DNA of 64,000 bases. It comes from Haloferax gibbonsii ATCC 33959. GTDB taxonomy: Archaea > Halobacteriota > Halobacteria > Halobacteriales > Haloferacaceae. The notes under the pieces were generated by a model, which saw only the letters and a program-made list of their open reading frames with translations, searched no databases and was not told where the DNA came from. Below, piece by piece: positions 1 to 64,000 of this stretch (the first letter of the stretch is position 1; each line of letters starts with the position of its first letter). Made by a program: the position numbers and the translations under genes. The stretch is from assembly GCF_000336775.1 (NCBI RefSeq), contig NZ_AOLJ01000018.1:101954-165953 (forward strand), written 5' to 3'.

Positions 1-1
1 C

Positions 2-934
2 CCCCGAAGCACGGTGACGTTCAAAGCCGCCGGTTTCAAACTCGACACCCAGTACAACCGAGTCCGACTCTCCAAAGGCTCGAATCTCAAAGAGTATTGG
101 TCGGACTTCATCCTCTGTGAATACAAGACAAGACCTGACGTTGACCTCTCCACTGTAGAGAGCGTTCAACAAGTTCGGGCCGTCTGGACAGGTGACGAGT
201 GGGAGCTACACTTCGTGTGCAAGGTCGAAATAGAGGTTGCTGAAGCCCCCGGTGAGAAGACCGTGGGTGTTGACCTCGGCATCAACAACTTCGCCGCACT
301 CGCCTACGAAGACGGCCACAGCGAACTGTATCCACTGAACTGCTTAAAGCAGGACGACTACTACTTCAGCAAACGACTCGCTCGGTGTGACGATTCAGAC
401 TCCGACCAAGCGACACGGTTGAATCAGAAGAAGTCGGCTCGCCGCACCCACTACTTCCATACACTCTCCAAACACATCGTCCAGCGATGTGTGGACGAAG
501 AAGCTGGAACGATTGTGGTGGGCGACCTTTCTGGCATCCGAGAAGGTGAGGGGAACGGTGAGTCGAAGAACTGGGGTAAGCACGGCAACCTTGACCTGCA
601 CTCGTGGGCGTTTGACCGCTTCATCGACCTCGTTGAATACAAGTCCGAGATGGAGGGCATCACGGTCGAACGAGTGTCTGAGCGAGATACGTCGAAGTCG
701 TGTTCGTGCTGTGGTCGTAACCGTAAATCAAACCGTGTTGAGCGTGGGTTGTACGTGTGTGATGACTGCGGTGTGGTGGCGAACGCGGATGTAAACGGTG
801 CTGAGAACATTCGACAGAAAGTATCTCCGAGTCCTTCCGAGGATAGGAGTAACGGCTGGTTGGCACAGCCTTCGACGTTCTTGTTTGACAAGGAAACTGG
901 TGCGTTCGCACCTCAAGAACAGGTAACGTCGTAA
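2..934 (+). CDS. tnpB: TnpB RNA-guided nuclease of an IS1341-type element (5' end cut by the window)
   Basis: This is the C-terminal roughly 310 residues of a TnpB (OrfB_IS605/IS1341) protein; the frame is open to the window edge, so the true start lies outside. Visible motifs are the RuvC-I aspartate in VGVDLGINN, a RuvC-II strand reading IVVGDLSGIRE, a CSCCGRN...CDDCG zinc ribbon and the RuvC-III aspartate in NADVNGAENI. In most TnpBs the RuvC-II strand carries a Glu before DL (as in the second copy here, VEDLDAKGL); this copy has Gly, so the catalytic Glu is either displaced or lost. No TnpA is visible. The gene runs directly into a hairpin right end at about 935-992 that cuts a CNNM-type gene. 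Family assignment is certain; activity is not. Confidence 0.93.
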   Translation, partial: PRSTVTFKAAGFKLDTQYNRVRLSKGSNLKEYWSDFILCEYKTRPDVDLSTVESVQQVRAVWTGDEWELHFVCKVEIEVAEAPGEKTVGVDLGINNFAALAYEDGHSELYPLNCLKQDDYYFSKRLARCDDSDSDQATRLNQKKSARRTHYFHTLSKHIVQRCVDEEAGTIVVGDLSGIREGEGNGESKNWGKHGNLDLHSWAFDRFIDLVEYKSEMEGITVERVSERDTSKSCSCCGRNRKSNRVERGLYVCDDCGVVANADVNGAENIRQKVSPSPSEDRSNGWLAQPSTFLFDKETGAFAPQEQVTS

Positions 935-992
935 ACCACAATATCCCAACTGCGGTCGGGAATCCTCGCGCTTCAGCGCGGGGAGGATGTCA
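935..992 (+). ncRNA. TnpB element right end / omega (re) RNA scaffold 3' end
   Basis: Directly after the tnpB stop lies a short stem-loop (CGCGCTTCAGCGCGGGGAGG) ending in GGAGGATGTCAA. In IS605/IS1341 elements this position forms the 3' scaffold of the guide RNA, and the flanking DNA supplies the guide. The same terminal motif recurs at 14771 and, reversed, at 22124 and 15847, which supports the boundary. The presumptive guide starts at about 993 with CTGCGTGGGCCGAAC. The exact end (991-993) is inferred from where the interrupted gene resumes. Confidence 0.75.
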
Positions 993-1104
993 ACTGCGTG
1001 GGCCGAACTTTGACGAACGCGAACTCCGCAGCCACGAAAACGCCGTTCATGATGACGAGAAAGAACGCGAGAAGTAATCCGCCGAGAGAGAACAAATCCA
1101 CCAT
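993..1104 (-). pseudogene. CNNM/HlyC-CorC-type transporter, N-terminal fragment cut by the TnpB element
   Basis: Read leftwards from an ATG at 1104, the frame gives MVDLFSLGGLLLAFFLV, then NGVFVAAEFAFVKVR and PTQL before the coding similarity stops exactly at the TnpB right end. The first transmembrane segment followed by NGxFVAAEFAxVKVR is the signature N-terminus of the CNNM (DUF21) plus CBS-domain 'hemolysin' family of divalent-cation transporters, normally over 400 residues. The remainder would be expected on the far side of the element, left of position 1. The gene is therefore probably inactivated by the insertion; reads crossing the left edge would decide this. Confidence 0.8.
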
Positions 1105-1359
1105 ACTCAGTTACCGATGTCGTGGCACTTGTAGGACGTGGATGTGCACTCAACAGCCGGGGCTGTCACGAAGGTGGTGGCCACAGAAGTCGCCCAGGAA
1201 TGCTGTGTTCCGGCGCTGTTGGAATCCCCAGCCGCTGTTCTTTGTTGCGGCTGTGCTGAATAGAGGCGCGAATCGGTCGTCGCTCCGTCGCTCTACGTGA
1301 CCAAATTGACTCGTTCAGTACAGAGAAAACAGTTACCCAAGCAGATATCTGTCTGACAT

Positions 1360-1794
1360 ATGGTGGCCAAGCAGAAATTTGCGTATATTGTTGCGACGAT
1401 TATGGCTGCAGTATTGGGCGTCGTCGGAGCGTGGCTTCCATGGGTGCGAAAGCAGCCAGCCGGCATCACGGACGAATACATGGTGGGCTTGGATGCCGGC
1501 TTTTCTGACATCGACCTCCTTGTTACCATCCTTGTTGTGGCCGTCGTTGTGGCCGTCGTGTTGGGGCACTACCGGAACTGGCGACCGGATGGCATTCTCA
1601 TCGGTGCTGGCGGACTGATACTCATTGTGTTCGGTAGTGTGTTCCAGAGCTACTCTGCAGTAGAGCGATATGTAGTCGAACCGGGGCTGTATCTCTTGAT
1701 TGTCAGTGGTTTTCTGTTCATCCTGATCGGAGTCGTTGCAGTACTGAGTCGGCGTATGACGTTCCCACCTCAGTATCGCGACGAGGCAGTCTAG
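1360..1794 (+). CDS. four-helix membrane protein of unknown function
   Basis: A 144-residue protein with four predicted membrane spans: an N-terminal span ending in GVVGAWLPWV, a long valine-rich span around residues 50-68, one around 82-98 and one around 108-128. The short cytoplasmic tail contains RRMTFPPQYRDEAV. It resembles small haloarchaeal membrane proteins that I cannot place in a named family. It stands alone, convergent with the iron-type binding protein gene. The ATG at 1360 follows a stretch with no competing start. Confidence 0.7.
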   Translation: MVAKQKFAYIVATIMAAVLGVVGAWLPWVRKQPAGITDEYMVGLDAGFSDIDLLVTILVVAVVVAVVLGHYRNWRPDGILIGAGGLILIVFGSVFQSYSAVERYVVEPGLYLLIVSGFLFILIGVVAVLSRRMTFPPQYRDEAV

Positions 1795-1817
1795 TACCCC
1801 GCCGTTCGACGACAGTC

Positions 1818-2996
1818 CTAGACGTTTCCGTTGATGCTGTCGGCCACGCGCTGGCGGTCGAACAGCTGTTGTGCGTCCGCAATGTCGGGATACGGGCCAC
1901 CCTCGTAGGTCGGCCACGCGCCGAACTGCTCAGGGTACAGTTGCTTGGCGATCATCTCGAGTTGGAACAGGTTCATCAGCGGACCGCCGTAGCGAACTCC
2001 AATCGGGAACACGCGGTCGTTTGCGACCGCTGAGAGGCCCTGCGCAGTCGGTTCGTCGTACAGCTCCTGTTTGGTCGCCTCCCAGTTCGGTCCGAGTCCG
2101 CCGTCGACGAGGATGACGTCCGGGTCGGCTTCGACGAGCGCTTCCATGTCGATTTGCGTCCCGCTCGGGACGTCGGCGAGCGCGTCTTCGGCGTCGAACA
2201 CACGCGTGTGAGCTCGGACCGTCCCGGGGCCGTTGAGCGGATACACCCAGATGCCGCCCCGCCACAGGAACCGTGCGACCGACGGTCGCTGGTCGGTCTC
2301 TTCGAGGCCAGCCGCAATCGTGTTCAGGAGGTCGCGGCGGATGTCTGCCAGCGCCTCGTACTGGTCCTGTGCGTGGAACACCGTCGCGACCTGCTCGAAA
2401 ATCTCCCAGAGCGTGTAGTACTGGTACTGGTCGACCCACGCTGCCGGCGGTTCGCTGTGGTTGCGGCTCAGCGAGTTCCCGAACCACGGCGCGATTGCCG
2501 TCCGAACCTCCTCGACGTCGTCGGAGTCCCACGCCTCCATCGTCGCCATGAGCGCGGGGTCTTCGAGGTGGAGGTCGCTGTCGAGTTCGTAGAGCACCTC
2601 CTTGTCGGGATTCCAGGTGTCCGCCAGCACGGACCAATCGACCGAGACGCCGGGGAGTCGCTCGAGAAGCAGGTCGTATATCTGGCCGAACCCCTCGGGG
2701 TTGTACATCCCGTTGAGCGTCTCGCCGTGGCCGAGTGCGACCACCATGTCGGCGTGGTGGAGAAGGACCGTGAACACGTTCTCCGGGGGGTCGGTGAACG
2801 ACACACGACCGGCCGGCGCGAGGGTGGCGGTGTAGCGCTCGTCGTCGGGCGTCGAAGTCGTCGTCGTGTCGGGTTGCGTCTGTGTGGTCGTCGCCTCGGA
2901 CGCCTGTCCGCTACAGCCGGCGAGTGCGGCCGTCACTGCAGCGCTCCCGTACGTCAAGTAGTCGCGCCGCGTCAGTGCATCGTGTGTGTCTGACAT
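1818..2996 (-). CDS. iron/siderophore-type ABC transporter substrate-binding lipoprotein
   Basis: A 392-residue secreted lipoprotein. The N-terminus has a twin-arginine pattern (TRRDYLTYGS) followed by the lipobox LAGC (Cys about residue 28) and a Thr/Asp-rich linker. The body matches the FepB/BtuF-type periplasmic-binding fold (PF01497): an early VFTVLLHHADMVVALGHGE segment, a long central helix and late segments such as DPDVILVDGG and NDRVFPIGVRYGG. It would capture a ferric siderophore or a similar metal complex outside the cell. No permease or ATPase gene is adjacent in this window. Two DtxR-like inverted repeats lie directly upstream of the ATG, consistent with iron-dependent repression. 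Confidence 0.85.
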   Translation of the reverse strand: MSDTHDALTRRDYLTYGSAAVTAALAGCSGQASEATTTQTQPDTTTTSTPDDERYTATLAPAGRVSFTDPPENVFTVLLHHADMVVALGHGETLNGMYNPEGFGQIYDLLLERLPGVSVDWSVLADTWNPDKEVLYELDSDLHLEDPALMATMEAWDSDDVEEVRTAIAPWFGNSLSRNHSEPPAAWVDQYQYYTLWEIFEQVATVFHAQDQYEALADIRRDLLNTIAAGLEETDQRPSVARFLWRGGIWVYPLNGPGTVRAHTRVFDAEDALADVPSGTQIDMEALVEADPDVILVDGGLGPNWEATKQELYDEPTAQGLSAVANDRVFPIGVRYGGPLMNLFQLEMIAKQLYPEQFGAWPTYEGGPYPDIADAQQLFDRQRVADSINGNV

Positions 2997-3000
2997 GCAT

Positions 3001-3016
3001 TTTAGGCCTGCCTAAA
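3001..3016. promoter_or_regulatory. DtxR-type iron box (perfect inverted repeat)
   Basis: TTTAGGCCTGCCTAAA has 7-bp perfect arms around a 2-bp centre, 5 bp upstream of the start codon of the binding-protein gene. The TTAGG...CCTAA layout is that of archaeal and bacterial DtxR/Idr-family operators. A repressor here would cover the transcription start of a leaderless or short-leader mRNA. Confidence 0.7.
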
Positions 3017-3036
3017 GATAGATAACAACTTCGGTT

Positions 3037-3054
3037 TTTAGGTGGGCCAAAATA
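3037..3054. promoter_or_regulatory. second, imperfect DtxR-like box
   Basis: TTTTAGGTGGGCCAAAA repeats the TTTAGG half-site of the first box with a degenerate opposite arm, about 20 bp further upstream, overlapping where a TATA/BRE for the binding-protein gene would lie. Its role as a second operator is inferred. Confidence 0.4.
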
Positions 3055-3159
3055 TTCTGTGCGTACCTGGCGTTCAGTGAGAAATGGACTAGCCACAGTA
3101 GCCGAACCGGGCAACACACCAAGACGACGAACGCTCACGGCAGAGCGCCGCGAGCGAAC

Positions 3160-4935
3160 TTAAGTCGTCGTCGTGTAGAACAACCGCTGGACGTCGACGA
3201 TGTTGAACACCCCGTTTCCGGTGACATCGAAGCGCTCGCGTTGCTCAGTGACCGCCTCGCTGTCTCGATGGGTGAACAGCGCCTGGACGTCGGAGACAGT
3301 GACGGTGCCGTCGCCGTTGACGTCTTCGTACACGCCATCACCATCGGGGTCGGTCGGCGGCGATTCGAAGTTACCGATCGGGTCAACTGTCGGTGCAGTC
3401 GGGTCGTCGCCGACGGTGAGACTGCGGTTGAGCGTCGTCTGCGTCCCCGTGTCGTCACTCGCCGATACGTCAAGTGTGTACTCGCCGGCGTCCGTGTCGA
3501 TATAGCGCGTCGTGTAGACGTACGTCGACCCGTTTTGTGTCGCCGAGAACGCATCGAGCGTGATCGTCTCCTGGGATACCGTCTCGGTGCTCGCGAGGAC
3601 GGCTTCGAGCGAGTCGAGTGACTCATTCGCTGTGACCGTGAGGACGAGATCGCCGTCGACCAGTTCGGTCGTTGCGTTGAGTGCCAGGGGCGTCGGCTCG
3701 TCGCTATCCGTGCTCACGGGATACTCGTCGTCAGCTACCCCGACGAGGTCCGGGTACGCACCCGACTCAACCTGCCACGTTTCGTCGAAGTCCAGCGCAG
3801 TCAGGTTCGCCGTGGCCGCCTCGCCCGTCATCTCGGCGGTCGAGAGCCCGACGCTCCCGTCCCCCGCTGCCGCGGAGGTTGGTTGGCCGGTAGTCTGTTC
3901 GTTCCAGTACGACCCCGTGACCGAACTGCCGTAGTAGAGGCCGCCGACGAGCCCGCCGACGGTTTCCTCGCCGGTCACGTTCGCTGTCGCGTACGAGTTC
4001 GCAACAACCCCGCTTTCGTAGTTACTCGACCCGACGAGCCCGCCGACGTAGTTCGTGCCGGACACGCGCCCGTGGGCGTGTGTCGCGGTGATGTTCCCCG
4101 AATTATACCCGACGAGCCCGCCGGTCGCGACGCTGGTGTCGTCGGTCGTCCCGACGACGGTCGCGTTCACCGCCGCGCGTTCGATCGTCCCGGGGTTCTG
4201 TGCGGCGATACCACCGGCGTACGGCCCACCGGTGATGGTCCCGGTCACGACGACGTCGCTGATGGTTCCCTCGTTTTCGCCAACGAGGCCACCTGCGCTC
4301 CCGGGGCTCTCAACCGTGGCGGCCGCGCGTGCGTGTTCGACTGTCCCGCCGTCGGTGGACGCTACCACGCCGGCGACGGTCCCGGTTCCGGTCACCGACC
4401 CGGAGACAGTCACCTCGCGGACGAGGGTGTTCGTTGCCGACCCGACGAGGGCAGCAGTGGTGAAGTCACCAGTAATGGAGACGTCGGTCAGTCGGAGGTT
4501 CGTTATCGAACTCTCCGAGGCGTAGCCGACGAGTGCGACACCACTCGTCGACGGCCGGTCAATCGTCAGCCCCTCAATCGTGTGATTCGCCCCGTCAATC
4601 GTGCCCGTGAACGGCGTCCCGAACGTTCCGATGGGTTCGAAGCCAGAGCCGTTGTTCCACGTCGCCGTCTCGGTCGCATCGATGTCCGAGTCAAGTACGT
4701 AGTGGGCATCGAGGTCGTCGCGTATCGCGGCGAGCCCAGAGGTGTTGGTGATGACGTACGGGTTCACTTCGGTCCCGTTTCCGCTCTGTATTGCGAGCGT
4801 CCCTGTCGATTCGAGGCGTGGTTGTTTCGTGGGCTGTTCTTCGTGGTCGACTGTCGTCGCGCCTGCAATCGGTGCGGTGGCCATGAGGCCGCACAGCAGG
4901 AGTATACTCGCGATATGTGTGAATTTGTGTCCCAT
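3160..4935 (-). CDS. secreted GLUG-repeat protein with C-terminal dockerin
   Basis: About 591 residues when started at the internal ATG (4935), which directly precedes a Sec-type signal (MGHKFTHIASILLLCGLMA...APIAGA); the longer open frame to 4995 adds residues ahead of the signal and is less likely. Residues about 90-330 hold a series of GLUG motifs (AGGLVGEN, TGGLVGYN, VGGLVGS) forming a beta-helix-like repeat. A beta-sandwich-like region follows. The C-terminus is a type I dockerin pair: DVNGDGTVTVSDVQALF and DVTGNGVFNIVDVQRLFY, each with Asp/Asn calcium ligands. The dockerin implies attachment to a cohesin partner, or calcium-dependent folding, at the cell surface. No cohesin is visible nearby. 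Confidence 0.88.
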   Translation of the reverse strand: MGHKFTHIASILLLCGLMATAPIAGATTVDHEEQPTKQPRLESTGTLAIQSGNGTEVNPYVITNTSGLAAIRDDLDAHYVLDSDIDATETATWNNGSGFEPIGTFGTPFTGTIDGANHTIEGLTIDRPSTSGVALVGYASESSITNLRLTDVSITGDFTTAALVGSATNTLVREVTVSGSVTGTGTVAGVVASTDGGTVEHARAAATVESPGSAGGLVGENEGTISDVVVTGTITGGPYAGGIAAQNPGTIERAAVNATVVGTTDDTSVATGGLVGYNSGNITATHAHGRVSGTNYVGGLVGSSNYESGVVANSYATANVTGEETVGGLVGGLYYGSSVTGSYWNEQTTGQPTSAAAGDGSVGLSTAEMTGEAATANLTALDFDETWQVESGAYPDLVGVADDEYPVSTDSDEPTPLALNATTELVDGDLVLTVTANESLDSLEAVLASTETVSQETITLDAFSATQNGSTYVYTTRYIDTDAGEYTLDVSASDDTGTQTTLNRSLTVGDDPTAPTVDPIGNFESPPTDPDGDGVYEDVNGDGTVTVSDVQALFTHRDSEAVTEQRERFDVTGNGVFNIVDVQRLFYTTTT

Positions 4936-5150
4936 GTATCGATGTCGCGTCGCGTCTGTTGGTCCCGTGTTCGACAACTCCCTTCGTCGCGGCATCGCGA
5001 GCGTTAGTGCTCGCTGTGAACCGGCTGCCCCGACATAGCCGGTTGTTGATAGGTTTCATATTTGTAAAGTTATGGGACACCACAGGGGTTGCGGGGTGTG
5101 GCAGCTGTGGGGAGTGAACATCTATCCCGCCTTCCTGCGATTGCTCTCGT

Positions 5151-5318
5151 ATGAGTACGGACGACGACGGGATGGATTCGGCGGCGATAGGCACCTGGAT
5201 TGCGATTGGGACCGGATTCGGCGTCGCTCTTGGTTTGGCACTCGATAATCTTGCATTGGGCATCGCAATCGGCGTGGCGCTCGGGGCCGGTCTGGGGGCT
5301 GGGTTGTCGTCGCGGTAG
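5151..5318 (+). CDS. small glycine-zipper membrane protein
   Basis: A 55-residue ORF (MSTDDDGMDSAAIGTW...) consisting of a short acidic head followed by two Gly/Ala-rich hydrophobic segments (GTGFGVALGLAL and GIAIGVALGAGLGAGL) that would form a hairpin of membrane helices. This composition is typical of small conserved haloarchaeal membrane peptides. It lies between the dockerin protein gene (divergent) and the TFS gene (convergent). Function unknown. Confidence 0.6.
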   Translation: MSTDDDGMDSAAIGTWIAIGTGFGVALGLALDNLALGIAIGVALGAGLGAGLSSR

Positions 5319-5358
5319 GGGGGTTCCGGTCGGTGGGTTCAGGGACTCGTGGCGCTGC

Positions 5359-5676
5359 TCAAGACTCGCGCCACTTGCGGCCGCACTCGACGCAGGTGAA
5401 CAGCCGAACCTCGTAGGAGCCACCCGGTTTCGGCATCATCTCGTAGTTGGCTCGGTCGCTGTCGCAGTCGTCCGCCGGACACGGTTCCTGCATCGTCTCG
5501 GTGGAGCCGTGGGTCGCGTCGGCCACGGCGGGTGCGCCGTCGTCTCGCTGTCCATCTTGAATCGCCATCGCCGCTTCCGCGTTCGCGTCCCGCGGCTCTT
5601 CGTGCGCACAGGAGCGACACACCCACGTGTCACCCTCTGTGTGCATTATCGACCCGCATTCGGAACAGAATTGCAT
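5359..5676 (-). CDS. tfs: transcription factor S paralogue (TFIIS/RPB12-type) without the acidic hairpin
   Basis: A 105-residue protein with an N-terminal zinc ribbon (FCSECGSIM...VCRSC), an acidic linker and a C-terminal zinc ribbon (CPADDC...FTCVECGRKWRES). This is the two-ribbon layout of archaeal TFS, which enters the RNA polymerase funnel to stimulate cleavage of backtracked RNA. In active TFS the C-terminal hairpin carries an invariant Asp-Glu pair; aligned here, the hairpin reads MMPKPGGSYEVRLF, with Gly-Ser in place of Asp-Glu. It may therefore modulate or inhibit polymerase rather than stimulate cleavage, as described for Sulfolobus TFS4. I believe similar haloarchaeal paralogues exist, so this may be a lineage feature. 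Confidence 0.85.
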   Translation of the reverse strand: MQFCSECGSIMHTEGDTWVCRSCAHEEPRDANAEAAMAIQDGQRDDGAPAVADATHGSTETMQEPCPADDCDSDRANYEMMPKPGGSYEVRLFTCVECGRKWRES

Positions 5677-5870
5677 TTACCGGAGGAACACACGGGTCGC
5701 AGATATATGTATTAATTTCCGATTCGTCGTCCAGGTGCCTCCTCGTGCTGACAGTACGGCCGACTCTCGTTACCCGGCTCTTCGGGCAGGTCGTCGCGTT
5801 ACTGGGAGGTTTCACTCTCGAGAACAACAACGGTACCGGAGCAGTCGAATATGTGCTCCGAAGTTAGGAA

Positions 5871-5908
5871 TCAAACTATAATAGTTTGAGCTATAATAGT
5901 TCAAACTC
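5871..5908. repeat. AT-rich tandem palindromes at the left edge of the origin
   Basis: TCAAACTATAATAGTTTGA (arms of 8 bp around one centre base) is followed at once by GCTATAATAGTTCAAACTC, a second near-copy of the same half-sites. The block is much more AT-rich than its surroundings. It could be a duplex-unwinding element or an operator; no gene start lies close to it. Confidence 0.5.
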
Positions 5909-6186
5909 TAACTCTACGGGTCAATCACGAAGGCAGAACCCCACGACGGGAGGACTCTTCGCACACCGTGTTCGATTTGAATTCACCGCTCGAATCTCGG
6001 TTTGATCGGCGTCTGAGCCGATATTGCGTAGTCGACGCTTCCGGACAGATTTCATTTCGACGATGGTGTGGGGTGACGATCTAGTCGGTCGTTCGACTTC
6101 TACAGTCCACGAGTCGATGTGGTGAACAGCTTGAGTCAACAGTCGGTCGTAGACTCGGTACCGCGCTCGATTGTGGTCACGGGGGG

Positions 6187-6207
6187 ACACCGTTTTGCAA
6201 GTGTTTT
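6187..6207 (+). repeat. origin recognition box 1 (forward, with G-run)
   Basis: ACACCGTTTTGCAAGTGTTTT preceded by GGGGGG. About 45 bp of the DNA to its left also resembles the DNA left of box 4 (GACTCGGTACCG / GACCCGTTGCCG, CTCGATTGTGG / CTCAATTGTAG), so the two boxes look like duplicated units. Confidence 0.8.
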
Positions 6208-6370
6208 GAGAGCACAGAGGGACAGAGTAGGTTCACGAACGGGGGTGACCGAAGTCCTGAGTGCTCCACACCAGACCAATCTGTGGTGTTTTTCTGACCC
6301 GTTGAGTGGTTCTCAACTGAATCACACAGTTGCGTTGTCAGCGTCAGTAGTCCTGTTGACCAGGACAGAC

Positions 6371-6390
6371 ACACCGTTTTGCAAGTGTTT
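6371..6390 (+). repeat. origin recognition box 2 (forward)
   Basis: ACACCGTTTTGCAAGTGTTT, an exact match to the core, without a 5' G-run. Confidence 0.8.
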
Positions 6391-6572
6391 GACTGAGACA
6401 GACGAGGTGACGCTTCTGTAAGAACGGGTACTGTTGTTCACGGTACACAACTCGCGCGAGAGTTGCATTGGTAGTCACCCAGAAACGACCGCGACGCCGC
6501 AAGTCCCGTTACGGTATAATATTCCACCCTCCAAAGTGTTGCATGTGCTCTGGTTCTTTATCACACTCCCAC

Positions 6573-6591
6573 ACACCGTTTTGCAAGTGTT
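6573..6591 (+). repeat. origin recognition box 3 (forward)
   Basis: ACACCGTTTTGCAAGTGTT, an exact core match, about 200 bp from box 2. Confidence 0.8.
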
Positions 6592-6624
6592 GTTGATCAC
6601 GTCGTGAGATATGGGGTTCACCTA

Positions 6625-6692
6625 AGCGGTAGCGCGGAGGCTCCTTCGTCAACGAACGAGCAAAGCGAGTGAGTAGGGAGGGGAGGAAGCGC
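6625..6692. repeat. TnpB-element left-end-like hairpin inside the origin
   Basis: AGCGCGGAGGCTCCTTCGTC ... GAGTGAGTAGGGAGGGGAGG, then AAGCGC, is a diverged copy of the hairpin upstream of the complete TnpB element (48561-48622) and of 8451-8512. No transposase sequence accompanies it, so it is probably a solo end or a decayed element. A conserved small RNA is the alternative. Confidence 0.5.
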
Positions 6693-6857
6693 GTTCGTTT
6701 CGAGAGCAAACGCTTATTCCGATGCCTCGCCGACCGTGAGTGGCTTTCTGGTCGGTTCGCATTCTGTTTTCTCTAGTCCACGGAACGAGCACGGCGAGGG
6801 ATTCGAGGAGGAGTCGACCGTGGACCCGTTGCCGTACTCAATTGTAGACAGAGGGGG

Positions 6858-6877
6858 ACACCGTCTTGCAAGTGTTT
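6858..6877 (+). repeat. origin recognition box 4 (forward, one mismatch, with G-run)
   Basis: ACACCGTCTTGCAAGTGTTT (one T to C change), preceded by GGGGG; see box 1 for the shared upstream sequence. Confidence 0.75.
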
Positions 6878-6924
6878 CTTGCCGTTGTTGTCCTCGAGCG
6901 ATACGCGGGAAAGGATCGGAAAAT

Positions 6925-6943
6925 AACACTTGGAAAGTGGTGT
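6925..6943 (-). repeat. degenerate reverse origin recognition box 5
   Basis: AACACTTGGAAAGTGGTGT, three mismatches to the reversed core, about 80 bp upstream of the orc1/cdc6 start. Both ends of the box (AACACTT and GGTGT) are intact. Confidence 0.55.
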
Positions 6944-6993
6944 GTTCCACATATAAGAGAGTTACTAACACTTAGAACACTCTGATGGGTGGT

Positions 6994-7003
6994 TTTATAA
7001 ATA
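6994..7003 (+). promoter_or_regulatory. TATA box of orc1/cdc6
   Basis: TTTATAAATA is centred about 26 bp upstream of the ATG at 7024, predicting a leaderless or nearly leaderless transcript. This shows that the longer open frame from 6985 begins inside the promoter and is not the real start. Confidence 0.75.
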
Positions 7004-7023
7004 GGCCTGTCGTATTTAGCGTA

Positions 7024-8205
7024 ATGACCCATCATGAGTTCCGAAAAACACGGGATATCTTCATCACGAAGGACGTGTTTTCAGAGAACTACTCTCCAGA
7101 GGTACCCATCGAGCGTGATGATGAGATTGATGAGTACATGACTGCACTCGAGGACTCGCTCTTCGGGGATCAACCATCGAACATCCTCACGTACGGAAAG
7201 ACAGGCGTCGGAAAGACTGTCGTCACGAAGTACGTCCTCAACCTCCTTGTTGAGACAGCAACTGAGCGCGATGTCGACATTGAATACTTCGAGGTGAACT
7301 GCGGCAGCAATCAGACGTCGTACCAAGTGGCCCTCTCACTCCTCAACAAGATTCGTGCACAAACAGGACAGTCACCGCTGAACCGCGGCTACGGTTTTTC
7401 CGAGGTCATGTCGCGGTTGTACGAACAGATTGAGTCGCTGGATGCGACGGTCTATGTGATGATTGACGAAATCGATTACCTTGGCGGTGATGACCGTATT
7501 CTCTACGAGCTACCACGAGCGTACAAGAACGGCTACTTGGATACGAGCTTTGTCGGCGTCATCGGTATCTCGAACGACTACTCATACCGACAAAACCTCT
7601 CGTCGAAAGTCAAGGATACGCTTCAGGAACGTGAGATTCGATTTCCGCCGTACAACGCTAGTGAACTGCAGTCGATTCTCCGTGAGCGGGCAAGTGAAGG
7701 CATGAAATCCGGTGTCGTCGGTAATGGTGTAATCGAGCAGTGCGCAGCACTCGGTGCCCGCGATACGGGATCGGCCAGACAAGCAATCGATCTCCTCCGG
7801 GAAGCGGGAAATGTCGCCGAAGAAGCGTCAGCAGGTGAGGTTGAAGTCAGCCACGTCGAACACGCAAAGGAGCGAGTCAAACGCGGTCGTATCCGGGACG
7901 GAGTCACCGACCTGACCGATAGTGGGCTGATGGTTCTACACGCGGTTGCGAGCCTCGCTCGGAGTGGTGAGACACCAACTCGGCTCAAATCAATTGTTTC
8001 GGTATACGAGGAAATTGCGACGCACTACGGACGCCGTCCACTCGGCGAGTCGCGTATCAGAGACCATGTGGGAGATCTGACTATGCTCGGGTTTGTGACT
8101 GAAGAACGGAAGAACCTCGGCCGAGCAGGAGGACAATTCTATCAATACTCACTTGCAGTCGATAGTGACCTCGTGTATGACGTCGTCTCCGAACGACTGT
8201 CGTAA
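7024..8205 (+). CDS. orc: Orc1/Cdc6 replication initiator
   Basis: A 393-residue AAA+ initiator starting MTHHEFRKTRDIFI. Motifs: Walker A GKTGVGKT (about residues 55-62), Walker B VMIDEID (about 145-151), a sensor-1-like GVIGISNDYS, an arginine-bearing box around DTGSARQAIDLLR (sensor 2) and a C-terminal winged helix (about 300-390). It binds ORB sites and loads the replicative helicase at the origin. Seven ORB-like repeats bracket the gene, so this initiator most likely acts on its own flanks; the ORB adjoining the promoter also suggests autoregulation. The length is typical. Start chosen from the TATA box at 6994-7003. Confidence 0.96.
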   Translation: MTHHEFRKTRDIFITKDVFSENYSPEVPIERDDEIDEYMTALEDSLFGDQPSNILTYGKTGVGKTVVTKYVLNLLVETATERDVDIEYFEVNCGSNQTSYQVALSLLNKIRAQTGQSPLNRGYGFSEVMSRLYEQIESLDATVYVMIDEIDYLGGDDRILYELPRAYKNGYLDTSFVGVIGISNDYSYRQNLSSKVKDTLQEREIRFPPYNASELQSILRERASEGMKSGVVGNGVIEQCAALGARDTGSARQAIDLLREAGNVAEEASAGEVEVSHVEHAKERVKRGRIRDGVTDLTDSGLMVLHAVASLARSGETPTRLKSIVSVYEEIATHYGRRPLGESRIRDHVGDLTMLGFVTEERKNLGRAGGQFYQYSLAVDSDLVYDVVSERLS

Positions 8206-8251
8206 CGAGGGACGCAAATTCGTGTGCGGCTACTCAGCTATATCTTCAGGG

Positions 8252-8271
8252 ACACCGTTTTGCAAGTGTTT
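8252..8271 (+). repeat. origin recognition box 6 (forward)
   Basis: ACACCGTTTTGCAAGTGTTT, an exact core match, 46 bp after the orc1/cdc6 stop. Confidence 0.8.
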
Positions 8272-8334
8272 ACTGGAAAACCCTTACAAGCACAACCGGA
8301 GTTGGCTGCTTGAGCAGGTTTCGAATTGAGAAAG

Positions 8335-8353
8335 AACACTTGCAAAACGGTGT
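8335..8353 (-). repeat. origin recognition box 7 (reverse)
   Basis: AACACTTGCAAAACGGTGT is the exact reverse complement of the core. With box 6 it forms a facing pair. The 50 bp that follow resemble the promoter-proximal DNA after box 5. Confidence 0.8.
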
Positions 8354-8450
8354 GTGGGTGTCGTATAAAGAACCAGAACACACGGAACACATTGGATGGT
8401 GGTGCGATATAGCTCAACCCGTTATGCTGGGGTGCAGATTAGCTGAAAAT

Positions 8451-8512
8451 CAGCGCTAAGCCTCCTTCCTCAAGGAGCGACCGAAGGGAGTGAGTAAGGA
8501 GGGAATACAGCG
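8451..8512. repeat. TnpB-element left-end-like hairpin right of the origin
   Basis: CAGCGCTAAGCCTCCTTCCT ... GTGAGTAAGGAGGGAATACAG can fold through CCTCCTT...CTCA pairing with TGAGTAAGGAGG. It is the same element family as 6625-6692 and 48561-48622. The rest of the 8206-8623 gap, apart from ORBs 6 and 7, shows nothing recognisable. Confidence 0.5.
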
Positions 8513-8623
8513 TTCACGAGAGCAATCATGTGGGCGAACGAGACACAGGGCGTCTCGTCAACGCCGCACGATTAGCAAACACGTTCGACACTCTGCCCAC
8601 AGGCCAACGTTTCACCATAACCA

Positions 8624-8968
8624 TTATCCGAAGATGAACGCGAGCAGTGCGGCAACTGCAAGTATACCGAGACACACCCACAGGAACGATTTCACTGTCG
8701 ACGTGAGAAGCGACGATCCACCGCCTCCATCGGTGTAGCCCATCGATTCGAGGATGTCGGAACCGGTGGTCGACGAACCTGAGTCTCGGTGCCCCTGCGG
8801 TGCGTCCTGTTCGGCAGTCTCTCTGCCGACTGCACTTCCGAACCCGGCACCTGACGGATCTTCCTGGACCAGACGTTCATTAATTGGTTCGGTGACACTA
8901 ATAGTAGTGGCTTCCGAACCGAGCGCGCGAGTCGACCCAGGGAACTCACGACTGAGGTTTGTTAACAA
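8624..8968 (-). CDS. hypothetical protein with C-terminal membrane anchor
   Basis: An open frame of 114 codons ending in a single strong transmembrane segment (SFLWVCLGILAVAALLAFIFG) preceded by a Gly/Ser linker. The only in-frame upstream start is a TTG that lies within a palindrome, with a stop two codons before it. The sole in-frame ATG (8743) gives a 39-residue peptide beginning MGYTDGGGGSSLL. Either the long TTG form or the small tail-anchored peptide could be real. No family recognised. Confidence 0.4.
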   Translation of the reverse strand: MLTNLSREFPGSTRALGSEATTISVTEPINERLVQEDPSGAGFGSAVGRETAEQDAPQGHRDSGSSTTGSDILESMGYTDGGGGSSLLTSTVKSFLWVCLGILAVAALLAFIFG

Positions 8969-8976
8969 TCGTTAAC
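8961..8976. promoter_or_regulatory. palindrome between divergent genes
   Basis: GTTAACAATCGTTAAC has 6-bp perfect arms, about 30 bp upstream of the winged-helix gene at 9005 and over the putative start of the leftward ORF. It is a plausible operator for autoregulation by the 9005 protein; this is inference only. Confidence 0.4.
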
Positions 8977-9004
8977 CGCCGCTGGCACCTAGTGGAATGC
9001 CAGT

Positions 9005-9979
9005 ATGACCGCCGACGAAGCGTCGGAATACGGACCGACACCGGAGCAGGCGTTTGCCGTTCTCGGCCACGAGACGCGGCTCGCGATCCTGTTTGCGCTC
9101 TGGGAACACCGGCGTCTCGACGAACACGTTCCGCAGCACCCGATGACGTTCTCAGCGTTACGAAAGACCCTCGGGATGCGGGACGGCTCGCAGTTCAACT
9201 ACCACCTCAAGCCCCTCCTCGGTCGATTCGTCCACCATGTCGCGGACGGGTACGTGCTCCGACGGGAGGGCGAGCGTGTGGTCAGCGCCATCCTCGCCGG
9301 CGCGTTCACCGACGAACTCGTGTTCGACGCCGTCCCGAACGACAAGCCGTGCGAACTCTGTGGCGGCCGAACCGTCTTCGAGTGCAACACGGAGCTGACC
9401 CGTGGGTACTTCGCGATCAGGTGTACCGAGTGCGACGGAGCGTTCGGTGGCACCGGCTTCGACGGGACGTTGAGCCTGACCGAATCGCTCTCGCCGGTCG
9501 GGACTCGCAGTCGAGACCCCGCGGAGTTCTACCGGGCACTCGACGTCATGGTGAAACACCAGATCATGTCCGCAATCGAAGGCGTCTGTCCCGACTGTAC
9601 CGGCACCACGAGCGCGACGCCCCACGTCTGTCGGGACCACCACGTGGAACCGGGTCACCGCTGTGTGTCGTGTGACACCATCTTCGAGGTCCAGTACGAC
9701 ATCGTCTGTGACGTCTGTCACCAGCGATTCAGTATTCCGAGCAACCGCTGTTTGCTCACCGAGCCGCGAGTGCTCGTCTTCCTCGAAAACCATGGCTACG
9801 ACCCCTGGTACGACTGGCTGTTGATCGAACTGGAATTAGTCCACCGCCAGACCGTTCTTTCGGAGACTCCGTTCGAACTGGAGATGGTCCTCGAGGCCGA
9901 CGGGGACCGACTGGTCGCGACCCTGGACAACAACGGGGCCGTCACAACCCTCTGTAGATGCTCTCGAGAGCAGTCATGA
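9005..9979 (+). CDS. ArsR-like winged-helix regulator with zinc-finger C-terminal region
   Basis: A 324-residue protein. Residues about 12-100 form an ArsR-type winged helix (AFAVLGHETRLAILFALWE, then FSALRKTLGMRDGSQFNYHL). The rest carries several Cys pairs (CELCGG, CTEC, CPDC, CVSCD, CDVCHQRF), indicating at least two or three zinc ribbons. This layout is common among haloarchaeal DNA-binding proteins (DUF7347/DUF7351-type, as I recall) whose ligands are unknown. It is divergent from the 8624-8968 ORF across a palindrome and upstream of a cupin gene with its own ribosome-binding site. Confidence 0.8.
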   Translation: MTADEASEYGPTPEQAFAVLGHETRLAILFALWEHRRLDEHVPQHPMTFSALRKTLGMRDGSQFNYHLKPLLGRFVHHVADGYVLRREGERVVSAILAGAFTDELVFDAVPNDKPCELCGGRTVFECNTELTRGYFAIRCTECDGAFGGTGFDGTLSLTESLSPVGTRSRDPAEFYRALDVMVKHQIMSAIEGVCPDCTGTTSATPHVCRDHHVEPGHRCVSCDTIFEVQYDIVCDVCHQRFSIPSNRCLLTEPRVLVFLENHGYDPWYDWLLIELELVHRQTVLSETPFELEMVLEADGDRLVATLDNNGAVTTLCRCSREQS

Positions 9980-10078
9980 CAGGAGACTCAGGCTACTGAA
10001 TTTCAGTCCGATCCTGGATAGAAATATAATTCAGCTTACATATATGCCCTGAGACGCCGTCAGTACTCACGAGGAGAC

Positions 10079-10678
10079 ATGACCAGATTCGAACCGGTTG
10101 GACGAAGCGCGATTGAACAGCCCGACGGTGTGTTGCGCCGGACCGTGTTGAAAGCCAGTGCCCTGACCGTCGCCGCGCTCGGCACGAGCGTTCCCGTTGC
10201 CGCCGACCCGATAGATCACAACGGCGAATCGAAAGCAGACCGCGACGTCGACAGCCCCGTGGGCTTTACCGTCGACCTCCTCGCAGGGCACGCGCCGTTC
10301 CCCGACGAGGTTGCCGCGACGTTCCGGCTGAAATACGAGGATGGAGACGGAACCATCGTCTCCAATTTGCCACGGGACGCGTCGACGACAGTCTTCGCGA
10401 AGGTGACGTGGGACCCCGAGGGGACCTCGGGCTGGCACACCCACCCCGGACCGGTCATCGTCAGCGTCGTCGAAGGCGAACTCGAACTCATCAACGAGCG
10501 CGACTGCATCACTCGGACCTACTCGGCGGGTGAAGCCTTCATCGACCCCGGGCAGGGAAACATCCACATCGCGTCGAATCCGAGCCAGCGCGACATCGCC
10601 GTCGCCTACGCGACGTTCCTCGGCGTGCCAGCCGGCGCGCCGGCGACGGTGCTGGTGCCTCCGGTGTCCTGTGAGTAG
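10079..10678 (+). CDS. exported cupin-domain protein
   Basis: A 199-residue protein with an N-terminal export signal (LRRTVLKASALTVAALG, twin-arginine-like) and a single cupin barrel: the first metal-site motif around GWHTHPGPVIVSVVEGELEL and the second around EAFIDPGQGNIHIASNPS. The metal ligands His (about 121 and 123), Glu and a late His are present. The enzymatic activity of single-domain secreted cupins cannot be read from sequence. A GGAG-type ribosome-binding site (GAGGAGAC) precedes the ATG, so the transcript has a leader. Confidence 0.82.
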   Translation: MTRFEPVGRSAIEQPDGVLRRTVLKASALTVAALGTSVPVAADPIDHNGESKADRDVDSPVGFTVDLLAGHAPFPDEVAATFRLKYEDGDGTIVSNLPRDASTTVFAKVTWDPEGTSGWHTHPGPVIVSVVEGELELINERDCITRTYSAGEAFIDPGQGNIHIASNPSQRDIAVAYATFLGVPAGAPATVLVPPVSCE

Positions 10679-10827
10679 ACGCTGGGTCCTGCGTATCCAG
10701 CGTCGGGTGTTTGCGTCATGCTCGGCGGGCATTGCGAACTCGGCCGGGCGCCGTGCTGTGTCGTGTGGGTTCGGGAACTGGCGTGCGGTGGCGGCCCGTT
10801 AGCGGGGACGCCGTGGAGCACGGTTCG

Positions 10828-12486
10828 TTACGCTGCTGATTGGTTCCCCGCACCCACGTCCTCGGGTGCCTGCTGGAGCCACGCGTCGAAGTGAACGTTC
10901 GATTGGCCCGCGCTGTTCGGGTCTTCGGAGACGGCTGCACCGCTGCCGTTCGCGAGTGTCCCCGTTTCCGGGTCCGCGAACGGTGCGTCCACGTCCGCGG
11001 CGCTCGATGGCCCGTCGCTCGCACCCCAGTAGTTCGACGTCGCATTCACCACGTCGGCGTTCTGATTCAACACGCCGTACGCGGTGTTGTTGGCGATGCG
11101 GTTGTCGTGGACGGCGACGAATGCAGCGCCCTCGGCCGTGGGCGAACAGACTGCCGACGCCCGAAGGGTGATGCCGTGTTCGTTGTGCTGGATGTCGTTG
11201 CCCTCGACGACGAGGTTGCGGTCGAGCGCCCTGACGAAGATGCCGTCCGTGTTGTTCATGATGTCGTTCCCGCGAATGTCGTTCGCGCGGTCATCAGTCG
11301 AGTCGACGAAGGAGATCTCGACGCCGATTGCGTTGTCTGCAAGCGTGTTCCCCTCGATGGTGTTGTTGTACGAGTTCGCCCGAAGCGACACGCCGACGTC
11401 AGTGTCGGTAATCGTGTTGGCTGTGATCGTGTTGTCCGTCGCGAGTTGGCTCATGACGACTCCGGTTTCCGCCCCGGAAATCGTGTTGTTCCGGACGGTG
11501 TTCGACCCGGCGTTTCGGAGGGCGATGCTCCCGCGTGGCCCCGTACCGGGGTTGGTGAGGACGTTGTCTTCGATGGTCACGGCCGACGCGAACGAGACGG
11601 TGATGTCGCTGTGGGTGAGCGTGTTATTCGCGACGCGCGTCTGGGTCGGGACGCCGCGGGCCAGCCCGACCGCAATCGAGCCGTTCACGACCTCGTTGTC
11701 GACGAGGTGGGTGTTCGTGACGTCATCGGACGCGTGTTCGACGGTGATCGCCCCGTTGACGATGCGGTTCGACGCGACGACGTTGTCGGAACTGCCGTCG
11801 TTCACCGCGGGATCCGAGGTGCGGACCTGAATCGCGTCTCCCGACTCGGCGGTCGCGACCACGTCGTTCCCGCTGACGATGGCGTCGTTGACGGTATCGA
11901 GGCGGATGCCAACCGTCTCGTAGGTCGTGATCGCGTTATCGACGACTTCGATTCGGTTCGACCCCGCTGTGCGGACCGCGCTCTCGACGTGCTCGAAGGT
12001 CGAGTTCCTGACCATCGCTCCGTCTGAAGCGGTCTCGTATCCCGGCCGGGTGTCGAGCGAGCCAACCTGGACGCCGATAGCTGTCTCGGTCACCGTGAGG
12101 TCAGTCGCCGTCGCGTTCGGCGCGAAGACGAAGTTGAGGCCGGTCCCCCAGGAGTCGACGGTGAGGTCGCGGACGGTGACGTTCGCGTGGCCGTCTGCAG
12201 TCCGGTTTTCGGTCTGGTTCGCGTTGACCGCGACACCGTCGCCGTCACCGGTCAGGGTGTGACCGTTCCCGTCGACGACGACATCACTCGATTCGATGTC
12301 GAGACAGGGACTGGCGGTGGCGTTCGTGATGTCGGTCCCGAGCGTGTAGACACCGGGGTCGGTGATGGTGGTACACTCGGTGATCGGCTGTGAGTGAGGT
12401 GTCTGTGCCGTACCAATTGTGGGTGCCGCCGTCGACGCCACTACGAGGGCCGTCACGACGGCGACTGTCGCAAGTAATCGTCGCAT
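10828..12486 (-). CDS. secreted parallel beta-helix (NosD/CASH-type) protein
   Basis: A 552-residue protein with a Sec signal (MRRLLATVAVVTALVVAS) and then repeated beta-helix turns rich in NxI and NTI patterns (GNTLADNAIG, RNNTISGAE, GNDIMNNTDGI, VEGNDIQHNEHGITL), typical of NosD/CASH carbohydrate-binding and sugar-hydrolase folds (PF05048/PF13229). The C-terminal part resembles the ATSNYWGASDGP element frequent at the end of such domains. It is likely extracellular and may bind or cleave surface polysaccharide. No Cu-loading nos genes are adjacent, so a role in nitrous oxide reductase maturation is not implied. Confidence 0.85.
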   Translation of the reverse strand: MRRLLATVAVVTALVVASTAAPTIGTAQTPHSQPITECTTITDPGVYTLGTDITNATASPCLDIESSDVVVDGNGHTLTGDGDGVAVNANQTENRTADGHANVTVRDLTVDSWGTGLNFVFAPNATATDLTVTETAIGVQVGSLDTRPGYETASDGAMVRNSTFEHVESAVRTAGSNRIEVVDNAITTYETVGIRLDTVNDAIVSGNDVVATAESGDAIQVRTSDPAVNDGSSDNVVASNRIVNGAITVEHASDDVTNTHLVDNEVVNGSIAVGLARGVPTQTRVANNTLTHSDITVSFASAVTIEDNVLTNPGTGPRGSIALRNAGSNTVRNNTISGAETGVVMSQLATDNTITANTITDTDVGVSLRANSYNNTIEGNTLADNAIGVEISFVDSTDDRANDIRGNDIMNNTDGIFVRALDRNLVVEGNDIQHNEHGITLRASAVCSPTAEGAAFVAVHDNRIANNTAYGVLNQNADVVNATSNYWGASDGPSSAADVDAPFADPETGTLANGSGAAVSEDPNSAGQSNVHFDAWLQQAPEDVGAGNQSAA

Positions 12487-12622
12487 CCGCGTGGGAGTGG
12501 TCAGTGTTACCGCATTATTATCAGTCGGCTAAGGTCTGCAATTGGGAGGTTTCGCGTGGTGATGCGGGGGTTTGGGTGCATGGATACTCGTTCGGTGGGA
12601 GACGCCTGTATTCGGCACGGTG

Positions 12623-12648
12623 TCACTCGGTGCGAGGTGTGGGGGTCA
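12623..12648 (+). repeat. 26-bp direct repeat, copy 1
   Basis: TCACTCGGTGCGAGGTGTGG followed by GGGTCA, identical to 17690-17715. The gap 12487-12858 holds this repeat and the MITE next to it; I see nothing else in it. Confidence 0.75.
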
Positions 12649-12654
12649 GTCGGC

Positions 12655-12740
12655 CTATAGTAGCGTTTGCAACTGGTTACACATCCAATCGCGCGACAGC
12701 GTGCGATTGAGTGTGCATTGACTTGCAAACGCTACTATAG
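12655..12740. mobile_element. 86-bp MITE with 18-bp perfect terminal inverted repeats
   Basis: The element begins CTATAGTAGCGTTTGCAA and ends with the exact reverse complement TTGCAAACGCTACTATAG. The interior also folds (CAATCGC...GCGATTG within CACATCC...GAGTGTG), so the whole unit can form one long hairpin. It has no coding capacity. It looks like a non-autonomous derivative of a DDE insertion sequence. A target duplication is not clear: CAGTCGGC on the left and CAGTATGC on the right agree at 6 of 8 bases but are offset by one base. Confidence 0.8.
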
Positions 12741-12858
12741 ACAGTATGCGTGAGCTCGTCGACGCTGGTGCTGATTTTGTTGGTGCGGTGCTGCAGACAG
12801 GCCGCGGCTTGGTCCAGACGATAGAAAAGTTCACAGTCAGTAGACATGATCGGAGACT

Positions 12859-13239
12859 ATGAACCGTCGCGCCTTCCTTGGAACTGCTTCTGCAGTCGGG
12901 ATATCATCTCTTTCCGGGTGTGGCACCCTCGAAACGGTCGAAGAACCGTTCGTCACATACCAACTCGACGGGATCTTCACAGACAACGCGGTCGACGAAG
13001 CAATCGAGTTCACAGTGGAGATACTGGATGGAACGGACCCGATATACGACACCACCGTTTCACTCAGTACACTCGGCGCTGACGACGGCGACTCCTCCAC
13101 GGTGATCGAAGCGCCGTGGATGGATGAGAACGCACGGTACGGGATTCGAGTTATTCCTCCCGAAGGTACGCAGACGCCTCGTGGCGACCTGCGCGTAACA
13201 GGAGGACGCCGAGCGCGACGAACCAAACGATCTGGGTGA
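12859..13239 (+). CDS. Tat lipoprotein, probably 3'-truncated
   Basis: The N-terminus is a clear haloarchaeal Tat lipoprotein: MNRRAFLGTASAVG, then the lipobox LSGC (Cys about 21). A beta-rich domain follows to about residue 100. The last roughly 30 codons (TQTPRGDLRVTGGRRARRTKRSG) run antisense through the 3' end of the convergent DUF4386 gene and look like non-coding read-through. The native C-terminus was therefore probably lost at a rearrangement near 13150. Function unknown. Confidence 0.6.
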   Translation: MNRRAFLGTASAVGISSLSGCGTLETVEEPFVTYQLDGIFTDNAVDEAIEFTVEILDGTDPIYDTTVSLSTLGADDGDSSTVIEAPWMDENARYGIRVIPPEGTQTPRGDLRVTGGRRARRTKRSG

Positions 13240-13885
13240 GACCGAAGATGCCACCGCCGATCTCACCGAGCGCTGGAATCGCCGAGAGGATGCCTGCAGC
13301 CCCGACTACGAGTCCGAAATAGTTCACCAGACGGTGGAGCGCTCGTGTCCGGAGCGCGACCACACTCACGAGCAGCGTCCAGAGGCCGCCCACGATCTCG
13401 TTGCCACCGCCCAGCCCATCGATGACCGGGCTGAGTGCCAGCCAGACCGTCGTCGCCTGCGTCGGGTCGGTACTGTAGAGGTTGACGACGACGCCCGTCG
13501 CGAGGGTGGCGACCATCCCGCTGGCGATGACGAGCCCGGCCCAGATGAGTCCGAACGCGGTCGTCGCTCGCATCAACATCGGTGCACCGGCCGCGAGGCG
13601 CTCGTGGAGCGCCAGAACGAGTGCCACCAGCACGATGCCGAAGACCACGTAGATGAGCAGGTACATCGCGGACAGACTCGTCTCGTTCGCGACGAACAGT
13701 TCGACCTGTTGGAGCGCACCGGTGACGCTCGCGAAATCAAGGATGACGAGGAAGTACGCGATTCCGGCCACGTAGATGGCCGCCTCGATCAGCGCAGCGA
13801 GGCCGCCGACCGTCAGATAGTTCCAGCGGCCCACCGTAGGCGACTGCTCGATACCCTCTACTGCTTGACCCGTCGTTGCTACCAT
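13151..13885 (-). CDS. DUF4386 family membrane protein (first copy)
   Basis: A 244-residue polytopic protein with six likely helices (YLTVGGLAALIEAAIYVAGIA, LIYVVFGIVLVALVLAL, AFGLIWAGLVIASGMVATLA and three more). The AFGLIWAGLVIASGM and FVANETSLSAMYLLIY segments fit the DUF4386 family. A second, distant member is encoded at 14817-15614, across a stretch of mobile-element debris. Function unknown. Confidence 0.7.
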   Translation of the reverse strand: MVATTGQAVEGIEQSPTVGRWNYLTVGGLAALIEAAIYVAGIAYFLVILDFASVTGALQQVELFVANETSLSAMYLLIYVVFGIVLVALVLALHERLAAGAPMLMRATTAFGLIWAGLVIASGMVATLATGVVVNLYSTDPTQATTVWLALSPVIDGLGGGNEIVGGLWTLLVSVVALRTRALHRLVNYFGLVVGAAGILSAIPALGEIGGGIFGLTQIVWFVALGVLLLRAGRHEASAYLREE

Positions 13886-14047
13886 ACGTTATCTGCCGCA
13901 GGGACATTACCGCCAGAGGAGATAGCCGTATCGAGTACGACTCTCTCCACCAGCCAGACGCCCCCGAGGTAGTGCGGAGGTACCCGTCGTCGTCGACCGT
14001 GGGTGAGCGCACGCGTCACCAGCGATGGCCTTCGATTGGGCAGCGGA

Positions 14048-14399
14048 CTACCTGAGTGGATTTCGACCGAGCATCGTGGCGATGCCGGCGAGCAAACGCA
14101 GGAGTGGTCGCTGAACCAGCCACGGGACGCCCGCGAGACGCACGTCCGAACGGTAATGAGAAAGGACTGCCGCCACCGCGAACACATCCGGTTTCCCTCC
14201 CGCCACGGCCTCGTAGAGCGCCCGAATTGCGGCTTCGAACTCGCCTGGTGGGCGGAGCGTCGTCCGAACGACGAGGGTGTCGACGCCGCCGTTTCGGATA
14301 CTGTGGGGCTCGCCGGGTGCGATGGTCAGCGATTCGCCGGGAAGCAGGACGTGAGGTTCACCGCGAGTCGTCACCTCTGCCTGACCCGCGATTACGGAA
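14048..14399 (-). pseudogene. cupin-domain gene, 5' end removed by a mobile-element end
   Basis: Reading leftwards from 14399 the frame is SVIAGQAEVTTRGEPHVLLP, then GESLTIAPGEPHSIRNGG, the second half of a cupin barrel, followed by a helical tail to a TAG at 14048-14050. The upstream half of the cupin is missing: coding stops at 14400, where a TnpB-type end (AAGCCCCGTGCTTCAGCGCG) begins. The 108-codon ORF with a GTG start is thus a remnant, not a short gene. A gene of about 150-180 codons would be expected. Confidence 0.75.
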
Positions 14400-14771
14400 A
14401 GTCAAGGAGAAAGCCCCGTGCTTCAGCGCGGGGATGAATCCGACACCCCTTCCACATACGGTGTTCGACGTGTTGAACGGATGTTTTTAAGTAGTCCGTC
14501 AGGGTACTAACATCTATCCGAGGCGGCACGCCCGCCCTACTAATCGGACAATATCGGGATTCCCCGATTCCAAGCAGAAAGCACCCCTTTCTGTGCCGGA
14601 ACACGGGGTGCAGAAAGCAAGTATCTCTGAATCCCTCACGGGATAGGAGTAACGGCTGATTGGCACAGCCAGTAGTTGTCCACACCGGGGGGCTACGAAT
14701 CTTAAACATCCCAACCCAGCGGTGCGGTGCCGTGGGAATCCACGCCCTTCAGGGCGGGGAGGATGTCAAGG
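14400..14771. mobile_element. remnants of two TnpB (IS1341-type) elements
   Basis: The left border carries GAGAAAGCCCCGTGCTTCAG, a hairpin end that faces the truncated cupin gene. The right part (about 14600-14771) is a decayed copy of the 3' end of the TnpB element at 830-992: the shared string ATAGGAGTAACGGCT, then TTGGCACAGCC, with later ATCCCAAC and the end CTTCAGGGCGGGGAGGATGT-CAA. The tnpB frame is broken by stops and most of the gene is gone. The two ends point in opposite directions, so two insertions probably overlapped here. This accounts for most of the gap 14400-14816. Confidence 0.75.
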
Positions 14772-14816
14772 ACACTTTAGAGCACCGTTATGCTGGTTCG
14801 ACACCTCTAGAGGCGA

Positions 14817-15614
14817 ATGGCTGGAGCAGCTGTTACCCCAGATCAGGAGCGGAGCGTCGAGTATCAGCGACCGTCCACAACCGAGACATCTGTCGGGCGA
14901 GCGAGCGTGATTGCTGGACTCGCACTCTTGCTGATGACTGTCCTCGCCGTCTTCGCGAACTTCGTCGTGTTAGACGGGCTCGTTACACGGGGGGACGCTA
15001 CCGGAACGGCGACCGCTATCCTGGGTGCCGAAGGGACATTCCGACTCGGTATCGCGGCGCTCTTCGCGGTCGCCGTACTCGATTTGACCGTTGCGTGGGC
15101 GTTGTACACCGTATTCAAGCCGGTACACGCTGGCGTCGCGCTCCTCTCGGGATGGTTTAGAGCTGTCTTCGCTGGCATCTTCGTCGTTGCAATCAGTCAA
15201 CTCATGAGCGTCCCGCAGCTACTGGGTGCAACCGGGACTGGATTCACCACGGAGCAACAGGCCACTCAGGCACTGCTGAGCATCGAGGCGTTCTACAACA
15301 TCTGGGACGGCGCACTGATTCTGGTCGGCCTCCATCTGGTGTTGGTCGGTTATCTGCTGTACAAGTCTGCGGCTGTCCAGTTCTACACCTCGGGCTACGT
15401 GCCGAAGGTGTTAGGAATGCTCCTCATTCTCGCTGGCATCGGCTACGTGGTGGATAGTTTCGGACGGGTGCTGTTCGCTGGCTACACCTTCGAGGTTGCT
15501 GCGTTCACCTTCGTCGGTGAAGTGTTGCTGATTCTCTGGTTGCTCATCTATGGGCGCCGGATCAGGCTGGACGAGGATAGTGTGGACGACGAGCCGATAT
15601 CCGTGACGACCTGA
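14817..15614 (+). CDS. DUF4386 family membrane protein (second copy)
   Basis: A 265-residue protein with an N-terminal soluble stretch and six helices, including VIAGLALLLMTVLAVFANFVV and GLHLVLVGYLLYKSAAVQF. The pattern (VPQLLGATGTGF... IEAFYNIWDGALILVGLHL... GYVPKVLGMLLILAGIGYVVDS) is characteristic of DUF4386, more so than the first copy. It starts 46 bp after a TnpB-element end, so its native promoter may have been replaced. Function unknown. Confidence 0.85.
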   Translation: MAGAAVTPDQERSVEYQRPSTTETSVGRASVIAGLALLLMTVLAVFANFVVLDGLVTRGDATGTATAILGAEGTFRLGIAALFAVAVLDLTVAWALYTVFKPVHAGVALLSGWFRAVFAGIFVVAISQLMSVPQLLGATGTGFTTEQQATQALLSIEAFYNIWDGALILVGLHLVLVGYLLYKSAAVQFYTSGYVPKVLGMLLILAGIGYVVDSFGRVLFAGYTFEVAAFTFVGEVLLILWLLIYGRRIRLDEDSVDDEPISVTT

Positions 15615-15672
15615 GACCGGGACTTACGGCGATTCGAGGAGAACGCCCACGACTGCGGTCGTGTAGAGGCCC

Positions 15673-15846
15673 TCACACCGTCGAGCGTTCGAGGATATCG
15701 AAGACGTCGACTGCTTTGTACTCCTGGTTGCGCTGTTTTCCGGTTGCTTCGACGATGAGACCGTCTGCTTCCAGCTCCTCGATTGCATTGTACGCCGTCT
15801 GTCGGCTGACGTCAAAGCGTGATTCGACCTCGTTCGCGGTGAAGTG
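15673..15846 (-). pseudogene. C-terminal winged-helix fragment of a Fic/DOC family protein
   Basis: The frame HFTANEVESRFDVSRQTAYN, then AIEELEADGLIVEATGKQRN and QEYKAVDVFDIL to a TGA at 15673 matches the C-terminal HTH that follows the Fic AMP-transferase domain in Fic proteins. The HPFxxGN catalytic domain is absent. Coding similarity stops at 15846, where a reversed TnpB-type right end begins. The fragment has no start codon of its own. Confidence 0.75.
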
Positions 15847-15897
15847 TGACACCCTCCCCGGCGTAAACGCCGGGGCTTCCCACGCATGGGGAATGCC
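15847..15897 (-). mobile_element. solo TnpB-type right end (insertion scar)
   Basis: Read on the minus strand, GGGAAGCCCCGGCGTTTACG then CCGGGGAGGGTGTCA forms a strong hairpin ending in the same GGAGG(G/A)TGTCA terminus as the other TnpB right ends in this window. It abuts the Fic fragment on one side and the BCCT stop codon on the other. No tnpB sequence remains. Confidence 0.65.
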
Positions 15898-15899
15898 AG

Positions 15900-17507
15900 T
15901 TAGTCGTCGTCGATGCTCGACCCTGCCCGGTTCGGCGAACTCGCTGGCTCGGCACCCGTCGAGTCGCTCGTGCCGGAGAGGAGTGGCTCAACCTGATGGA
16001 ATTCCCGGAGCATGCCAGCGATGGCGATGACAGAAATGAGTGCAAATGGGAATCCAGTGATGATTGCCGACGAGCGGAGCGCGTCGATACCGCCACCGAC
16101 GATGAGGAGCGACGCGAGCCCTCCCATGAGGGCACCCCAGATGACGCGGTTGACAGTCGAGGGGTGCTGCTTCCCACCTGTCGTGAGCATCCCGAGGGCG
16201 AGTGTCGAAGAGTCTGCAGACGTGATGAAGAAGGTGACAACGAGGAACAGAAACACGGCCGAAAGCACGCCACCAAATGGCAACGAGCCGAACAACGGGA
16301 AGCCGGAGACGGCAACGCCGTGTTCAGCAACCATCTCGAGCATCGGTGCGATGTTCTGCCGTTCGAAGAAAATAGCACTCCCACCCATCGTGAGGAACCA
16401 CGGCGTGGTCGCAACGGTTGAGCCCACGAGTGCTGTGGCGACGACTTGCCTGATCGTCCGCCCACGTGAGATCCGGGCCACGAAAAGCCCACCAAATGGT
16501 GCCCACGAGAATACCCATGCCCAGTAAAAGACAGTCCAGTTGCCGACCCACTCGCCAGATCCCGTCGCGTTGGTGTACAACGACATCTCGAGGAATCCAA
16601 CGAAGTAGCGTCCCATCGCCTGGAGCCCAGTATTCATGATGTAGTTGGTTGGCCCCAAAAGGAACGTCATGGCCGTCAGGACGGCGAAGACGCCCATATT
16701 GAATCGTGAAATTCGGGCAATACCCTTCTTGACGCCGAGTGCAACCGAGGCGGTGAACGCAACCGTCAGCCCCGTAATTACCAGTACGGTCCCGGTATCA
16801 CCGATCGAGACGCCGAAGTTGTACGTCAGCCCAGTGAGGAACTGCTCCCCGACGAATCCAAGCGTGGTTGCGATCCCACCAATCGTCGCGAACACCGCCA
16901 GTATATCGATTCCCTTCGCTAGAACGCCGTCAAGCTTGTCGACGCCGACGAATGGCGCGATAAGCGTCGACACTCGCATCGGAGCATCCTTCCGGAACGC
17001 GTAGTACGCAATCGGGAGTGCGACGATGAGGTACGGAACCCAGTACGAGATCCCCCAATGAAAGAGGGTGTACTGAATTGCCCCGACCGCCGCGGTCGCC
17101 GATTGGGATTCGCCCCCGATGAGTGGCGGCACCGTCTGGTAGTGACTCAACGCCTCTGCAGGGCCCCAGAAAACGATCCCTGCTGCAATGCCTGCCGAGA
17201 ACATCATCGAAAAGTACGACAGCAACCCAAACTCGGGGTCTTCGTCTGGTTTGCCGAGTTTGATTCGTCCCCACGGACCAACCATCAGCCAGAGGCTGAA
17301 CATGACCATCAGGAACATCGTTCCGATGTAAACCCACATATACTCCGTCCAGAGGAACGTATTGATCTGCCCCATGGCGTTTGCAGATGCAGTCGGGTTG
17401 GTGAAGAACACGACAATCGCGAGCAGCGATACCGAGAATCCAATCCCGAAGATGGTGAAGTCAAGTTCGTCGATGAACCGTTTTATTGGTGTGTTATTTT
17501 CTACCAT
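15900..17507 (-). CDS. BCCT family betaine/choline/carnitine transporter
   Basis: A 535-residue secondary transporter with twelve expected helices. The BCCT signature is present as NWTVFYWAWVFSWAPFGGLF followed by ARISRGRT (about residues 320-347), with the glycine-rich stretch MMFSAGIAAGIVFWGPAEAL near residue 105, where the family's Na+/substrate contacts lie. It would import glycine betaine or a related compatible solute, useful under osmotic stress. The ATG at 17507 gives a normal length. It stands alone, its 3' end touching a TnpB scar. Confidence 0.95.
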   Translation of the reverse strand: MVENNTPIKRFIDELDFTIFGIGFSVSLLAIVVFFTNPTASANAMGQINTFLWTEYMWVYIGTMFLMVMFSLWLMVGPWGRIKLGKPDEDPEFGLLSYFSMMFSAGIAAGIVFWGPAEALSHYQTVPPLIGGESQSATAAVGAIQYTLFHWGISYWVPYLIVALPIAYYAFRKDAPMRVSTLIAPFVGVDKLDGVLAKGIDILAVFATIGGIATTLGFVGEQFLTGLTYNFGVSIGDTGTVLVITGLTVAFTASVALGVKKGIARISRFNMGVFAVLTAMTFLLGPTNYIMNTGLQAMGRYFVGFLEMSLYTNATGSGEWVGNWTVFYWAWVFSWAPFGGLFVARISRGRTIRQVVATALVGSTVATTPWFLTMGGSAIFFERQNIAPMLEMVAEHGVAVSGFPLFGSLPFGGVLSAVFLFLVVTFFITSADSSTLALGMLTTGGKQHPSTVNRVIWGALMGGLASLLIVGGGIDALRSSAIITGFPFALISVIAIAGMLREFHQVEPLLSGTSDSTGAEPASSPNRAGSSIDDD

Positions 17508-17689
17508 TTGTCACGATGTCTTCCGTCATGGCGTCTCAAATTTCGGGTTGAATATGACTCCTGTTTAAGTCAACGCCGGTTCTCGACTGTGCCGGTCTTC
17601 CAACGATTCGAGGATATTGACTACGAATTTACAGTAACTCGCCGGAAGGCGTGTCAATCAGAGAATAAGATGGGAGTCTCGGCTGTCTA

Positions 17690-17715
17690 TCACTCGGTGC
17701 GAGGTGTGGGGGTCA
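17690..17715 (+). repeat. 26-bp direct repeat, copy 2
   Basis: Identical to 12623-12648 and in the same orientation. It lies just beyond the stop codon of the leftward lipoprotein gene at 17722. The pair brackets about 5 kb containing most of the broken genes of this part of the window. Confidence 0.75.
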
Positions 17716-17721
17716 ATTGGG

Positions 17722-18258
17722 TCATCCTGTCGGCGTCCGCTGTTCAATGGCAACGAGTGAGTCGTCGAGTGCTTCGAGAACGTCGCGAGTGCTTGGTTCG
17801 CTCCCCCAGGAGTACCGAGAGGTCGTGGTAGTGAGGCCGACTTTTGCACCGACGACGAGTGATGAGGGTGGTTCGCTCTCGCTGTATCCCTGCGTGTTGA
17901 ACACGTCGTTGAACGCGTCGCTCCGGGCCCACGACAGCCACGTTGTTTCAGCGTTCTCCCCGAGGAGTGCCAGCACTCGGTCGTCGATCAGCCACTCGAC
18001 CGCCTGCGTGGCGTTCGTGTTCGTGTCGTCGGGGAGGACGAGTAAGTCGGCGTTGTGGGGTGCGCTCACCGTCTCGATGTCTGGGGGCATCGAGAGGTCG
18101 ACTTCTTCGGCGACGTACACCGGCGTCACGTCGAGACGCTCGTAGGTTGGCTTCTCAGTGTCTGAATCGTCCGTTTGGAGGGCCAAACACCCAGCGAGTG
18201 AACTGAGAGCCGCGATGCCGCACGCACGGAGGGCGGTCCGGCGGGTGCAGTAGGGCAT
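17722..18258 (-). CDS. hypothetical lipoprotein
   Basis: A 178-residue exported lipoprotein: MPYCTRRTALRACGIAALSS, then the lipobox LAGC (Cys about 23). A mixed alpha/beta domain of about 130 residues follows, with no recognised motif. It is divergent from the epimerase gene at 18446. Function unknown. Confidence 0.65.
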   Translation of the reverse strand: MPYCTRRTALRACGIAALSSLAGCLALQTDDSDTEKPTYERLDVTPVYVAEEVDLSMPPDIETVSAPHNADLLVLPDDTNTNATQAVEWLIDDRVLALLGENAETTWLSWARSDAFNDVFNTQGYSESEPPSSLVVGAKVGLTTTTSRYSWGSEPSTRDVLEALDDSLVAIEQRTPTG

Positions 18259-18445
18259 AGCAGTGAGTTAGTCGAGGGGACTGAAAATGTGTTGGAGAGC
18301 TAACTATATTCGGTTGGTTCTCGCAGGTGACCGTAGTCGTCTCTCGTCTGGTGGACGAATCGTTCCGTGAGTTCAACAGCACGCCCTCGACTGACTCACA
18401 CCAGATTGACGATAGGTTCTTGTCACTTGGCGAGAGCCACCACGT

Positions 18446-19366
18446 ATGGACGGCAAACGAGTTCTCGTTACTGGCGGGGCCGGCTTCATCGGCTCGAATC
18501 TCGCAAATCATCTTGCGGAGGATAACGACGTCATTGCAATCGACGACCTCTATCTCGGGACGCCCGAGAATCTGGATGATGACGTCGAGTTCCACGACAT
18601 GACGGTCCTCGACGACGACCTCCCGACCGAGGGCGTCGACGTGGTGTTCCATCTGGCGGCGCTGTCGTCGTACAAGATGCACGAGGAGAACCCGACGAAG
18701 GGTGCCCGTGTCAACATCGAAGGCTTCGTCAACACGGTCGAGCAGGCGCGAAAGGACGGCTGTGACACGGTCGTGTACGCGACCACGTCGTCGATCTATG
18801 GCTCGCGGACGGAACCGTCGCCCGAGGATATGCCGGTCGAATCGCGGACCGGGTACGAAGCGTCGAAGTTAGGCCGTGAGCGCTACGCGGAGTACTTCCA
18901 CCATCACTACGACATGCAGCTCGCGGGCATGCGTTTCTTCTCGGTGTACCAGGGCTTCGGCGGTGCAGAAGAACACAAAGGCGAGTTCGCGAATACGGTC
19001 GCGCAGTTCACCGACAAAATCGCGAACGGCGAGTCGCCGGAGCTGTTCGGTGATGGGTCCCAAACGCGTGACTTCACGCACGTCGATGATATCGTTCGGG
19101 GGATCGAACTCGCGGCTGACGAGCGGCTCCAGGGCATCTACAACCTCGGGACTGCCGAGAGCTACTCGTTCAACGAGATGGTCGAGATGATTAATGAGGT
19201 CCTCGGGACGGATGTCGAGCCTGAGTATGTGGAGAACCCCTTCGAGGTGTACGTCCACGACACGAAAGCAGACTACTCGAAGATCCACGAGGCGACCGGG
19301 TGGGAACCCCAGGTGTCGTTCGAAGAGGGTGTCGAGCGGGTTTGTCAGCCGTATCTCGACGACTAA
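18446..19366 (+). CDS. NAD-dependent sugar nucleotide epimerase/dehydratase (GalE-like)
   Basis: A 306-residue extended short-chain dehydrogenase. It has the NAD-binding GxxGxxG loop (LVTGGAGFIGSNLA), a Thr/Ser-Ser pair (YATTSSIYG) and the catalytic YxxxK (GYEASKLG). The C-terminal sugar-binding part has ELFGDGSQTRDFTHVDDIVRG. This is the UDP-glucose 4-epimerase/UDP-glucuronate epimerase group; the substrate cannot be fixed from sequence. It would supply a nucleotide sugar for surface glycans, possibly for the locus 9 kb downstream. Confidence 0.9.
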   Translation: MDGKRVLVTGGAGFIGSNLANHLAEDNDVIAIDDLYLGTPENLDDDVEFHDMTVLDDDLPTEGVDVVFHLAALSSYKMHEENPTKGARVNIEGFVNTVEQARKDGCDTVVYATTSSIYGSRTEPSPEDMPVESRTGYEASKLGRERYAEYFHHHYDMQLAGMRFFSVYQGFGGAEEHKGEFANTVAQFTDKIANGESPELFGDGSQTRDFTHVDDIVRGIELAADERLQGIYNLGTAESYSFNEMVEMINEVLGTDVEPEYVENPFEVYVHDTKADYSKIHEATGWEPQVSFEEGVERVCQPYLDD

Positions 19367-19390
19367 CAGAGACTTTCGCGGGAGTGTGTT

Positions 19391-20173
19391 TTAGCGACGC
19401 AGTTCCACCAGCGCTTCGTCACACTGTGGGCAAATGAGTCGCTCGACGGTCACGGACGCACAACACGTCTCGTGAGTCACCTGCTCGTATTCGGTCGGTT
19501 CGTCACACCGAAGGCAGCGGTCAACCGTTGCGCGGACGCTCCGAAGGAGGGCGGCGATTTCGTCCGGCGGGCGTTCGCTCCACCCGGTATACCGTTCCGA
19601 GAGGACCGCTTTCGCCCGAAGGTCTGCGTCAAGCGCAAGCGGTGACGGCCACGCTGCGATAGGGTCGCTGTCATCGGAAAGCGTGTAGCGACCCTGCTGG
19701 CTGGTGAACGAACCGTCGGTCGACGGGAGTTCGAGGACGTCGCGTGCGAGCGAAGCCGATGGCGACTGCGGCGGGTCAACCGCGGCCAGCGACGCTTTGA
19801 ACTCCGGGTCGAGAGCGAAGTCTCCATCCGAGGACTCGCGTAAAAGCCCCTGCGAGAGGAGCCACGCGTCGGTACTCTCGTCGCGTGACGTCAACAGCGG
19901 CTGCTTGCCGAACCACGCGAGGAGCCGTGACGGCAGGTAACGCTTTGTTAGTGCCGGCGTGCCCGGAACGAGGTACCCTCGAAAGTACACCGTCGCGAGC
20001 GCCCCAGTCAACGCCACAAGGGCCGCGACACCGGACAGCGGTATCAAGGCGACCGCGACGAGTACCGAGAGACCAACGTTCACTACCGTACAGGCCCAAC
20101 ATCGGTTCGATCCAGTGTACTCGTCTCGACGCAGTCGGTCACCGAGGCCGTGCGTGATGTGGGATAGAGACAC
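19391..20173 (-). CDS. membrane/zinc protein downstream of halocin gene (candidate immunity or maturation factor)
   Basis: About 260 residues. Near the N-terminus a CWAC motif precedes two membrane spans (VVNVGLSVLVAVALIPLSGV and AALVALTGALATVYF). A soluble middle follows, then a C-terminal Cys cluster (CLRC...CC...CPQC) that probably binds zinc. It starts 18 bp after the halocin-precursor stop. The sequence GGAGCGGTGACATCCGTG places an almost complete anti-16S match ahead of the second GTG (20173), which I prefer over the first GTG (20182). The tight spacing implies co-transcription with the halocin gene. I do not recognise the family; a role in immunity, processing or export is inference. 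Confidence 0.72.
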   Translation of the reverse strand: MSLSHITHGLGDRLRRDEYTGSNRCWACTVVNVGLSVLVAVALIPLSGVAALVALTGALATVYFRGYLVPGTPALTKRYLPSRLLAWFGKQPLLTSRDESTDAWLLSQGLLRESSDGDFALDPEFKASLAAVDPPQSPSASLARDVLELPSTDGSFTSQQGRYTLSDDSDPIAAWPSPLALDADLRAKAVLSERYTGWSERPPDEIAALLRSVRATVDRCLRCDEPTEYEQVTHETCCASVTVERLICPQCDEALVELRR

Positions 20174-20191
20174 GGATGTCACCGCTCCTAC

Positions 20192-21112
20192 TCAGCACCA
20201 GTTTGTCCGGTCAACACAGACCTCTTCGGCGACGGCTTCACCGCATCCGGAGAGGGCGTCGGCCACGTCGCAGATGATACCGACGAAGCCGACACAGGTC
20301 AGACCAGCGATGGGGACTGCGATCCCGGTTAGCCCGCAGATGAACGCACCGGTTGCCGCACAGCCGACGCTACAGGTGAGACCGACGGCGAACCCACAAG
20401 CGTAACAGCCGTCGATGTCGACGTCGTCGTCGAGGAGGTCCCACGCGAGGTTCGTCAGGTCACTCCCCGTGGTGAAGCCGTCGTAAATCTCGTCGATAAC
20501 GGCGTTCGTGTCGACGTTGTTGACGGCCCGCCGAGTCGCATCGGCATCGAGGTTAAGCTCGGTAGACGCCAAGCCATCAGTGTTGTTTGCGGCGGACACC
20601 GTCTGTTCACCAGCGCCGGCGTCGAATCGCTCGATACGAGTGGTGAATCCGTCTTTCGTCTTGTGCGTGTAATCAAGAACACTCAGAATGAGCGAATCTG
20701 ACGTGGCGTCTTCGGCGAGTACGACGGCAGCTTCGGCATTAGGATTCGGGTGCTTGACCGGGTACTCGACGACGTACCGGTGAATCTTCTTGCCGTCCGG
20801 CGCATCGTCGGCGGCGATCTCGACTTCGCCGACGGTGACCGACTTGCCGCGAGACACCGTCCCGTCGCGGGACTTCGCCTTCGCTTCGAGGCGGTCGAAC
20901 TCGGCGGTCTTCGCCAACCGGTTTGCCACTTTCCTCTCATCTTTGCCATCGAGAATGCTGATGTTCTCGGAAGCGACGACGTTCCCAGCGGCGACAGGGG
21001 ACAACGCGAGCCCCGTTCCAACCGCGCCGGCGCGACGAACGAAACTGCGTCGGTTGAGTCCGCTTGTCTCCTGTTCGTTACTGTCGTGTTCGTTGTCGTT
21101 AGCGTGGGTCAT
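20192..21112 (-). CDS. halC8: halocin C8-type microhalocin precursor
   Basis: A 306-residue precursor starting at the ATG at 21112 (a longer open frame to 21226 is upstream noise). The N-terminus is a Tat signal (NRRSFVRRAGAVGTGLAL). The C-terminal 77 residues, from DVDIDGCYACGFAVGLTC onwards, hold ten cysteines and match halocin C8: GCAATGAFICGLTGI, VPIAGLTCVGF and SGCGEAVAEEVC. In the known system a roughly 280-residue Tat-exported precursor is cleaved into a C-terminal 76-residue Cys-rich antibiotic and an N-terminal immunity protein (HalI). Here the pre-halocin segment (about residues 40-228) would be the HalI equivalent. Divergent regulator upstream, co-directional membrane/zinc protein downstream. 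Confidence 0.93.
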   Translation of the reverse strand: MTHANDNEHDSNEQETSGLNRRSFVRRAGAVGTGLALSPVAAGNVVASENISILDGKDERKVANRLAKTAEFDRLEAKAKSRDGTVSRGKSVTVGEVEIAADDAPDGKKIHRYVVEYPVKHPNPNAEAAVVLAEDATSDSLILSVLDYTHKTKDGFTTRIERFDAGAGEQTVSAANNTDGLASTELNLDADATRRAVNNVDTNAVIDEIYDGFTTGSDLTNLAWDLLDDDVDIDGCYACGFAVGLTCSVGCAATGAFICGLTGIAVPIAGLTCVGFVGIICDVADALSGCGEAVAEEVCVDRTNWC

Positions 21113-21298
21113 CGTGTTACCCAATCGACACCATGGCCGGGGCACCCATTGCTTCATGGACCGTTGGAGAGTCGCATCCACTGCAGTAGCTGCGTACGGG
21201 GTGACACAGCGACACAGTAGTTGCACGAATACGTCACGCTCTGCGGAGACGGTGCAGTTCGGAACTGGTGACTGTAATCCAGATTTCAGTCAACAGAA

Positions 21299-22126
21299 AT
21301 GTCATGTTCTGTAGGTCAAAACTCGTCGGTGATGCCGTCTCCAGCCACCGAAGAGATAATCGACCTCGTCACCCGCCGGTGGAACGTCTTAGAGTCGCTT
21401 TCGGATCGTGCATTATCCAAGCCGGAATTAGAGGCGACACTCGAGGTCTCTCGTTCGACGGTAGATCGGGCAATCGGTGAACTCGAAGCGGCGTCGATGG
21501 TCGTCCGCGACCCGTCGAGCGGCTACCAGTTGACGGAGTTCGGTCGGCCGGTGTATCGGCTGTGCAAACGGACTCGACGGTGCCTCGATGCCGTGACTGA
21601 AGCATACTCCCTCGGGTCGGCAGTTCCATCGGGCGCGAACGGCGAGCTACCGATGTACGACGGGGCGACACTCGTGTCCACGGAACCGCACGTTCCAGAC
21701 AAGCCACTGCAGCACCTCCTGGACAGGATGCGCGAGGCGGAGTCACTGCGGGGGTACACCCCGGTCGTGTTACAGCAGTATGTCGAAGTATGCAACGAGC
21801 ACGCCACGCGCCGAGAGGCCGACGTCGAACTAGTCGTGCCTCCACAGGCACATCAGTGCCTGCGGACGACGTATCCCGACGAGTACCAACGCGCGCTTCG
21901 GACCTCACGTGTTCGCCTCCACGAAACGGCGGCCTCGCTGCCGTTCGGACTGCTCGTTTTCGATGAGAGAGCGAATCGGACGTGCGCGCTTGTGTCGTAC
22001 TCGAAGGCCGGAGCGACGGGCGTGCTGTTCAACGATACGACCTCGGCGATTGGTTGGGCGACGCAGACGTATCGCGAACTCAAGGCAGATTCGACCCCAG
22101 TCGACCAGCCGAAGGCGACGCACTGA
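21299..22126 (+). CDS. winged-helix transcriptional regulator divergent from the halocin gene
   Basis: A 275-residue protein, or 264 residues if started at MPSPATEEI (21332). The N-terminal winged helix reads LSKPELEATLEVSRSTVDRA then IGELEAASMVVRD; a C-terminal domain of about 150 residues resembles the sensor part of haloarchaeal TrmB/IclR-like regulators (DUF1724-type). It shares the 190-bp intergenic region with the halocin precursor gene, so it probably controls it. The stop codon TGA at 22124 is the first base triplet of a TnpB-type end (TGACATCCTCCCCGC), so the native C-terminus may have been trimmed slightly. Confidence 0.8.
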   Translation: MSCSVGQNSSVMPSPATEEIIDLVTRRWNVLESLSDRALSKPELEATLEVSRSTVDRAIGELEAASMVVRDPSSGYQLTEFGRPVYRLCKRTRRCLDAVTEAYSLGSAVPSGANGELPMYDGATLVSTEPHVPDKPLQHLLDRMREAESLRGYTPVVLQQYVEVCNEHATRREADVELVVPPQAHQCLRTTYPDEYQRALRTSRVRLHETAASLPFGLLVFDERANRTCALVSYSKAGATGVLFNDTTSAIGWATQTYRELKADSTPVDQPKATH

Positions 22127-22165
22127 CATCCTCCCCGCACTAACCAACGGAGGGTTCTCCATACT
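22124..22165 (-). mobile_element. solo TnpB-type right end (insertion scar)
   Basis: On the minus strand the sequence ends GCGGGGAGGATGTCA, identical to the right end of the TnpB element at position 992. The hairpin ahead of it is partly decayed (AACCCTCCGTTGG). It sits between the regulator and the Xre gene and contributes the regulator's stop codon. Confidence 0.6.
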
Positions 22166-22182
22166 TCTCCGTAACCGTGCGC

Positions 22183-22383
22183 TCATCCGTCAAACTCCGG
22201 TGAAAACAGCTCTTCGACGGAACAATCGAAATAGCGCGCGAGCTTGAACGCGAGTTTGAGCGACGGGTCGTACCGCGAGTGTTCGATGGCGTAGATGGTC
22301 TGTCGGCTGACGCCGACCGCAGTCGCCAGCTCCGCTTGAGTGATGCGTTCTTCCGCTCGCTTTACTCGGATGTCGTTTTCCAT
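22183..22383 (-). CDS. Xre-type HTH regulator
   Basis: A 66-residue single-domain Cro/C1 helix-turn-helix protein: MENDIRVKRAEERITQAELA then TAVGVSRQTIYAIEHSRYDP and LKLAFKLARYFDCSVEELF. This compact form is the YgzD/HTH_3 type that is commonly encoded with small membrane proteins. It is the last gene of a three-gene leftward operon (5-bp gap to the preceding gene), where it may act as autoregulator. Confidence 0.92.
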   Translation of the reverse strand: MENDIRVKRAEERITQAELATAVGVSRQTIYAIEHSRYDPSLKLAFKLARYFDCSVEELFSPEFDG

Positions 22384-22388
22384 CGATG

Positions 22389-22784
22389 TCAGACGCGCTG
22401 TCGGAGTTCGGTCGCGCCGAGGACACAGAACACCGTCCCGAGACCTGCGACCGCGAGGAAGGTGACTGCGCTCGGGACCTGCTGGGTACTGAGAGCGTAC
22501 GACGCGAACAGGCCGACTAGCGACGCGAGCATGACACCCCCGGTCGTACTGAGAGCACGGTCGATGTTTCGCACGTCGCGCTCGTCAACCACGTTGTCGG
22601 AGGGCGACTCACCTCGAACGACGTATCCGACGTTCGCGAAGACGGTGATGACCGCAGGAACGACCACTAACTCACCGACCGAGGGAGAAGTGTCCACACC
22701 GAAGAACGGCGGCACAACCGCCAGCAGGAGCGCCGGAACGACGAACAGCAAGAAACTGTACGTCGGCGGGAGCCACCGCGACAT
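22389..22784 (-). CDS. four-helix membrane protein of an Xre operon
   Basis: A 131-residue protein with four helices (YSFLLFVVPALLLAVVPPFFG, ELVVVPAVITVFANVGYVV, MLASLVGLFASYALS and AVTFLAVAGLGTVFCVLG). Adjacency to the Xre gene recalls the DUF2178 membrane-protein/HTH pairs of archaea, though I cannot confirm the family. It is separated by 1-2 bp from the gene before it. Confidence 0.68.
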   Translation of the reverse strand: MSRWLPPTYSFLLFVVPALLLAVVPPFFGVDTSPSVGELVVVPAVITVFANVGYVVRGESPSDNVVDERDVRNIDRALSTTGGVMLASLVGLFASYALSTQQVPSAVTFLAVAGLGTVFCVLGATELRQRV

Positions 22785-22785
22785 T

Positions 22786-23016
22786 TCACTGTCCCCCGCT
22801 TCCGAACTCGCTCGACAGGATTCCGGGCAGGTCGGTCAGCCAACTGATGACCGCACAGACGATCATCACGCCGACCGCGGCCATATAGCCCCACACCGTA
22901 ACCGTGTCGAGCACGAAGTCGATTGCGACGAATCCCGAGAGGATGACAGCGCCGCTGATCGCCGCCGCAACGACGACGAGCAGCGCCGAATACGCACGCA
23001 CCGGACTGTTTACCAT
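22786..23016 (-). CDS. two-helix membrane protein, first gene of the Xre operon
   Basis: A 76-residue protein (from MVNSPVRAYSALL) with two or three hydrophobic segments (LVVVAAAISGAVILSGFVAID and TVWGYMAAVGVMIVCAVISWL). The internal ATG at 23016 is preferred because a TATA-like ATATAC lies about 25 bp upstream of it. The longer open frame to 23073 would cross that promoter. Function unknown. Confidence 0.62.
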   Translation of the reverse strand: MVNSPVRAYSALLVVVAAAISGAVILSGFVAIDFVLDTVTVWGYMAAVGVMIVCAVISWLTDLPGILSSEFGSGGQ

Positions 23017-23230
23017 ACGAAAAAAGTGTATATTCAACAACATAAATGTAATGGCTACTTTCCATAATGACAAGAAGGTACGTCATCCAGTCGATGACGG
23101 TAGCGACCACAGCAGTGACTCTCACCGAGTTCGCAACCCCTGACAACGCAATGCGCGATTCGAACGGGCAGGAGCTGGGCGTCCCGATCGTTCGATTCGC
23201 TGTGGTGTCTTGACGTGTTGCTTCAGCTGC

Positions 23231-23761
23231 TCACCGCACCCCACGTCGGTCCGCAGAGTACGCGTACAGATAGGTACACACGAGAATCGCCGCGCCAAGG
23301 CCGACCATATTCTGGAGTAGGTCTGTGACCGTCACGACGAACATGAGCGAAAACACACCGTAACACCCGAGGCCGCCAAAGAGACACATGGTGAAGCGCT
23401 TTCGAACCCAGTACAGTTCGTGTTCGCGTTTCTGTGGGAGGCCATCGACCACCGGCCAGTACGACCCCGCGATGAAGCCGACCGCGATTGCACACACGAA
23501 CAGCAACAACAGGAGATTTTCATTCCCAACCACTAGCTCACCCGGCGTCCAGTGGGTGACTGCACTCACGGCGAGGATCGACGCGCTCCCGACCGTTGGA
23601 GATGCGATGGAGGCAATCCCAGCACCCTGGCAGGCGGCCATGAATCGAGTCAGCGGGTCTGGACGAGTGGGACCGTACGATTCGACCGGCATCGTGAGCG
23701 AGTCCACTCGCGGCTCGTAGTTGGGTATTACGGCAGGATGGGCAACGTCGATTCTCATCAC
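23231..23761 (-). CDS. polytopic membrane protein of unknown function
   Basis: A 176-residue protein with four helices in the second half (IASIASPTVGSASILAVSAV, LLLLLFVCAIAVGFIAGSY, GLGCYGVFSLMFVVTVTDLL and MVGLGAAILVCTYLYAYSA) after a proline-rich N-terminus. No family recognised. The ATG could be at residue 1 or 2. Confidence 0.55.
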   Translation of the reverse strand: MMRIDVAHPAVIPNYEPRVDSLTMPVESYGPTRPDPLTRFMAACQGAGIASIASPTVGSASILAVSAVTHWTPGELVVGNENLLLLLFVCAIAVGFIAGSYWPVVDGLPQKREHELYWVRKRFTMCLFGGLGCYGVFSLMFVVTVTDLLQNMVGLGAAILVCTYLYAYSADRRGVR

Positions 23762-23940
23762 ACTCGTTGTGATCTGTCTCAGTTGGGTCGGAGCCTCAAA
23801 CTCGTTTCATTCACTCACACTACCCTTGTTCACAGGGAGGCTTTCTCGGGTGCTGCTGCTAGCTGTGGGGGCTGTCTCCGCGGTGGGTGTCGACAGCGTG
23901 GCGGCGTGCGGTCGACTATCGACCGTTGATCACACGCCCG

Positions 23941-24591
23941 TCAGCGCCACCCCATCACAACGTCCGTGATTGCAGTTCTCCCCGAGGAGGCCGTTGGTGT
24001 CGCCGCGAGTTCCGAGACCGCGTGTTCAGAGAAGATGACACGTTTGGTGCCGCGGCGTTTCACAATCTTCACACCCTCTTTACCGAGGTCGTCGAGAAAG
24101 TCCATGACGCGACTGACGGTTTGGGTGTGGGGCGTTCGGCCTTCCTTCGCGTGGAGGACGGTTCGGATGGTACTCGAGTCAAGTGCGAAGCCTGCGGGGA
24201 CGCTCGTAGCGTACTCTCTGATGTCTTTGGCGATGAAGCGAGCGCGCTCTTGATTGGCGGTGAGGTTCGACAGCGCCTTCGAGGGAAGTCGGATGAGTTG
24301 TTGGAGTGGCGAGAGCTGTGTGTTGGGCTCGTCGTTGGGGGTGTCTTCGGATTCCACAGCGTAGAGTCGCTGTTGGAGATGCTTGCGGTGGTCCGTTGCG
24401 GCGTCGAGTTCGGCTTCGAGGGCTTCAACACGGGTTTCGTAGTGGGCGAGTTGGTCGCGTTGGGACGCGATTGTCTCAGCTTGGGCGTCGACAGTCGCTT
24501 CGAGTTGTTCGGTGTCAGCTTCGAGTTCGTCAACGCGGTCTTCGAGTTCGTCGATCCGGGCGGCGAGGTCTTCGATGGAGGGCTTGGTCAT
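23941..24591 (-). CDS. coiled-coil protein with C-terminal DNA-binding-like domain (virus/plasmid type)
   Basis: About 216 residues from the internal ATG (24591), which opens a long heptad-repeat coiled coil (IDELEDRVDELEADTEQLEA then TVDAQAETIASQRDQLAHYE), residues about 5-80. The C-terminal part (FIAKDIREYATSVPAG, SSTIRTVLHAKEGRTPHTQT, VSRVMDFLDDLG) looks like a winged helix with a basic wing (KIVKRRGTKRVIF). Proteins with this layout are frequent on haloarchaeal plasmids and pleolipovirus-like proviruses. Exact role unknown; DNA binding or replication control is likely. Confidence 0.7.
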   Translation of the reverse strand: MTKPSIEDLAARIDELEDRVDELEADTEQLEATVDAQAETIASQRDQLAHYETRVEALEAELDAATDHRKHLQQRLYAVESEDTPNDEPNTQLSPLQQLIRLPSKALSNLTANQERARFIAKDIREYATSVPAGFALDSSTIRTVLHAKEGRTPHTQTVSRVMDFLDDLGKEGVKIVKRRGTKRVIFSEHAVSELAATPTASSGRTAITDVVMGWR

Positions 24592-24774
24592 TCGTGGCCC
24601 TCCGTGCGGCGTGGCTGTGCGACGAGACCTTTTTGCGTGGGTGGTGTGTTCGGAGACATGCGGTTGAGTTCCCTTTGACCGCACCGGATCCGTGCTACAA
24701 CACGGGTCCTTTCTGAGAGGACCAGTAATCCGGTGAGTCGTTAGATCACTCCACGCAATCGATCCACTTCAACC

Positions 24775-24794
24775 TGTTTACTAATAAGTAAACA
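24775..24794. promoter_or_regulatory. palindromic operator candidate 1
   Basis: TGTTTACTAATAAGTAAACA: 8-bp perfect arms with a 4-bp spacer, 70 bp upstream of the phiH-like repressor gene. Confidence 0.6.
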
Positions 24795-24809
24795 AATGAT
24801 ATCTAATAG

Positions 24810-24852
24810 TGTATATTGTATTATACATCGGTTCGGTTAACACGATAGTGTT
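24810..24852. promoter_or_regulatory. two further palindromes upstream of the repressor gene
   Basis: TGTATA-TTGTAT-TATACA (24810-24827) and AACAC-GATA-GTGTT (24839-24852) follow the first palindrome in an AT-rich stretch immediately before the repressor start. Three different palindromes within 80 bp suggest an autoregulated or multi-repressor control region. The first of these also contains the likely TATA element. Confidence 0.5.
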
Positions 24853-24864
24853 GATTGCTCCGGT

Positions 24865-25113
24865 ATGCGCAAACGGGGGGAATGGATGAAGCCGACTGAC
24901 GACCAGATTCTTGAGATTCTGGGTGATTCTGGTCTTGTACTCTCACCGAGCATAATCGCGTTCAATGCTGGATTTACTCGAACACACGTGAATAATCGGT
25001 TGTCAGAGTTCGCAGAAAAAGGGCTTGTGGACCGGGTTGAGAGAGGAAAATACGAGATTAGTGAAATCGGACGTGGCTATCTATCTGGTGATGTCGACGC
25101 ATCCGAACTGTAG
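24865..25113 (+). CDS. phiH1 repressor-like winged-helix protein
   Basis: An 82-residue winged helix: MRKRGEWMKPTDDQILEILG then SPSIIAFNAGFTRTHVNNRL and a basic wing (VDRVERGKYEISEIGRGYL). The RGEWM-x-DD-ILE-L opening and the GRGYLSGDVDASEL ending are typical of the repressor family first described from the haloarchaeal phage phiH. It lies downstream of three palindromes and points to a provirus or plasmid origin of this stretch. Confidence 0.85.
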   Translation: MRKRGEWMKPTDDQILEILGDSGLVLSPSIIAFNAGFTRTHVNNRLSEFAEKGLVDRVERGKYEISEIGRGYLSGDVDASEL

Positions 25114-25129
25114 TACCTGAACGCTGCTC

Positions 25130-25366
25130 CTAGTCTTCTCGCGGATCACTCACGAATTCGAAGAGCCGAGTTGGTTCGTGGACCAATTTCACGTAGCCGC
25201 GAGCCTCGAGTACTTCGAGGCGATTATACACACTGTTTCGTGAGTACCCGGTCTCATCGACGAGATAGCCTTTCGTCGCAATTCCCCACGGACGATTGCC
25301 ATCGCGTCCTCGTTTGAGCACGTCGAGAATCGCTTTGTCTGTCCCAGTAAGGTTTGAGGCGCTCAT
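25130..25366 (-). CDS. small winged-helix protein (paralogue of 27760)
   Basis: A 78-residue protein starting MSASNLTGTDKAILDVLKRG (ATG at 25366, with a TATA-like TTTATACC about 25 bp upstream; the longer open frame runs through the promoter). It shares with the 27760 protein the pattern GR-G-PWG-----YL--E followed by a recognition helix (YSRNSVYNRLEVLEARGYV) and the ending LFEFVSDPRED. Two such paralogues 2.4 kb apart suggest competing local regulators. It is divergent from the two-gene operon at 25553. Confidence 0.75.
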   Translation of the reverse strand: MSASNLTGTDKAILDVLKRGRDGNRPWGIATKGYLVDETGYSRNSVYNRLEVLEARGYVKLVHEPTRLFEFVSDPRED

Positions 25367-25552
25367 AGTCGCAACTAGACTGTGATATGGTATAAACCAT
25401 GGCGTTGTAAATATGCAGTTTGACTGTGCATAATGCATAGTGTTAAGTGGCCCAAGAACAGAGTTGTAACTGAGAAGTACCGGGTTCGCCTTTCGCAGAA
25501 AGGCCACGTGCTAGAACACGTGACCGGGTGGCTTCTCAGTCCGAGTAAGCCA

Positions 25553-25861
25553 ATGTCAACTACGAACACCGCGACACAAGAGCGTACCGTATCGCTAGCC
25601 GACCACCTAACTAACGCCCTCGCGCGCTCGTTCACCCTTGGTATCGACGCTGAGGGCTTTACACACCACTACTTCCGTCCTGCCGACGCCGTCGTCGTCT
25701 TTGAGGGCCGGACCCTCGATCACTACCAGCCACTCGATGGCCGGCCGCTTCGTGAGTGGAGGGCATTCGTCTCCCAGAAGCGTGGCTGGGCTTCGATGGG
25801 TCAGCTTGCACACCTCGGGCTCCAGGTGGATTCCGAGCGGAAGGAGACTCGCCGCGCATGA
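25553..25861 (+). CDS. hypothetical protein of accessory (virus/plasmid) type, first of a pair
   Basis: A 102-residue acidic/aromatic protein (MSTTNTATQERTVSLADHLT ... RSFTLGIDAEGFTHHYFRPA ... VVVFEGRTLDHYQPLDGRPL). I recall similar pairs in haloarchaeal mobile DNA but no function. The ATG at 25553 is used; the frame upstream of it crosses the divergent promoter region. Its stop overlaps the next start (ATGA), so the two are co-translated. Confidence 0.65.
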   Translation: MSTTNTATQERTVSLADHLTNALARSFTLGIDAEGFTHHYFRPADAVVVFEGRTLDHYQPLDGRPLREWRAFVSQKRGWASMGQLAHLGLQVDSERKETRRA

Positions 25862-26211
25862 GTGCCCACGAAGAGCTGCAGATGCACCTTACCCAAGCGC
25901 TGACGCGGACGACTGAGCCAGAGGTGCAGGCGCACCTGCACGCCGCGTTAGAGTCCTGTCAGGAGTTACCGACGATGCTCGTGGCGTGTCCTGCGTGTGG
26001 AGTGGTGGGTCTCCCTGAGCGGATTGAGATACACGACTGTCGACGGGGGGGACTGAAGAATAGTGGGAAAGCCCACTATTTGGTTACCCAATGGAAGAGT
26101 GATGGGTGTAGCCGATGTTCCGCTGGTGGGACGTACTGGGCTGCCTCTACAACCCATGCTAGCATACCACATGGACGTACTTTGTTTTTACGGTCACGAC
26201 GTCGCTCTTGA
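25858..26211 (+). CDS. small zinc-finger protein, second of the pair, with an abnormal tail
   Basis: Starts MSAHEELQMHLTQALTRTTE, with a helical N-terminus and then a CPACGVVGLPERIEIHDC zinc motif at about residues 43-61, which is where related small proteins usually end. The frame continues for some 55 more codons through a perfect hairpin (26059-26080) into composition unlike the rest (rich in Ser, Arg, Trp). I suspect a sequence junction near 26045 that removed the native stop. Confidence 0.55.
   Translation: MSAHEELQMHLTQALTRTTEPEVQAHLHAALESCQELPTMLVACPACGVVGLPERIEIHDCRRGGLKNSGKAHYLVTQWKSDGCSRCSAGGTYWAASTTHASIPHGRTLFLRSRRRS
26059..26080. terminator. perfect hairpin, terminator or mobile-element end
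   Basis: AATAGTGGG-AAAG-CCCACTATT: 9-bp perfect stem with a 4-nt loop, within the 3' part of the 25858 frame. It may be the original terminator of that gene pair or the end of a lost element. The following stretch 26212-26518 shows no gene or repeat that I can recognise. Confidence 0.45.
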
Positions 26212-26518
26212 CGTTCCTGGCTGAGTGATTGGTTTCGACACCCAGCTACTGCATTCCGGTACAGACAGGGCCAGCAATACCGAGACGGGAGCACTCGTGA
26301 GGAGATGGTATTCAGGGGGTACCGTTTCGAGTGTATCCACGGGCGAGTCGTCGGTTCAGGCGGTGACTTGGGGGTTTGCGGTGTTACCACCGACCGTCGA
26401 TGGCACGCTTGGTCGGTTCGGTCGGCGGTATCTCTCCCGCGATGCTCGGGTTAACGGATCTGCGACTGAGTCAAGGGTGGTGAAGAAAGAGGTCGAGGTG
26501 TACTATGGAACTACCCAG

Positions 26519-27481
26519 TCATTCGTTCTTCACAGGAACCGGGAATTTGTAGTCGTACGCCATGAGCGTATTCGAACGCCGTAAGTCGTCGAGGAACGTC
26601 CGTGCATCGTAGTCACGAAGGCGAATGTACAAACCGGACCCATCCTCGATACCCTTCTGCCTGACCGCATAGTTGTCGTACCCCAGTCGGTCGACTTCTG
26701 ACTGGAGGTGTTCGACGCACGACTCAGGAAAGCCGTGGGTCGCAAAGGAAACGCGCGGTGCGCCGCTGTCACGGATTGAGCAGTTCCCGTCTCCCCAGTA
26801 CCAATGTAGGAGTGCTGTCTTGTCGAGGGGGAAGTCCTCCGGGACGATTTTTCGATTGTTCTTTTCGTCCCTGACTTCGTACCACTCCTCGTACATTCGT
26901 TGGAGACGTGGTTGCGGTCGTGACGTGACTATCCACGAAGTGTAGTCTTCGTCGGTAAACTGATTCAGCCGAGTGAACGAGTTCGGCTGGGACTCCGGGA
27001 AGAACCCATCGGGAAGCTTCTCAATCAGCCGACGTGCGTGTCCTTCCGTCGTCGTCGAGAGTTGGAAGAAACACGCACCATCGTATCGAGAGTGTAAGCA
27101 CCCGTCACCGAGTAATTCTCCCTGGATAACCGACACCTGAGATGGACTCAGTCCGATATCAGTTGTTTTCGGGAGTGAGATGGGATCGGCACCCGCTTTT
27201 TCAAGGTGGAATCGGATTGTGACTGGGGAGGTGTCGTATCGGTCCGCAAGCGTCTGGAGGGAACTCCGACGCTCGTACGCTTCGACCAGCTCGTCCCTTC
27301 GGTTCGCCAACTGCGTGTACGCCGGACCACCATTTCGCATTGCGACATCGTGGTCCTGTAGACGGCGGTGAATCGTCGGTGCAGAGACATCGAAGACCTC
27401 CGCAATCTCACGGAGCGACTGTCCCGCTTCATAGCGCTCAATGAGTTCGTCAACTCGCTCGTCGAGCCACTCGTACCGCAT
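26519..27481 (-). CDS. free-standing LAGLIDADG homing endonuclease with N-terminal HTH repeats
   Basis: A 320-residue protein. Residues about 1-50 and 55-95 are two successive helix-turn-helix units (SLREIAEVFDVSAPTIHRRL and SLQTLADRYDTSPVTIRFHL). The rest is a LAGLIDADG-type nuclease: the first motif VIQGELLGDGCL and the second LLHWYWGDGNC, each with the acidic residue that ligates the catalytic metal. It is not inside an intein or a visible intron. HTH plus LAGLIDADG is an unusual order; the HTH units may fix target choice. The gene lies amid virus-like small regulators. Confidence 0.85.
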   Translation of the reverse strand: MRYEWLDERVDELIERYEAGQSLREIAEVFDVSAPTIHRRLQDHDVAMRNGGPAYTQLANRRDELVEAYERRSSLQTLADRYDTSPVTIRFHLEKAGADPISLPKTTDIGLSPSQVSVIQGELLGDGCLHSRYDGACFFQLSTTTEGHARRLIEKLPDGFFPESQPNSFTRLNQFTDEDYTSWIVTSRPQPRLQRMYEEWYEVRDEKNNRKIVPEDFPLDKTALLHWYWGDGNCSIRDSGAPRVSFATHGFPESCVEHLQSEVDRLGYDNYAVRQKGIEDGSGLYIRLRDYDARTFLDDLRRSNTLMAYDYKFPVPVKNE

Positions 27482-27759
27482 CCGTCAGGCCCCCACCGAG
27501 GACGTTTGGCAGTCATAATTCTGTTCAACAGACTCTTGTCGATCTCTATCTGAGTTGCTCATGCTTCGTCTTGGGCGAAGCACGGGGCGGTGTCTCCAGC
27601 ACCGTCCTCTCCTTTGAGGCGACCCGTGCTTCTCGAGAGATGCTACGGACGGTGGCTATTTAGAAGTTTTTCTTAGCAAAATGCTTGGCAAACAGTTGGG
27701 TTACATGCTTGGTAAATTGCTGAGTATTATGCGTACGGAGTCAGAACTGCGCGCCATAC

Positions 27760-27996
27760 ATGGTCAACGAACGCTACGAACCGAACGAACGGGAGGAAGT
27801 CGTCCTCGAGTTATTCAAGCAGGGTCGGCGTTCCGGTTCGCCGTGGGGTCGTGTTAATCCGCTGTATCTGCGTGAGCACTCGGATCTGGAGAAAGGTCAG
27901 GTCGAGTACGCACTTCGAAATCTGACGAATGCCGGCTGGATTACGCAATTGAATCGAGGCGGGCTGTATGAGTTGGTGGAAGATCCGCGAGAGTAA
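27760..27996 (+). CDS. small winged-helix protein (paralogue of 25130)
   Basis: A 78-residue protein: MVNERYEPNEREEVVLELFK, then SGSPWGRVNPLYLREHSDLE, the recognition helix VEYALRNLTNAGWI and the ending LYELVEDPRE. The shared PWG and DPRE signatures tie it to the 25130 protein. Its promoter region contains a direct repeat (ATGCTTGGCAAA and ATGCTTGGTAAA, about 27683-27717) that could be its operator. It marks the right limit of the virus-like stretch; AT-rich glycan genes start next. Confidence 0.75.
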   Translation: MVNERYEPNEREEVVLELFKQGRRSGSPWGRVNPLYLREHSDLEKGQVEYALRNLTNAGWITQLNRGGLYELVEDPRE

Positions 27997-28063
27997 ATCA
28001 AACAGACGGTTCTAATCTTCTACAAGAGGATACTCTTTTGACGACGACAGTTGACCCAATGGT

Positions 28064-29206
28064 ATGACGCAACGGTCGAAAAGACGGATACTTCTCTGTT
28101 CAGATTATGTTCCACCAAGTGATGGTGGTGTCGAACAAGTAGTACAGAAGCTTGCAGTTCATCTCGTTGACGAAGGATTTGAGGTAGGGATATTCACGCT
28201 AGATGATGGTATCCGAGAATTTGATCTACAGAGTCGTCCTGAAATCTCGTTCTATACATCCTCAGCCATCGATTTGACGGATATCATTGGACTTCAAAGT
28301 ATGTTCTCGGTTCCTGCATTGGCTAAGTTTAGACGTGTTATTCAGGAGTTTCAGCCAGATGTTGTGCATGCACACAATCGGTTCTTCTACACGTCAGTTC
28401 TAGCCGCTCTCCACTCACTATATTCAGACTACAAGTTAGTAACCACGCTCCACCTCGGTGATATTGGAATGATCTCTGGTGTTGGTGGCGCTGCAGCAAA
28501 AACCTTTGAGCAAACAATTAGTCGGTTCGTCATCTCGCAAAGCGACCAGGTAATCGGCGTTAGCGCTGCTGCAGAGTCAATTGCGCAGTCGTTGGGAGCA
28601 AAGCAGACAGCAGTCGTTCGTAATTCTGTTGATGTTGAGGACTTTTCGCCAACACCCACCAACGAAAAGTCTTTGTTGTATATTGGACGTCTGGTACGGA
28701 ACAATGGTATTCAAGACTTGCTGACTGCTCTCCCAGGAATTCTTGATGCACACCCAGACGCTGTCGTGCATATAGTTGGTAGTGGCCCACTAGAGGAAGA
28801 CGTTCGCGAATTTATTGAGTCGAATGGAATCTCTGATTCGGTTACCATCCACGGTTATGTCGAGGACATCTCTGAGATGTATAATCGTGCGAGCGTGTTC
28901 TGTAGACCTTCGTATTCCGAAGGTCTTCCATTGACTATGCTCGAGTCAATGGCATCTGGCGTACCTCCTGTTGTTACGGGAATTGCAGGAGTGCCAGAAG
29001 TTGTTGAAGACAACAAAACAGGTGTTCTCTTAAACCCAGGCGAACCGAAGGCTATTGAACAGAATATCAATGACTTATTTAACTGTCCAAAACGTCGAGA
29101 ACGTCTCTCGAAAACTGCTCGTAAGTATGTTTCAGAGAACCTCACCTGGGAACAACGGACAAAAAGAGTGATGAATGTATACGATCTGGTATCTGGTAAT
29201 GAATAG
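28064..29206 (+). CDS. GT4 family glycosyltransferase
   Basis: A 380-residue GT-B enzyme. The N-terminal domain opens LLCSDYVPPSDGGVEQVVQK (glycine loop), and the C-terminal nucleotide-binding domain has LLYIGRLVRNNGIQDLL and the E-x7-E motif in YSEGLPLTMLESMASGVPPV. It would transfer a sugar from a nucleotide donor to a lipid-linked glycan on the cytoplasmic face. First gene of the AT-rich glycan locus; the next rightward gene begins 57 bp on. Confidence 0.93.
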   Translation: MTQRSKRRILLCSDYVPPSDGGVEQVVQKLAVHLVDEGFEVGIFTLDDGIREFDLQSRPEISFYTSSAIDLTDIIGLQSMFSVPALAKFRRVIQEFQPDVVHAHNRFFYTSVLAALHSLYSDYKLVTTLHLGDIGMISGVGGAAAKTFEQTISRFVISQSDQVIGVSAAAESIAQSLGAKQTAVVRNSVDVEDFSPTPTNEKSLLYIGRLVRNNGIQDLLTALPGILDAHPDAVVHIVGSGPLEEDVREFIESNGISDSVTIHGYVEDISEMYNRASVFCRPSYSEGLPLTMLESMASGVPPVVTGIAGVPEVVEDNKTGVLLNPGEPKAIEQNINDLFNCPKRRERLSKTARKYVSENLTWEQRTKRVMNVYDLVSGNE

Positions 29207-29263
29207 TCGAATATTGACTCCACGGTTACAATGTTCCATCTACTCAACGAGTGGTGTTAATGT

Positions 29264-30478
29264 ATGAAAATCGCACATGTTTACGATGAACACTACCGTG
29301 TTAGTCCAGAGAAAGGGTCTGTCGCAAAAGTCATCTACAACTTAGCGACTACGCAGTCTCAGCTTGGTCATGACGTTACTGTAATTGAACGGAAGTGGTC
29401 GGGTCTTCCCAAGAATGAACAAAGAGAAGGAGTTAAATTTAAAAGGTTCTCTCTTTCCATTGGATCAGATACTGAGGGTGAAGAGATTCCATATAACCAA
29501 ATAAAAAGCGCAATTGGCGTTTCAAAATTAGTGGCGGATCGGTTTGAACTTGCTCTAAAACTCAGAAGCCACTTTGGGAGAACAGATTATGATGTAATTC
29601 ATTTCCACGTTCCATTCACAGCAAATATCCTTGTTCATATTTGTCCACAACTTCGAGATAAGATAGTTTATACAGCACACGTTGGTGAGGAAGATGTTAG
29701 ATTCGGACTCTCTAAACAAGGACTCATTTCACGAGCTCTTGCAATGTTTTCGCCAGATCTTCATCTTATGAGACGAACCGCCGCCTCAAGTGTGTTAAAT
29801 AAACGATTAGCAGCTCAGCTTCCTCTAGAGCAAATTGAAACGATCCCCAATGGCGTTGATATTTCAGAATACTCTCCAGAGAATTCTGACCTTGTTGATT
29901 TGAATGACCGATTTGGGATTGAATCACCATTTGCCCTCTTTGTTGGGACTCTTACACCTCGCAAAGGACCGGACGTTCTACTTGACGCTGTTTCAATCCT
30001 TGATCAGAAATATAACGTCAATCAGTTCAGCATTGTCATCGCTGGGAACCCAAATATCGAAGAGGACTTCTCAGCTCAGTTGAAGGAGCAAGCAGAAGCG
30101 CAAGATGTAACTGTTCACTTTCCAGGTTTCATTGAGTTAGAGGAATTAAAGGCGCTATACGCTAACTGCGAATTGTTTGCGTTACCCTCACATGAAGAGG
30201 GTTGGGGAATGGTGATCACAGAGGCCATGTCATCCGAGTCTCCTATTATCGCCACTAATGTCTCTGGAATACCTGAACAGGTAGTCGATGGGGAAAACGG
30301 CTTTCTTATTGAACCAGATAATAGCGAACAGCTCGCAGAGAAATTACAGGTGTTAATTGATGATCCAGACCTCCGAGAAGAAATGGGAAGTGTCAGCAGG
30401 TCATTCGCAGTAGAAAAATTCAGTTGGGAGTCTGTTTCAGAGAAGTACTTATCTATGTATAAATCAACCTCGCAATAA
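29264..30478 (+). CDS. GT4 family glycosyltransferase
   Basis: A 404-residue GT-B enzyme: N-terminal KIAHVYDEHYRVSPEKGSVA, central NGVDISEYSPEN, C-terminal FVGTLTPRKGPDVLLDA and E-x7-E in HEEGWGMVITEAMSSESPII. It ends overlapping the 3' end of the convergent glycosyltransferase gene by 15 bp. Donor and acceptor sugars cannot be deduced. Confidence 0.93.
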   Translation: MKIAHVYDEHYRVSPEKGSVAKVIYNLATTQSQLGHDVTVIERKWSGLPKNEQREGVKFKRFSLSIGSDTEGEEIPYNQIKSAIGVSKLVADRFELALKLRSHFGRTDYDVIHFHVPFTANILVHICPQLRDKIVYTAHVGEEDVRFGLSKQGLISRALAMFSPDLHLMRRTAASSVLNKRLAAQLPLEQIETIPNGVDISEYSPENSDLVDLNDRFGIESPFALFVGTLTPRKGPDVLLDAVSILDQKYNVNQFSIVIAGNPNIEEDFSAQLKEQAEAQDVTVHFPGFIELEELKALYANCELFALPSHEEGWGMVITEAMSSESPIIATNVSGIPEQVVDGENGFLIEPDNSEQLAEKLQVLIDDPDLREEMGSVSRSFAVEKFSWESVSEKYLSMYKSTSQ

Positions 30479-31561
30479 TGAATTATAGTGTTCCACCAAT
30501 TCTTCGCAAATAATGTCCCATGAAAGCTCTGATTCTACCTTTTCGTTGATTTTCCGCTCCATTTGTTGTTTTTTCTCTGGGTATTTAATCACATCTAGTA
30601 TTGAACTTGCTAGTGCATCGGAATCATTTGGCGGAACCACATATCCTGTCTCACCGTTATCTACTACTTCTGGGAGCCCTCCTACATCTGTCACAACAAC
30701 AGGAGTTCTGTACTCGTAAGCAATTGTTAAAACCCCACTCTGAGATCCACTCTTATAAGGCAAAACCACAACATCAGCTTGACGGAATAACTGTCCGACT
30801 TGGTTGTCTGGGATAAATTCGTCGTAGATTCTAACAGAGTCTAAAGAAACGACCTCATCTGAGAGGTATTTTTCAATGTCACCACCTCCAGCGATTGTTA
30901 CGGTAGCTCGTGGACAATTCTCCATGATAGCTGGGATTGCTTCCCCAAAGACATCAATTCCCTTATAGTCTGCAATGAGTCCAAAGAACAAAATATTTAA
31001 TTCATTTTTGTCTTTATCCTGTCTACTGTCAAATTGTCTATAATATCGGTATGTCCCATGGTCAAGAGCCTTGATTTTATCCTCAGGAATCTTTTTTGAC
31101 ATTAGTACAGACTTTAGATATTCACCGTGCACAATGATGGAGTCGGCCACTGATCGCATATGGTGTTTTGACCAAGTGTACAGCTGAGTGCGATCATAAA
31201 ATGTAACATCGTTTGTTTCTTCTGGTTCATGGTCTGTGAAAACTAGTGAATAGGATGTCAAAAACGGAAGAACAGGATTTAGCCAAAAGAAACCCTGCGT
31301 GATGTGAATCACGTCGGGGTCAATAGTCTTAATTTCTTTTAATAATCTATAATACGTTAATGGACTCAGACTTCTTAATAATGTTTCTTTGTTAGAAGAT
31401 ATTCCTACAGTTGAGATACTAATATCCTCGTTAAAGTAGTTCTCGTCAACGTTTCGCTCAGCTACTAATGCATCAACTTCATTTCCCAATTTGAGTAGTG
31501 AATTTGCGATTTCAGCTGCATATAGCGGCGTACCAGATAGGTGTATCAACAACACATGCAT
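30464..31561 (-). CDS. GT4 family glycosyltransferase (variant E-x7-E region)
   Basis: A 365-residue GT-B enzyme when started at MHVLLIHLSGTPLYAAEIAN (ATG 31561), the better start because the conserved N-terminal strand begins there. C-terminal motifs are FFGLIADYKGIDVFGEA and LPYKSGSQSGVLTIAYEYRT, then PVVVTDVGGLPEVV. The first Glu of the usual E-x7-E is replaced (SQSGVLTIAYEY), as in a known subset of the family. It is transcribed against its neighbours. Confidence 0.9.
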   Translation of the reverse strand: MHVLLIHLSGTPLYAAEIANSLLKLGNEVDALVAERNVDENYFNEDISISTVGISSNKETLLRSLSPLTYYRLLKEIKTIDPDVIHITQGFFWLNPVLPFLTSYSLVFTDHEPEETNDVTFYDRTQLYTWSKHHMRSVADSIIVHGEYLKSVLMSKKIPEDKIKALDHGTYRYYRQFDSRQDKDKNELNILFFGLIADYKGIDVFGEAIPAIMENCPRATVTIAGGGDIEKYLSDEVVSLDSVRIYDEFIPDNQVGQLFRQADVVVLPYKSGSQSGVLTIAYEYRTPVVVTDVGGLPEVVDNGETGYVVPPNDSDALASSILDVIKYPEKKQQMERKINEKVESELSWDIICEELVEHYNSLLRG

Positions 31562-31698
31562 ACCTATTGCAGTCATTGTCTACTATAAAGAGGCTTCCGG
31601 ACATTAGCCTCTATTTTGAAAACCGTTATACTGAGTGGGTTTAGTTACTCAAATATCGTTGATTATATTGCTGCCTGTTTCTTTATTAGGCTACTACA

Positions 31699-32622
31699 AT
31701 GACTACAGACATGAACTCAAGGATAACTGCCCCTCATGTTGTCGCGGTGGTATTAAACTGGAATAACTATGAAGATACTCGCCGATGCTTAGAATCCTTG
31801 CTGGGACAGAATTATTCGAATCTAGATGTCATTCTCGTCGATAATTCATCAACGGATAACTCAGGAGAACGTCTAGAACGTGAGTTTGAGAATGTAACCA
31901 TTAAATATTCTGACAGTAATCAGGGTTTTGCCGGGGGTATGAATTTCGGTATTCAAACTGCAATCAGTGATTCAGCCGACTATATATGGTTGCTGAATAA
32001 TGACGTCCACCTCCCAAGAAATACACTAAAAAACCTAATACCATTACTTGAATCAGATTCAAATATTGGAATATTATCACCAACAATTCAAACAGACTCG
32101 GCAGATCTTTGGTTCTTACAGGGTGTAGTTGACTGGGACCTGTGTCGTGTTGACCATTCCCGACCTGATAGAGCAATTAATTCCTTACCGGACCTTCTTC
32201 CAAATCAATACATTCCAATGTGTGCTTCTTTGATCAGATCTGAAGTTTTTGAGGATGTTGGTCTTTTGCCAGAAGAATATTTCATGTACTTTGAGGATGT
32301 GGAATTCTGTACAGAGGTGAAAGAAGCAGGTTATGAATTATATACCTCAACAAACACCAAAATCACACATATTGGGTCTGCTAGTTCAGATGGAGATCTT
32401 AGTCCTCTACCAACGTACTACAACTTTCGAAATAGAATCCTCTTAGCTAGAAAATACTCTGATAAAGTGAGTTCCGCGTTTTGGCTTTATTATCTAGTCA
32501 GTATACTATATGGTATCACGCGAAGACTGTACAACAGGGAGTTTAAATCAGCCGCGCCATTGTTTCTCGGAGTAACGGATGGAGTTAAAAATTCAGAAGG
32601 TCGCGGACCGTATCCAAAATGA
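31699..32622 (+). CDS. GT2 family glycosyltransferase (rhamnosyltransferase-like)
   Basis: A 307-residue GT-A enzyme: VVLNWNNYEDTRRCLESLLG, LVDNSSTDNSGE, NQGFAGGMNFGI and the DxD-like YIWLLNNDVHLP, then FMYFEDVEFCTEVKEAGYEL. This WbbL-like pattern is common among rhamnosyltransferases, which would fit the dTDP-rhamnose genes 10 kb downstream; that link is inference. It overlaps the next gene by 4 bp (ATGA), so the two are translationally coupled. Confidence 0.9.
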   Translation: MTTDMNSRITAPHVVAVVLNWNNYEDTRRCLESLLGQNYSNLDVILVDNSSTDNSGERLEREFENVTIKYSDSNQGFAGGMNFGIQTAISDSADYIWLLNNDVHLPRNTLKNLIPLLESDSNIGILSPTIQTDSADLWFLQGVVDWDLCRVDHSRPDRAINSLPDLLPNQYIPMCASLIRSEVFEDVGLLPEEYFMYFEDVEFCTEVKEAGYELYTSTNTKITHIGSASSDGDLSPLPTYYNFRNRILLARKYSDKVSSAFWLYYLVSILYGITRRLYNREFKSAAPLFLGVTDGVKNSEGRGPYPK

Positions 32623-33803
32623 ACTTATTACAACTCACACAAACAACGATCTACCCACCCGAACAAGGTGGTGAACACCGCTCACACGGCTTGACTCTCG
32701 CATTCCAGCAGGAAAACCATCAAACAATTCGATACTGCGTTGGTGGCCTATTGAGTAACCACTCAATGTCGGGGGTCACGCGAGAATTGGATATCAATAA
32801 GAGGTATACAGAGATACGCCCACTAAACCCGATATATGACTTGCCGAGTATCCCTGCAACTTTATTCGATGTTCCAGGAACATTGGCTAAACAGGTTCTT
32901 CTGTTTTATCAGGCTCCAGAATTAAAATCATTGATTAAATGGTCAGACATAATACTTGCCGAGGGGCCACATCTCTCATCAGCTATCAGCCATTTGACTA
33001 GCGACTCTCCTGTAATATATTCAAGCCACAATGTCGAGATAGATCGATGGAGAGACGTCTCAGATTCGTCTGTGGATGAATACTTCTTTGAGAGACTTGT
33101 GAAAAATGAGCGAGATGCGGTTGAAAATTGTGATGCAATTATTTGTGTGTCTGAAGCAGACAAGCAACGTTACAACGAACTTTTCTCACCTTCATCTCCA
33201 ATCATCGTAATACCTAATGGAACATCAAGTGAAAATGTACATAGTGATTTTATTCAGAAGGGTACTGAGCGCTTTCGAGATTACTATGGAATTGACTCGG
33301 ATGATCGTCTAGTAGTTTTTGTTGGAAGTGATTACGGACCGAATATTAGCGCGGTTGAATTCATAATTCAACTTTCGGAAAAGGCTAAAAATGAAAACGA
33401 CCCTCTTCATTTTTTAGTTGCAGGAAATGTCTGTAGTCACTTTGATGAACAGCATTCGAATCTGACATTGGCTGGATTTGTTGAGGATATTGATGAACTG
33501 TATACGGCAGGGGATATAGCTTTGAACCCAATTACAGAGGGGGCAGGATCTAATATTAAGCTGATTGAATATCTATCAAACTCTGTACCAACCGTTACTA
33601 CCCCATTTGGATCGAGAGGATTCGAATTGAGTGATGGTAATGAAGTATTCATTAGGAATCTTGACCAGTTTTATGAAACAATTCTTTCTCTTGAAGAGAA
33701 GCAGCTTCAGAAAATTAGTAAAAACGGTCGCAAAAAAGTCCGAGAGGTGTATACCTGGAAAAAATTATCTAGCTTACTACTTGAATCTCTGGATGATTTA
33801 TAA
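32619..33803 (+). CDS. GT4 family glycosyltransferase
   Basis: A 394-residue GT-B enzyme beginning LLQLTQTTIYPPEQGGEHRS, with a C-terminal domain FVGSDYGPNISAVEFIIQL and TEGAGSNIKLIEYLSNSVPT carrying Glu at both positions of the E-x7-E-type motif. Coupled to the preceding GT2 gene by a 4-bp overlap. Confidence 0.92.
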   Translation: MNLLQLTQTTIYPPEQGGEHRSHGLTLAFQQENHQTIRYCVGGLLSNHSMSGVTRELDINKRYTEIRPLNPIYDLPSIPATLFDVPGTLAKQVLLFYQAPELKSLIKWSDIILAEGPHLSSAISHLTSDSPVIYSSHNVEIDRWRDVSDSSVDEYFFERLVKNERDAVENCDAIICVSEADKQRYNELFSPSSPIIVIPNGTSSENVHSDFIQKGTERFRDYYGIDSDDRLVVFVGSDYGPNISAVEFIIQLSEKAKNENDPLHFLVAGNVCSHFDEQHSNLTLAGFVEDIDELYTAGDIALNPITEGAGSNIKLIEYLSNSVPTVTTPFGSRGFELSDGNEVFIRNLDQFYETILSLEEKQLQKISKNGRKKVREVYTWKKLSSLLLESLDDL

Positions 33804-33931
33804 TGAGTCAGACTTTTTGTGAGTGTGTGGCAGGCGTGTCAATCCAAGTGGAATGTACAAATGTGGGAACCCCATTCATTTATATATACAGTGGGACAAA
33901 TTGCTGACAACAATATTCGGATAATGATTCT

Positions 33932-35911
33932 ATGAAACGAAACTGGACTAAAACAGTCGATGATTTCATATGGCGGAGAATCTGGAATCGACGTATAGGT
34001 ATTTTTCTTTCATTTGTTTTTTTAATATTTGTTATTGGAACAATCAGTCTATACATTATTGGTCGCAGTTCACCAAACTTGGCAATCAATGGCTCATATA
34101 CCGTTATCGGGTTATTGGTTGGACTCATATTCTCAATAGGCTATTCAATGCAAAGCCCGATATCTATTGACACCTTTGAAGAAAATAGCTCAAGTAGACT
34201 TCCAAAACTTACTGGCATACTCCTCTCAGGGATTGTTGTTGGAAGTACAGTTGGAGTTTCTCGCGACGTTCTTTTACTTACATTACTTCCACTCAGTTCC
34301 TTCCTTATTGTTCTCCAGATTAGAAATGGTAACTCTATCAGTTGGTCTCTCCTACAAATTGTATTCTTCTTTATCGTGAACCCCCTTTCACGATTCCTAA
34401 GCACAGGATACTTCTTCGGGAATGGAGATCTCCTGGTTCATACACCAAACATTCAGAGAGTCATGCAAACAGGAACAACAGGGCCTTATTTAGTGTTATA
34501 TCAGCAGTATCCTGGTTACTTCTTCGAGATGGCATCTGTCGGTCATATTCTGGGCGTGACTGGATATTCAGCTCTTCAACTAACGGGTTCCACTATTTAT
34601 GGTATTGGTGTTTTACTTGCATATGTATTAGAAACTAGATTATCTCAAAACCGACTATTTGGAATTTCAGTTGCGCTTGCGTTTTTATCTATCCGACAGT
34701 TCTATTGGTATGCAAACTATCACTTCCCCCAGGCATATGCTGTAATTTTAATACTACTATTCTTTACTGCTGCGAGAATCCAGAAAGAATTGGCTCTTCA
34801 GTCTAACTCCCAAATACAGTCTAAGCTATTTGGCTCTATGCTAGTAGCCATTTTGCTCTCTGTGATGTACATTCACCACCTTGGTGTTCTTGTTAGTCTC
34901 GTTCTTTTAGCGTTCCTCCTCATCACAGATCTGCTTACAGCTTGGTCAGCAGCTACCTACCGAAGTGCTACAGTTCTAGGATGGGGTTACGCAGCCTTGC
35001 TATTGATTATGGGGCTGTCAAGGTGGACAACTACCGGGTCAGGGTTTTTGTTTCCACTATCTGACTACGCTTTCCTACTACTCGGGATTGGCGGTGCGTC
35101 ATTATTCTTTTCTGATGGTGGTTCCGCAGGTAGCGCCCTAACAGAAGTAGGTTCAGCAACACTCTCATCAGGTATTGTCGCAACAACGGTCTATCCTCCG
35201 TTTGTCTATTTTGTTGTACTCGTTAGCATATTAACACTATCGGGAGTTGTATTATTAATAAAATACAGGGATTTTTCCGATTCCCTCCCATATATACTGA
35301 CTGGAATCATTATATCCCCATTTATCCTTCCAACACCTCTTTCACTCAAATCGATCGATCGATTAAGGCTGGTTCTCATACTTTCACTAATATTTTTTAT
35401 AGGATGTGGCCTGTTCGGGCTTATTCAACTCAGCCGTTCGAAGAGTCGCTCGCTGCGCATTCCCGGCACACTACTGATTGTCTGTCTAATTGTGGCAGCA
35501 CCACTGGCAAGTAGTACTGTTACCTTGATGGGACCAGTTCAATCACAGTCCCAATTTAGTGCTACAGAGTACAGCCAAATAGAGGCCACGACAGAATTTG
35601 TTGCTGACTCAAATGTTCATACTGATTGGCTCACTGGCGTTACAATGAACCACTTTCGTCAAGACGACTTTGACTATAGTGGAATAAATGTTAGTGAAAG
35701 CAATGTGTCATTTGCGTCAGGTTCGCTCGTATATCGAAACAGTTGGTCAGATTACCGTGTGTCGTACAGAGAATCAAACACAAAACTATTTAGCAGATTT
35801 GTCATTTCTCAAGAATATTTGGACAGTCTCAAACTAAAAAGTGACAAAATATACGCATCAGGAGGTGTGGGAGTACTACAGAACAGGTATAACAATTCGA
35901 TATCAAATTGA
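33932..35911 (+). CDS. large polytopic membrane protein of the glycan locus (GT-C or polymerase-like)
   Basis: A 659-residue protein with roughly 13-15 hydrophobic spans and a soluble C-terminal tail of about 110 residues. An extracytoplasmic loop after the fourth or fifth span reads STGYFFGNGDLLVHTPNIQR, recalling the acidic first loop of GT-C glycosyltransferases. Size and context fit a membrane glycosyltransferase or a Wzy-type polymerase; sequence alone does not separate these. It is the last rightward gene before the IS6-like remnant. Confidence 0.75.
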   Translation: MKRNWTKTVDDFIWRRIWNRRIGIFLSFVFLIFVIGTISLYIIGRSSPNLAINGSYTVIGLLVGLIFSIGYSMQSPISIDTFEENSSSRLPKLTGILLSGIVVGSTVGVSRDVLLLTLLPLSSFLIVLQIRNGNSISWSLLQIVFFFIVNPLSRFLSTGYFFGNGDLLVHTPNIQRVMQTGTTGPYLVLYQQYPGYFFEMASVGHILGVTGYSALQLTGSTIYGIGVLLAYVLETRLSQNRLFGISVALAFLSIRQFYWYANYHFPQAYAVILILLFFTAARIQKELALQSNSQIQSKLFGSMLVAILLSVMYIHHLGVLVSLVLLAFLLITDLLTAWSAATYRSATVLGWGYAALLLIMGLSRWTTTGSGFLFPLSDYAFLLLGIGGASLFFSDGGSAGSALTEVGSATLSSGIVATTVYPPFVYFVVLVSILTLSGVVLLIKYRDFSDSLPYILTGIIISPFILPTPLSLKSIDRLRLVLILSLIFFIGCGLFGLIQLSRSKSRSLRIPGTLLIVCLIVAAPLASSTVTLMGPVQSQSQFSATEYSQIEATTEFVADSNVHTDWLTGVTMNHFRQDDFDYSGINVSESNVSFASGSLVYRNSWSDYRVSYRESNTKLFSRFVISQEYLDSLKLKSDKIYASGGVGVLQNRYNNSISN

Positions 35912-35926
35912 ATGAAAGGTTGAACC

Positions 35927-36651
35927 GGCACCTCTAGTTAAGGCATGAACAGGTCGAAGAGCTAGTTTCCTATGCTACTCTCAGACCGGCTCACAGAGAG
36001 TTTAGACACTGCGCTTGAATGGTGGCAGCGGGAGCGGGCGGCGACACCCGTTAGGGCGTTCACCGTCCGACTCCAATGCTGTCGGTCTTTCGCTCAGAGA
36101 CAGAAGCGATTCTCCGGCTCCTCGGCGTAGAACGTTCGTTCCAGGCAATCTTTCAGTAGGTACACCGACTGGCTGACAGCGTCTCAGACCCGCCGAAGGC
36201 GCAGCCGAGGCGGGTCGCGGTCGACGAGATTGCTGTCAAATCAATTGCGAGCGGTCTTGGCTGTACGCTGCAATAGACCCCGACACAAAAGTGATTCTCG
36301 ACGTCGTACTGTTCAAGTGTCATGGAACTAATCCGGCCGCTGCATCTCTCACGGAGTCTGTGAGAAACACGACTGTTCAGAGATAGTGTTTCTGGCAGAT
36401 GCCTTCGGATATCGGACTGCTTTCTCTCGATTAAGGCTGAACGACCGAGTCGACTACACAGACCGAAACCTAATTGCGAAGTGGTTTCACACGTTCAAAA
36501 CGAGAGTCGACCGTTTCCACAATTCATGGGTAGGCAGTCGGTTGAGCGTCCACCAATGACTTGCAGAGTTTGTTCAATATTATGATTTTTAATGACCGCA
36601 TCAATCGCTCAACGGTCGAACGCCAGCTCAGGAGGTTAACTAGACAGTACC
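35927..36651 (+). mobile_element. dead IS6-like element, copy 1
   Basis: About 725 bp with imperfect terminal repeats GGCACCTCTAGTTAA and (reversed) GGTACTGTCTAGTTAA. A broken transposase can be traced in several frames: LDTALEWWQRERAATPVRAF near the start, RVAVDEIAVK (first catalytic Asp), LADAFGYRT (second Asp) and NLIAKWFHTFKTRVDRFHNS, where the usual catalytic Glu of NLIEKWF is Ala. Flanks GTTGAACC and ATCGAACC agree at 6 of 8 bases, a plausible worn target duplication. Multiple stops make it inactive. It accounts for most of the gap 35912-36769; the remainder shows nothing. Confidence 0.8.
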
Positions 36652-36769
36652 ATCGAACCCAGATGGATATTATAACTGAAGGTCGTTAAAGAAATCTATT
36701 TTGAAAGTAACTGATTCTGTGTTAGTTTCAAACACAAATGCAGTAACCAATTGAGGAAACCATGCGATA

Positions 36770-37993
36770 CTACTCAACGTACCCCAAATCTTGAAGACGT
36801 GACGTGACGCTATTATCTTGATTAAACCCTACCAAATGCTCACCAATTCTTTCTTGATCTATCGAATCGGACGAGATAAATGAATTTACGGCCGCGTCCA
36901 ACTCCTCAATCAGATCTGAGTTAGATATATTAACGACCTCATCTGGATCCTCTTTGAGATCATATAACTCCGTTTCGTATTTACCATGAGAACCATACCG
37001 GCGGATGAACTTCCACCGTTCGTTTCTATATCCGACATATGTTTCACCTATCCGTGGAGCGTGATTAATAATAAACGGCTCATCGTCCTCAAACGAACCT
37101 CTCCACTGTGTTGGTGGTTCAGAATCGATTGCGTCCAAAAACATGATCGGAATATCTACATGTCGAATCAGCTTTTTCTGATCACTTCTAGTGGGTCCAC
37201 GATACAGAAATGGAACCTTTACCACTTCATCATAGAGCTGAGCATGTCCCCAGACATCATGATCAAACCCTTCACCATGATCTCCCGTCATAATTGTATG
37301 CGCATCATTTGGAATAAAATCAAATAAACTTTCCAAAAAGTTGTCAAAGTAGTCAACACAGTGGTAATATAGATCTTTGTACGAATCTTGGTATTTTTCA
37401 TCTGGTTTACGCGAATCAGACCACTCATGATTTAGCGTTTGTAAGCTTTTAATAGGTCCTGTTTGAAGGACACGCTTCAAACCTGGTAAGTATGGAGAAT
37501 GAAGATCCATAAAATGCAACCACAAGAACCGTGGAGAGTCTGAATTTCTCCACCAAGTTCCCGCTCTGTTTAGGAGATCTGGAGCAGGGACCCGACTTTT
37601 CATGCTAAACAACCGAACTATATTCTCAACTATATTTCCGCTCTTAAACTCATCTGTAGGAGACAATCCATCATTCCAGAAGGTATCAAACTCATCTCTC
37701 CACTTCGAGAGGTAGGGATTAGATGCAACAAATCCTCCTGTATTATATCCTAGTTCACTTAGCACGGACGGGAGTGTGCGGCAACTGCCTTTAACTGCAC
37801 CAGTCTCATCATACACTTCTGGATAGTATTGACTTGCAAAGATGGCAGGGAAAACACCATTAGTCGCTGCCCCCTGTGCAATCGCAAAGTCTTGAGATAA
37901 TGTTGATGACTGTACTGAGTCCATCCGTGTTAATGTATCCGGGCGCCAGCAATCTACTGTAATAAGAACGATATCATCTCTAGTCATAGCCAT
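36770..37993 (-). CDS. sulfatase/phosphotransferase superfamily protein
   Basis: A 407-residue alkaline-phosphatase-superfamily enzyme. Metal-site motifs are IVLITVDCWRPDTL near the N-terminus and IMTGDHGEGFDHDVWGHAQL near residue 240. The nucleophile region reads AATNGVFPAIFASQ with Thr or Asn in place of the formylglycine Cys of true sulfatases, which is more like phosphotransferases that modify glycans. The C-terminus ends SRLQDLGYVE, resembling LSDLGYAE in the protein at 42026. It lies between two oppositely oriented IS6-like remnants. Confidence 0.85.
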   Translation of the reverse strand: MAMTRDDIVLITVDCWRPDTLTRMDSVQSSTLSQDFAIAQGAATNGVFPAIFASQYYPEVYDETGAVKGSCRTLPSVLSELGYNTGGFVASNPYLSKWRDEFDTFWNDGLSPTDEFKSGNIVENIVRLFSMKSRVPAPDLLNRAGTWWRNSDSPRFLWLHFMDLHSPYLPGLKRVLQTGPIKSLQTLNHEWSDSRKPDEKYQDSYKDLYYHCVDYFDNFLESLFDFIPNDAHTIMTGDHGEGFDHDVWGHAQLYDEVVKVPFLYRGPTRSDQKKLIRHVDIPIMFLDAIDSEPPTQWRGSFEDDEPFIINHAPRIGETYVGYRNERWKFIRRYGSHGKYETELYDLKEDPDEVVNISNSDLIEELDAAVNSFISSDSIDQERIGEHLVGFNQDNSVTSRLQDLGYVE

Positions 37994-38099
37994 GTAGTAT
38001 TCTGCACGTCTAATAAATTCTGTCTATATTGATCTGTTGGAATCCGTCAACGATGGAGAGAGTACTCTCCGCATGGGTTTTTTGATAGATCTTTATATT

Positions 38100-38726
38100 G
38101 GTTCGGTCTAGTTAGTGTCCTCAACTGGTGTTTGTCCATCACGCGATTGATGTGGTCGGTAGATATAATAGTATTGCGCAAATTGTATGAGCTATTCGCA
38201 GATACTTCCGTGACTGCCCATCCACAAATCATGGAAGTGGTCGACCCCCATTTTGAGAGTATGAAACACCTTTCGATGAGATTTCGCTCAACGTAGTTAA
38301 GCCGGGCGCTCAAACCTAATGTTGTCCAAACAACTCGATATCGAGAATCAATTTTGTCTCAAAGCCCATTGCGGCGTACAACCAAGACCACTCGCCATGG
38401 TTTTGACAGCAGTCCATCGACCTGCAACCTGCTTCGGCTTCGCTTCAGGCAGGTTGCAGGCCGCTGTCAGCCCCGCCGTACCCAGTTCCAAACAGAGTTT
38501 GATGAGAGCATTCAACGCCGAGAAAGCGAAGAATCTGTTTTGTTTCTCTAAGTGAACAGCCGGTTGCGTGGGGCTGGACGGCGAACACCATGACGGGTGT
38601 CGCGTCCGCTCACACCGAGTTTCTAATAAATCCACCCCAAAGCACTCGCTGGGCAGGTCTGCGAGCGTCATTCCAATTAACTCAACGACCAGCTCGCTTC
38701 TCAAACCGGCGTAACTAGAGAGTCCC
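38100..38726 (-). mobile_element. dead IS6-like element, copy 2 (opposite orientation)
   Basis: Minus-strand debris of the same transposase family as copy 1: EAKPKQVAGRWTAVKTMASG followed by the frame-shifted GEWSWLYAAMGFETKLILDI, then ARLNYVERNLIERCF and QFAQYYYLYRPHQSRDGQTP. Ends are GGTTCGGTCTAGTTA (38100) and, reversed, GGACTCTCTAGTTACG (to about 38726). Several frameshifts and stops make it inactive. It accounts for most of the gap 37994-38762. Confidence 0.75.
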
Positions 38727-38762
38727 ACTATTGGAATAGACCCATCATGGGGGTTGTATAGG

Positions 38763-39959
38763 TCAGGTCAGGTTTCTTTTTAGTGTTTGTTCGAACTCAT
38801 CTGTCGCGTCCTCCCACGTGTAGCTCTTCACTTTTTTGTGCCCCTCTTGTTGTAGTCTTTTCCGTTGTTCCTCATTTTCTATTAACTCAGAGACTGCATT
38901 AATCAACGCACTACTGTCTCGAGGAGGGACTACAGATGCAGTTACTCCATCTTCAGCATAGTCTGGTACTCCACCGACGTTTGTAGCTACAACCGCACAT
39001 TTACAAGCCATCGCTTCCAAAGGTGGCAGTTGACAACCCTCAACCCAACTTGGAATCACAAAGATATCCGAATTAGAGTATAGATGCCGCAACTCATCAT
39101 CTGAAATGTTTGGATGCTGGTTAACATGCTCCGAATAGGATTCATTTTTCATTTTTTCACCATACGTGTGAATTTCAACGTCATACGAGTCCCCAATGGC
39201 CTGTATGAGTTCTTTTGCCTCCCTCTCGCCTTTCCAAGGAATATTTCTTGATGGGATTAGTATAGATGTTTTTGAGCTTTCGCCAGTACTATCTGGATAA
39301 AACAACGAATGATTCACGCTATTAGTAATAACTCCCGCTGTGTTCTGATCAAATTTTGTTTCTATTAGTTCTTCTAGCCAAGAGGATATCGTTATCTTCC
39401 TTAGCGGGAGTTGATAAGAACGATCTACTAACTCTTTTTGTTTTTTTGCCTTTGAATTTAGGGGCGTAACTTCGTACATCTCAATCGGATAAGATGATGC
39501 ATCATCTGTCAACGAAGATACGACCTCCCACGTTTGGTCGCTATTCCAGGTATCCCATATCTCGTAATGCTGAATAAAATGCATTTTTGTGCCCTTACAA
39601 TCATCAAAGGCAGCGACAGTATAGGCCGTTTGCCATGCCGTCGCGATCGTTATATCTGCATCTGGCACTCTATGTTGGAAAAATCTAATTATATCGGGGG
39701 ATAATGTCGGAATTTGCCGTACATCAGCCTCAATATCGAACCAATCAACGCCATTGGGCGTTAACCACCGTCGAAGTGTTTTGGACGCCTGGTTTATTCG
39801 TGCACGTACTGACGTCCACGTTTCAGACATAGCTGACGGGACTGTGGGATATAATATCGTTACTGTGTGCCCGCGGCTGGTAAGTCTGTTTGCGTATTCG
39901 AAGACGACTCTATTGCCACCAGATAATCCTATCCCAGGTAATACAAAATTGATCTTCAT
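38763..39959 (-). CDS. GT4 family glycosyltransferase
   Basis: A 398-residue GT-B enzyme: KINFVLPGIGLSGGNRVVFE at the N-terminus, LIPSRNIPWKGEREAKELIQ, and E-x7-E in PSWVEGCQLPPLEAMACKCA. The ATG at 39959 overlaps the flippase stop by one base (TGATG), so the two are translationally coupled; the in-frame TTG one codon earlier is unlikely. Its pairing with a flippase indicates a role in building the exported lipid-linked glycan. Confidence 0.92.
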   Translation of the reverse strand: MKINFVLPGIGLSGGNRVVFEYANRLTSRGHTVTILYPTVPSAMSETWTSVRARINQASKTLRRWLTPNGVDWFDIEADVRQIPTLSPDIIRFFQHRVPDADITIATAWQTAYTVAAFDDCKGTKMHFIQHYEIWDTWNSDQTWEVVSSLTDDASSYPIEMYEVTPLNSKAKKQKELVDRSYQLPLRKITISSWLEELIETKFDQNTAGVITNSVNHSLFYPDSTGESSKTSILIPSRNIPWKGEREAKELIQAIGDSYDVEIHTYGEKMKNESYSEHVNQHPNISDDELRHLYSNSDIFVIPSWVEGCQLPPLEAMACKCAVVATNVGGVPDYAEDGVTASVVPPRDSSALINAVSELIENEEQRKRLQQEGHKKVKSYTWEDATDEFEQTLKRNLT

Positions 39960-41383
39960 CAATTCTCCCCAACGACATTATTATAATGTTTGAAAATTGA
40001 CGATCGGAGTGACGGAGATAGTAGAATAGTCGCCATATAAAGAACTGTTCCAAGAGCAATAACCACCAGGAGTTCAATAATTGAATTCACAGTAACCAAC
40101 CATCGGATTGGAACCAATAAAAATGTCATGCACAGTGCAGCGAGAACGCACCAAAGTAATTCCGCGTAGGGTATCTTTATCGAGATGATTTTTGACAAAT
40201 ACAGAAAGTGAAGTATTAGACCACTAAAAAGGGAGGCCACCATAGTTGCAATAGCAGCACCAGTAATTCCAAAGCTTGAAACTAATATTATATTTAGGAT
40301 GAGGTTTAGAATCACACCAAATGCGGTCGCACGAGCTGCGAGGTCTGGTCTATCAAGCGCCTGGAGTGACCTCCCAAAGACAACTTGTGCGGCTTCCGTA
40401 ACTTGGTCAAACATTAAGATAATGAGTGCGAGCCATGCTATCTCATATTCAACTCCGAAGACTAGACCTAGAATCTCCTTCGAGAACAACACAGTTCCAA
40501 AAAATGAAGGGATCACCAATATTAGTGATGGAGTGAGAACTTGTGGGATAACATCCTTAATTCGGTTCTTCGCACCTTCACCACTCCATTCACTAAACTG
40601 AGGGAAAACTGCAGTTGCGATCGAACGACTCAGAAGGATCACAACGGTTGTAATCCGCCATGCAACTTCATAAGCACCGACATGCGCTTGTGTGAGGAAT
40701 AGCCCAATGATTGCTACATCCATCCAACTGTAAAAATACCCGCCTACTGACGAAATAGCATTGTATTTACCATAATTAAACAGCGAGCTAGCATGACCAC
40801 GGGAGGGGTATTGAGGTATGACAGAGATTTTAAAACATCCCCAAGAAAATACTAAAAATAACCCCGCTAATAATCCATAAATTAATGCTCGCGCCCCGAG
40901 TCCTTGAGAGACTAGCATTCCACCGACACCCAACCAAGTTGCCTGACGTACTACTTCTAGAACCGCTGTTTCACCGACTCGAAGCTCACCTTTTAACACA
41001 ACAATAGTAAGTTGTGATGCTTCCTGGAGGATAAGAGCGATTGCAAGGAGAGCAGCAACTTCAGCACCAAGATAATTGTTAATCCATGGTCGAAATACAA
41101 ATATACCAGCTACAATGATCATAACTGGGGGTATCTTCAGAAGAATTGCGCTTGATAAATACCTACCTTGTGACTCACCTTCACTAATTCGTTTTTCAAC
41201 TGCACCACGGAGACCAAAGTCAGCAGGAATCGCGACCATCCCGAGTAAAGCCTGAAAAAGAAAAAACACACCCATTGAAGACGGGCCTAGAACTCGAGCG
41301 AAATAAGCAATTCCAAGGAATTGTAGCGCTGACCCAGTAATACTTCCCGAGAATATCTTAAGACTTGAACGTAATAAATTCAT
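39959..41383 (-). CDS. Wzx-type oligosaccharide flippase
   Basis: A 474-residue polysaccharide-biosynthesis (MVF/MOP superfamily) protein with about 14 helices. The N-terminus (LQFLGIAYFARVLGPSSMGV then FFLFQALLGMVAIPADFGLR) is the typical first-helix region of Wzx/AglR-like flippases. It would move the lipid-linked oligosaccharide across the membrane. Upstream partner of the GT4 gene at 38763; its promoter lies in the AT-rich gap before rfbC. Confidence 0.9.
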   Translation of the reverse strand: MNLLRSSLKIFSGSITGSALQFLGIAYFARVLGPSSMGVFFLFQALLGMVAIPADFGLRGAVEKRISEGESQGRYLSSAILLKIPPVMIIVAGIFVFRPWINNYLGAEVAALLAIALILQEASQLTIVVLKGELRVGETAVLEVVRQATWLGVGGMLVSQGLGARALIYGLLAGLFLVFSWGCFKISVIPQYPSRGHASSLFNYGKYNAISSVGGYFYSWMDVAIIGLFLTQAHVGAYEVAWRITTVVILLSRSIATAVFPQFSEWSGEGAKNRIKDVIPQVLTPSLILVIPSFFGTVLFSKEILGLVFGVEYEIAWLALIILMFDQVTEAAQVVFGRSLQALDRPDLAARATAFGVILNLILNIILVSSFGITGAAIATMVASLFSGLILHFLYLSKIISIKIPYAELLWCVLAALCMTFLLVPIRWLVTVNSIIELLVVIALGTVLYMATILLSPSLRSSIFKHYNNVVGEN

Positions 41384-41552
41384 ATTTCTTCATCTCTTTC
41401 TGGATTTACCTTTCAACGTTATAAGCAAATTGATTAGGTGCCGGAATTTATTAGTGATGATCGAGATTTCCGTCACGCATAGAAGCTTTGCAGTCTCATG
41501 TGCCGAACATCAGCCGCCAGAGATAAGACTACAAGGGAAGATCTGAAAATAA

Positions 41553-42023
41553 ATGGCTCACATCCACGACGTCGAAGTTCGCGACCTCCAAGTCAACGCC
41601 GACCAGCGCGGCCATTTGGTCGAAGTGTTCCGTAGCGACTGGGACGAATACGAAATCGACCCGGAGATGTCCTACTACTCGATGACGTACCCCGGAGTCG
41701 TGCGAGCTTGGCATCGCCATCTTGAGGGCCAGATCGACCACTTCGTCTGTCCGAAGGGTCGAATCACGGTGGGCATCTACGACGACCGCGAGGACTCGCC
41801 CACGCAGGGCGAACTCGACACGTTCGTCATCGGCGAACACAACCAGCAAGTCATCCGCATTCCCGGTGACTGCTGGCACGGATTCAAGGCCATCGGCGAC
41901 GAGCCGTCGTTGCTCATCAACTACCCGACGAACCTCTACGACTACGAAGACCCTGACGAAGAGCGAATTCCTTATGACGACGACCGCATCCCATACGACT
42001 GGAACGCGGAAATCCACGGCTGA
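41553..42023 (+). CDS. rfbC: dTDP-4-dehydrorhamnose 3,5-epimerase-like cupin
   Basis: A 156-residue RmlC-type cupin: DQRGHLVEVFRSDW, YSMTYPGVVRAWHRHLEGQI, DHFVCPKGRITVGIYDDR, VIRIPGDCWHGFKAIGDEPS and a YP-TNLYD-EDPDEERIPYDD tail. The catalytic His (in RAWHRH) and the late substrate-loop residues are present. It is shorter than classical RmlC (about 180), as in several archaeal versions. It catalyses the third step to dTDP-L-rhamnose and is accompanied by rfbA, rfbD and rfbB within 4 kb. Codon use returns to the GC-rich type here. Confidence 0.88.
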   Translation: MAHIHDVEVRDLQVNADQRGHLVEVFRSDWDEYEIDPEMSYYSMTYPGVVRAWHRHLEGQIDHFVCPKGRITVGIYDDREDSPTQGELDTFVIGEHNQQVIRIPGDCWHGFKAIGDEPSLLINYPTNLYDYEDPDEERIPYDDDRIPYDWNAEIHG

Positions 42024-42025
42024 CG

Positions 42026-43354
42026 CTACTCAGCGTATCCAAGATCAGACAACTGCTTTTGCACGTCGTCAGATAGCTCAACAGACGAACCGGTAGCGCG
42101 TTCTCGTGGGACGTAGTTCATCAGACGAGATTTAATCTCTGGGTCATCAATTTGCTCACCAGTTTCAAAGTCAATGAGAACCGAGCTATCTGTTGTTGGG
42201 ACATAGATGAGATGCTCAGTCCCCTCAGTAACGCTAATTTGGTTTGGTCCGTAGGCGATCTCTTGAGAAAGTAACGCAGTCTCTCCAGTTGAAGATTCTT
42301 GCAACGGTTCTCCGTCAAACTCAACGTTTACCGTGGCATCCATCTCCGAGAGAATTGTCGGGACGATGTCTGTTGAACTCCGACGTGTCGTAGATCCAGA
42401 AATCGATTCAAGGTTGGTTATGATTGGAACTTCGAGAACTGGAGGGACAAGCGCATGACCATGACCTACACCGCTAATTCCACGAGAGTCCTCGAAATGT
42501 TCTTCTTCGAATGATTTGTATTCCCAGAACTCTTCGCCGTGGTCGCTTGTCACGACAAGAATTGTATCCTCAAGTTCAGCTAGTTCATCAAGAACACGCT
42601 CAACCTCTTCGTCGACGTAGCGAAGAAGCGTATCGTACAGTAGTCCTCTTGCTGAACGGTAGCGTTCGAATTCATCGTTCTGAATATCTCCAGAAGTGAA
42701 GCGCCAACGGTCGATCCCGTCAACCTCCGGTATCTCCTCGAAATACTCGGTTGGGGGGTCGTGTAAGGGCTCATGGAGATCTCCCAATTGTGCATAGCCA
42801 AACTTTGGGCCAGATGTGGTATTCCACCATTGCTGAATGTCTGAAAGAACATCTTCAGCATCTGCATCATGGCGTCGTTTTACAGATTTAAACCGACCCT
42901 CCATGGGGATTGCTGCGGTGCCGACCGCAGTAATAAATCGAGTTTCGTATCCCACCGAATCAAGCAACTCTGCAAGTGTAGGAACATCATCTTGAATACC
43001 GTTCGGTGGATTACTCAGGTCCTGGTTTCTGGAGGAGTCATCTGGGTATGCTGCACCATGGTTGTGTGGGTGAAGTCCTGTAAGAATAGAGGGAACAGAG
43101 CTGAATGTCCACGGTGCTGCAGCAATTGCTGGTGTGTAGGATGTTAGTGAGTCCAGAAATGGAGTTGTTTTGCGATGGTATCCAGACACTGAGAGTCTAT
43201 CATCCCGAAGACAGTCAATCGTGATGACGAGGATGTTCTTTTTATCATCCACGTCAACCATCGAAGAACTGCCACCGCCTCGCAACTCGTACGCCATTCG
43301 ACTTCGTAACTGTCGAACTTTTTCGAGACCAACGCTCCCAATCTCTTTAATCAT
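42026..43354 (-). CDS. sulfatase/phosphotransferase superfamily protein
   Basis: A 442-residue alkaline-phosphatase-superfamily protein: ILVITIDCLRDDRLSVSGYH (first metal site), the nucleophile region AAPWTFSSVPSILTGLHPHN with Thr or Ser instead of Cys, and LVVTSDHGEEFWEYKSFEEE (second metal site). This is the layout of haloarchaeal 'sulfatase' proteins in glycosylation islands. A role in adding or removing a charged group on the surface glycan is plausible but unproved. It lies convergent to rfbC, their stops 2 bp apart. Confidence 0.88.
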   Translation of the reverse strand: MIKEIGSVGLEKVRQLRSRMAYELRGGGSSSMVDVDDKKNILVITIDCLRDDRLSVSGYHRKTTPFLDSLTSYTPAIAAAPWTFSSVPSILTGLHPHNHGAAYPDDSSRNQDLSNPPNGIQDDVPTLAELLDSVGYETRFITAVGTAAIPMEGRFKSVKRRHDADAEDVLSDIQQWWNTTSGPKFGYAQLGDLHEPLHDPPTEYFEEIPEVDGIDRWRFTSGDIQNDEFERYRSARGLLYDTLLRYVDEEVERVLDELAELEDTILVVTSDHGEEFWEYKSFEEEHFEDSRGISGVGHGHALVPPVLEVPIITNLESISGSTTRRSSTDIVPTILSEMDATVNVEFDGEPLQESSTGETALLSQEIAYGPNQISVTEGTEHLIYVPTTDSSVLIDFETGEQIDDPEIKSRLMNYVPRERATGSSVELSDDVQKQLSDLGYAE

Positions 43355-43467
43355 TGAGAGCCCGTTTCTGGGGAAGATTTATAAGATTTTGCTACAGCTA
43401 ATTTTACCAATTAGTTCGAGCAAGCGAACCATACTTGAGTCAGTATGATAACATCACAGACACAATC

Positions 43468-44541
43468 ATGAAAGGCGTACTTCTCTCAGGAGGCACGGGC
43501 TCCCGTCTCCGACCCATTACCCACACCGGGCCGAAGCAACTTGTCCCGGTCGCGAATAAACCCGTCCTCGAATACGCGGTCGAGGACCTCAAAGAAGCGG
43601 GAATCACCGAAATCGGCGTCATTCTCGGCCACAAGGGCCGCGAAGAAATCCAGGACCTCCTTGGCGATGGTTCGGACTACGGCGTCGAAATTACCTACAT
43701 CGTCCAGGGTAACCCCCTCGGCCTCGCCCACGCGGCGGGCTGTGCGAAGGACTTCGTCGGCGACGACGACTTCGTGATGTACCTCGGCGACAACATCCTC
43801 AAAGAGGGCGTCGTCGACCTCGTCGAGAGCTTCGAATCGGGCGACTTCGGTGCGGGCATCGCGCTCCAAGAAGTCGAGAACCCACAGCAGTTCGGGATTG
43901 CGGACGTCGACGACCAAGGCAACGTCACCCAACTCATCGAGAAGCCGGACGAGCCACCGACGAATCTCGCCCTCATCGGGATGTACGTCTTTTCGCCCGC
44001 GGTCTTCGACGCCATCGAGCAACTCGAACCCTCGTGGCGGGGCGAACTCGAAATCACGGACGCGATTCAGTCACTCCTTGAAGACGGCTACGCCATCGAC
44101 TCGCACGTCGTCGAGGGCTGGTGGAAAGACACGGGTAAGCCCGAAGACATCCTCGAGGCGAACCAACTCGTCCTCGAAGACAAGTCGCTCAAAAAGCGGG
44201 GCACCGTCAGCGACGATGCAACCGTCGACGGCCGTATCGAACTCGCGGAGTCGGCGACCATCGAAGACGGCGCAGTCGTCCGTGGCCCGGTCTCCATCGC
44301 GGATGGCGCGGTCATCAAATCGGGCACCTACGTCGGCCCGTACACGTCCGTCGGTCCGAACTCGACGCTCGAAGGCGTCCACATCGAGAACTCGGTCGTC
44401 ATCGGTGAGTCGAGCATCAACACCTCCGGCCGCATCGTCGACAGCCTCCTCGGCAAGGGCGCGAACATCGGCAGTGCGGACGACTTCCTCCCGGAGGGTC
44501 GTCGCCTCGTCGTTGGCGAGAACTCCCAACTGAAACTCTAA
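43468..44541 (+). CDS. rfbA: glucose-1-phosphate thymidylyltransferase (long archaeal form)
   Basis: A 357-residue nucleotidyltransferase with a C-terminal left-handed beta-helix. The N-terminus MKGVLLSGGTGSRLRPITHT, then GPKQLVPVANKPV, is the pyrophosphorylase signature; VMYLGDNILKEGV holds the catalytic Asp and EKPDEPPTNLALIGMYVF follows. From about residue 245 hexapeptide repeats begin (VVRGPVSIADGAVIKSGTYV). The ATG at 43468 starts the signature; a TTG 33 bp upstream is in frame but lacks conservation. It makes dTDP-glucose for the rhamnose pathway. A small zinc protein gene follows 2 bp later. Confidence 0.93.
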   Translation: MKGVLLSGGTGSRLRPITHTGPKQLVPVANKPVLEYAVEDLKEAGITEIGVILGHKGREEIQDLLGDGSDYGVEITYIVQGNPLGLAHAAGCAKDFVGDDDFVMYLGDNILKEGVVDLVESFESGDFGAGIALQEVENPQQFGIADVDDQGNVTQLIEKPDEPPTNLALIGMYVFSPAVFDAIEQLEPSWRGELEITDAIQSLLEDGYAIDSHVVEGWWKDTGKPEDILEANQLVLEDKSLKKRGTVSDDATVDGRIELAESATIEDGAVVRGPVSIADGAVIKSGTYVGPYTSVGPNSTLEGVHIENSVVIGESSINTSGRIVDSLLGKGANIGSADDFLPEGRRLVVGENSQLKL

Positions 44542-44543
44542 CC

Positions 44544-44723
44544 ATGCACATCATCACCCACGCCTGCACGCAGTGCGGAACCGTCGTCTCCGCGAACGAA
44601 CTCGAATCGAACCGCGTGATGAAGTGCCCCGGACTGGGCTGTGAGAACGTCCTCCGCTTTACGGACCTCGACCAGGCCGACCAAGAGCACTTCCTCGACA
44701 ACAAAGCCAGCTACGAACTGTAA
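44544..44723 (+). CDS. small zinc-ribbon protein coupled to rfbA
   Basis: A 59-residue protein: MHIITHACTQCGTVVSANEL, then MKCPGLGCENVLRFTDLDQA. The two Cys pairs (CTQC and CPGLGC) suggest a single zinc ribbon. It begins 2 bp after the rfbA stop, so it is almost certainly in the same transcript, and its last 13 bp overlap the 3' end of the convergent rfbD. Haloarchaea encode many such small Cys-pair proteins of unknown function; a regulatory or chaperone role with RfbA is speculation. Confidence 0.75.
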   Translation: MHIITHACTQCGTVVSANELESNRVMKCPGLGCENVLRFTDLDQADQEHFLDNKASYEL

Positions 44724-45613
44724 TCGCTGAACGCGGCTTCGAGCGCCGCGAGGTCGGCGTCCAACGTCGGCTGTGACCGCCCGAGTTCGCCTTCTACCTT
44801 CGACACATCGAGACACGAGCGTCGCGGCCTCGCCGCCGGGCGGTCGAGGTCGGCCATGACTGACGACTCGATGAGCGACGGATCGCCACCAATTACCTCA
44901 CAGATTTCCGCACCGAAGTCGGAAGGCGTGACGGCCGACTGACTGGCGACGTGGTACGTCCCCGACACACCGGCATCGAGGAGTTCCAGCGTCGTCGTGG
45001 CGACGTTGCCGGCCCGACTGGGCGTCATCGTCTGGTCGGTGAACAGCGGGACCGTGTCACCGGCGGCGAGCGTCGAGGCGACCCACTGGGGGAAGCCGAC
45101 GAGATCGCCCGTGTCACCACGTGCGCCGTAGACGAACGACAGACGGAGAACGAGCGCATCAGCAGTCACCTCACGGACAGCACGCTCGCCGGCGAGCTTC
45201 GAGCGGCCGTACTCCTGAATCGGCGCGGTCTCGGCATCCTCCTCGTAGAGCCCGTCTGTTTCGCCGTCGAAGACGTAGTCCGTCGAGTAGTGAACGAACG
45301 GAATCTCGCGGTCGTCACACACGGCGGCGAGGTCGCCCGGCGCGGTTCCGTTTACTGCAGCCGCCAACTCGGGATTCGATTCACAGCCGTCCACGTCAGT
45401 ATAGGCGGCGCAGTTAATCACCAGATCAACGTCGTACTCATCAAGCAACTCTACAACCCGCTCAGTATCCGTGATATCGATTTGGTGGAGGGGACAGTCG
45501 AAGGCGGGTTCCTCGGAATGATAGCCGCCGACGACTGCGTGGTCCTGCTCGCGGAGCGTCCGGACGACGACACTCCCGAGCAAGCCGTTAGCGCCGGTGA
45601 CGAATGCGTACAT
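44711..45613 (-). CDS. rfbD: dTDP-4-dehydrorhamnose reductase
   Basis: A 300-residue RmlD-type short-chain reductase: FVTGANGLLGSVVVRTL (NAD(P)H loop), VINCAAYTDVDGCESNPELA, STDYVFDGETDGLYEEDAET, and the catalytic YGRSKLAGE (Y-x3-K). It performs the last step to dTDP-L-rhamnose. It is divergent from rfbB across a promoter of about 50 bp and convergent with rfbA and the zinc protein gene. Confidence 0.95.
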   Translation of the reverse strand: MYAFVTGANGLLGSVVVRTLREQDHAVVGGYHSEEPAFDCPLHQIDITDTERVVELLDEYDVDLVINCAAYTDVDGCESNPELAAAVNGTAPGDLAAVCDDREIPFVHYSTDYVFDGETDGLYEEDAETAPIQEYGRSKLAGERAVREVTADALVLRLSFVYGARGDTGDLVGFPQWVASTLAAGDTVPLFTDQTMTPSRAGNVATTTLELLDAGVSGTYHVASQSAVTPSDFGAEICEVIGGDPSLIESSVMADLDRPAARPRRSCLDVSKVEGELGRSQPTLDADLAALEAAFSDYSS

Positions 45614-45637
45614 GTACTCGTTGTGTCGATGAAAATG

Positions 45638-45646
45638 TAAATATAT
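45638..45646 (+). promoter_or_regulatory. TATA box of rfbB
   Basis: TAAATATAT lies about 25 bp upstream of the ATG at 45667, predicting a leaderless rfbB transcript and excluding the longer open frame from 45604. Confidence 0.65.
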
Positions 45647-45666
45647 GCTGCCTCTGTTGGTGGCAT

Positions 45667-46599
45667 ATGGACGTACTCGTTACTGGTGGTGCCGGATTCA
45701 TCGGTTCGAATTTCGTGCGGTATCTGCTCGATACCGGCGACGATTCAGTCGTCACGCTCGACGCGCTCACCTACGCCGGGTCGCGTGACAACCTCGCCGG
45801 CTATCTCGACCACCCGAACCATCGGTTCGTCGAGGGTGACATCCGAGACCGCGAGCTTGTCGACGACCTCGTGGCCGATGCCGATGTCATCGTGAACTTT
45901 GCTGCGGAGTCGCACGTCGACCGCTCCATCGGTGGGGCCGAGCCGTTCGTCTCGACGAACGTCCAGGGGACTCAGACACTCCTCGATGCCGCCCTCGATG
46001 CGGATATCGACCGGTTCCTCCAGATTTCGACCGACGAGGTGTACGGCGAGATTCACGAAGGGAAGTTCACGGAAGACGACCCACTCGCGCCGCGAAATCC
46101 CTACTCGGCGACGAAAGCCGGTGCGGACCTGCTCGTTCAGAGCTACCGAGAAACCCACGACCTACCGACGCTCATCACGCGGACCTGCAACAACTTCGGT
46201 CCGCGACAGCACCCGGAAAAACTTATTCCGAAGTTCATCCAGCGCGCCGCGAACGGCGAGACGCTCCCGGTCTACGGCGACGGTTCGAACGTCCGCGAGT
46301 GGATCTACGTCGAAGACAACTGTGCAGCGCTCGATGTCGTCCTCCGAGAGGGCGATATCGGCGAGGTGTACAACATCGGCAGCGGCGTCGAACTGTCCAA
46401 TCTCGAAACGACGGAGAAGATTATCGAAGCCGCCGGTGGGTCGGAAGACCAAATCGAGTTCGTCGAGGACCGCGCGGGCCACGACCAGCGCTACGCCATC
46501 GACGCGACGAAGACGAAGGCGCTCGGCTGGGAGCCCGAATGGAGCTTCGAAGACGGCCTCGAGGCCTGCGTCGACTACTACCTCGGCGACGACGAATAG
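45667..46599 (+). CDS. rfbB: dTDP-glucose 4,6-dehydratase
   Basis: A 310-residue extended short-chain dehydrogenase: MDVLVTGGAGFIGSNFVRYL, FAAESHVDRSIGGAEPFVST, the catalytic TDE motif in QISTDEVYGEI, NPYSATKAGADLLV (Y-x3-K) and NFGPRQHPEKLIPKFI. These are the hallmarks of RmlB. It converts dTDP-glucose to the 4-keto-6-deoxy intermediate. The stop TAG is directly followed by the ATG of the Nudix gene, so the two are coupled. Confidence 0.96.
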   Translation: MDVLVTGGAGFIGSNFVRYLLDTGDDSVVTLDALTYAGSRDNLAGYLDHPNHRFVEGDIRDRELVDDLVADADVIVNFAAESHVDRSIGGAEPFVSTNVQGTQTLLDAALDADIDRFLQISTDEVYGEIHEGKFTEDDPLAPRNPYSATKAGADLLVQSYRETHDLPTLITRTCNNFGPRQHPEKLIPKFIQRAANGETLPVYGDGSNVREWIYVEDNCAALDVVLREGDIGEVYNIGSGVELSNLETTEKIIEAAGGSEDQIEFVEDRAGHDQRYAIDATKTKALGWEPEWSFEDGLEACVDYYLGDDE

Positions 46600-47070
46600 A
46601 TGGCCGACCAACGCACCCAGGCGGACGAGCAGGACACGTGGATTCCCGACGACGAGTGGGAAGCAATCGTCGCGAACGTCCCGCTGGTCTCCGTCGACCT
46701 CGTGATTCGCCACGAAGGCGGCGTCATCCTCGGCCTTCGTGAGAACGAGCCCGCACGCGGTGAGTGGTTCGTTCCCGGTGGGACGGTGCTGAAAAACGAG
46801 ACACTGACGGATGCCGTCCACCGCGTCGCTGACGAAGAGTTAGGCGTCGATGTGACTATTGAGTCGCGACTGGGGACGTTCGAACACTTCTACGACACCT
46901 CGGAGGTCGAGGGCGTGGACTCGAAACACTACCTTGCGACTGCGTTCGAGGTAACACTCGACGACGACACCCTCGAGATGGACGCCCAACACAGCAGACT
47001 GGAGGTCTTCGAACCACCGTATGAAAACCTCCACCCGTACGTCGAGCGATACCTCCAGGCACTCGAGTAA
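46600..47070 (+). CDS. Nudix hydrolase (GDP-mannose mannosyl hydrolase-like)
   Basis: A 156-residue Nudix protein with the box reading PGGTVLKNETLTDAVHRVAD then EELGVD; the RE pair of the canonical box is RV here, as in the GDP-mannose mannosyl hydrolase group, which also lacks a standard catalytic Glu. VPLVSVDLVIRHEGGVILGL and GEWFVPGG are typical of that group. It probably hydrolyses or edits a nucleotide sugar. Directly after rfbB, before the TnpB element. Confidence 0.85.
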   Translation: MADQRTQADEQDTWIPDDEWEAIVANVPLVSVDLVIRHEGGVILGLRENEPARGEWFVPGGTVLKNETLTDAVHRVADEELGVDVTIESRLGTFEHFYDTSEVEGVDSKHYLATAFEVTLDDDTLEMDAQHSRLEVFEPPYENLHPYVERYLQALE

Positions 47071-47116
47071 GGACGGCAGAAGAAACGGGTCTTCAGTTTC
47101 AGTTCAGTTTCAGTGA

Positions 47117-47164
47117 ACTACCCCACCCTACCGCTCGCCTGACGGCTCGCGCTTGAGGGTGGGG
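47117..47164 (-). ncRNA. TnpB element right end / omega RNA hairpin
   Basis: CCCCACCCT (47121-47129) and AGGGTGGGG (47156-47164) form a perfect 9-bp stem that includes the last codons and stop of the tnpB gene. In IS605/IS1341 elements the guide-RNA scaffold overlaps the tnpB 3' end in just this way. The guide would be read from DNA left of about 47117. Confidence 0.65.
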
Positions 47165-48351
47165 CTTCCTGTTTCAACGACGCGCTTTGCAGATACCGAG
47201 GTATCCACAGGGAGCGCAGTCTCCACAGGCGTTGATTCGGAGCGCCCCGCTCCTAACCGCTTCTTGACACCGCGAGAAAGAATGTTCCACGCCGCGTTCG
47301 CGTCTCTATCCGCCTCGAAACCGCACGCCGGACAGGAGTGTTCGCGCACCCACAGCGGCTTATCCGTCGAAACGCCACAAGACGCACACTCTTTGGTCGT
47401 TCCGCGCGGATTCACCGCGACGAAGTGCGTTCCTTCGCGTTCGCACTTGTATTCGAGCATCCGAAGGAACGTTCCCCACGCCGCACCTGCTCGGTTCCGT
47501 GAATTGCCCGGCAGTTCGACCAACCCCTTCGCGTCCAAGTCCTCAACGGCCACGAGGTCGTACTCCCGAGCATAGTACGCCGAGAGCTTGTGAAGGAAGT
47601 CACGGCGCTTGTTCTTCAACTCGGCGTGGCGTTCGGCCACGACCTTCCGCTGTTTCTCCCAATTCGCAGACCCGTGCTGTTTCCGCGAGAGGTCACGCTG
47701 TGCGCGTTCCAAGCGTTCGCGTTCGTCTGAGAGGTCGAGCGATTCGACGGCGGTGCCGTCGGTGTCGTGAGCGTACTTGAGAATCCCCACGTCGATGCCG
47801 ACGCACCGCTCGGGATTCTTGGGTTTCGCAGGCGGGTCGTCAGGGGTTTCGACGCCGAGGATAGCGTACCACTCCCCGGTCGGTTCTTGCTTGACCGTGA
47901 CGGTCTTGATTTCGGCGTCGTCGGGGAGGTCGCGGTGGAAGGTGAGCGGAATTTCTCCGAGTTTTGAGATCCACAGTTTTGTCTGACCGCTCGTGTTCTT
48001 GAGCTTGAAGCCGGATTGACTGTAGGTGAAACTGCGGTACTCATCCGGTGCCTTCCACTTGAGGGTGCCGACGCGGTAGCCGTTCTCTTTGCGACCGCGA
48101 AGCGTCGAGAGGTTGTCGTACAGCCGTTGTACGACCTTCTGTAGTACCTTCGAGTGAACTTGTTTCAGGTCGTTCCACCACTTTTTGAGACTCGGCAAGA
48201 GTTTCTGTTCGCTGTATGCCGAGGTGCCGTCGGTTCGGTTGAGACGGTGGAGAAAGTGGTTGTAGACCTGTCTACAGGTATCGACAGTCCACGCTAACTG
48301 TTGTTCGAGAGCGTCGGACGGTCGGAGTCGATACCTGTAGTTGTAGTTCAT
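47128..48351 (-). CDS. tnpB: TnpB RNA-guided nuclease, complete
   Basis: A 407-residue full-length TnpB: N-terminal MNYNYRYRLRPSDALEQQLA (REC/WED region), RuvC-I VGIDVGILKYA, RuvC-II LVAVEDLDAKGL with the catalytic Glu, zinc ribbon CASCGVSTDKPLWVREHSCP, and RuvC-III EADRDANAAWNI. All three catalytic acids are present, unlike the copy at position 2. Its start codon directly follows the stop of a 40-residue ORF (TAGATG). With a left-end hairpin at 48561-48622 and a right-end hairpin at 47117-47164 the element appears structurally complete but has no TnpA. Confidence 0.95.
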   Translation of the reverse strand: MNYNYRYRLRPSDALEQQLAWTVDTCRQVYNHFLHRLNRTDGTSAYSEQKLLPSLKKWWNDLKQVHSKVLQKVVQRLYDNLSTLRGRKENGYRVGTLKWKAPDEYRSFTYSQSGFKLKNTSGQTKLWISKLGEIPLTFHRDLPDDAEIKTVTVKQEPTGEWYAILGVETPDDPPAKPKNPERCVGIDVGILKYAHDTDGTAVESLDLSDERERLERAQRDLSRKQHGSANWEKQRKVVAERHAELKNKRRDFLHKLSAYYAREYDLVAVEDLDAKGLVELPGNSRNRAGAAWGTFLRMLEYKCEREGTHFVAVNPRGTTKECASCGVSTDKPLWVREHSCPACGFEADRDANAAWNILSRGVKKRLGAGRSESTPVETALPVDTSVSAKRVVETGSPTLKREPSGER

Positions 48352-48474
48352 CTACGAGCGTTCTTCGATGAGTTCGTCAAGTTTCTCTTGGACGAACGAT
48401 GAGAGGTTGAGGTGGTTCTCCTCGACCCACTCGGCTTGGTCGTCACGGATAGAGATGTTCTTGCGCGTTGCCAT
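48352..48474 (-). CDS. 40-residue ribbon-helix-helix-like protein translationally coupled to tnpB
   Basis: MATRKNISIRDDQAEWVEEN then HLNLSSFVQEKLDELIEERS. A short strand (RKNISIRDDQ), a helix (AEWVEENH), an NLSS turn and a second helix (FVQEKLDELIEE) fit the ribbon-helix-helix DNA-binding fold. Its TAG stop is immediately followed by the tnpB ATG, so the two must be co-transcribed. It may repress the element or bind its left end. I recall such short ORFs upstream of haloarchaeal tnpB genes, but not a tested function. Confidence 0.78.
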   Translation of the reverse strand: MATRKNISIRDDQAEWVEENHLNLSSFVQEKLDELIEERS

Positions 48475-48560
48475 ACCACACAATACACAAACTACACAAA
48501 TATGAATTGCGATTGCGTGGGCCTGTGGGCCGAGCGCCGGACGTGTTTGAGAACCGTTCG

Positions 48561-48622
48561 GCGCTGTATCCCCTCTCTACTCACTCGCTTCACTCGTTCG
48601 TTGAGGAAGGGGCCTTAGCGCC
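48561..48622 (-). repeat. left-end hairpin of the complete TnpB element
   Basis: On the minus strand, GGCGCTAAGGCCCCTTCCTC ... GAGTGAGTAGAGAGGGGATA, then CAGCGC, can fold into an imperfect hairpin. It lies upstream of the RHH-like ORF and has relatives at 6625-6692 and 8451-8512. Position and orientation make it the likely left end of the element, which would then span about 47117-48625. Confidence 0.6.
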
Positions 48623-48669
48623 TACTTTCAGGTAATCGAAGGGAACATCGCGAGAAAAGTGGTGCCGGG

Positions 48670-49914
48670 TTACTCCCCCAGCGACCCCAACAGGAACGAC
48701 CCGAACACCATCTGCAACCCGATCACCACAGCCACGGTCGCCACAACGTCGGCAACCGCGATCGGCAGCGCACTGAACCCACTGGTCACCCACGTAACGG
48801 CCAGGTAGCCACCGTAGGCCAGCCCACCGAGGAACACGAGCGAGCCAATCGTCGCCCCTCGCTCGAGCGAAATCCGCTTCGTAAACCAGGTCGTAAACGG
48901 GTCAGAAGCCCCACGAACCGGGTCAGACGACACCGTCGAGAAGGCTCCGAACAGCATCAGTTGAAACCCAGCGAGCGTCAGCAGGCCACCACCAATCCCG
49001 GTGTGAATGCCGAACTGCGCACCACCGATCTCCAGACCACTCCACGCGAGCACCAGCGCCAACACACCAACCACAGACAGGCCGAACCCGGGTGCCGAAA
49101 ACAGGTAGCCGGGCGCATTGACCAGCATAAACCGAACGTGTCGCCAGCCATCGGGGAAGCTCTCCAGATTGGCCTCACCCTCACGGGGATGGTACGTAAT
49201 CGGCTTCTCTTCGATCTCGAGATCCTTCGCGCCGGCCTCCATAATCATCTCGCTGGCGAACTCCATGCCCGTCGACGAACACTCCATGGTCTCCCAGGCG
49301 TCTCGAGTAAAGACACGCATCCCACTATGCGCGTCACTCACGCCAGCGCCGTAAAACACGTTCAGGAATTTCGTCAACAATGGATTCCCGACGTGTTCGT
49401 GCAGCGGGGGCATCGAGCCGGGGAGAATCTCACCCTCCAGCCGCGAGCCCATGGCCATATCCGCATCACCGGACCGAACCATGTTCAACAGCTTGGGAAG
49501 CTCCTTGAAGTCGTAGGTACAGTCGGCGTCGCCCATGGCGATGTACTGGCCGCGGACGCGCTCGAAGGCGTACAGGTAGGCGTAGCCGTAGCCCTTGCCG
49601 TCGGGTTCGATGACGACCGCACCATTCTCTGCCGCAATCTCGGGCGTGCGGTCGTCCGAGCTGTCGGCGACGACGACCTCACCGTAAATCTGCATGTCCT
49701 CGAGGGCGGCTTTGACCCACTCGATACACTGGGCGATGCCGCCCTCTTCGTTGAGGGTGGGCATCACGACCGAGAGCGTGGGCGTGATCTCGCTGTCTGC
49801 GGACAGGAGCAACTCATCACCGCTGAGTTGGATATCCGATGCTGACGTACCGTGTTTGCCGTTACCCAGCTGTTTCGCATGCTGAGTGTCGTTGTGTGCG
49901 CTTGACGTTCCCAT
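48670..49914 (-). CDS. GT2 dolichyl-phosphate sugar synthase-like glycosyltransferase with membrane tail
   Basis: A 414-residue protein from the ATG at 49914 (the open frame to 49971 adds a poorly conserved extension). GT-A domain: LSVVMPTLNEEGGIAQCIEW, VVADSSDDRTPEIAAENGAV, GKGYGYAYLYAFERVRGQYI, AMGDADCTYDFKELP (DxD) and MAMGSRLEGEILPGSMPPLH. Four helices follow from about residue 270. This DPM1-like arrangement charges dolichol phosphate with a sugar or starts glycan assembly at the membrane (AglJ/AglD-like). It closes the glycan locus. Confidence 0.9.
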   Translation of the reverse strand: MGTSSAHNDTQHAKQLGNGKHGTSASDIQLSGDELLLSADSEITPTLSVVMPTLNEEGGIAQCIEWVKAALEDMQIYGEVVVADSSDDRTPEIAAENGAVVIEPDGKGYGYAYLYAFERVRGQYIAMGDADCTYDFKELPKLLNMVRSGDADMAMGSRLEGEILPGSMPPLHEHVGNPLLTKFLNVFYGAGVSDAHSGMRVFTRDAWETMECSSTGMEFASEMIMEAGAKDLEIEEKPITYHPREGEANLESFPDGWRHVRFMLVNAPGYLFSAPGFGLSVVGVLALVLAWSGLEIGGAQFGIHTGIGGGLLTLAGFQLMLFGAFSTVSSDPVRGASDPFTTWFTKRISLERGATIGSLVFLGGLAYGGYLAVTWVTSGFSALPIAVADVVATVAVVIGLQMVFGSFLLGSLGE

Positions 49915-50085
49915 AGAGATTGACCACCTGTTTGTGAGCACCGCCGAATCACTGTGCAGTGTTCGGTGCACTCCACGAACGGTTTCTATTGTGTTGACTC
50001 GGAGAGGCTCGTAAAGAGTTTATCGTCTGAGCACTCTGTGTAGACAGAATATAATATTGATAATATATATGCGAAAACAATTTCG

Positions 50086-50664
50086 ATGAATGAGTTTATG
50101 GGCGGGACGCGCCTGTATCGGCGTGTGTATCCCCTTGGCCACCTCGCATTCGGCTATCTCTCCGTCGTGGCCCTCGCTCGCGTGCGTGACTGGGAGTTCC
50201 GCTACCCCCACGGCCTGACGCTCGCCCTCCTCGCGATAGGGACGCAACTGCCGGACATTATCGACAAGCCGCTGGCCTACGCGGGCGTGCTCCCCAACGG
50301 CCGGTCGCTCGCGCATTCACTCCTCATCGTCGTCCCCGTCGTGTTCCTGGGCGTCCGGTATCTCTCGCGTCGAGGCTACGGAACTGAAGCGCGCGTGCTC
50401 GCGGTCGCAATCGGGTCGCACCTCCTCGGTGATTCGTATCTCCTTGTCGTCCGCCAGGAGTGGCGCGAACTCGGCTTTCTGTTGTGGCCCGTCGTCCCAG
50501 CCCTCCAGTACCCGAGCGACGACATCGCCCCGTGGGTGCGGATTCTCAACGCCGGCTTCGATAGCCCACACCTGCAGTTCCAGTATCTGCTCTTCGCGGG
50601 CGCAGTAGCCATCTGGCTCGTGAGCGTCTATCGACGACGCCAGCGGCGTCGACCGTCGACGTGA
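50086..50664 (+). CDS. YdjM/DUF457-type membrane-bound metal-dependent hydrolase
   Basis: A 192-residue membrane protein with the family pattern PLGHLAFGYL, IGTQLPDIIDKPLAYAG, GRSLAHSLLIVVPVVFLGV and AIGSHLLGDSYL: the spaced His and Asp residues are proposed metal ligands. Substrate unknown. Two ATGs are possible (50086 and 50098); overlapping TATA-like sequences (ATAATATTG and AATATATATG) do not settle which. The next gene is 150 bp downstream. Confidence 0.85.
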   Translation: MNEFMGGTRLYRRVYPLGHLAFGYLSVVALARVRDWEFRYPHGLTLALLAIGTQLPDIIDKPLAYAGVLPNGRSLAHSLLIVVPVVFLGVRYLSRRGYGTEARVLAVAIGSHLLGDSYLLVVRQEWRELGFLLWPVVPALQYPSDDIAPWVRILNAGFDSPHLQFQYLLFAGAVAIWLVSVYRRRQRRRPST

Positions 50665-50816
50665 CACCGTGGTAGTGTAACGTACATATGTTTGTTTTAA
50701 CATCCGCAGAAAACGAAGACGGTGAACACACGTAACTTGAAGCAAGACGGCCCACTACAGCCACACGTACAGTCCGCAGCGAACAAGCCACGATTTCAAG
50801 CACTCTCAACCCTTCC

Positions 50817-50972
50817 ATGACCGACGAGTCGACGACGATTGGCCGTTGTCCGGACTGCGAGATGGAACTCTACGAGTACCACGTGTTGATCGAGTTCGAG
50901 ACGGAAGACGGCGGGACTGGCGTGTTCGCGGACTGTCCCGAGTGCGATGACGTCGTTCGACTGAATCGGTGA
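50817..50972 (+). CDS. small zinc-ribbon protein
   Basis: A 51-residue protein: MTDESTTIGRCPDCEMELYE ... GVFADCPECDDVVRLNR. Two CPxC pairs define one zinc ribbon around a short acidic beta core. This single-ribbon type is very common in haloarchaea and has no assigned function. Confidence 0.72.
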   Translation: MTDESTTIGRCPDCEMELYEYHVLIEFETEDGGTGVFADCPECDDVVRLNR

Positions 50973-51034
50973 CATCGCTCTGTCGGTGGGACTACTCGAA
51001 CATCGACACGGCCGCAAAAAAGCTGAAGGTTGAT

Positions 51035-51460
51035 CTAGCCGTTGTAGGTCCACTTCTGCAGGGTCGCAGAGTTAGACCCTGATTCGGAGGTCCAGACAAC
51101 GCGGACAGTTTCGCCACCGGAGAGGGTATCTTTCACTTCGAGGGTTACTGGCGTACCCGCACTGACAGTAGTGGTCCAGGGAGTCGTGGTTTGAGTGCCG
51201 TTCAGCGCGTCACCAGCGACAGAGAGCCTTGCATTATCAATCGCGTCACCACTCTCGTGAGTGACGGTGAGATCGTACTGGCTGTTGTCGAAGTCGAAGC
51301 TGAAACTCGCCTGCGGGGCAGTGTCGCCGACTTGGTCACCGAGGCCGAGAACGAACGTCCCGATGACGGCCGCGAGGATGACGGTAATCGCGACCATCAG
51401 AATCACGCCAATAACCGGCGAAACAGCGGAGTCGTCTTTGAAGAGGTGTGTAAGTTGCAT
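51035..51460 (-). CDS. type IV pilin / archaellin-like prepilin
   Basis: A 141-residue prepilin from the ATG at 51460, preceded by GGAG 7 bp upstream. The N-terminus MQLTHLFKDDSAVSPVIGVI carries the PibD-type cleavage region before the hydrophobic segment AVSPVIGVILMVAITVILAA then VIGTFVLGLG (DUF1628/archaeal type IV pilin N). The C-terminal part is a small beta domain. It would assemble into adhesion pili; no assembly genes are adjacent. The longer open frame to 51583 is upstream noise. Confidence 0.92.
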   Translation of the reverse strand: MQLTHLFKDDSAVSPVIGVILMVAITVILAAVIGTFVLGLGDQVGDTAPQASFSFDFDNSQYDLTVTHESGDAIDNARLSVAGDALNGTQTTTPWTTTVSAGTPVTLEVKDTLSGGETVRVVWTSESGSNSATLQKWTYNG

Positions 51461-51727
51461 TGTGTATCTCCTGTACCCAAACAGACGGCGGTCGACGGTA
51501 TCGATCGGCCGTGTCGCACGCAGCGAACAGATGAGGTATCTGTTGCGTACACGCGACCCCTGTGAGGGTGTACAACCAAACATATGTTGGGCATGCTAAT
51601 AAAGATAGATTGAGTGACAGTCTCATAGCACGGAACAATCACAAACACAGACAATTCGAGAGGGAAACCCATCGAACCAACCCATCAGAACCGGTCCAAC
51701 GAGCCACTATCGTTACGCTCATGCTGA

Positions 51728-52555
51728 ATGTCCCGAATCGAGATAGTTATCTCTGAGCAACACGTTCGGGCTCTCATGCCGCTTGCGACGGAGCCAGCAG
51801 TCGCGCGGACGTACGTAACGCCGGTCGACGACGCGTGGGCGTACGTTCTGCAGTATCGCGAGACGATTGACTACGTCGCAGCCAACCCGGACAAGGGGTC
51901 GACCGCGGTCAGTACCACCCTCAATCTCCCACGGAGTCGCGTCCGCGAGTGGATGGACGGAAGCGTCCCGGACGTGGTCCGCGGGCTGAACACGGCCATC
52001 GAACGCGGCTGGGTCCCCGAGTCACTCCGCCAGCCGGCCGCCCGCGCGCTCAACCGACTCGTCGCCGCGGTGTTCGCAACGGGGAGCATCGCCCTCGAGA
52101 ACTACCGACCGTCGTTCGTCGTCGACGACGCGACCCGCGACGCGGTCGCCGACGCGCTCACGACACTCGGTGCGGGCCACCGGACGATTCACACCAACGA
52201 CGACCGACGCGCGACCGAACTCGTCCCGCGACGCGACGCCGCGGTGTTGGGTCGCGTGCTCGCCGCGGCCGGTGCGCCGGTCGGCCCGAAAGCCCAACTG
52301 GAGGCGCTTACGCTTCCCGGGTACCTCGATGACGCGCCGCTGTCGATACAAGTCGATTTCGTCGAACTCTATGTCGACAGTCGGGGGACCGAACTCGACG
52401 GGAAGGCGACGACGCCGCTGCTCGAACAGCGCAACGAGACGTTTCGGCGCGACCTCGCAGCGCTCGTCTCGCAAGTCACAGACGAACCCGTCTCGGTCGG
52501 CACCAACGGCGTGTATCTGTCGGCGACGGCCGCGCGTCGACTCGGCGTGCGGTGA
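51728..52555 (+). CDS. HTH protein with LAGLIDADG-like C-terminal region (uncertain)
   Basis: A 275-residue protein. Residues about 55-82 form an HTH (GSTAVSTTLNLPRSRVREWM). From about residue 105, the pattern ALNRLVAAVFATGSIALENY, FVVDDATRDAVADALTTLGA and DAAVLGRVLAAAGAPVGPKA resembles degenerate LAGLIDADG/WhiA-like domains seen in haloarchaeal conserved proteins, without clear catalytic acids. It is more likely a regulator derived from that fold than an active nuclease. Stands alone after the pilin. Confidence 0.65.
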   Translation: MSRIEIVISEQHVRALMPLATEPAVARTYVTPVDDAWAYVLQYRETIDYVAANPDKGSTAVSTTLNLPRSRVREWMDGSVPDVVRGLNTAIERGWVPESLRQPAARALNRLVAAVFATGSIALENYRPSFVVDDATRDAVADALTTLGAGHRTIHTNDDRRATELVPRRDAAVLGRVLAAAGAPVGPKAQLEALTLPGYLDDAPLSIQVDFVELYVDSRGTELDGKATTPLLEQRNETFRRDLAALVSQVTDEPVSVGTNGVYLSATAARRLGVR

Positions 52556-53096
52556 GTCCGCTGGCCGAACACAGACTGTGGTGTCGACTGCTCAGATTGA
52601 AATCTATTCTTGTTGAGTGACTAAATTGACTCAGCTGAGGTCAGGTGAGTATCCAGAACTTCAGTAGCAGAATAAATTTCTCAGTAAATACGGAAGAGTG
52701 ACAGACTATACCGCAACTAGTAGAAATATCCTCCAGTATTTGGAGGTGAGAAATCGACGATTCTCGATCAAAGATGTGTCGTGTGACGTATTATATCTAA
52801 ATCATCACACAGACCATACATAGTTTAATTCGAACTGTCGACCCGGATGAGTGCGTCTGGATGACGCTCCCCTGGAGTTTCTATGCACACGATAATATTA
52901 TCGGCTGCATACTGATCGACCGCGAACACGAACTGGACTGGGTGGCGTCCCAGTTCACGCGAGTGACCGCTATCGAGTCGATTCGTCTGGTGTGATGGCA
53001 CTGTTCGAGACCGAACGGGAAGCGTCGCTGTCTCGGGTGGCGCATCGCTCGACGACTGGTATCGCAGGGAGTTGAGAACGGCGTCAATCGACGGTG
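52556..53096. other. gene-poor stretch with a short ORF fragment
   Basis: Mostly AT-richer non-coding DNA. An open frame on the plus strand ends at 52995 (MTLPWSFYAHDNIIGCILID then REHELDWVASQFTRV from the ATG at 52861; in-frame codons continue upstream without a start). It reads like the tail of a lost gene, but I recognise no family. No RNA gene or repeat is visible here. Confidence 0.4.
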
Positions 53097-53243
53097 CTAG
53101 TCCGACTGGTCGGTCACGCCGTCACACGCACAGAGTTGCAGCGCATTCCGAAGGTGGAAGTCCTTCTCGACGGGATCGTCTGTTTCGAGCGCTTTGTGCA
53201 GATGGACTTTCGTCTGCTCGACGAACGACGACGGTTCACTCAT
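53097..53243 (-). CDS. small conserved hypothetical protein
   Basis: A 48-residue helical protein from the ATG at 53243: MSEPSSFVEQTKVHLHKALE then TDDPVEKDFHLRNALQLCAC. The FVEQ---HL-KALE-DD--EKDFHLR-ALQL pattern recurs among short haloarchaeal proteins as I recall; function unknown. The open frame further upstream (to 53330) is not supported. Confidence 0.6.
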   Translation of the reverse strand: MSEPSSFVEQTKVHLHKALETDDPVEKDFHLRNALQLCACDGVTDQSD

Positions 53244-53459
53244 CGCCCCAAGTACGAAGTTCACCAGCAGGCGTTCGGAGGCCACGCACGGTCCGGTCCA
53301 CGAGAGGTTCGGATTGTTGCAACATACCACTCATGTTGCCTAGCTAACTATATTTTCAAAAGTGTTTCTAGACGTTTTCTGTCCCTGTAGCCGTGTTTCA
53401 GTGGGTTTTCGATGCGAATATCGATAGCTAGGTCCACAAACAGTCAATCGACACCCCAC

Positions 53460-54611
53460 TCACCACTCGGCGAGTCGGCCGTCGTCGTGGTGCCAGACGG
53501 GATTGTACCAGTTGACCTCGCCTTGGGAGCGCTCGCGGACGTACGCCTCGTCCACGTCGATACCCAGTCCCGGGTCGGTCGGCCGTTTGACGAAACCGTC
53601 GGCAAAGTCGAACTGGTGGGGGTCGTCGAGATACGCGAGACCGACGCTCTCGTCCGGGTCGTGGAGGCCGAGGTCCTGTTCCTGCATGACCGCGCTGTGA
53701 GAGGCGAAGCCAGCCTGGAGATTCGCGGCGAAGGCAACCGGGCTCAACGGACAGTGGGGGACGACAGACACGTCGAACGCCTCGGCCATCGTCATCACCT
53801 TCCGGAGTTCGGTGATGCCGCCAACGTGGGTGACGTCCGGTTGGAGCACCGACACCGACCCCTCGGTCAACAGCGGCTTGAAATCGTAGCGCGAGTAAAA
53901 TCGCTCGCCGGTCGCAAGTGGCGTGGTTGTCTCCTCGGCGAGCGCGGCGAGCGCCTCGGAGTGTTCGGGGCCGACGGGCTGGTCGATGAACATCAGGCCG
54001 TAGGGTTCGAGCGCCTCGATCAACTGCGACGCCATCGACTTCGAGACGCGCCCGTGGAAGTCGACGCCGAGGTTGAGGTCGTCGCCGAGCGCCTCGCGGA
54101 CGGCGGCGACGCGCTTACGGGCGGTTTCGACCGCGGCCGGCGGCTCCAGCGGGCCGAACTCGTTGGTCGCGTTCATCTTGAGCGCCGTGTACCCCTGGTC
54201 ACGCCGCTGAATCGCCTCTTTCGCGACTTCCTCCGGCGTCTCGCCGCCGACCCACTGGTGGACAGGAATCCGGTCGCGGACGTGGCCGCCGAGGAGTTCG
54301 TACACCGGGGCGTCGTAGTGCTTGCCTTTGATGTCCCACAGCGCGTGGTCGATACCGGACAGCGCGCTCATGAGGACCGGCCCACCGCGATAGTACCCGC
54401 TTTGGTACAGCTTCCGCCAGTGGTACTCGGTGCGAAGCGGGTCTTCCCCCAGCAGGTACACCTCCACGAGTTCTTCGACCGCGGCACGGACCGTCCGGAG
54501 ACGACCCTGCACGATGGGCTCACCCCAGCCGACGAGGCCGTCGCTCGTCTCCAGTTTGAGCAGCAACCACCGCGGGGGCACCGCGAACAGCTCGTAATCC
54601 GTGATGTGCAT
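53460..54611 (-). CDS. dgoD: galactonate dehydratase-like enzyme of the enolase superfamily
   Basis: A 383-residue mandelate racemase-type sugar-acid dehydratase from the ATG at 54611 (MHITDYELFAVPPRWLLLKL). Matching DgoD features: QSGYYRGGPVLMSALSGIDH, ALWDIKGK, the metal Asp and catalytic His in GVDFHGRV, ATGERFYSRYDFKPLL (third metal ligand Glu) and the catalytic His in VVPHCPLSP. The second metal-ligand motif reads FIDQPV where the family has IE(E/Q)P, an unusual Glu-to-Asp change. It would dehydrate a sugar acid such as D-galactonate to the 2-keto-3-deoxy acid. Last gene of the leftward six-gene cluster. Confidence 0.88.
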   Translation of the reverse strand: MHITDYELFAVPPRWLLLKLETSDGLVGWGEPIVQGRLRTVRAAVEELVEVYLLGEDPLRTEYHWRKLYQSGYYRGGPVLMSALSGIDHALWDIKGKHYDAPVYELLGGHVRDRIPVHQWVGGETPEEVAKEAIQRRDQGYTALKMNATNEFGPLEPPAAVETARKRVAAVREALGDDLNLGVDFHGRVSKSMASQLIEALEPYGLMFIDQPVGPEHSEALAALAEETTTPLATGERFYSRYDFKPLLTEGSVSVLQPDVTHVGGITELRKVMTMAEAFDVSVVPHCPLSPVAFAANLQAGFASHSAVMQEQDLGLHDPDESVGLAYLDDPHQFDFADGFVKRPTDPGLGIDVDEAYVRERSQGEVNWYNPVWHHDDGRLAEW

Positions 54612-54718
54612 GGTCGCACAATCCGGAGTGGATACTTCAATGCGCGGGGGAACCACCGCGTGTTGACGACAGCGTCCGGGCCGTGAGCATGAGACTGGCG
54701 CTGTCGACGCGAGCGTGG

Positions 54719-55888
54719 TCAGTCGGCCCCGGCGGTCGCGTTTTCGAGCGGCTGCGAGAGCGCGTTCTCCGCGTCGTCGGTGAGTTCCCGCTGGTGAATT
54801 GTCTCGCCGGTCTGGGTGTCGAACAGGTGGACGTCAGTCGCCGGGGCGTGCGCGTGCAACTGCTCGCCTTCGCTGATGGGTTGTTGCCCGTCGACTTCGA
54901 CGACGAACGTCTCGTCGTGAGACGCCGCGACCGACCGGACGTACACGTACGAGACGCTTCCCATCGGCTCGACGACGTCGACGACGACCTCGAAGCCGTT
55001 GTCTGTGGGCGCTTCGGAGAGCGTGTAGTCCTCCGGGCGCGCGCCGAGTGTCACTGCGGTCCGGTCGCCGACGTTCGCCCGCATGCGTTCCGAGAGATCG
55101 TATTCGAACCCGTCGGCGACGAGCGTGCCGTCGGCGACCTCGCCTTCAAAGAAGTTCATCGACGGCGACCCTATGAAGCCGGCGACGAACCGATTCGCGG
55201 GGCGGTAGAAACACGCCAGCGGCGTGCCGACCTGCTGGAGTTCGCCGTAGTTGAGGACGACGAGGCGGTCGCCCATCGTCATCGCCTCGGTCTGGTCGTG
55301 GGTGACGTACAGCGTCGTCACGCCGAGGTCGCTCTGGAGGCGGTTGATTTCGGTCCGCATCGTCGTCCGGAGTTTGGCGTCGAGGTTGGACAGCGGTTCG
55401 TCCATCAAGAACACGTTGGGGTCGCGGACGATGGCGCGGCCGAGCGCGACGCGCTGTTGCTGGCCGCCCGAGAGTTCGCCGGGCGTGTTGTCCAAAAGCG
55501 ACTCGATGCCCATCATCTCGGCCGTCTCGGTCACCGTCGCTTCGATTTCGTCGGCCGAGAGTTCGGTCGACATCTTCAGCCCGAACGACATGTTCTCCTC
55601 GACGGTCATGTTCGGGTACAGCGCGTAGTTCTGGAACACCATCGCGATGTCGCGCGCGCGAGGGCCGAGCTGGTTGACGATTTGGTCGCCGATGTACACG
55701 TCGCCGTCGGTCTGCGTTTCGAGGCCGGCGACCATCCGCATCAGGGTGGACTTGCCGCTTCCCGACGGACCGACGAAGACGACGAACTCGCCGTCTTCGA
55801 TGTCGAGCGATACGTCGTCGACGGCGACGACCGCGTCGCCGCCGTCTCCGAACTCCTTCGTTACGTCGTCTAGGGTGATACTGGCCAT
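54719..55888 (-). CDS. sugar ABC transporter ATP-binding protein (MalK/UgpC type)
   Basis: A 389-residue ATPase: Walker A GPSGSGKS, Q-loop VFQNYALYPNMTVEEN, signature LSGGQQQR, Walker B VFLMDEPLSNLD, and H-loop YVTHDQTEAM, followed by C-terminal OB/TOBE domains (from about residue 235). It energises uptake through the two permeases encoded upstream in the same cluster. The start ATG at 55888 gives MASITLDDVTKEF, the usual beginning. Confidence 0.95.
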   Translation of the reverse strand: MASITLDDVTKEFGDGGDAVVAVDDVSLDIEDGEFVVFVGPSGSGKSTLMRMVAGLETQTDGDVYIGDQIVNQLGPRARDIAMVFQNYALYPNMTVEENMSFGLKMSTELSADEIEATVTETAEMMGIESLLDNTPGELSGGQQQRVALGRAIVRDPNVFLMDEPLSNLDAKLRTTMRTEINRLQSDLGVTTLYVTHDQTEAMTMGDRLVVLNYGELQQVGTPLACFYRPANRFVAGFIGSPSMNFFEGEVADGTLVADGFEYDLSERMRANVGDRTAVTLGARPEDYTLSEAPTDNGFEVVVDVVEPMGSVSYVYVRSVAASHDETFVVEVDGQQPISEGEQLHAHAPATDVHLFDTQTGETIHQRELTDDAENALSQPLENATAGAD

Positions 55889-56021
55889 GTGTGTGTCTCC
55901 GTGTTCGTGATGCGGCTGTCTGCCCCCGCCGCGCGGGTATGGATGTTGGTGGTGGTGTGGGTATGGTTCGCGAGCGATGCGCGCTGTCGTGCCGACGGTC
56001 GTCGGCCGGGTGAGTGACTGG

Positions 56022-56918
56022 TCATTCCTTGATCACCACGCCAAAGCTCAGCCCGGCGGCGAGGTACTTGTTCACCGCGACGAGGAAGACGACGACCGGG
56101 AGAATCATCGCCATCGAGGCCGCGGCGAGCATCCCCCACTCGATGGACCGAGAGCCGATAAACGAGTAGACGAACAGCGTCACCGGGACCGCCTTGAAGT
56201 TCGTCAAGACGAGTCCGAACAGGAGCTCGATCCACGCGAAAATGAAGCTGATAATCGCGACCGAGAAGATGCCCGGTTTCGCCGCCGGAAGGACGACCTT
56301 GCGGAAGCCCTGGAACCGGGTCGCGCCGTCGACGCGGGCGGCCTCTTCGAGCGTCTCGGGGATGCCGTCGAAGAACGCCTTCATCACCCACACGACGAGC
56401 GAGAGGTTGATGCTGACGTACATGAACACCATCCCGATGCGGCTGTCGAAGAGGTTGAGTTCCCGGAAGATGACGAAAAACGGGATGACGACGGCGATGG
56501 GCGGGAGCATCCGCGAGGAGAGAATCCACACGAGCACGTCCCGCTCCATCGGGATGTCGTACCGCGAGAGGACGTACGCCGCGGGCACGCCGATGAGCAA
56601 CACGAGCACGACCGACGCCGACACCATGACGACGCTGTTGGCGAACGCCGCGAGGAACGCGCCGTCCTGTGCGAGGCGGATGTAGTTGTACACCGTCGGC
56701 AGGAAGAGCCAGTCCGGCGGCAACGAATTCGCGCTCCCCGGCGGCTTCAGCGACATCGACGCCAGCCAGTACAGCGGGAACAACACGACGAACGACCACG
56801 CCAACAGGAGGCCGTGACGGGCGACTCCCACGAGCGTCTCTCGGGTGTCTTTGTCGAGTCGCTGCGACCCGGTGTCCACGGACGACTGGGACTGGTTCTC
56901 GGACGCCATCAGTCCCAC
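56022..56918 (-). CDS. sugar ABC transporter permease (MalG/UgpE type)
   Basis: A 298-residue permease with six helices and the EAA loop EAARVDGATRFQGFRKVVLP that contacts the ATPase. The N-terminal extension (about 25 residues) is soluble. It overlaps the other permease gene by 10 bp, indicating translational coupling. Confidence 0.94.
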   Translation of the reverse strand: MGLMASENQSQSSVDTGSQRLDKDTRETLVGVARHGLLLAWSFVVLFPLYWLASMSLKPPGSANSLPPDWLFLPTVYNYIRLAQDGAFLAAFANSVVMVSASVVLVLLIGVPAAYVLSRYDIPMERDVLVWILSSRMLPPIAVVIPFFVIFRELNLFDSRIGMVFMYVSINLSLVVWVMKAFFDGIPETLEEAARVDGATRFQGFRKVVLPAAKPGIFSVAIISFIFAWIELLFGLVLTNFKAVPVTLFVYSFIGSRSIEWGMLAAASMAMILPVVVFLVAVNKYLAAGLSFGVVIKE

Positions 56919-57847
56919 ACCCCCTCGAAGCCGACCTTGGCGATGACGATGTTCGCGATGGCGACCACGAAGACGAGGTAGACGACCGCGATTGCGGCCG
57001 CCACGCCCGGCGAGTTGTTGATGAACATCTGTTCGTAGATGTTGATGCTCACGAGTTGGGTGGCCGTCCCCGGGCCGCCCTGGGTCAGCCCGTAGACGAC
57101 GCCGAACGTCCGAAAGAGGTCAATCATCCGGATGAGCGTGGCGACGAACACCACCGGCTTCATGTACGGGATGATGACGTGGAGGTACCGACGCCACAGC
57201 GGCGCGCCGTCGACCTTCGATGCCTCGATGAGCGTGTCGGGCACCGACGAGAGGCCGGCGTAGAAGATGATGAACATGAACGGCGTCCAGTTCCACGTGT
57301 CGAGGAGCACCACCGTCAACAGCGGAATCTCAGAGAGGAACGCCGGGGCCGCGAAGGGCGTCGTCGCCTCGATGAGATACGGGATGACCCCGATTTCGCT
57401 GTTCAGCATGATGCGGCCGATGGTTGCGAGCGAGACGGGCGCGACGGCCATCGGGACGATGAACAGCACCCGGTAGAACGATTGCAGTCGCTCGGACTCC
57501 ACGCCGGCGACGAGCGCGGCCAGGCCGAACCCGAGGACGCTCTCGAGGGCGAGCGCGCTGACGACGACGGTCACCGTGATGATAAACGAGTGCAGCGCGC
57601 CGCCGCGGCCGAACGCCGTCGCGTAGTTACTCAGACCGACGAACTCGGCCGCGAAGACGTCGAACGTGGGTTCTTCGATGACGCTGAGGTAGAGGTCGTA
57701 CGCGCCGGGGAAGAAGGTGATAAGCACCATCACCAGCACCATCGGCGCGACGAACCAGTACGGGAGGTAGTCGTTCCACAGCGCCCGGAGCCTCGCAAGA
57801 CCCGTCTCGCTCGTCGTCGTCGTTTCGGTCTGCGTTTGCGTGCTCAT
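56909..57847 (-). CDS. sugar ABC transporter permease (MalF/UgpA type)
   Basis: A 312-residue permease with six helices and the EAA loop EASKVDGAPLWRRYLHVIIP. The segment IDLFRTFGVVYGLTQGGPGT is the usual MalF-type signature near the end. The stop of the binding-protein gene lies 4 bp upstream of its ATG. Confidence 0.94.
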   Translation of the reverse strand: MSTQTQTETTTTSETGLARLRALWNDYLPYWFVAPMVLVMVLITFFPGAYDLYLSVIEEPTFDVFAAEFVGLSNYATAFGRGGALHSFIITVTVVVSALALESVLGFGLAALVAGVESERLQSFYRVLFIVPMAVAPVSLATIGRIMLNSEIGVIPYLIEATTPFAAPAFLSEIPLLTVVLLDTWNWTPFMFIIFYAGLSSVPDTLIEASKVDGAPLWRRYLHVIIPYMKPVVFVATLIRMIDLFRTFGVVYGLTQGGPGTATQLVSINIYEQMFINNSPGVAAAIAVVYLVFVVAIANIVIAKVGFEGVWD

Positions 57848-57851
57848 GGCG

Positions 57852-59288
57852 TCACTCGCTGTAGATCTCCTCTGCGATTTCTGCGGCCGTCGTCATCGCC
57901 GCCTCGGCGGACTTCTGGCCCGCGAGCGCCCGCTGGAGTTCCTCGGAGTAGCGCTGTCCCCACTCGGGGTACTTCCGGTCGAACGGGTCCGGCGACGCCG
58001 ACTGGAGCGATTCGAGGGTCACCTGCGCGAACTCCTCACCGACCTGCGAGCGGAACTCGTCGTTCTCCCAGACCGACTGGCGGACGGAGAAGGCGGCGTC
58101 GCTGTGGAGGTGCATCCACGTGTTGGTCGGTTCCGAGGTCGCCCAGAGCATGAACAGGAACGCCTGTTTCGAGTTCGCCGCGTTCTTCGACGTCGAAATC
58201 TGCCAGTTGTACGCGTTGGGTGCGAACTCGCCGTCGGCCGGCTTCGGGACCTTCGCGATGCCGACGGTGTCGGCGATCGACGACTCCGAGCCGGTCAGGC
58301 CGGGCCAAAACAGGTTCGCGTCGGCGACGATGTGACCCGCGCGACCCTCCTGCATCGTCGACAGCACGTCGGACCACGACTGCGTGGACGCGCCGTCGGG
58401 GCCGTAGTCCCGCAGGAGGTTCGTGTACCACGTCGCCGCGTCGATGACGCCCGACGAGTCGAGCCCGGAGTCGGTCGGGAACTCCGTCCAGAGCGAAGAG
58501 CCCATCTCGCGGAGGAGCATGTTCAGGATGAAGATGTTCATGCCGTAGCCCTTCTGTCCGCGGCCGACGGTACCGACGACGTCAGACTCGTTTTCGTGAA
58601 TCGTCTGGGCGTTCTGTCGGAACCCTTCGAGCGTCTCTGCGACCTCAAGGTCGTGTTTCTCGTAGAGGTCGGTCCGGTAGAACTGGGTCTGGACTTCGAC
58701 GGTGATGGGCAGGCCGGTCCAGTCGTCGCTGAAGCCGCCGCCGTGGGCTTGCCATCGCGACGCCTCGAAGAGGTCATCGGGCTGGTACCAGGCTTCGTCG
58801 TACAGGCTTTCGTCTTCGAAGTAGGGGTCGAGCGGCTGGAGCCAGCCTTCGTTTCGGTACTGGTTGACCACTTGGTCCATGAAGAAGACGTCAAACTGGC
58901 CAGCGCCGGTGCTGACGTCGGTCTGGCGCTTCGTCCGGAACTGGTTTTCGGGCAGGATGTTCCAGACGACGTCGATGCCGGTGAGTTCCTCGAACACGGG
59001 AATCGCCGGCTTGATGGCCGAGACCCACGGGTGCTGGACGGCACCGATGTTGATCTGCGAGCCCTCGAACTGCGCCCAGTCGATGTCGGCGTCGTACTCG
59101 CTGAGCGGGATGACGGGTTCGGACGACGACCCAGTCGAGGTGTCGCCGTCGGTGCCGCCCCCGATGTCAGTCGAGTCGCCGCCGTTCTGTGCCTGTTCGC
59201 CGCCGCGGGTACAGCCGGCGAGTCCGCCGAGGAGACCCGCGGCCGCCGCCGTCTTGATGAAACTTCGTCGGTTGTGGTCGTTCGTCAT
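57852..59288 (-). CDS. sugar ABC transporter substrate-binding lipoprotein
   Basis: A 478-residue extracellular binding protein (SBP_bac_1 type). Tat lipoprotein signal: NRRSFIKTAAAAGLLGGLAG with the lipobox Cys at about residue 26, then a Gly/Thr/Asp linker. Later hallmarks are FEELTGIDVVWNILPENQFR, DVFFMDQVVNQYRNEGWLQP, AWYQPDDLFEASRW and AGHIVADANLFWPGL. It would capture a sugar, polyol or sugar acid for import; the adjacent dehydratase suggests a sugar acid or its parent hexose, which is inference. Confidence 0.94.
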   Translation of the reverse strand: MTNDHNRRSFIKTAAAAGLLGGLAGCTRGGEQAQNGGDSTDIGGGTDGDTSTGSSSEPVIPLSEYDADIDWAQFEGSQINIGAVQHPWVSAIKPAIPVFEELTGIDVVWNILPENQFRTKRQTDVSTGAGQFDVFFMDQVVNQYRNEGWLQPLDPYFEDESLYDEAWYQPDDLFEASRWQAHGGGFSDDWTGLPITVEVQTQFYRTDLYEKHDLEVAETLEGFRQNAQTIHENESDVVGTVGRGQKGYGMNIFILNMLLREMGSSLWTEFPTDSGLDSSGVIDAATWYTNLLRDYGPDGASTQSWSDVLSTMQEGRAGHIVADANLFWPGLTGSESSIADTVGIAKVPKPADGEFAPNAYNWQISTSKNAANSKQAFLFMLWATSEPTNTWMHLHSDAAFSVRQSVWENDEFRSQVGEEFAQVTLESLQSASPDPFDRKYPEWGQRYSEELQRALAGQKSAEAAMTTAAEIAEEIYSE

Positions 59289-59349
59289 TGGTATCGGGTG
59301 TGTGGTGTGTGATGTGTGGTGTCTGGTTGGTCAGTCGCGCCGTGCCGCG

Positions 59350-60375
59350 TCACCGCGTGGGATAGATAATCTTCTTCAGCCCGCGGTTGTCCTCCATCTG
59401 GTCGAACGCCGTCTCGAGGCCGGCGAGACCGAACTCGTCGGTGACGAGCGTGTCCACGTCGATGCGGCCGTTCTGGAGCAGTCGCACCGCTCGCGCGAAC
59501 GTGTCCGGCGTGAGCGAGTAGCTCGCAACGAGCTCGCGTTCCTCGAAAAACAGCTCGTACGGCGAGAGTTCGATCGTCGCGTCGGTCGGGGGGACGCCGA
59601 AGATGAGCGTCCGGCCACCCGGCCCGGTGAGCGACTGCGCCTGCGCGATGGTCTGGGGGAGGCCGACGGCCTCGACGGCGATGTCGACGTCGCCGACGAG
59701 GTTCGGAATCACCGTCGTCGGGTCCGTGACGGTCGGGTCGATGGTGTGGTCGGCACCGACCGCCTCGGCCACCGCTCGGCGTTCGTCGACCGGCTCGGAG
59801 ACGACGATAGTCCCCGCGCCGCTCGCCCGGAGCGCCTGGACGAGAAGCAGGCCGATGAAGCCCGCGCCAACCACGACGACCGTCTCGCCGCTCGTCAGGT
59901 CGGCCTGGTCGACGCCGTTGATGACGCAGCCGAGGGGTTCGGCGAACGCGGCCGTCCGGTACTCGAGGTCGCCGATGGGTTCGACGTTGCCGACGGGGAC
60001 GGCCGCATACTCCGCGAACGCGCCGTCAATGACGTGTTTCGCGGCACCGCCGAGTGAGGTGAGGTCGTGACAGAGGTTCTCCCGGCCGGCCTTGCAGGCG
60101 CGACATTCGTGGCACGGCACCGACGGGTTGATAGCAACCCGGTCGCCCACCTCGTAGGCATCAACGTCCGACCCGACAGCGACGACTTCGCCCGCGCTCT
60201 CGTGGCCGGGAACCATCGGGAGGTCAACGTCGAGGTTGCCGTGATACATGTGCAGGTCGGTTGTACAGACCCCACAGGCGTGTATCTCGACCAGCACCTC
60301 GTCGGCGTCGGGGCGCGGTCGCGCTGTGTCGGTGATCGCTACCGTGTGGGTATCCGTTAGTTGGGCAGATTTCAT
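59350..60375 (-). CDS. zinc-dependent medium-chain alcohol/polyol dehydrogenase
   Basis: A 341-residue MDR enzyme: the catalytic zinc site ACGVCTTDLHMYHG and VPGHESAGEVVAVG, the structural zinc lobe CHECRACKAGRENLC, and the NAD loop VVVGAGFIGLLLVQAL. Sorbitol/threonine/galactitol dehydrogenase group; substrate undetermined. As first gene of the leftward cluster it may oxidise the imported polyol or aldose ahead of the dehydratase. The start overlaps no other gene and faces the IclR regulator across 267 bp. Confidence 0.92.
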   Translation of the reverse strand: MKSAQLTDTHTVAITDTARPRPDADEVLVEIHACGVCTTDLHMYHGNLDVDLPMVPGHESAGEVVAVGSDVDAYEVGDRVAINPSVPCHECRACKAGRENLCHDLTSLGGAAKHVIDGAFAEYAAVPVGNVEPIGDLEYRTAAFAEPLGCVINGVDQADLTSGETVVVVGAGFIGLLLVQALRASGAGTIVVSEPVDERRAVAEAVGADHTIDPTVTDPTTVIPNLVGDVDIAVEAVGLPQTIAQAQSLTGPGGRTLIFGVPPTDATIELSPYELFFEERELVASYSLTPDTFARAVRLLQNGRIDVDTLVTDEFGLAGLETAFDQMEDNRGLKKIIYPTR

Positions 60376-60607
60376 TGTTCGACCGTGACAATCCGTTCAA
60401 AAACTGATTGATAAAACCCCATGGCCGGAATCGAAACCGCTCGTTTAGAGAGCCATACTACCGAAAATCGGGCGATTCAAATTGTTCTGCAGAGCAAAAC
60501 GAGGTAGCTATTGCCGGCCATTTGTTGTATAAGCTATAATAATTAACAATTGTGCGCGTGCTGGAGCGTGTGTGGTCTGGGTCGTCGTTCTGCTCTGAAA
60601 AACAAAT

Positions 60608-60617
60608 TCTATATAGG
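60608..60617 (+). promoter_or_regulatory. TATA box of the IclR gene
   Basis: TCTATATAGG is centred about 26-30 bp upstream of the ATG at 60643, indicating a leaderless mRNA and excluding the longer frame from 60550. The gap 60376-60642 otherwise holds the leftward operon promoter; I could not pick out an operator. Confidence 0.6.
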
Positions 60618-60642
60618 TGTGATAGCTCGTAGCACTACAGAG

Positions 60643-61401
60643 ATGACGGGGACAACGACGGTCGATGCGACGATGAACTCGTTTCGCATCCTCGAGCGAC
60701 TGGTCGCGTCCGACGAGGCGCTCGGAGTCACCGAACTCGCGGCCGACGTCGGACTCTCGAAGGGCGTCGTACACACGCACCTCAACACGCTCTCGGAACT
60801 CGGCTACGTGACGAAGCGAGACCGCAAGTATCTCGCGTCGATGGGGCTGTTAGCCCTCGGAGAGGAGGTTCGGTCGCACCTCGGCGTGTTCGCCGCCGCG
60901 AGACAGCACGTCGATAACTTGGCGCGAGTCACCGGCGAGGTCTCGACGCTGTTCGTCGAGGAAGACGGCGTCGGCATCTGCGCGTACATGGCTCACGGGC
61001 CGAACGACTGGGAACCGGCGTACGCGTGTGGAACCCGCATCCCGCTCCACATCACGGCTCCCGGCAAGGCCATGCTCGCGTCGCTCGGTCGTGAGCGCGT
61101 CGACGATATCCTCGACGAACGTGGCCTCGATGCACAGACGGCTGAGACGATTACTGACCGAAACGTGCTTCGGGGCGAACTCCGAACGATTCGCGAGAAC
61201 GGCATCTCGTTTTGCAGAGAAGAACAATCTGCGGGGGTTATTGGGGTAGGGACGTCGATTGCCCTGACTGAGCGCGCGCCAGCGGCGGCCATCGGCGTCT
61301 GCGGGCCGGCGAGTCGACTCACCGGTCGGTACCTCGAAGAGGACATCACCGGGCAGGTCATCAGCACCGCGAAATCGATTCAGGTCGAACTGACGCGGTG
61401 A
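60643..61401 (+). CDS. IclR family transcriptional regulator
   Basis: A 252-residue IclR protein: N-terminal winged helix (FRILERLVASDEALGVTELA then ADVGLSKGVVHTHLNTLSEL) and C-terminal effector domain (YACGTRIPLHITAPGKAMLA, FCREEQSAGVIGVGTSIA). It is divergent from the six-gene transport/catabolic cluster and most likely controls it. Its 3' end overlaps the aminotransferase 3' end by 22 bp. Confidence 0.93.
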   Translation: MTGTTTVDATMNSFRILERLVASDEALGVTELAADVGLSKGVVHTHLNTLSELGYVTKRDRKYLASMGLLALGEEVRSHLGVFAAARQHVDNLARVTGEVSTLFVEEDGVGICAYMAHGPNDWEPAYACGTRIPLHITAPGKAMLASLGRERVDDILDERGLDAQTAETITDRNVLRGELRTIRENGISFCREEQSAGVIGVGTSIALTERAPAAAIGVCGPASRLTGRYLEEDITGQVISTAKSIQVELTR

Positions 61402-62705
61402 CTCGCGACGCTGTCGAGGGCGGCTTCGAAGCACTCGAGTGCCAGGTCGAGTTCCCGGTCGGTCACGTCGAGCGGCGGCAGGAATCGAAGCGACCGCTTA
61501 CCGCAGCCGAGCGTGAGAAGCCCCTCGGATAGCGCGGCCTTGAGAACCGCGTCGCGACGGTCCTTGGTATCGAATTCGACGGCAGTCATCAGCCCGAGAC
61601 CACGCACGTTGGTGAGACAGGGGGTCCGCTCGGCGAGCCGCGAGAGATCTGCACGGAGCTTCGTACCCTTCTCCGTGGCGTTCGCCATGAGGTCCTGTTC
61701 CTGAATGACGTCGAGCGTCAGCGTCCCCTGAATCGACGCGAGGATGTCGCCCGCACCCCACGTCGATGACAGTCGCGCTTCGGTGTCCGGGAACAGTTCT
61801 TCGTTCGCCACCGTCGCGCCGACGCGAAGCGCCTTCGCACTGGTGATGACGTCCGGTTCGAGGTCGTAGTGGTCCGAGGCCCACAGCTCGCCGGTCCGAC
61901 CCACGCCGGACTGAATCTCGTCGGCGATGACGGGGATGTCGTGTTCGTCGCAGATGGCCTGCACCTCGCGCATGAATTCCTCGCTCGGGACGTGATAGCC
62001 ACCTTCGCCCTGAACGGGTTCGAGGATGAGAAACGCGACCTGGTCGGCGGGGAGGTGACCGTGGGTGTCGTCGAGTTTGTCGCGCAGCGTCTCGAGACCC
62101 GCCATCGAGTACGGTACGTCGTGGATGCCGCTCACTTCGGGGAACGTGCGACGGTGGACGGACTTCGAGCGGTTGAGCGACAGCGCACCGAGCGTGCGGC
62201 CGTGGAACGCCCCGTCGAAGGTGATGCCGTACTTCGGAGTCTCACAGGCGTCGTAACAGATTTTGATGGCGTTTTCGACCGCCTCGGCCCCGGAGTTCGA
62301 CAGGAACACCGTGTCGAGATCGTAGTGGTCGGTGAGGTCGGTCAGGCGGTCCATGAGGTGGGCCGGTCCGGGCAGCGACGCCGTCTCGGGCGACCCACCG
62401 GTGCTCACGTAGAAGTCCTGGCCCGCGATTTTCATCGGGTCGACGAGGTCGAGGTCGTCGAGGCGGGACTGCAGTTCGGGGTTGTTGTAGCCGAGCGGGG
62501 CGGCCGCGACGTGGCTCGTGAAGTCCAGCAACACGTTGCCGTCGGGGTCGGTACAGAACGGACCGACGGCGTCCTTGGTGATGTCCCACACGAACTCGTA
62601 GACGTACGTGCTCGTCGCGGCGGTTGAGTGGTGATACTCGACCCACTCTGAGGCCTTCGGTCCCGGGAGCGACGTGACGGTCGGCTCGACTGAGTCTCGA
62701 TCCAT
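61380..62705 (-). CDS. class III PLP-dependent aminotransferase
   Basis: A 441-residue aminotransferase: VFLSNSGAEAVENAIKIC, FDGAFHGRTLGALSLNRSKS, FLILEPVQGEGGYHVPSEEF, VIADEIQSGVGRTGELWASD, and the PLP-binding Lys in ITSAKALRVGATV. This is the 4-aminobutyrate/acetylornithine/omega-amino acid group; the substrate is open. It is encoded downstream of a second IclR regulator on the same strand, which may govern it. Confidence 0.92.
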   Translation of the reverse strand: MDRDSVEPTVTSLPGPKASEWVEYHHSTAATSTYVYEFVWDITKDAVGPFCTDPDGNVLLDFTSHVAAAPLGYNNPELQSRLDDLDLVDPMKIAGQDFYVSTGGSPETASLPGPAHLMDRLTDLTDHYDLDTVFLSNSGAEAVENAIKICYDACETPKYGITFDGAFHGRTLGALSLNRSKSVHRRTFPEVSGIHDVPYSMAGLETLRDKLDDTHGHLPADQVAFLILEPVQGEGGYHVPSEEFMREVQAICDEHDIPVIADEIQSGVGRTGELWASDHYDLEPDVITSAKALRVGATVANEELFPDTEARLSSTWGAGDILASIQGTLTLDVIQEQDLMANATEKGTKLRADLSRLAERTPCLTNVRGLGLMTAVEFDTKDRRDAVLKAALSEGLLTLGCGKRSLRFLPPLDVTDRELDLALECFEAALDSVASHRVSST

Positions 62706-62951
62706 ACGAACACCCTGATGGACAATGTAACATAAATCTACCTAGAAAGATGAGTAACGACCTCAAAATCATCACTCAGCAACCAATCGTCTGATTCTCT
62801 GAGAGAGTAGTTTGGTAATAACGAACTATCTCGGCGCGTGCGAACGCGTCGCAGGTCGCGAATCGGCGGCGGTTCGCGCCGAGGGAGCCCCTCGTGAAGA
62901 AACTCGCCACGCGCCGGCGTCACAGGGCGTTTGGAATCGTCAAAGTCCGGG

Positions 62952-63755
62952 TCATCGGGACGGGTCGAACGTGGTCGTTTCGAGGTTCACCTCGATGATG
63001 TTCGCCGCCTGCATCACGAGTTCGGGGATTTCCGACCGAAAGCGGTCCCCGGAGAGTCGGCTCGTCGGCGCAGTAACGCTGACCGCCCCGCAGACGTCGC
63101 CGTCGACGCCGCGAATCGGCGCGCCGATAGAGCGCATGCCGCGAAGTTCCTCTTCGTCGTTGACCGCGTAGCCTCGCTCGCGAATCCGCTCGAGTTCGTC
63201 GAACAGCCGGTCGGTGTCGGAGATGGTGTTGTCGGTCTGCTCGACGAGTCCCTGGTCGTCGATGATGTCGCGGACGCGGTCGTCGTCGAAGTGACCGAGC
63301 ATCGCTTTCCCGGTCGCCGTACAATGGAGGTACTGTGGGGCCTCGCGCATCCGCAGATGATAGTCCGTCGCGACCGCGTTGTCGCCGCGACTCTCGTAGA
63401 TGGTCACCTCCTTGCCGCGGGAGACGACCGTCAGGTGGACGTACTCGTTGGTCGTGTCGGCGAGCTTGTCCACCTCGAGTTGGCCCGCGCGGTACAGCGG
63501 CGTCTCGTTGCGCACGGTTTCGCCCATCGTGACCAGTCGCAGGCCGAGGCGATAGCGGCCGTCGACCTTCGCCACGAATCCTTCTTCTTCGAGCGTCGCG
63601 AGGTAGGTGTGGACGGTCCCCTTCGAGGCGTCGAGTTCGTCGCAGACGTCGCTGAACGTCGGGTCGGGCCGTCGCTGTATCGCAGCCAGAATCTCGCTCG
63701 CCGTCTGTACGGATTTGATTCGACGCGGGCCGTCCGCGGGGCGACTGTCGTCCAT
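62952..63755 (-). CDS. IclR family transcriptional regulator (second)
   Basis: A 267-residue IclR protein from the ATG at 63755 (MDDSRPADGPRRIKSVQTAS); longer open frames to 63866 are not conserved in style. The winged helix (EILAAIQRRPDPTFSDVCDE then LDASKGTVHTYLATLEEEGF) precedes the effector domain (LHCTATGKAMLGHFDD, GMRSIGAPIRGVDGDVCGAV). It is upstream of and co-directional with the aminotransferase gene (246-bp gap), so it may act on that gene or on a neighbour beyond the window. Confidence 0.92.
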   Translation of the reverse strand: MDDSRPADGPRRIKSVQTASEILAAIQRRPDPTFSDVCDELDASKGTVHTYLATLEEEGFVAKVDGRYRLGLRLVTMGETVRNETPLYRAGQLEVDKLADTTNEYVHLTVVSRGKEVTIYESRGDNAVATDYHLRMREAPQYLHCTATGKAMLGHFDDDRVRDIIDDQGLVEQTDNTISDTDRLFDELERIRERGYAVNDEEELRGMRSIGAPIRGVDGDVCGAVSVTAPTSRLSGDRFRSEIPELVMQAANIIEVNLETTTFDPSR

Positions 63756-63925
63756 ACGAACCCGAACTCGGTGGGGTGCCATTAGTTCTGTTATATCAAA
63801 CTGCGATTCGTCTGACAACGCCGTTTGTCTGCTATAGATGCAATCATGTTTGTCTTTCTCAAACATTACACGCCAAAATCTCCAAATAAAAATTTATATG
63901 GGACATTCATGATTGTTCGAGTGGT

Positions 63926-64000
63926 ATGGATTGTCAACCATCTGGCCGCCGCCGGGACGCGCCCGCGGTGGGCCGGGTGCGAGCGCGCACGTATCGGCTT
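63926..64000 (+). CDS. possible start of a gene cut by the window edge
   Basis: A TATA-like AATTTATATG (about 63891-63900) lies about 30 bp ahead of an ATG at 63926 that opens a frame (MDCQPSGRRRDAPAVGRVRA...) running off the right edge. Only 25 codons are visible and none is recognisable. The promoter position is the main support. Confidence 0.3.
   Translation, partial: MDCQPSGRRRDAPAVGRVRARTYRL

Follow-up and report, generated by a model that had tools for sequence, protein, structure and literature searches.

Does the halocin C8-type gene in this stretch of Haloferax gibbonsii DNA belong to a working microhalocin locus, and what does the membrane protein encoded just downstream of it contribute? 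To address this we analysed the whole stretch of 64,000 nucleotides, referred to below as the window. Halocin C8 has been described as a single gene for both production and immunity. A first-pass annotation had proposed three genes here, a precursor, a membrane/cysteine-cluster protein and a winged-helix regulator, and all three were found where it had placed them. The genome carries one halocin C8-type gene. The features of the locus are as follows.

20192..21112, minus strand: halocin C8-family precursor, 306 aa, from ATG 21112 (TIGR04449 46.9 bits, PF22862 139 bits)
20969..21112, minus strand: Tat signal region, residues 1-48, GLNRRSFVRRAGAVGTGLALSPVAAG (RR motif and hydrophobic stretch)
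20426..20968, minus strand: HalI-type N-terminal (putative immunity) domain, residues 49-229 (PF22862, hhalign, structure model)
20195..20425, minus strand: mature ten-cysteine microhalocin domain, 77 aa (TIGR04449; ten cysteines aligned; dN/dS 0.037)
19391..20182, minus strand: partner protein, 263 aa, two membrane helices (29-45 and 51-71) and a zinc-ribbon-like cysteine set (alignment; structure model)
21265..21296, no strand: imperfect palindrome with 15-nt arms and a 2-nt spacer, candidate operator (shuffles; orthologues)
21299..22126, plus strand: FilR1/HVO_A0261-type winged-helix regulator, whose start may be M12 at about 21332 (PF08350, PF25213)
22183..22383, minus strand: XRE/HTH_3 protein, 66 aa (PF01381; cassette alignment)
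22389..22784, minus strand: membrane protein, 131 aa, cassette member (cassette alignment)
22786..23073, minus strand: membrane protein, 95 aa as an open reading frame and 76 aa in the annotated orthologues, cassette member (cassette alignment)

The most likely start of the precursor is ATG 21112, which matches the start annotated in both Haloferax orthologues (L135 and L136); the mechanical open reading frame start at 21226 is less likely. Inspection of the signal region revealed NRRSFVRR followed by a hydrophobic stretch, and a Tat-type RR motif with a hydrophobic stretch is common to most halocin C8 family members. The signal sequence behind the original claim of a Tat-exported precursor is therefore present, with export itself predicted from it. 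The N-terminal part of the precursor scored 139 bits against PF22862 (Halocin 8-like N-terminal domain, cut-off 27) and was matched by profile-profile comparison (hhalign) to the canonical ProC8-group N-domain (96.8%, E 2.5e-10), in agreement with the HalI domain proposed earlier. The predicted structure of this domain begins with helices at residues 56-67 and 70-81 (pLDDT >90), followed by a beta-sheet. A helix-loop-helix at the start of HalI is reportedly needed for immunity, as the title of Mei et al. 2008 has it. A fold search of the precursor against the PDB returned no match with E <0.001, no relatives were found in the viral contigs searched and the region upstream of the gene showed no clear TATA box.

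The C-terminal domain matched TIGR04449 (halocin C8-like domain) over the full model (1-69) with 46.9 bits against a cut-off of 24. The alignment of the last 77 residues to halocin C8 homologues that had been proposed as a check was run, and all ten cysteine columns aligned at 58-61% identity to the canonical halocin C8 group, confirming the ten-cysteine, halocin C8-like C-terminus. The cysteine spacing was 2-7-3-7-13-7-8-8-6 as compared to 2-7-3-7-13-7-8-8-5 in the canonical group, the only change being one extra residue before the last cysteine. The chance of ten cysteines in 77 residues was about 2e-10 (binomial, at an assumed 0.7% cysteine), and the calculated oxidised mass of the mature part was 7545 Da. 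Selection was measured by the Nei-Gojobori method using the window and its H. lucentense and H. alexandrinus orthologues, resulting in a dN/dS of 0.037 for the mature domain, whereas the N-domain gave 0.21-0.22 and the partner 0.28. Purifying selection acts strongly on the mature part, and the peptide is the most constrained portion; long-range conservation mirrors these values, with the N-domain only about 30% identical to the canonical group.

As the family models, the ten cysteines, the Tat signal and the HalI-type domain were all found, the precursor is a halocin C8 family member by every feature testable in sequence. The ProC8 precursor is 283 aa with a mature part of 76 aa and is encoded by halC8 of strain AS7092 and Natrinema (PMC11509114), and the full-length precursors at L064-L067 share this length of 283 aa. 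We used canonical-type loci from Natrinema altunense, Haloterrigena salina and others for comparison. Halocin C8 shares with the window the Tat precursor, the HalI-type N-domain and a C-terminal ten-cysteine domain with like spacing, and differs in the sequence of both domains, in the extra residue noted above and in the absence of a coupled 263-aa partner from its canonical loci. The halocin C8-like proteins of Haloferax larsenii and Halobacterium plasmids also combine this N-domain family with a C8-type C-terminus, but the H. larsenii-type mature part has eight cysteines and an acidic tail whereas that of the window has ten. In this eight-cysteine type a 68-aa small protein lies downstream in place of the partner, and no FilR1-type neighbour was found at the H. 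larsenii locus, unlike in the window. The idea of a new microhalocin variant had to be reduced to that of a diverged member of an already curated family (TIGR04449, PF22862), whose orthologues are annotated as halocin C8-like.

In the plasmid collection no relatives came closer than these orthologues (WP_006600928.1), which are encoded on Haloferax lucentense pSVX82-2 and H. alexandrinus pBNX82-2 and show 91% identity by tblastn. DNA homology to the two plasmids was confined to a single block at 19391-23146 with about 90% identity, ending at the partner stop codon. When 12 kb of the window was compared with the orthologue plasmid regions nothing aligned outside this block, and the same six-gene block sits at a different replicon site in those plasmids. 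As its flanks are unrelated to the orthologue plasmid regions, the block behaves as a cassette. It spans 3.75 kb and contains the partner, precursor, regulator, XRE protein and two small membrane proteins, so the minimal gene set assumed at first was too small. Among the 15 Haloferax genomes of the whole-genome set the cassette was found in the window's own genome only. Searches with window positions 1-19380 and 23150-48000 ranked other plasmids best, mostly through transposon or transporter gene matches. TnpB/transposase-like elements common to many haloarchaeal plasmids lie at 1-993 and about 47110-48000. The XRE protein and the two small membrane proteins (22183-23073) may form a second immunity or regulatory unit.

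The divergent gene scored 104.5 bits against PF08350 and 54.6 bits against PF25213, both over the gathering score, and is separated from the precursor by 186 nt of intergenic region, in line with the reported winged-helix regulator sharing a promoter region with the precursor. The palindrome at 21265-21296 was matched by 0 of 500 mononucleotide shuffles and is nearly unchanged in the two orthologues, and may serve as an operator. No comparable common repeat was seen at the other FilR1-linked halocin loci, and a palindrome shared with them was rejected as a candidate. A FilR1-type regulator also lies directly upstream at the canonical-type loci L064-L067 and L075, although there it is co-directional. 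Using a profile built from the window regulator, a FilR1-type relative was found directly upstream of the halocin gene at 13 of 59 halocin C8-type loci (5 of 37 clusters). As each of the eight genomes examined has 2-13 FilR1_middle genes, chance adjacency is estimated at roughly 0.2 in 59 loci.

The partner begins close behind the precursor. The spacing had been put at 18 bp, but we measured 9 nt between the precursor stop (20192-20194) and the partner GTG (20180-20182), with a GGAG ribosome-binding-like motif between them. The frame from this GTG takes in the invariant N-terminal motif of the partner family, YTGxNRCxxCTxxN. The precursor-partner arrangement in the pSVX82-2 and pBNX82-2 orthologues is essentially as in the window, and the annotated orthologue partners lose the conserved motif because RefSeq starts them later. 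The partner carries a CxxC at the N-terminus and a CxxC-CC-CxxC at the C-terminus, with a soluble domain after the membrane helices, which form a hairpin in the predicted structure (pLDDT 83). Searches against Pfam, NCBIfam, PADLOC, PHROGs and the PDB gave no match that was convincing or over threshold, the fold search against the PDB gave none with E <0.001, no named zinc-ribbon or oxidoreductase family exceeded the threshold in profile and fold searches, and the anti-phage defence models gave no convincing match. With two helices, the cysteine set and no family over the cut-off, the description as an unrecognised membrane/cysteine-cluster protein still applies. The window partner and its relatives at L031-L060 define a family of two-helix, zinc-ribbon-like proteins with the motif YTGxNRCxxCT...RGYLVPGTP, and this family is without a Pfam or NCBIfam model. 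The upstream genes at 30 partner loci were unrelated, and the idea that partner genes generally lie beside cysteine-rich precursors was rejected.

The partner family was present in 350 of 382 haloarchaeal genomes with 1-8 copies each, and so is not halocin-specific. This leaves room for a real microhalocin accompanied by a passenger, namely a diverged copy of the common family, co-transcribed with the precursor, with a role in housekeeping or regulation that has nothing to do with the peptide. Because the family is near-universal and mostly found beside unrelated genes, the link between partner and peptide comes down to one orthologous cassette and an ambiguous second locus, L114. At this locus, in genome G058 (L114/L156), a divergent FilR1-type regulator (41% identical to that of the window) is followed by a halocin C8-type gene, a 123-aa gene and a partner relative, and the halocin part has lost cysteines and the Tat signal. 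In G392 (L154) and G167 (L155), from species related to G058, only a broken halocin gene or a remnant of it is left, and the 123-aa gene and partner are kept. As the pair stays where the halocin gene is broken, it is not dependent on the peptide, which favours the passenger role and makes L114 weaker as independent evidence that halocin and partner are linked, the partner there being paired with the 123-aa gene. A common origin of the window and G058 partners was not supported by the tree. Against a passenger stand the close spacing, which is kept in the orthologues despite a divergence of about 10% elsewhere, the purifying selection on the partner (dN/dS 0.28) and the very long branch of its own that the window copy forms in the tree (2.37 changes per column), suggesting a specialised copy. 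We consider a passenger role quite possible, if somewhat short of an even chance. Separately, the partner relatives at L100 and L109 come from two different families and form one well-supported clade, with a halocin C8-type gene about 2 kb from each, in differing arrangements.

We surveyed the genes downstream of 59 halocin C8-type loci (L061-L118 and the window; 37 clusters at 50% identity). A same-strand membrane protein of less than 160 aa (57-152 aa) started within 220 bp downstream at 27 of the 59 loci and 19 of the 37 clusters, as compared to 17 of 279 control genes (6%) at these loci using the same search (Fisher p = 9e-13 by loci). Membrane proteins were favoured when the downstream reading frame was chosen, a rule that was applied equally to the control. 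At seven further loci of the 59 the small membrane protein was convergent. The two-helix partner of the window fills the slot of these proteins, suggesting a shared role. It could then be an immunity or membrane-protection factor, functionally equal to the small two-helix proteins at other halocin C8-type genes, as its slot, its helical hairpin and the over-representation of small membrane proteins in that slot would indicate. However, the precursor already has a HalI-type domain, and the small proteins were not significantly commoner at loci without one: a test of exclusion resulted in a nominal p = 0.008 by loci at one threshold, 0.12 by clusters (strict) and 1.0 by clusters at a loose threshold, and mutual exclusion of the two was rejected as not significant by clusters or at the looser threshold. 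An immunity factor of this kind is possible but rather unlikely. A broader joint reading, which we hold to be more doubtful still, is that halocin C8-type loci are generally two-component, with a precursor and a downstream membrane hairpin for immunity or maturation, and that a diverged two-helix/zinc-ribbon copy was recruited to this slot here together with a FilR1-type regulator.

The peptide type is already known, and what stands out is the coupled two-helix/zinc partner, together with the repeated occurrence of FilR1-type regulators and of small membrane genes at such loci. The survey suggests that a second component, bound to the membrane, exists in many relatives alongside a recurrent FilR1-type regulator, which opens immunity and control in archaeal antimicrobials to direct tests. 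It also highlights a membrane/zinc family that is present in more than 90% of the haloarchaeal genomes searched and has no Pfam model.

Membership of the family, the order of domains and genes, the selection acting on the mature part and the cassette can be read from the DNA itself. The microhalocin locus is real, conserved and probably functional, and its family is known. The remaining steps, from export and cleavage through activity and immunity to regulation and the role of the partner, we infer as follows. After synthesis in the cytoplasm, the precursor would leave the cell through the Tat pathway. Cleavage near residues 229/230, a site assumed from halocin C8, would set free a peptide of 77 residues, hydrophobic and acidic, with up to five disulfides holding it together. 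This peptide would inhibit related haloarchaea, and the N-terminal HalI-type domain would protect the producer. The divergent FilR1-type regulator would control the intergenic region that it shares with the precursor, with the palindrome at 21265-21296 as the probable site of action, and the translationally coupled, two-helix zinc-ribbon-like partner would most likely help at the membrane in immunity or maturation. Taken as a whole, this account of a microhalocin on a six-gene cassette is one we hold with fair confidence.

Activity has been shown for few family members and the family is very diverse, falling into 37 clusters within 59 loci, which would fit a self-acting signal or stress peptide with the halocin C8 fold that is not antimicrobial. 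The identity of 58-61% to the canonical group and the retention of all cysteines and the HalI-type domain argue against such a peptide, making it improbable. A silent or decaying remnant, of which L114, G392 and G167 provide halocin C8-type examples, is hardly credible here given the mature-domain dN/dS of 0.037 and frames that are intact in three strains.

Among the surveyed loci, L062, L063, L069 and L084 form a distinct ten-cysteine halocin C8 subgroup in which a four-helix protein of 120-125 aa comes after the halocin gene and a transporter-like membrane protein of 529-539 aa comes next.
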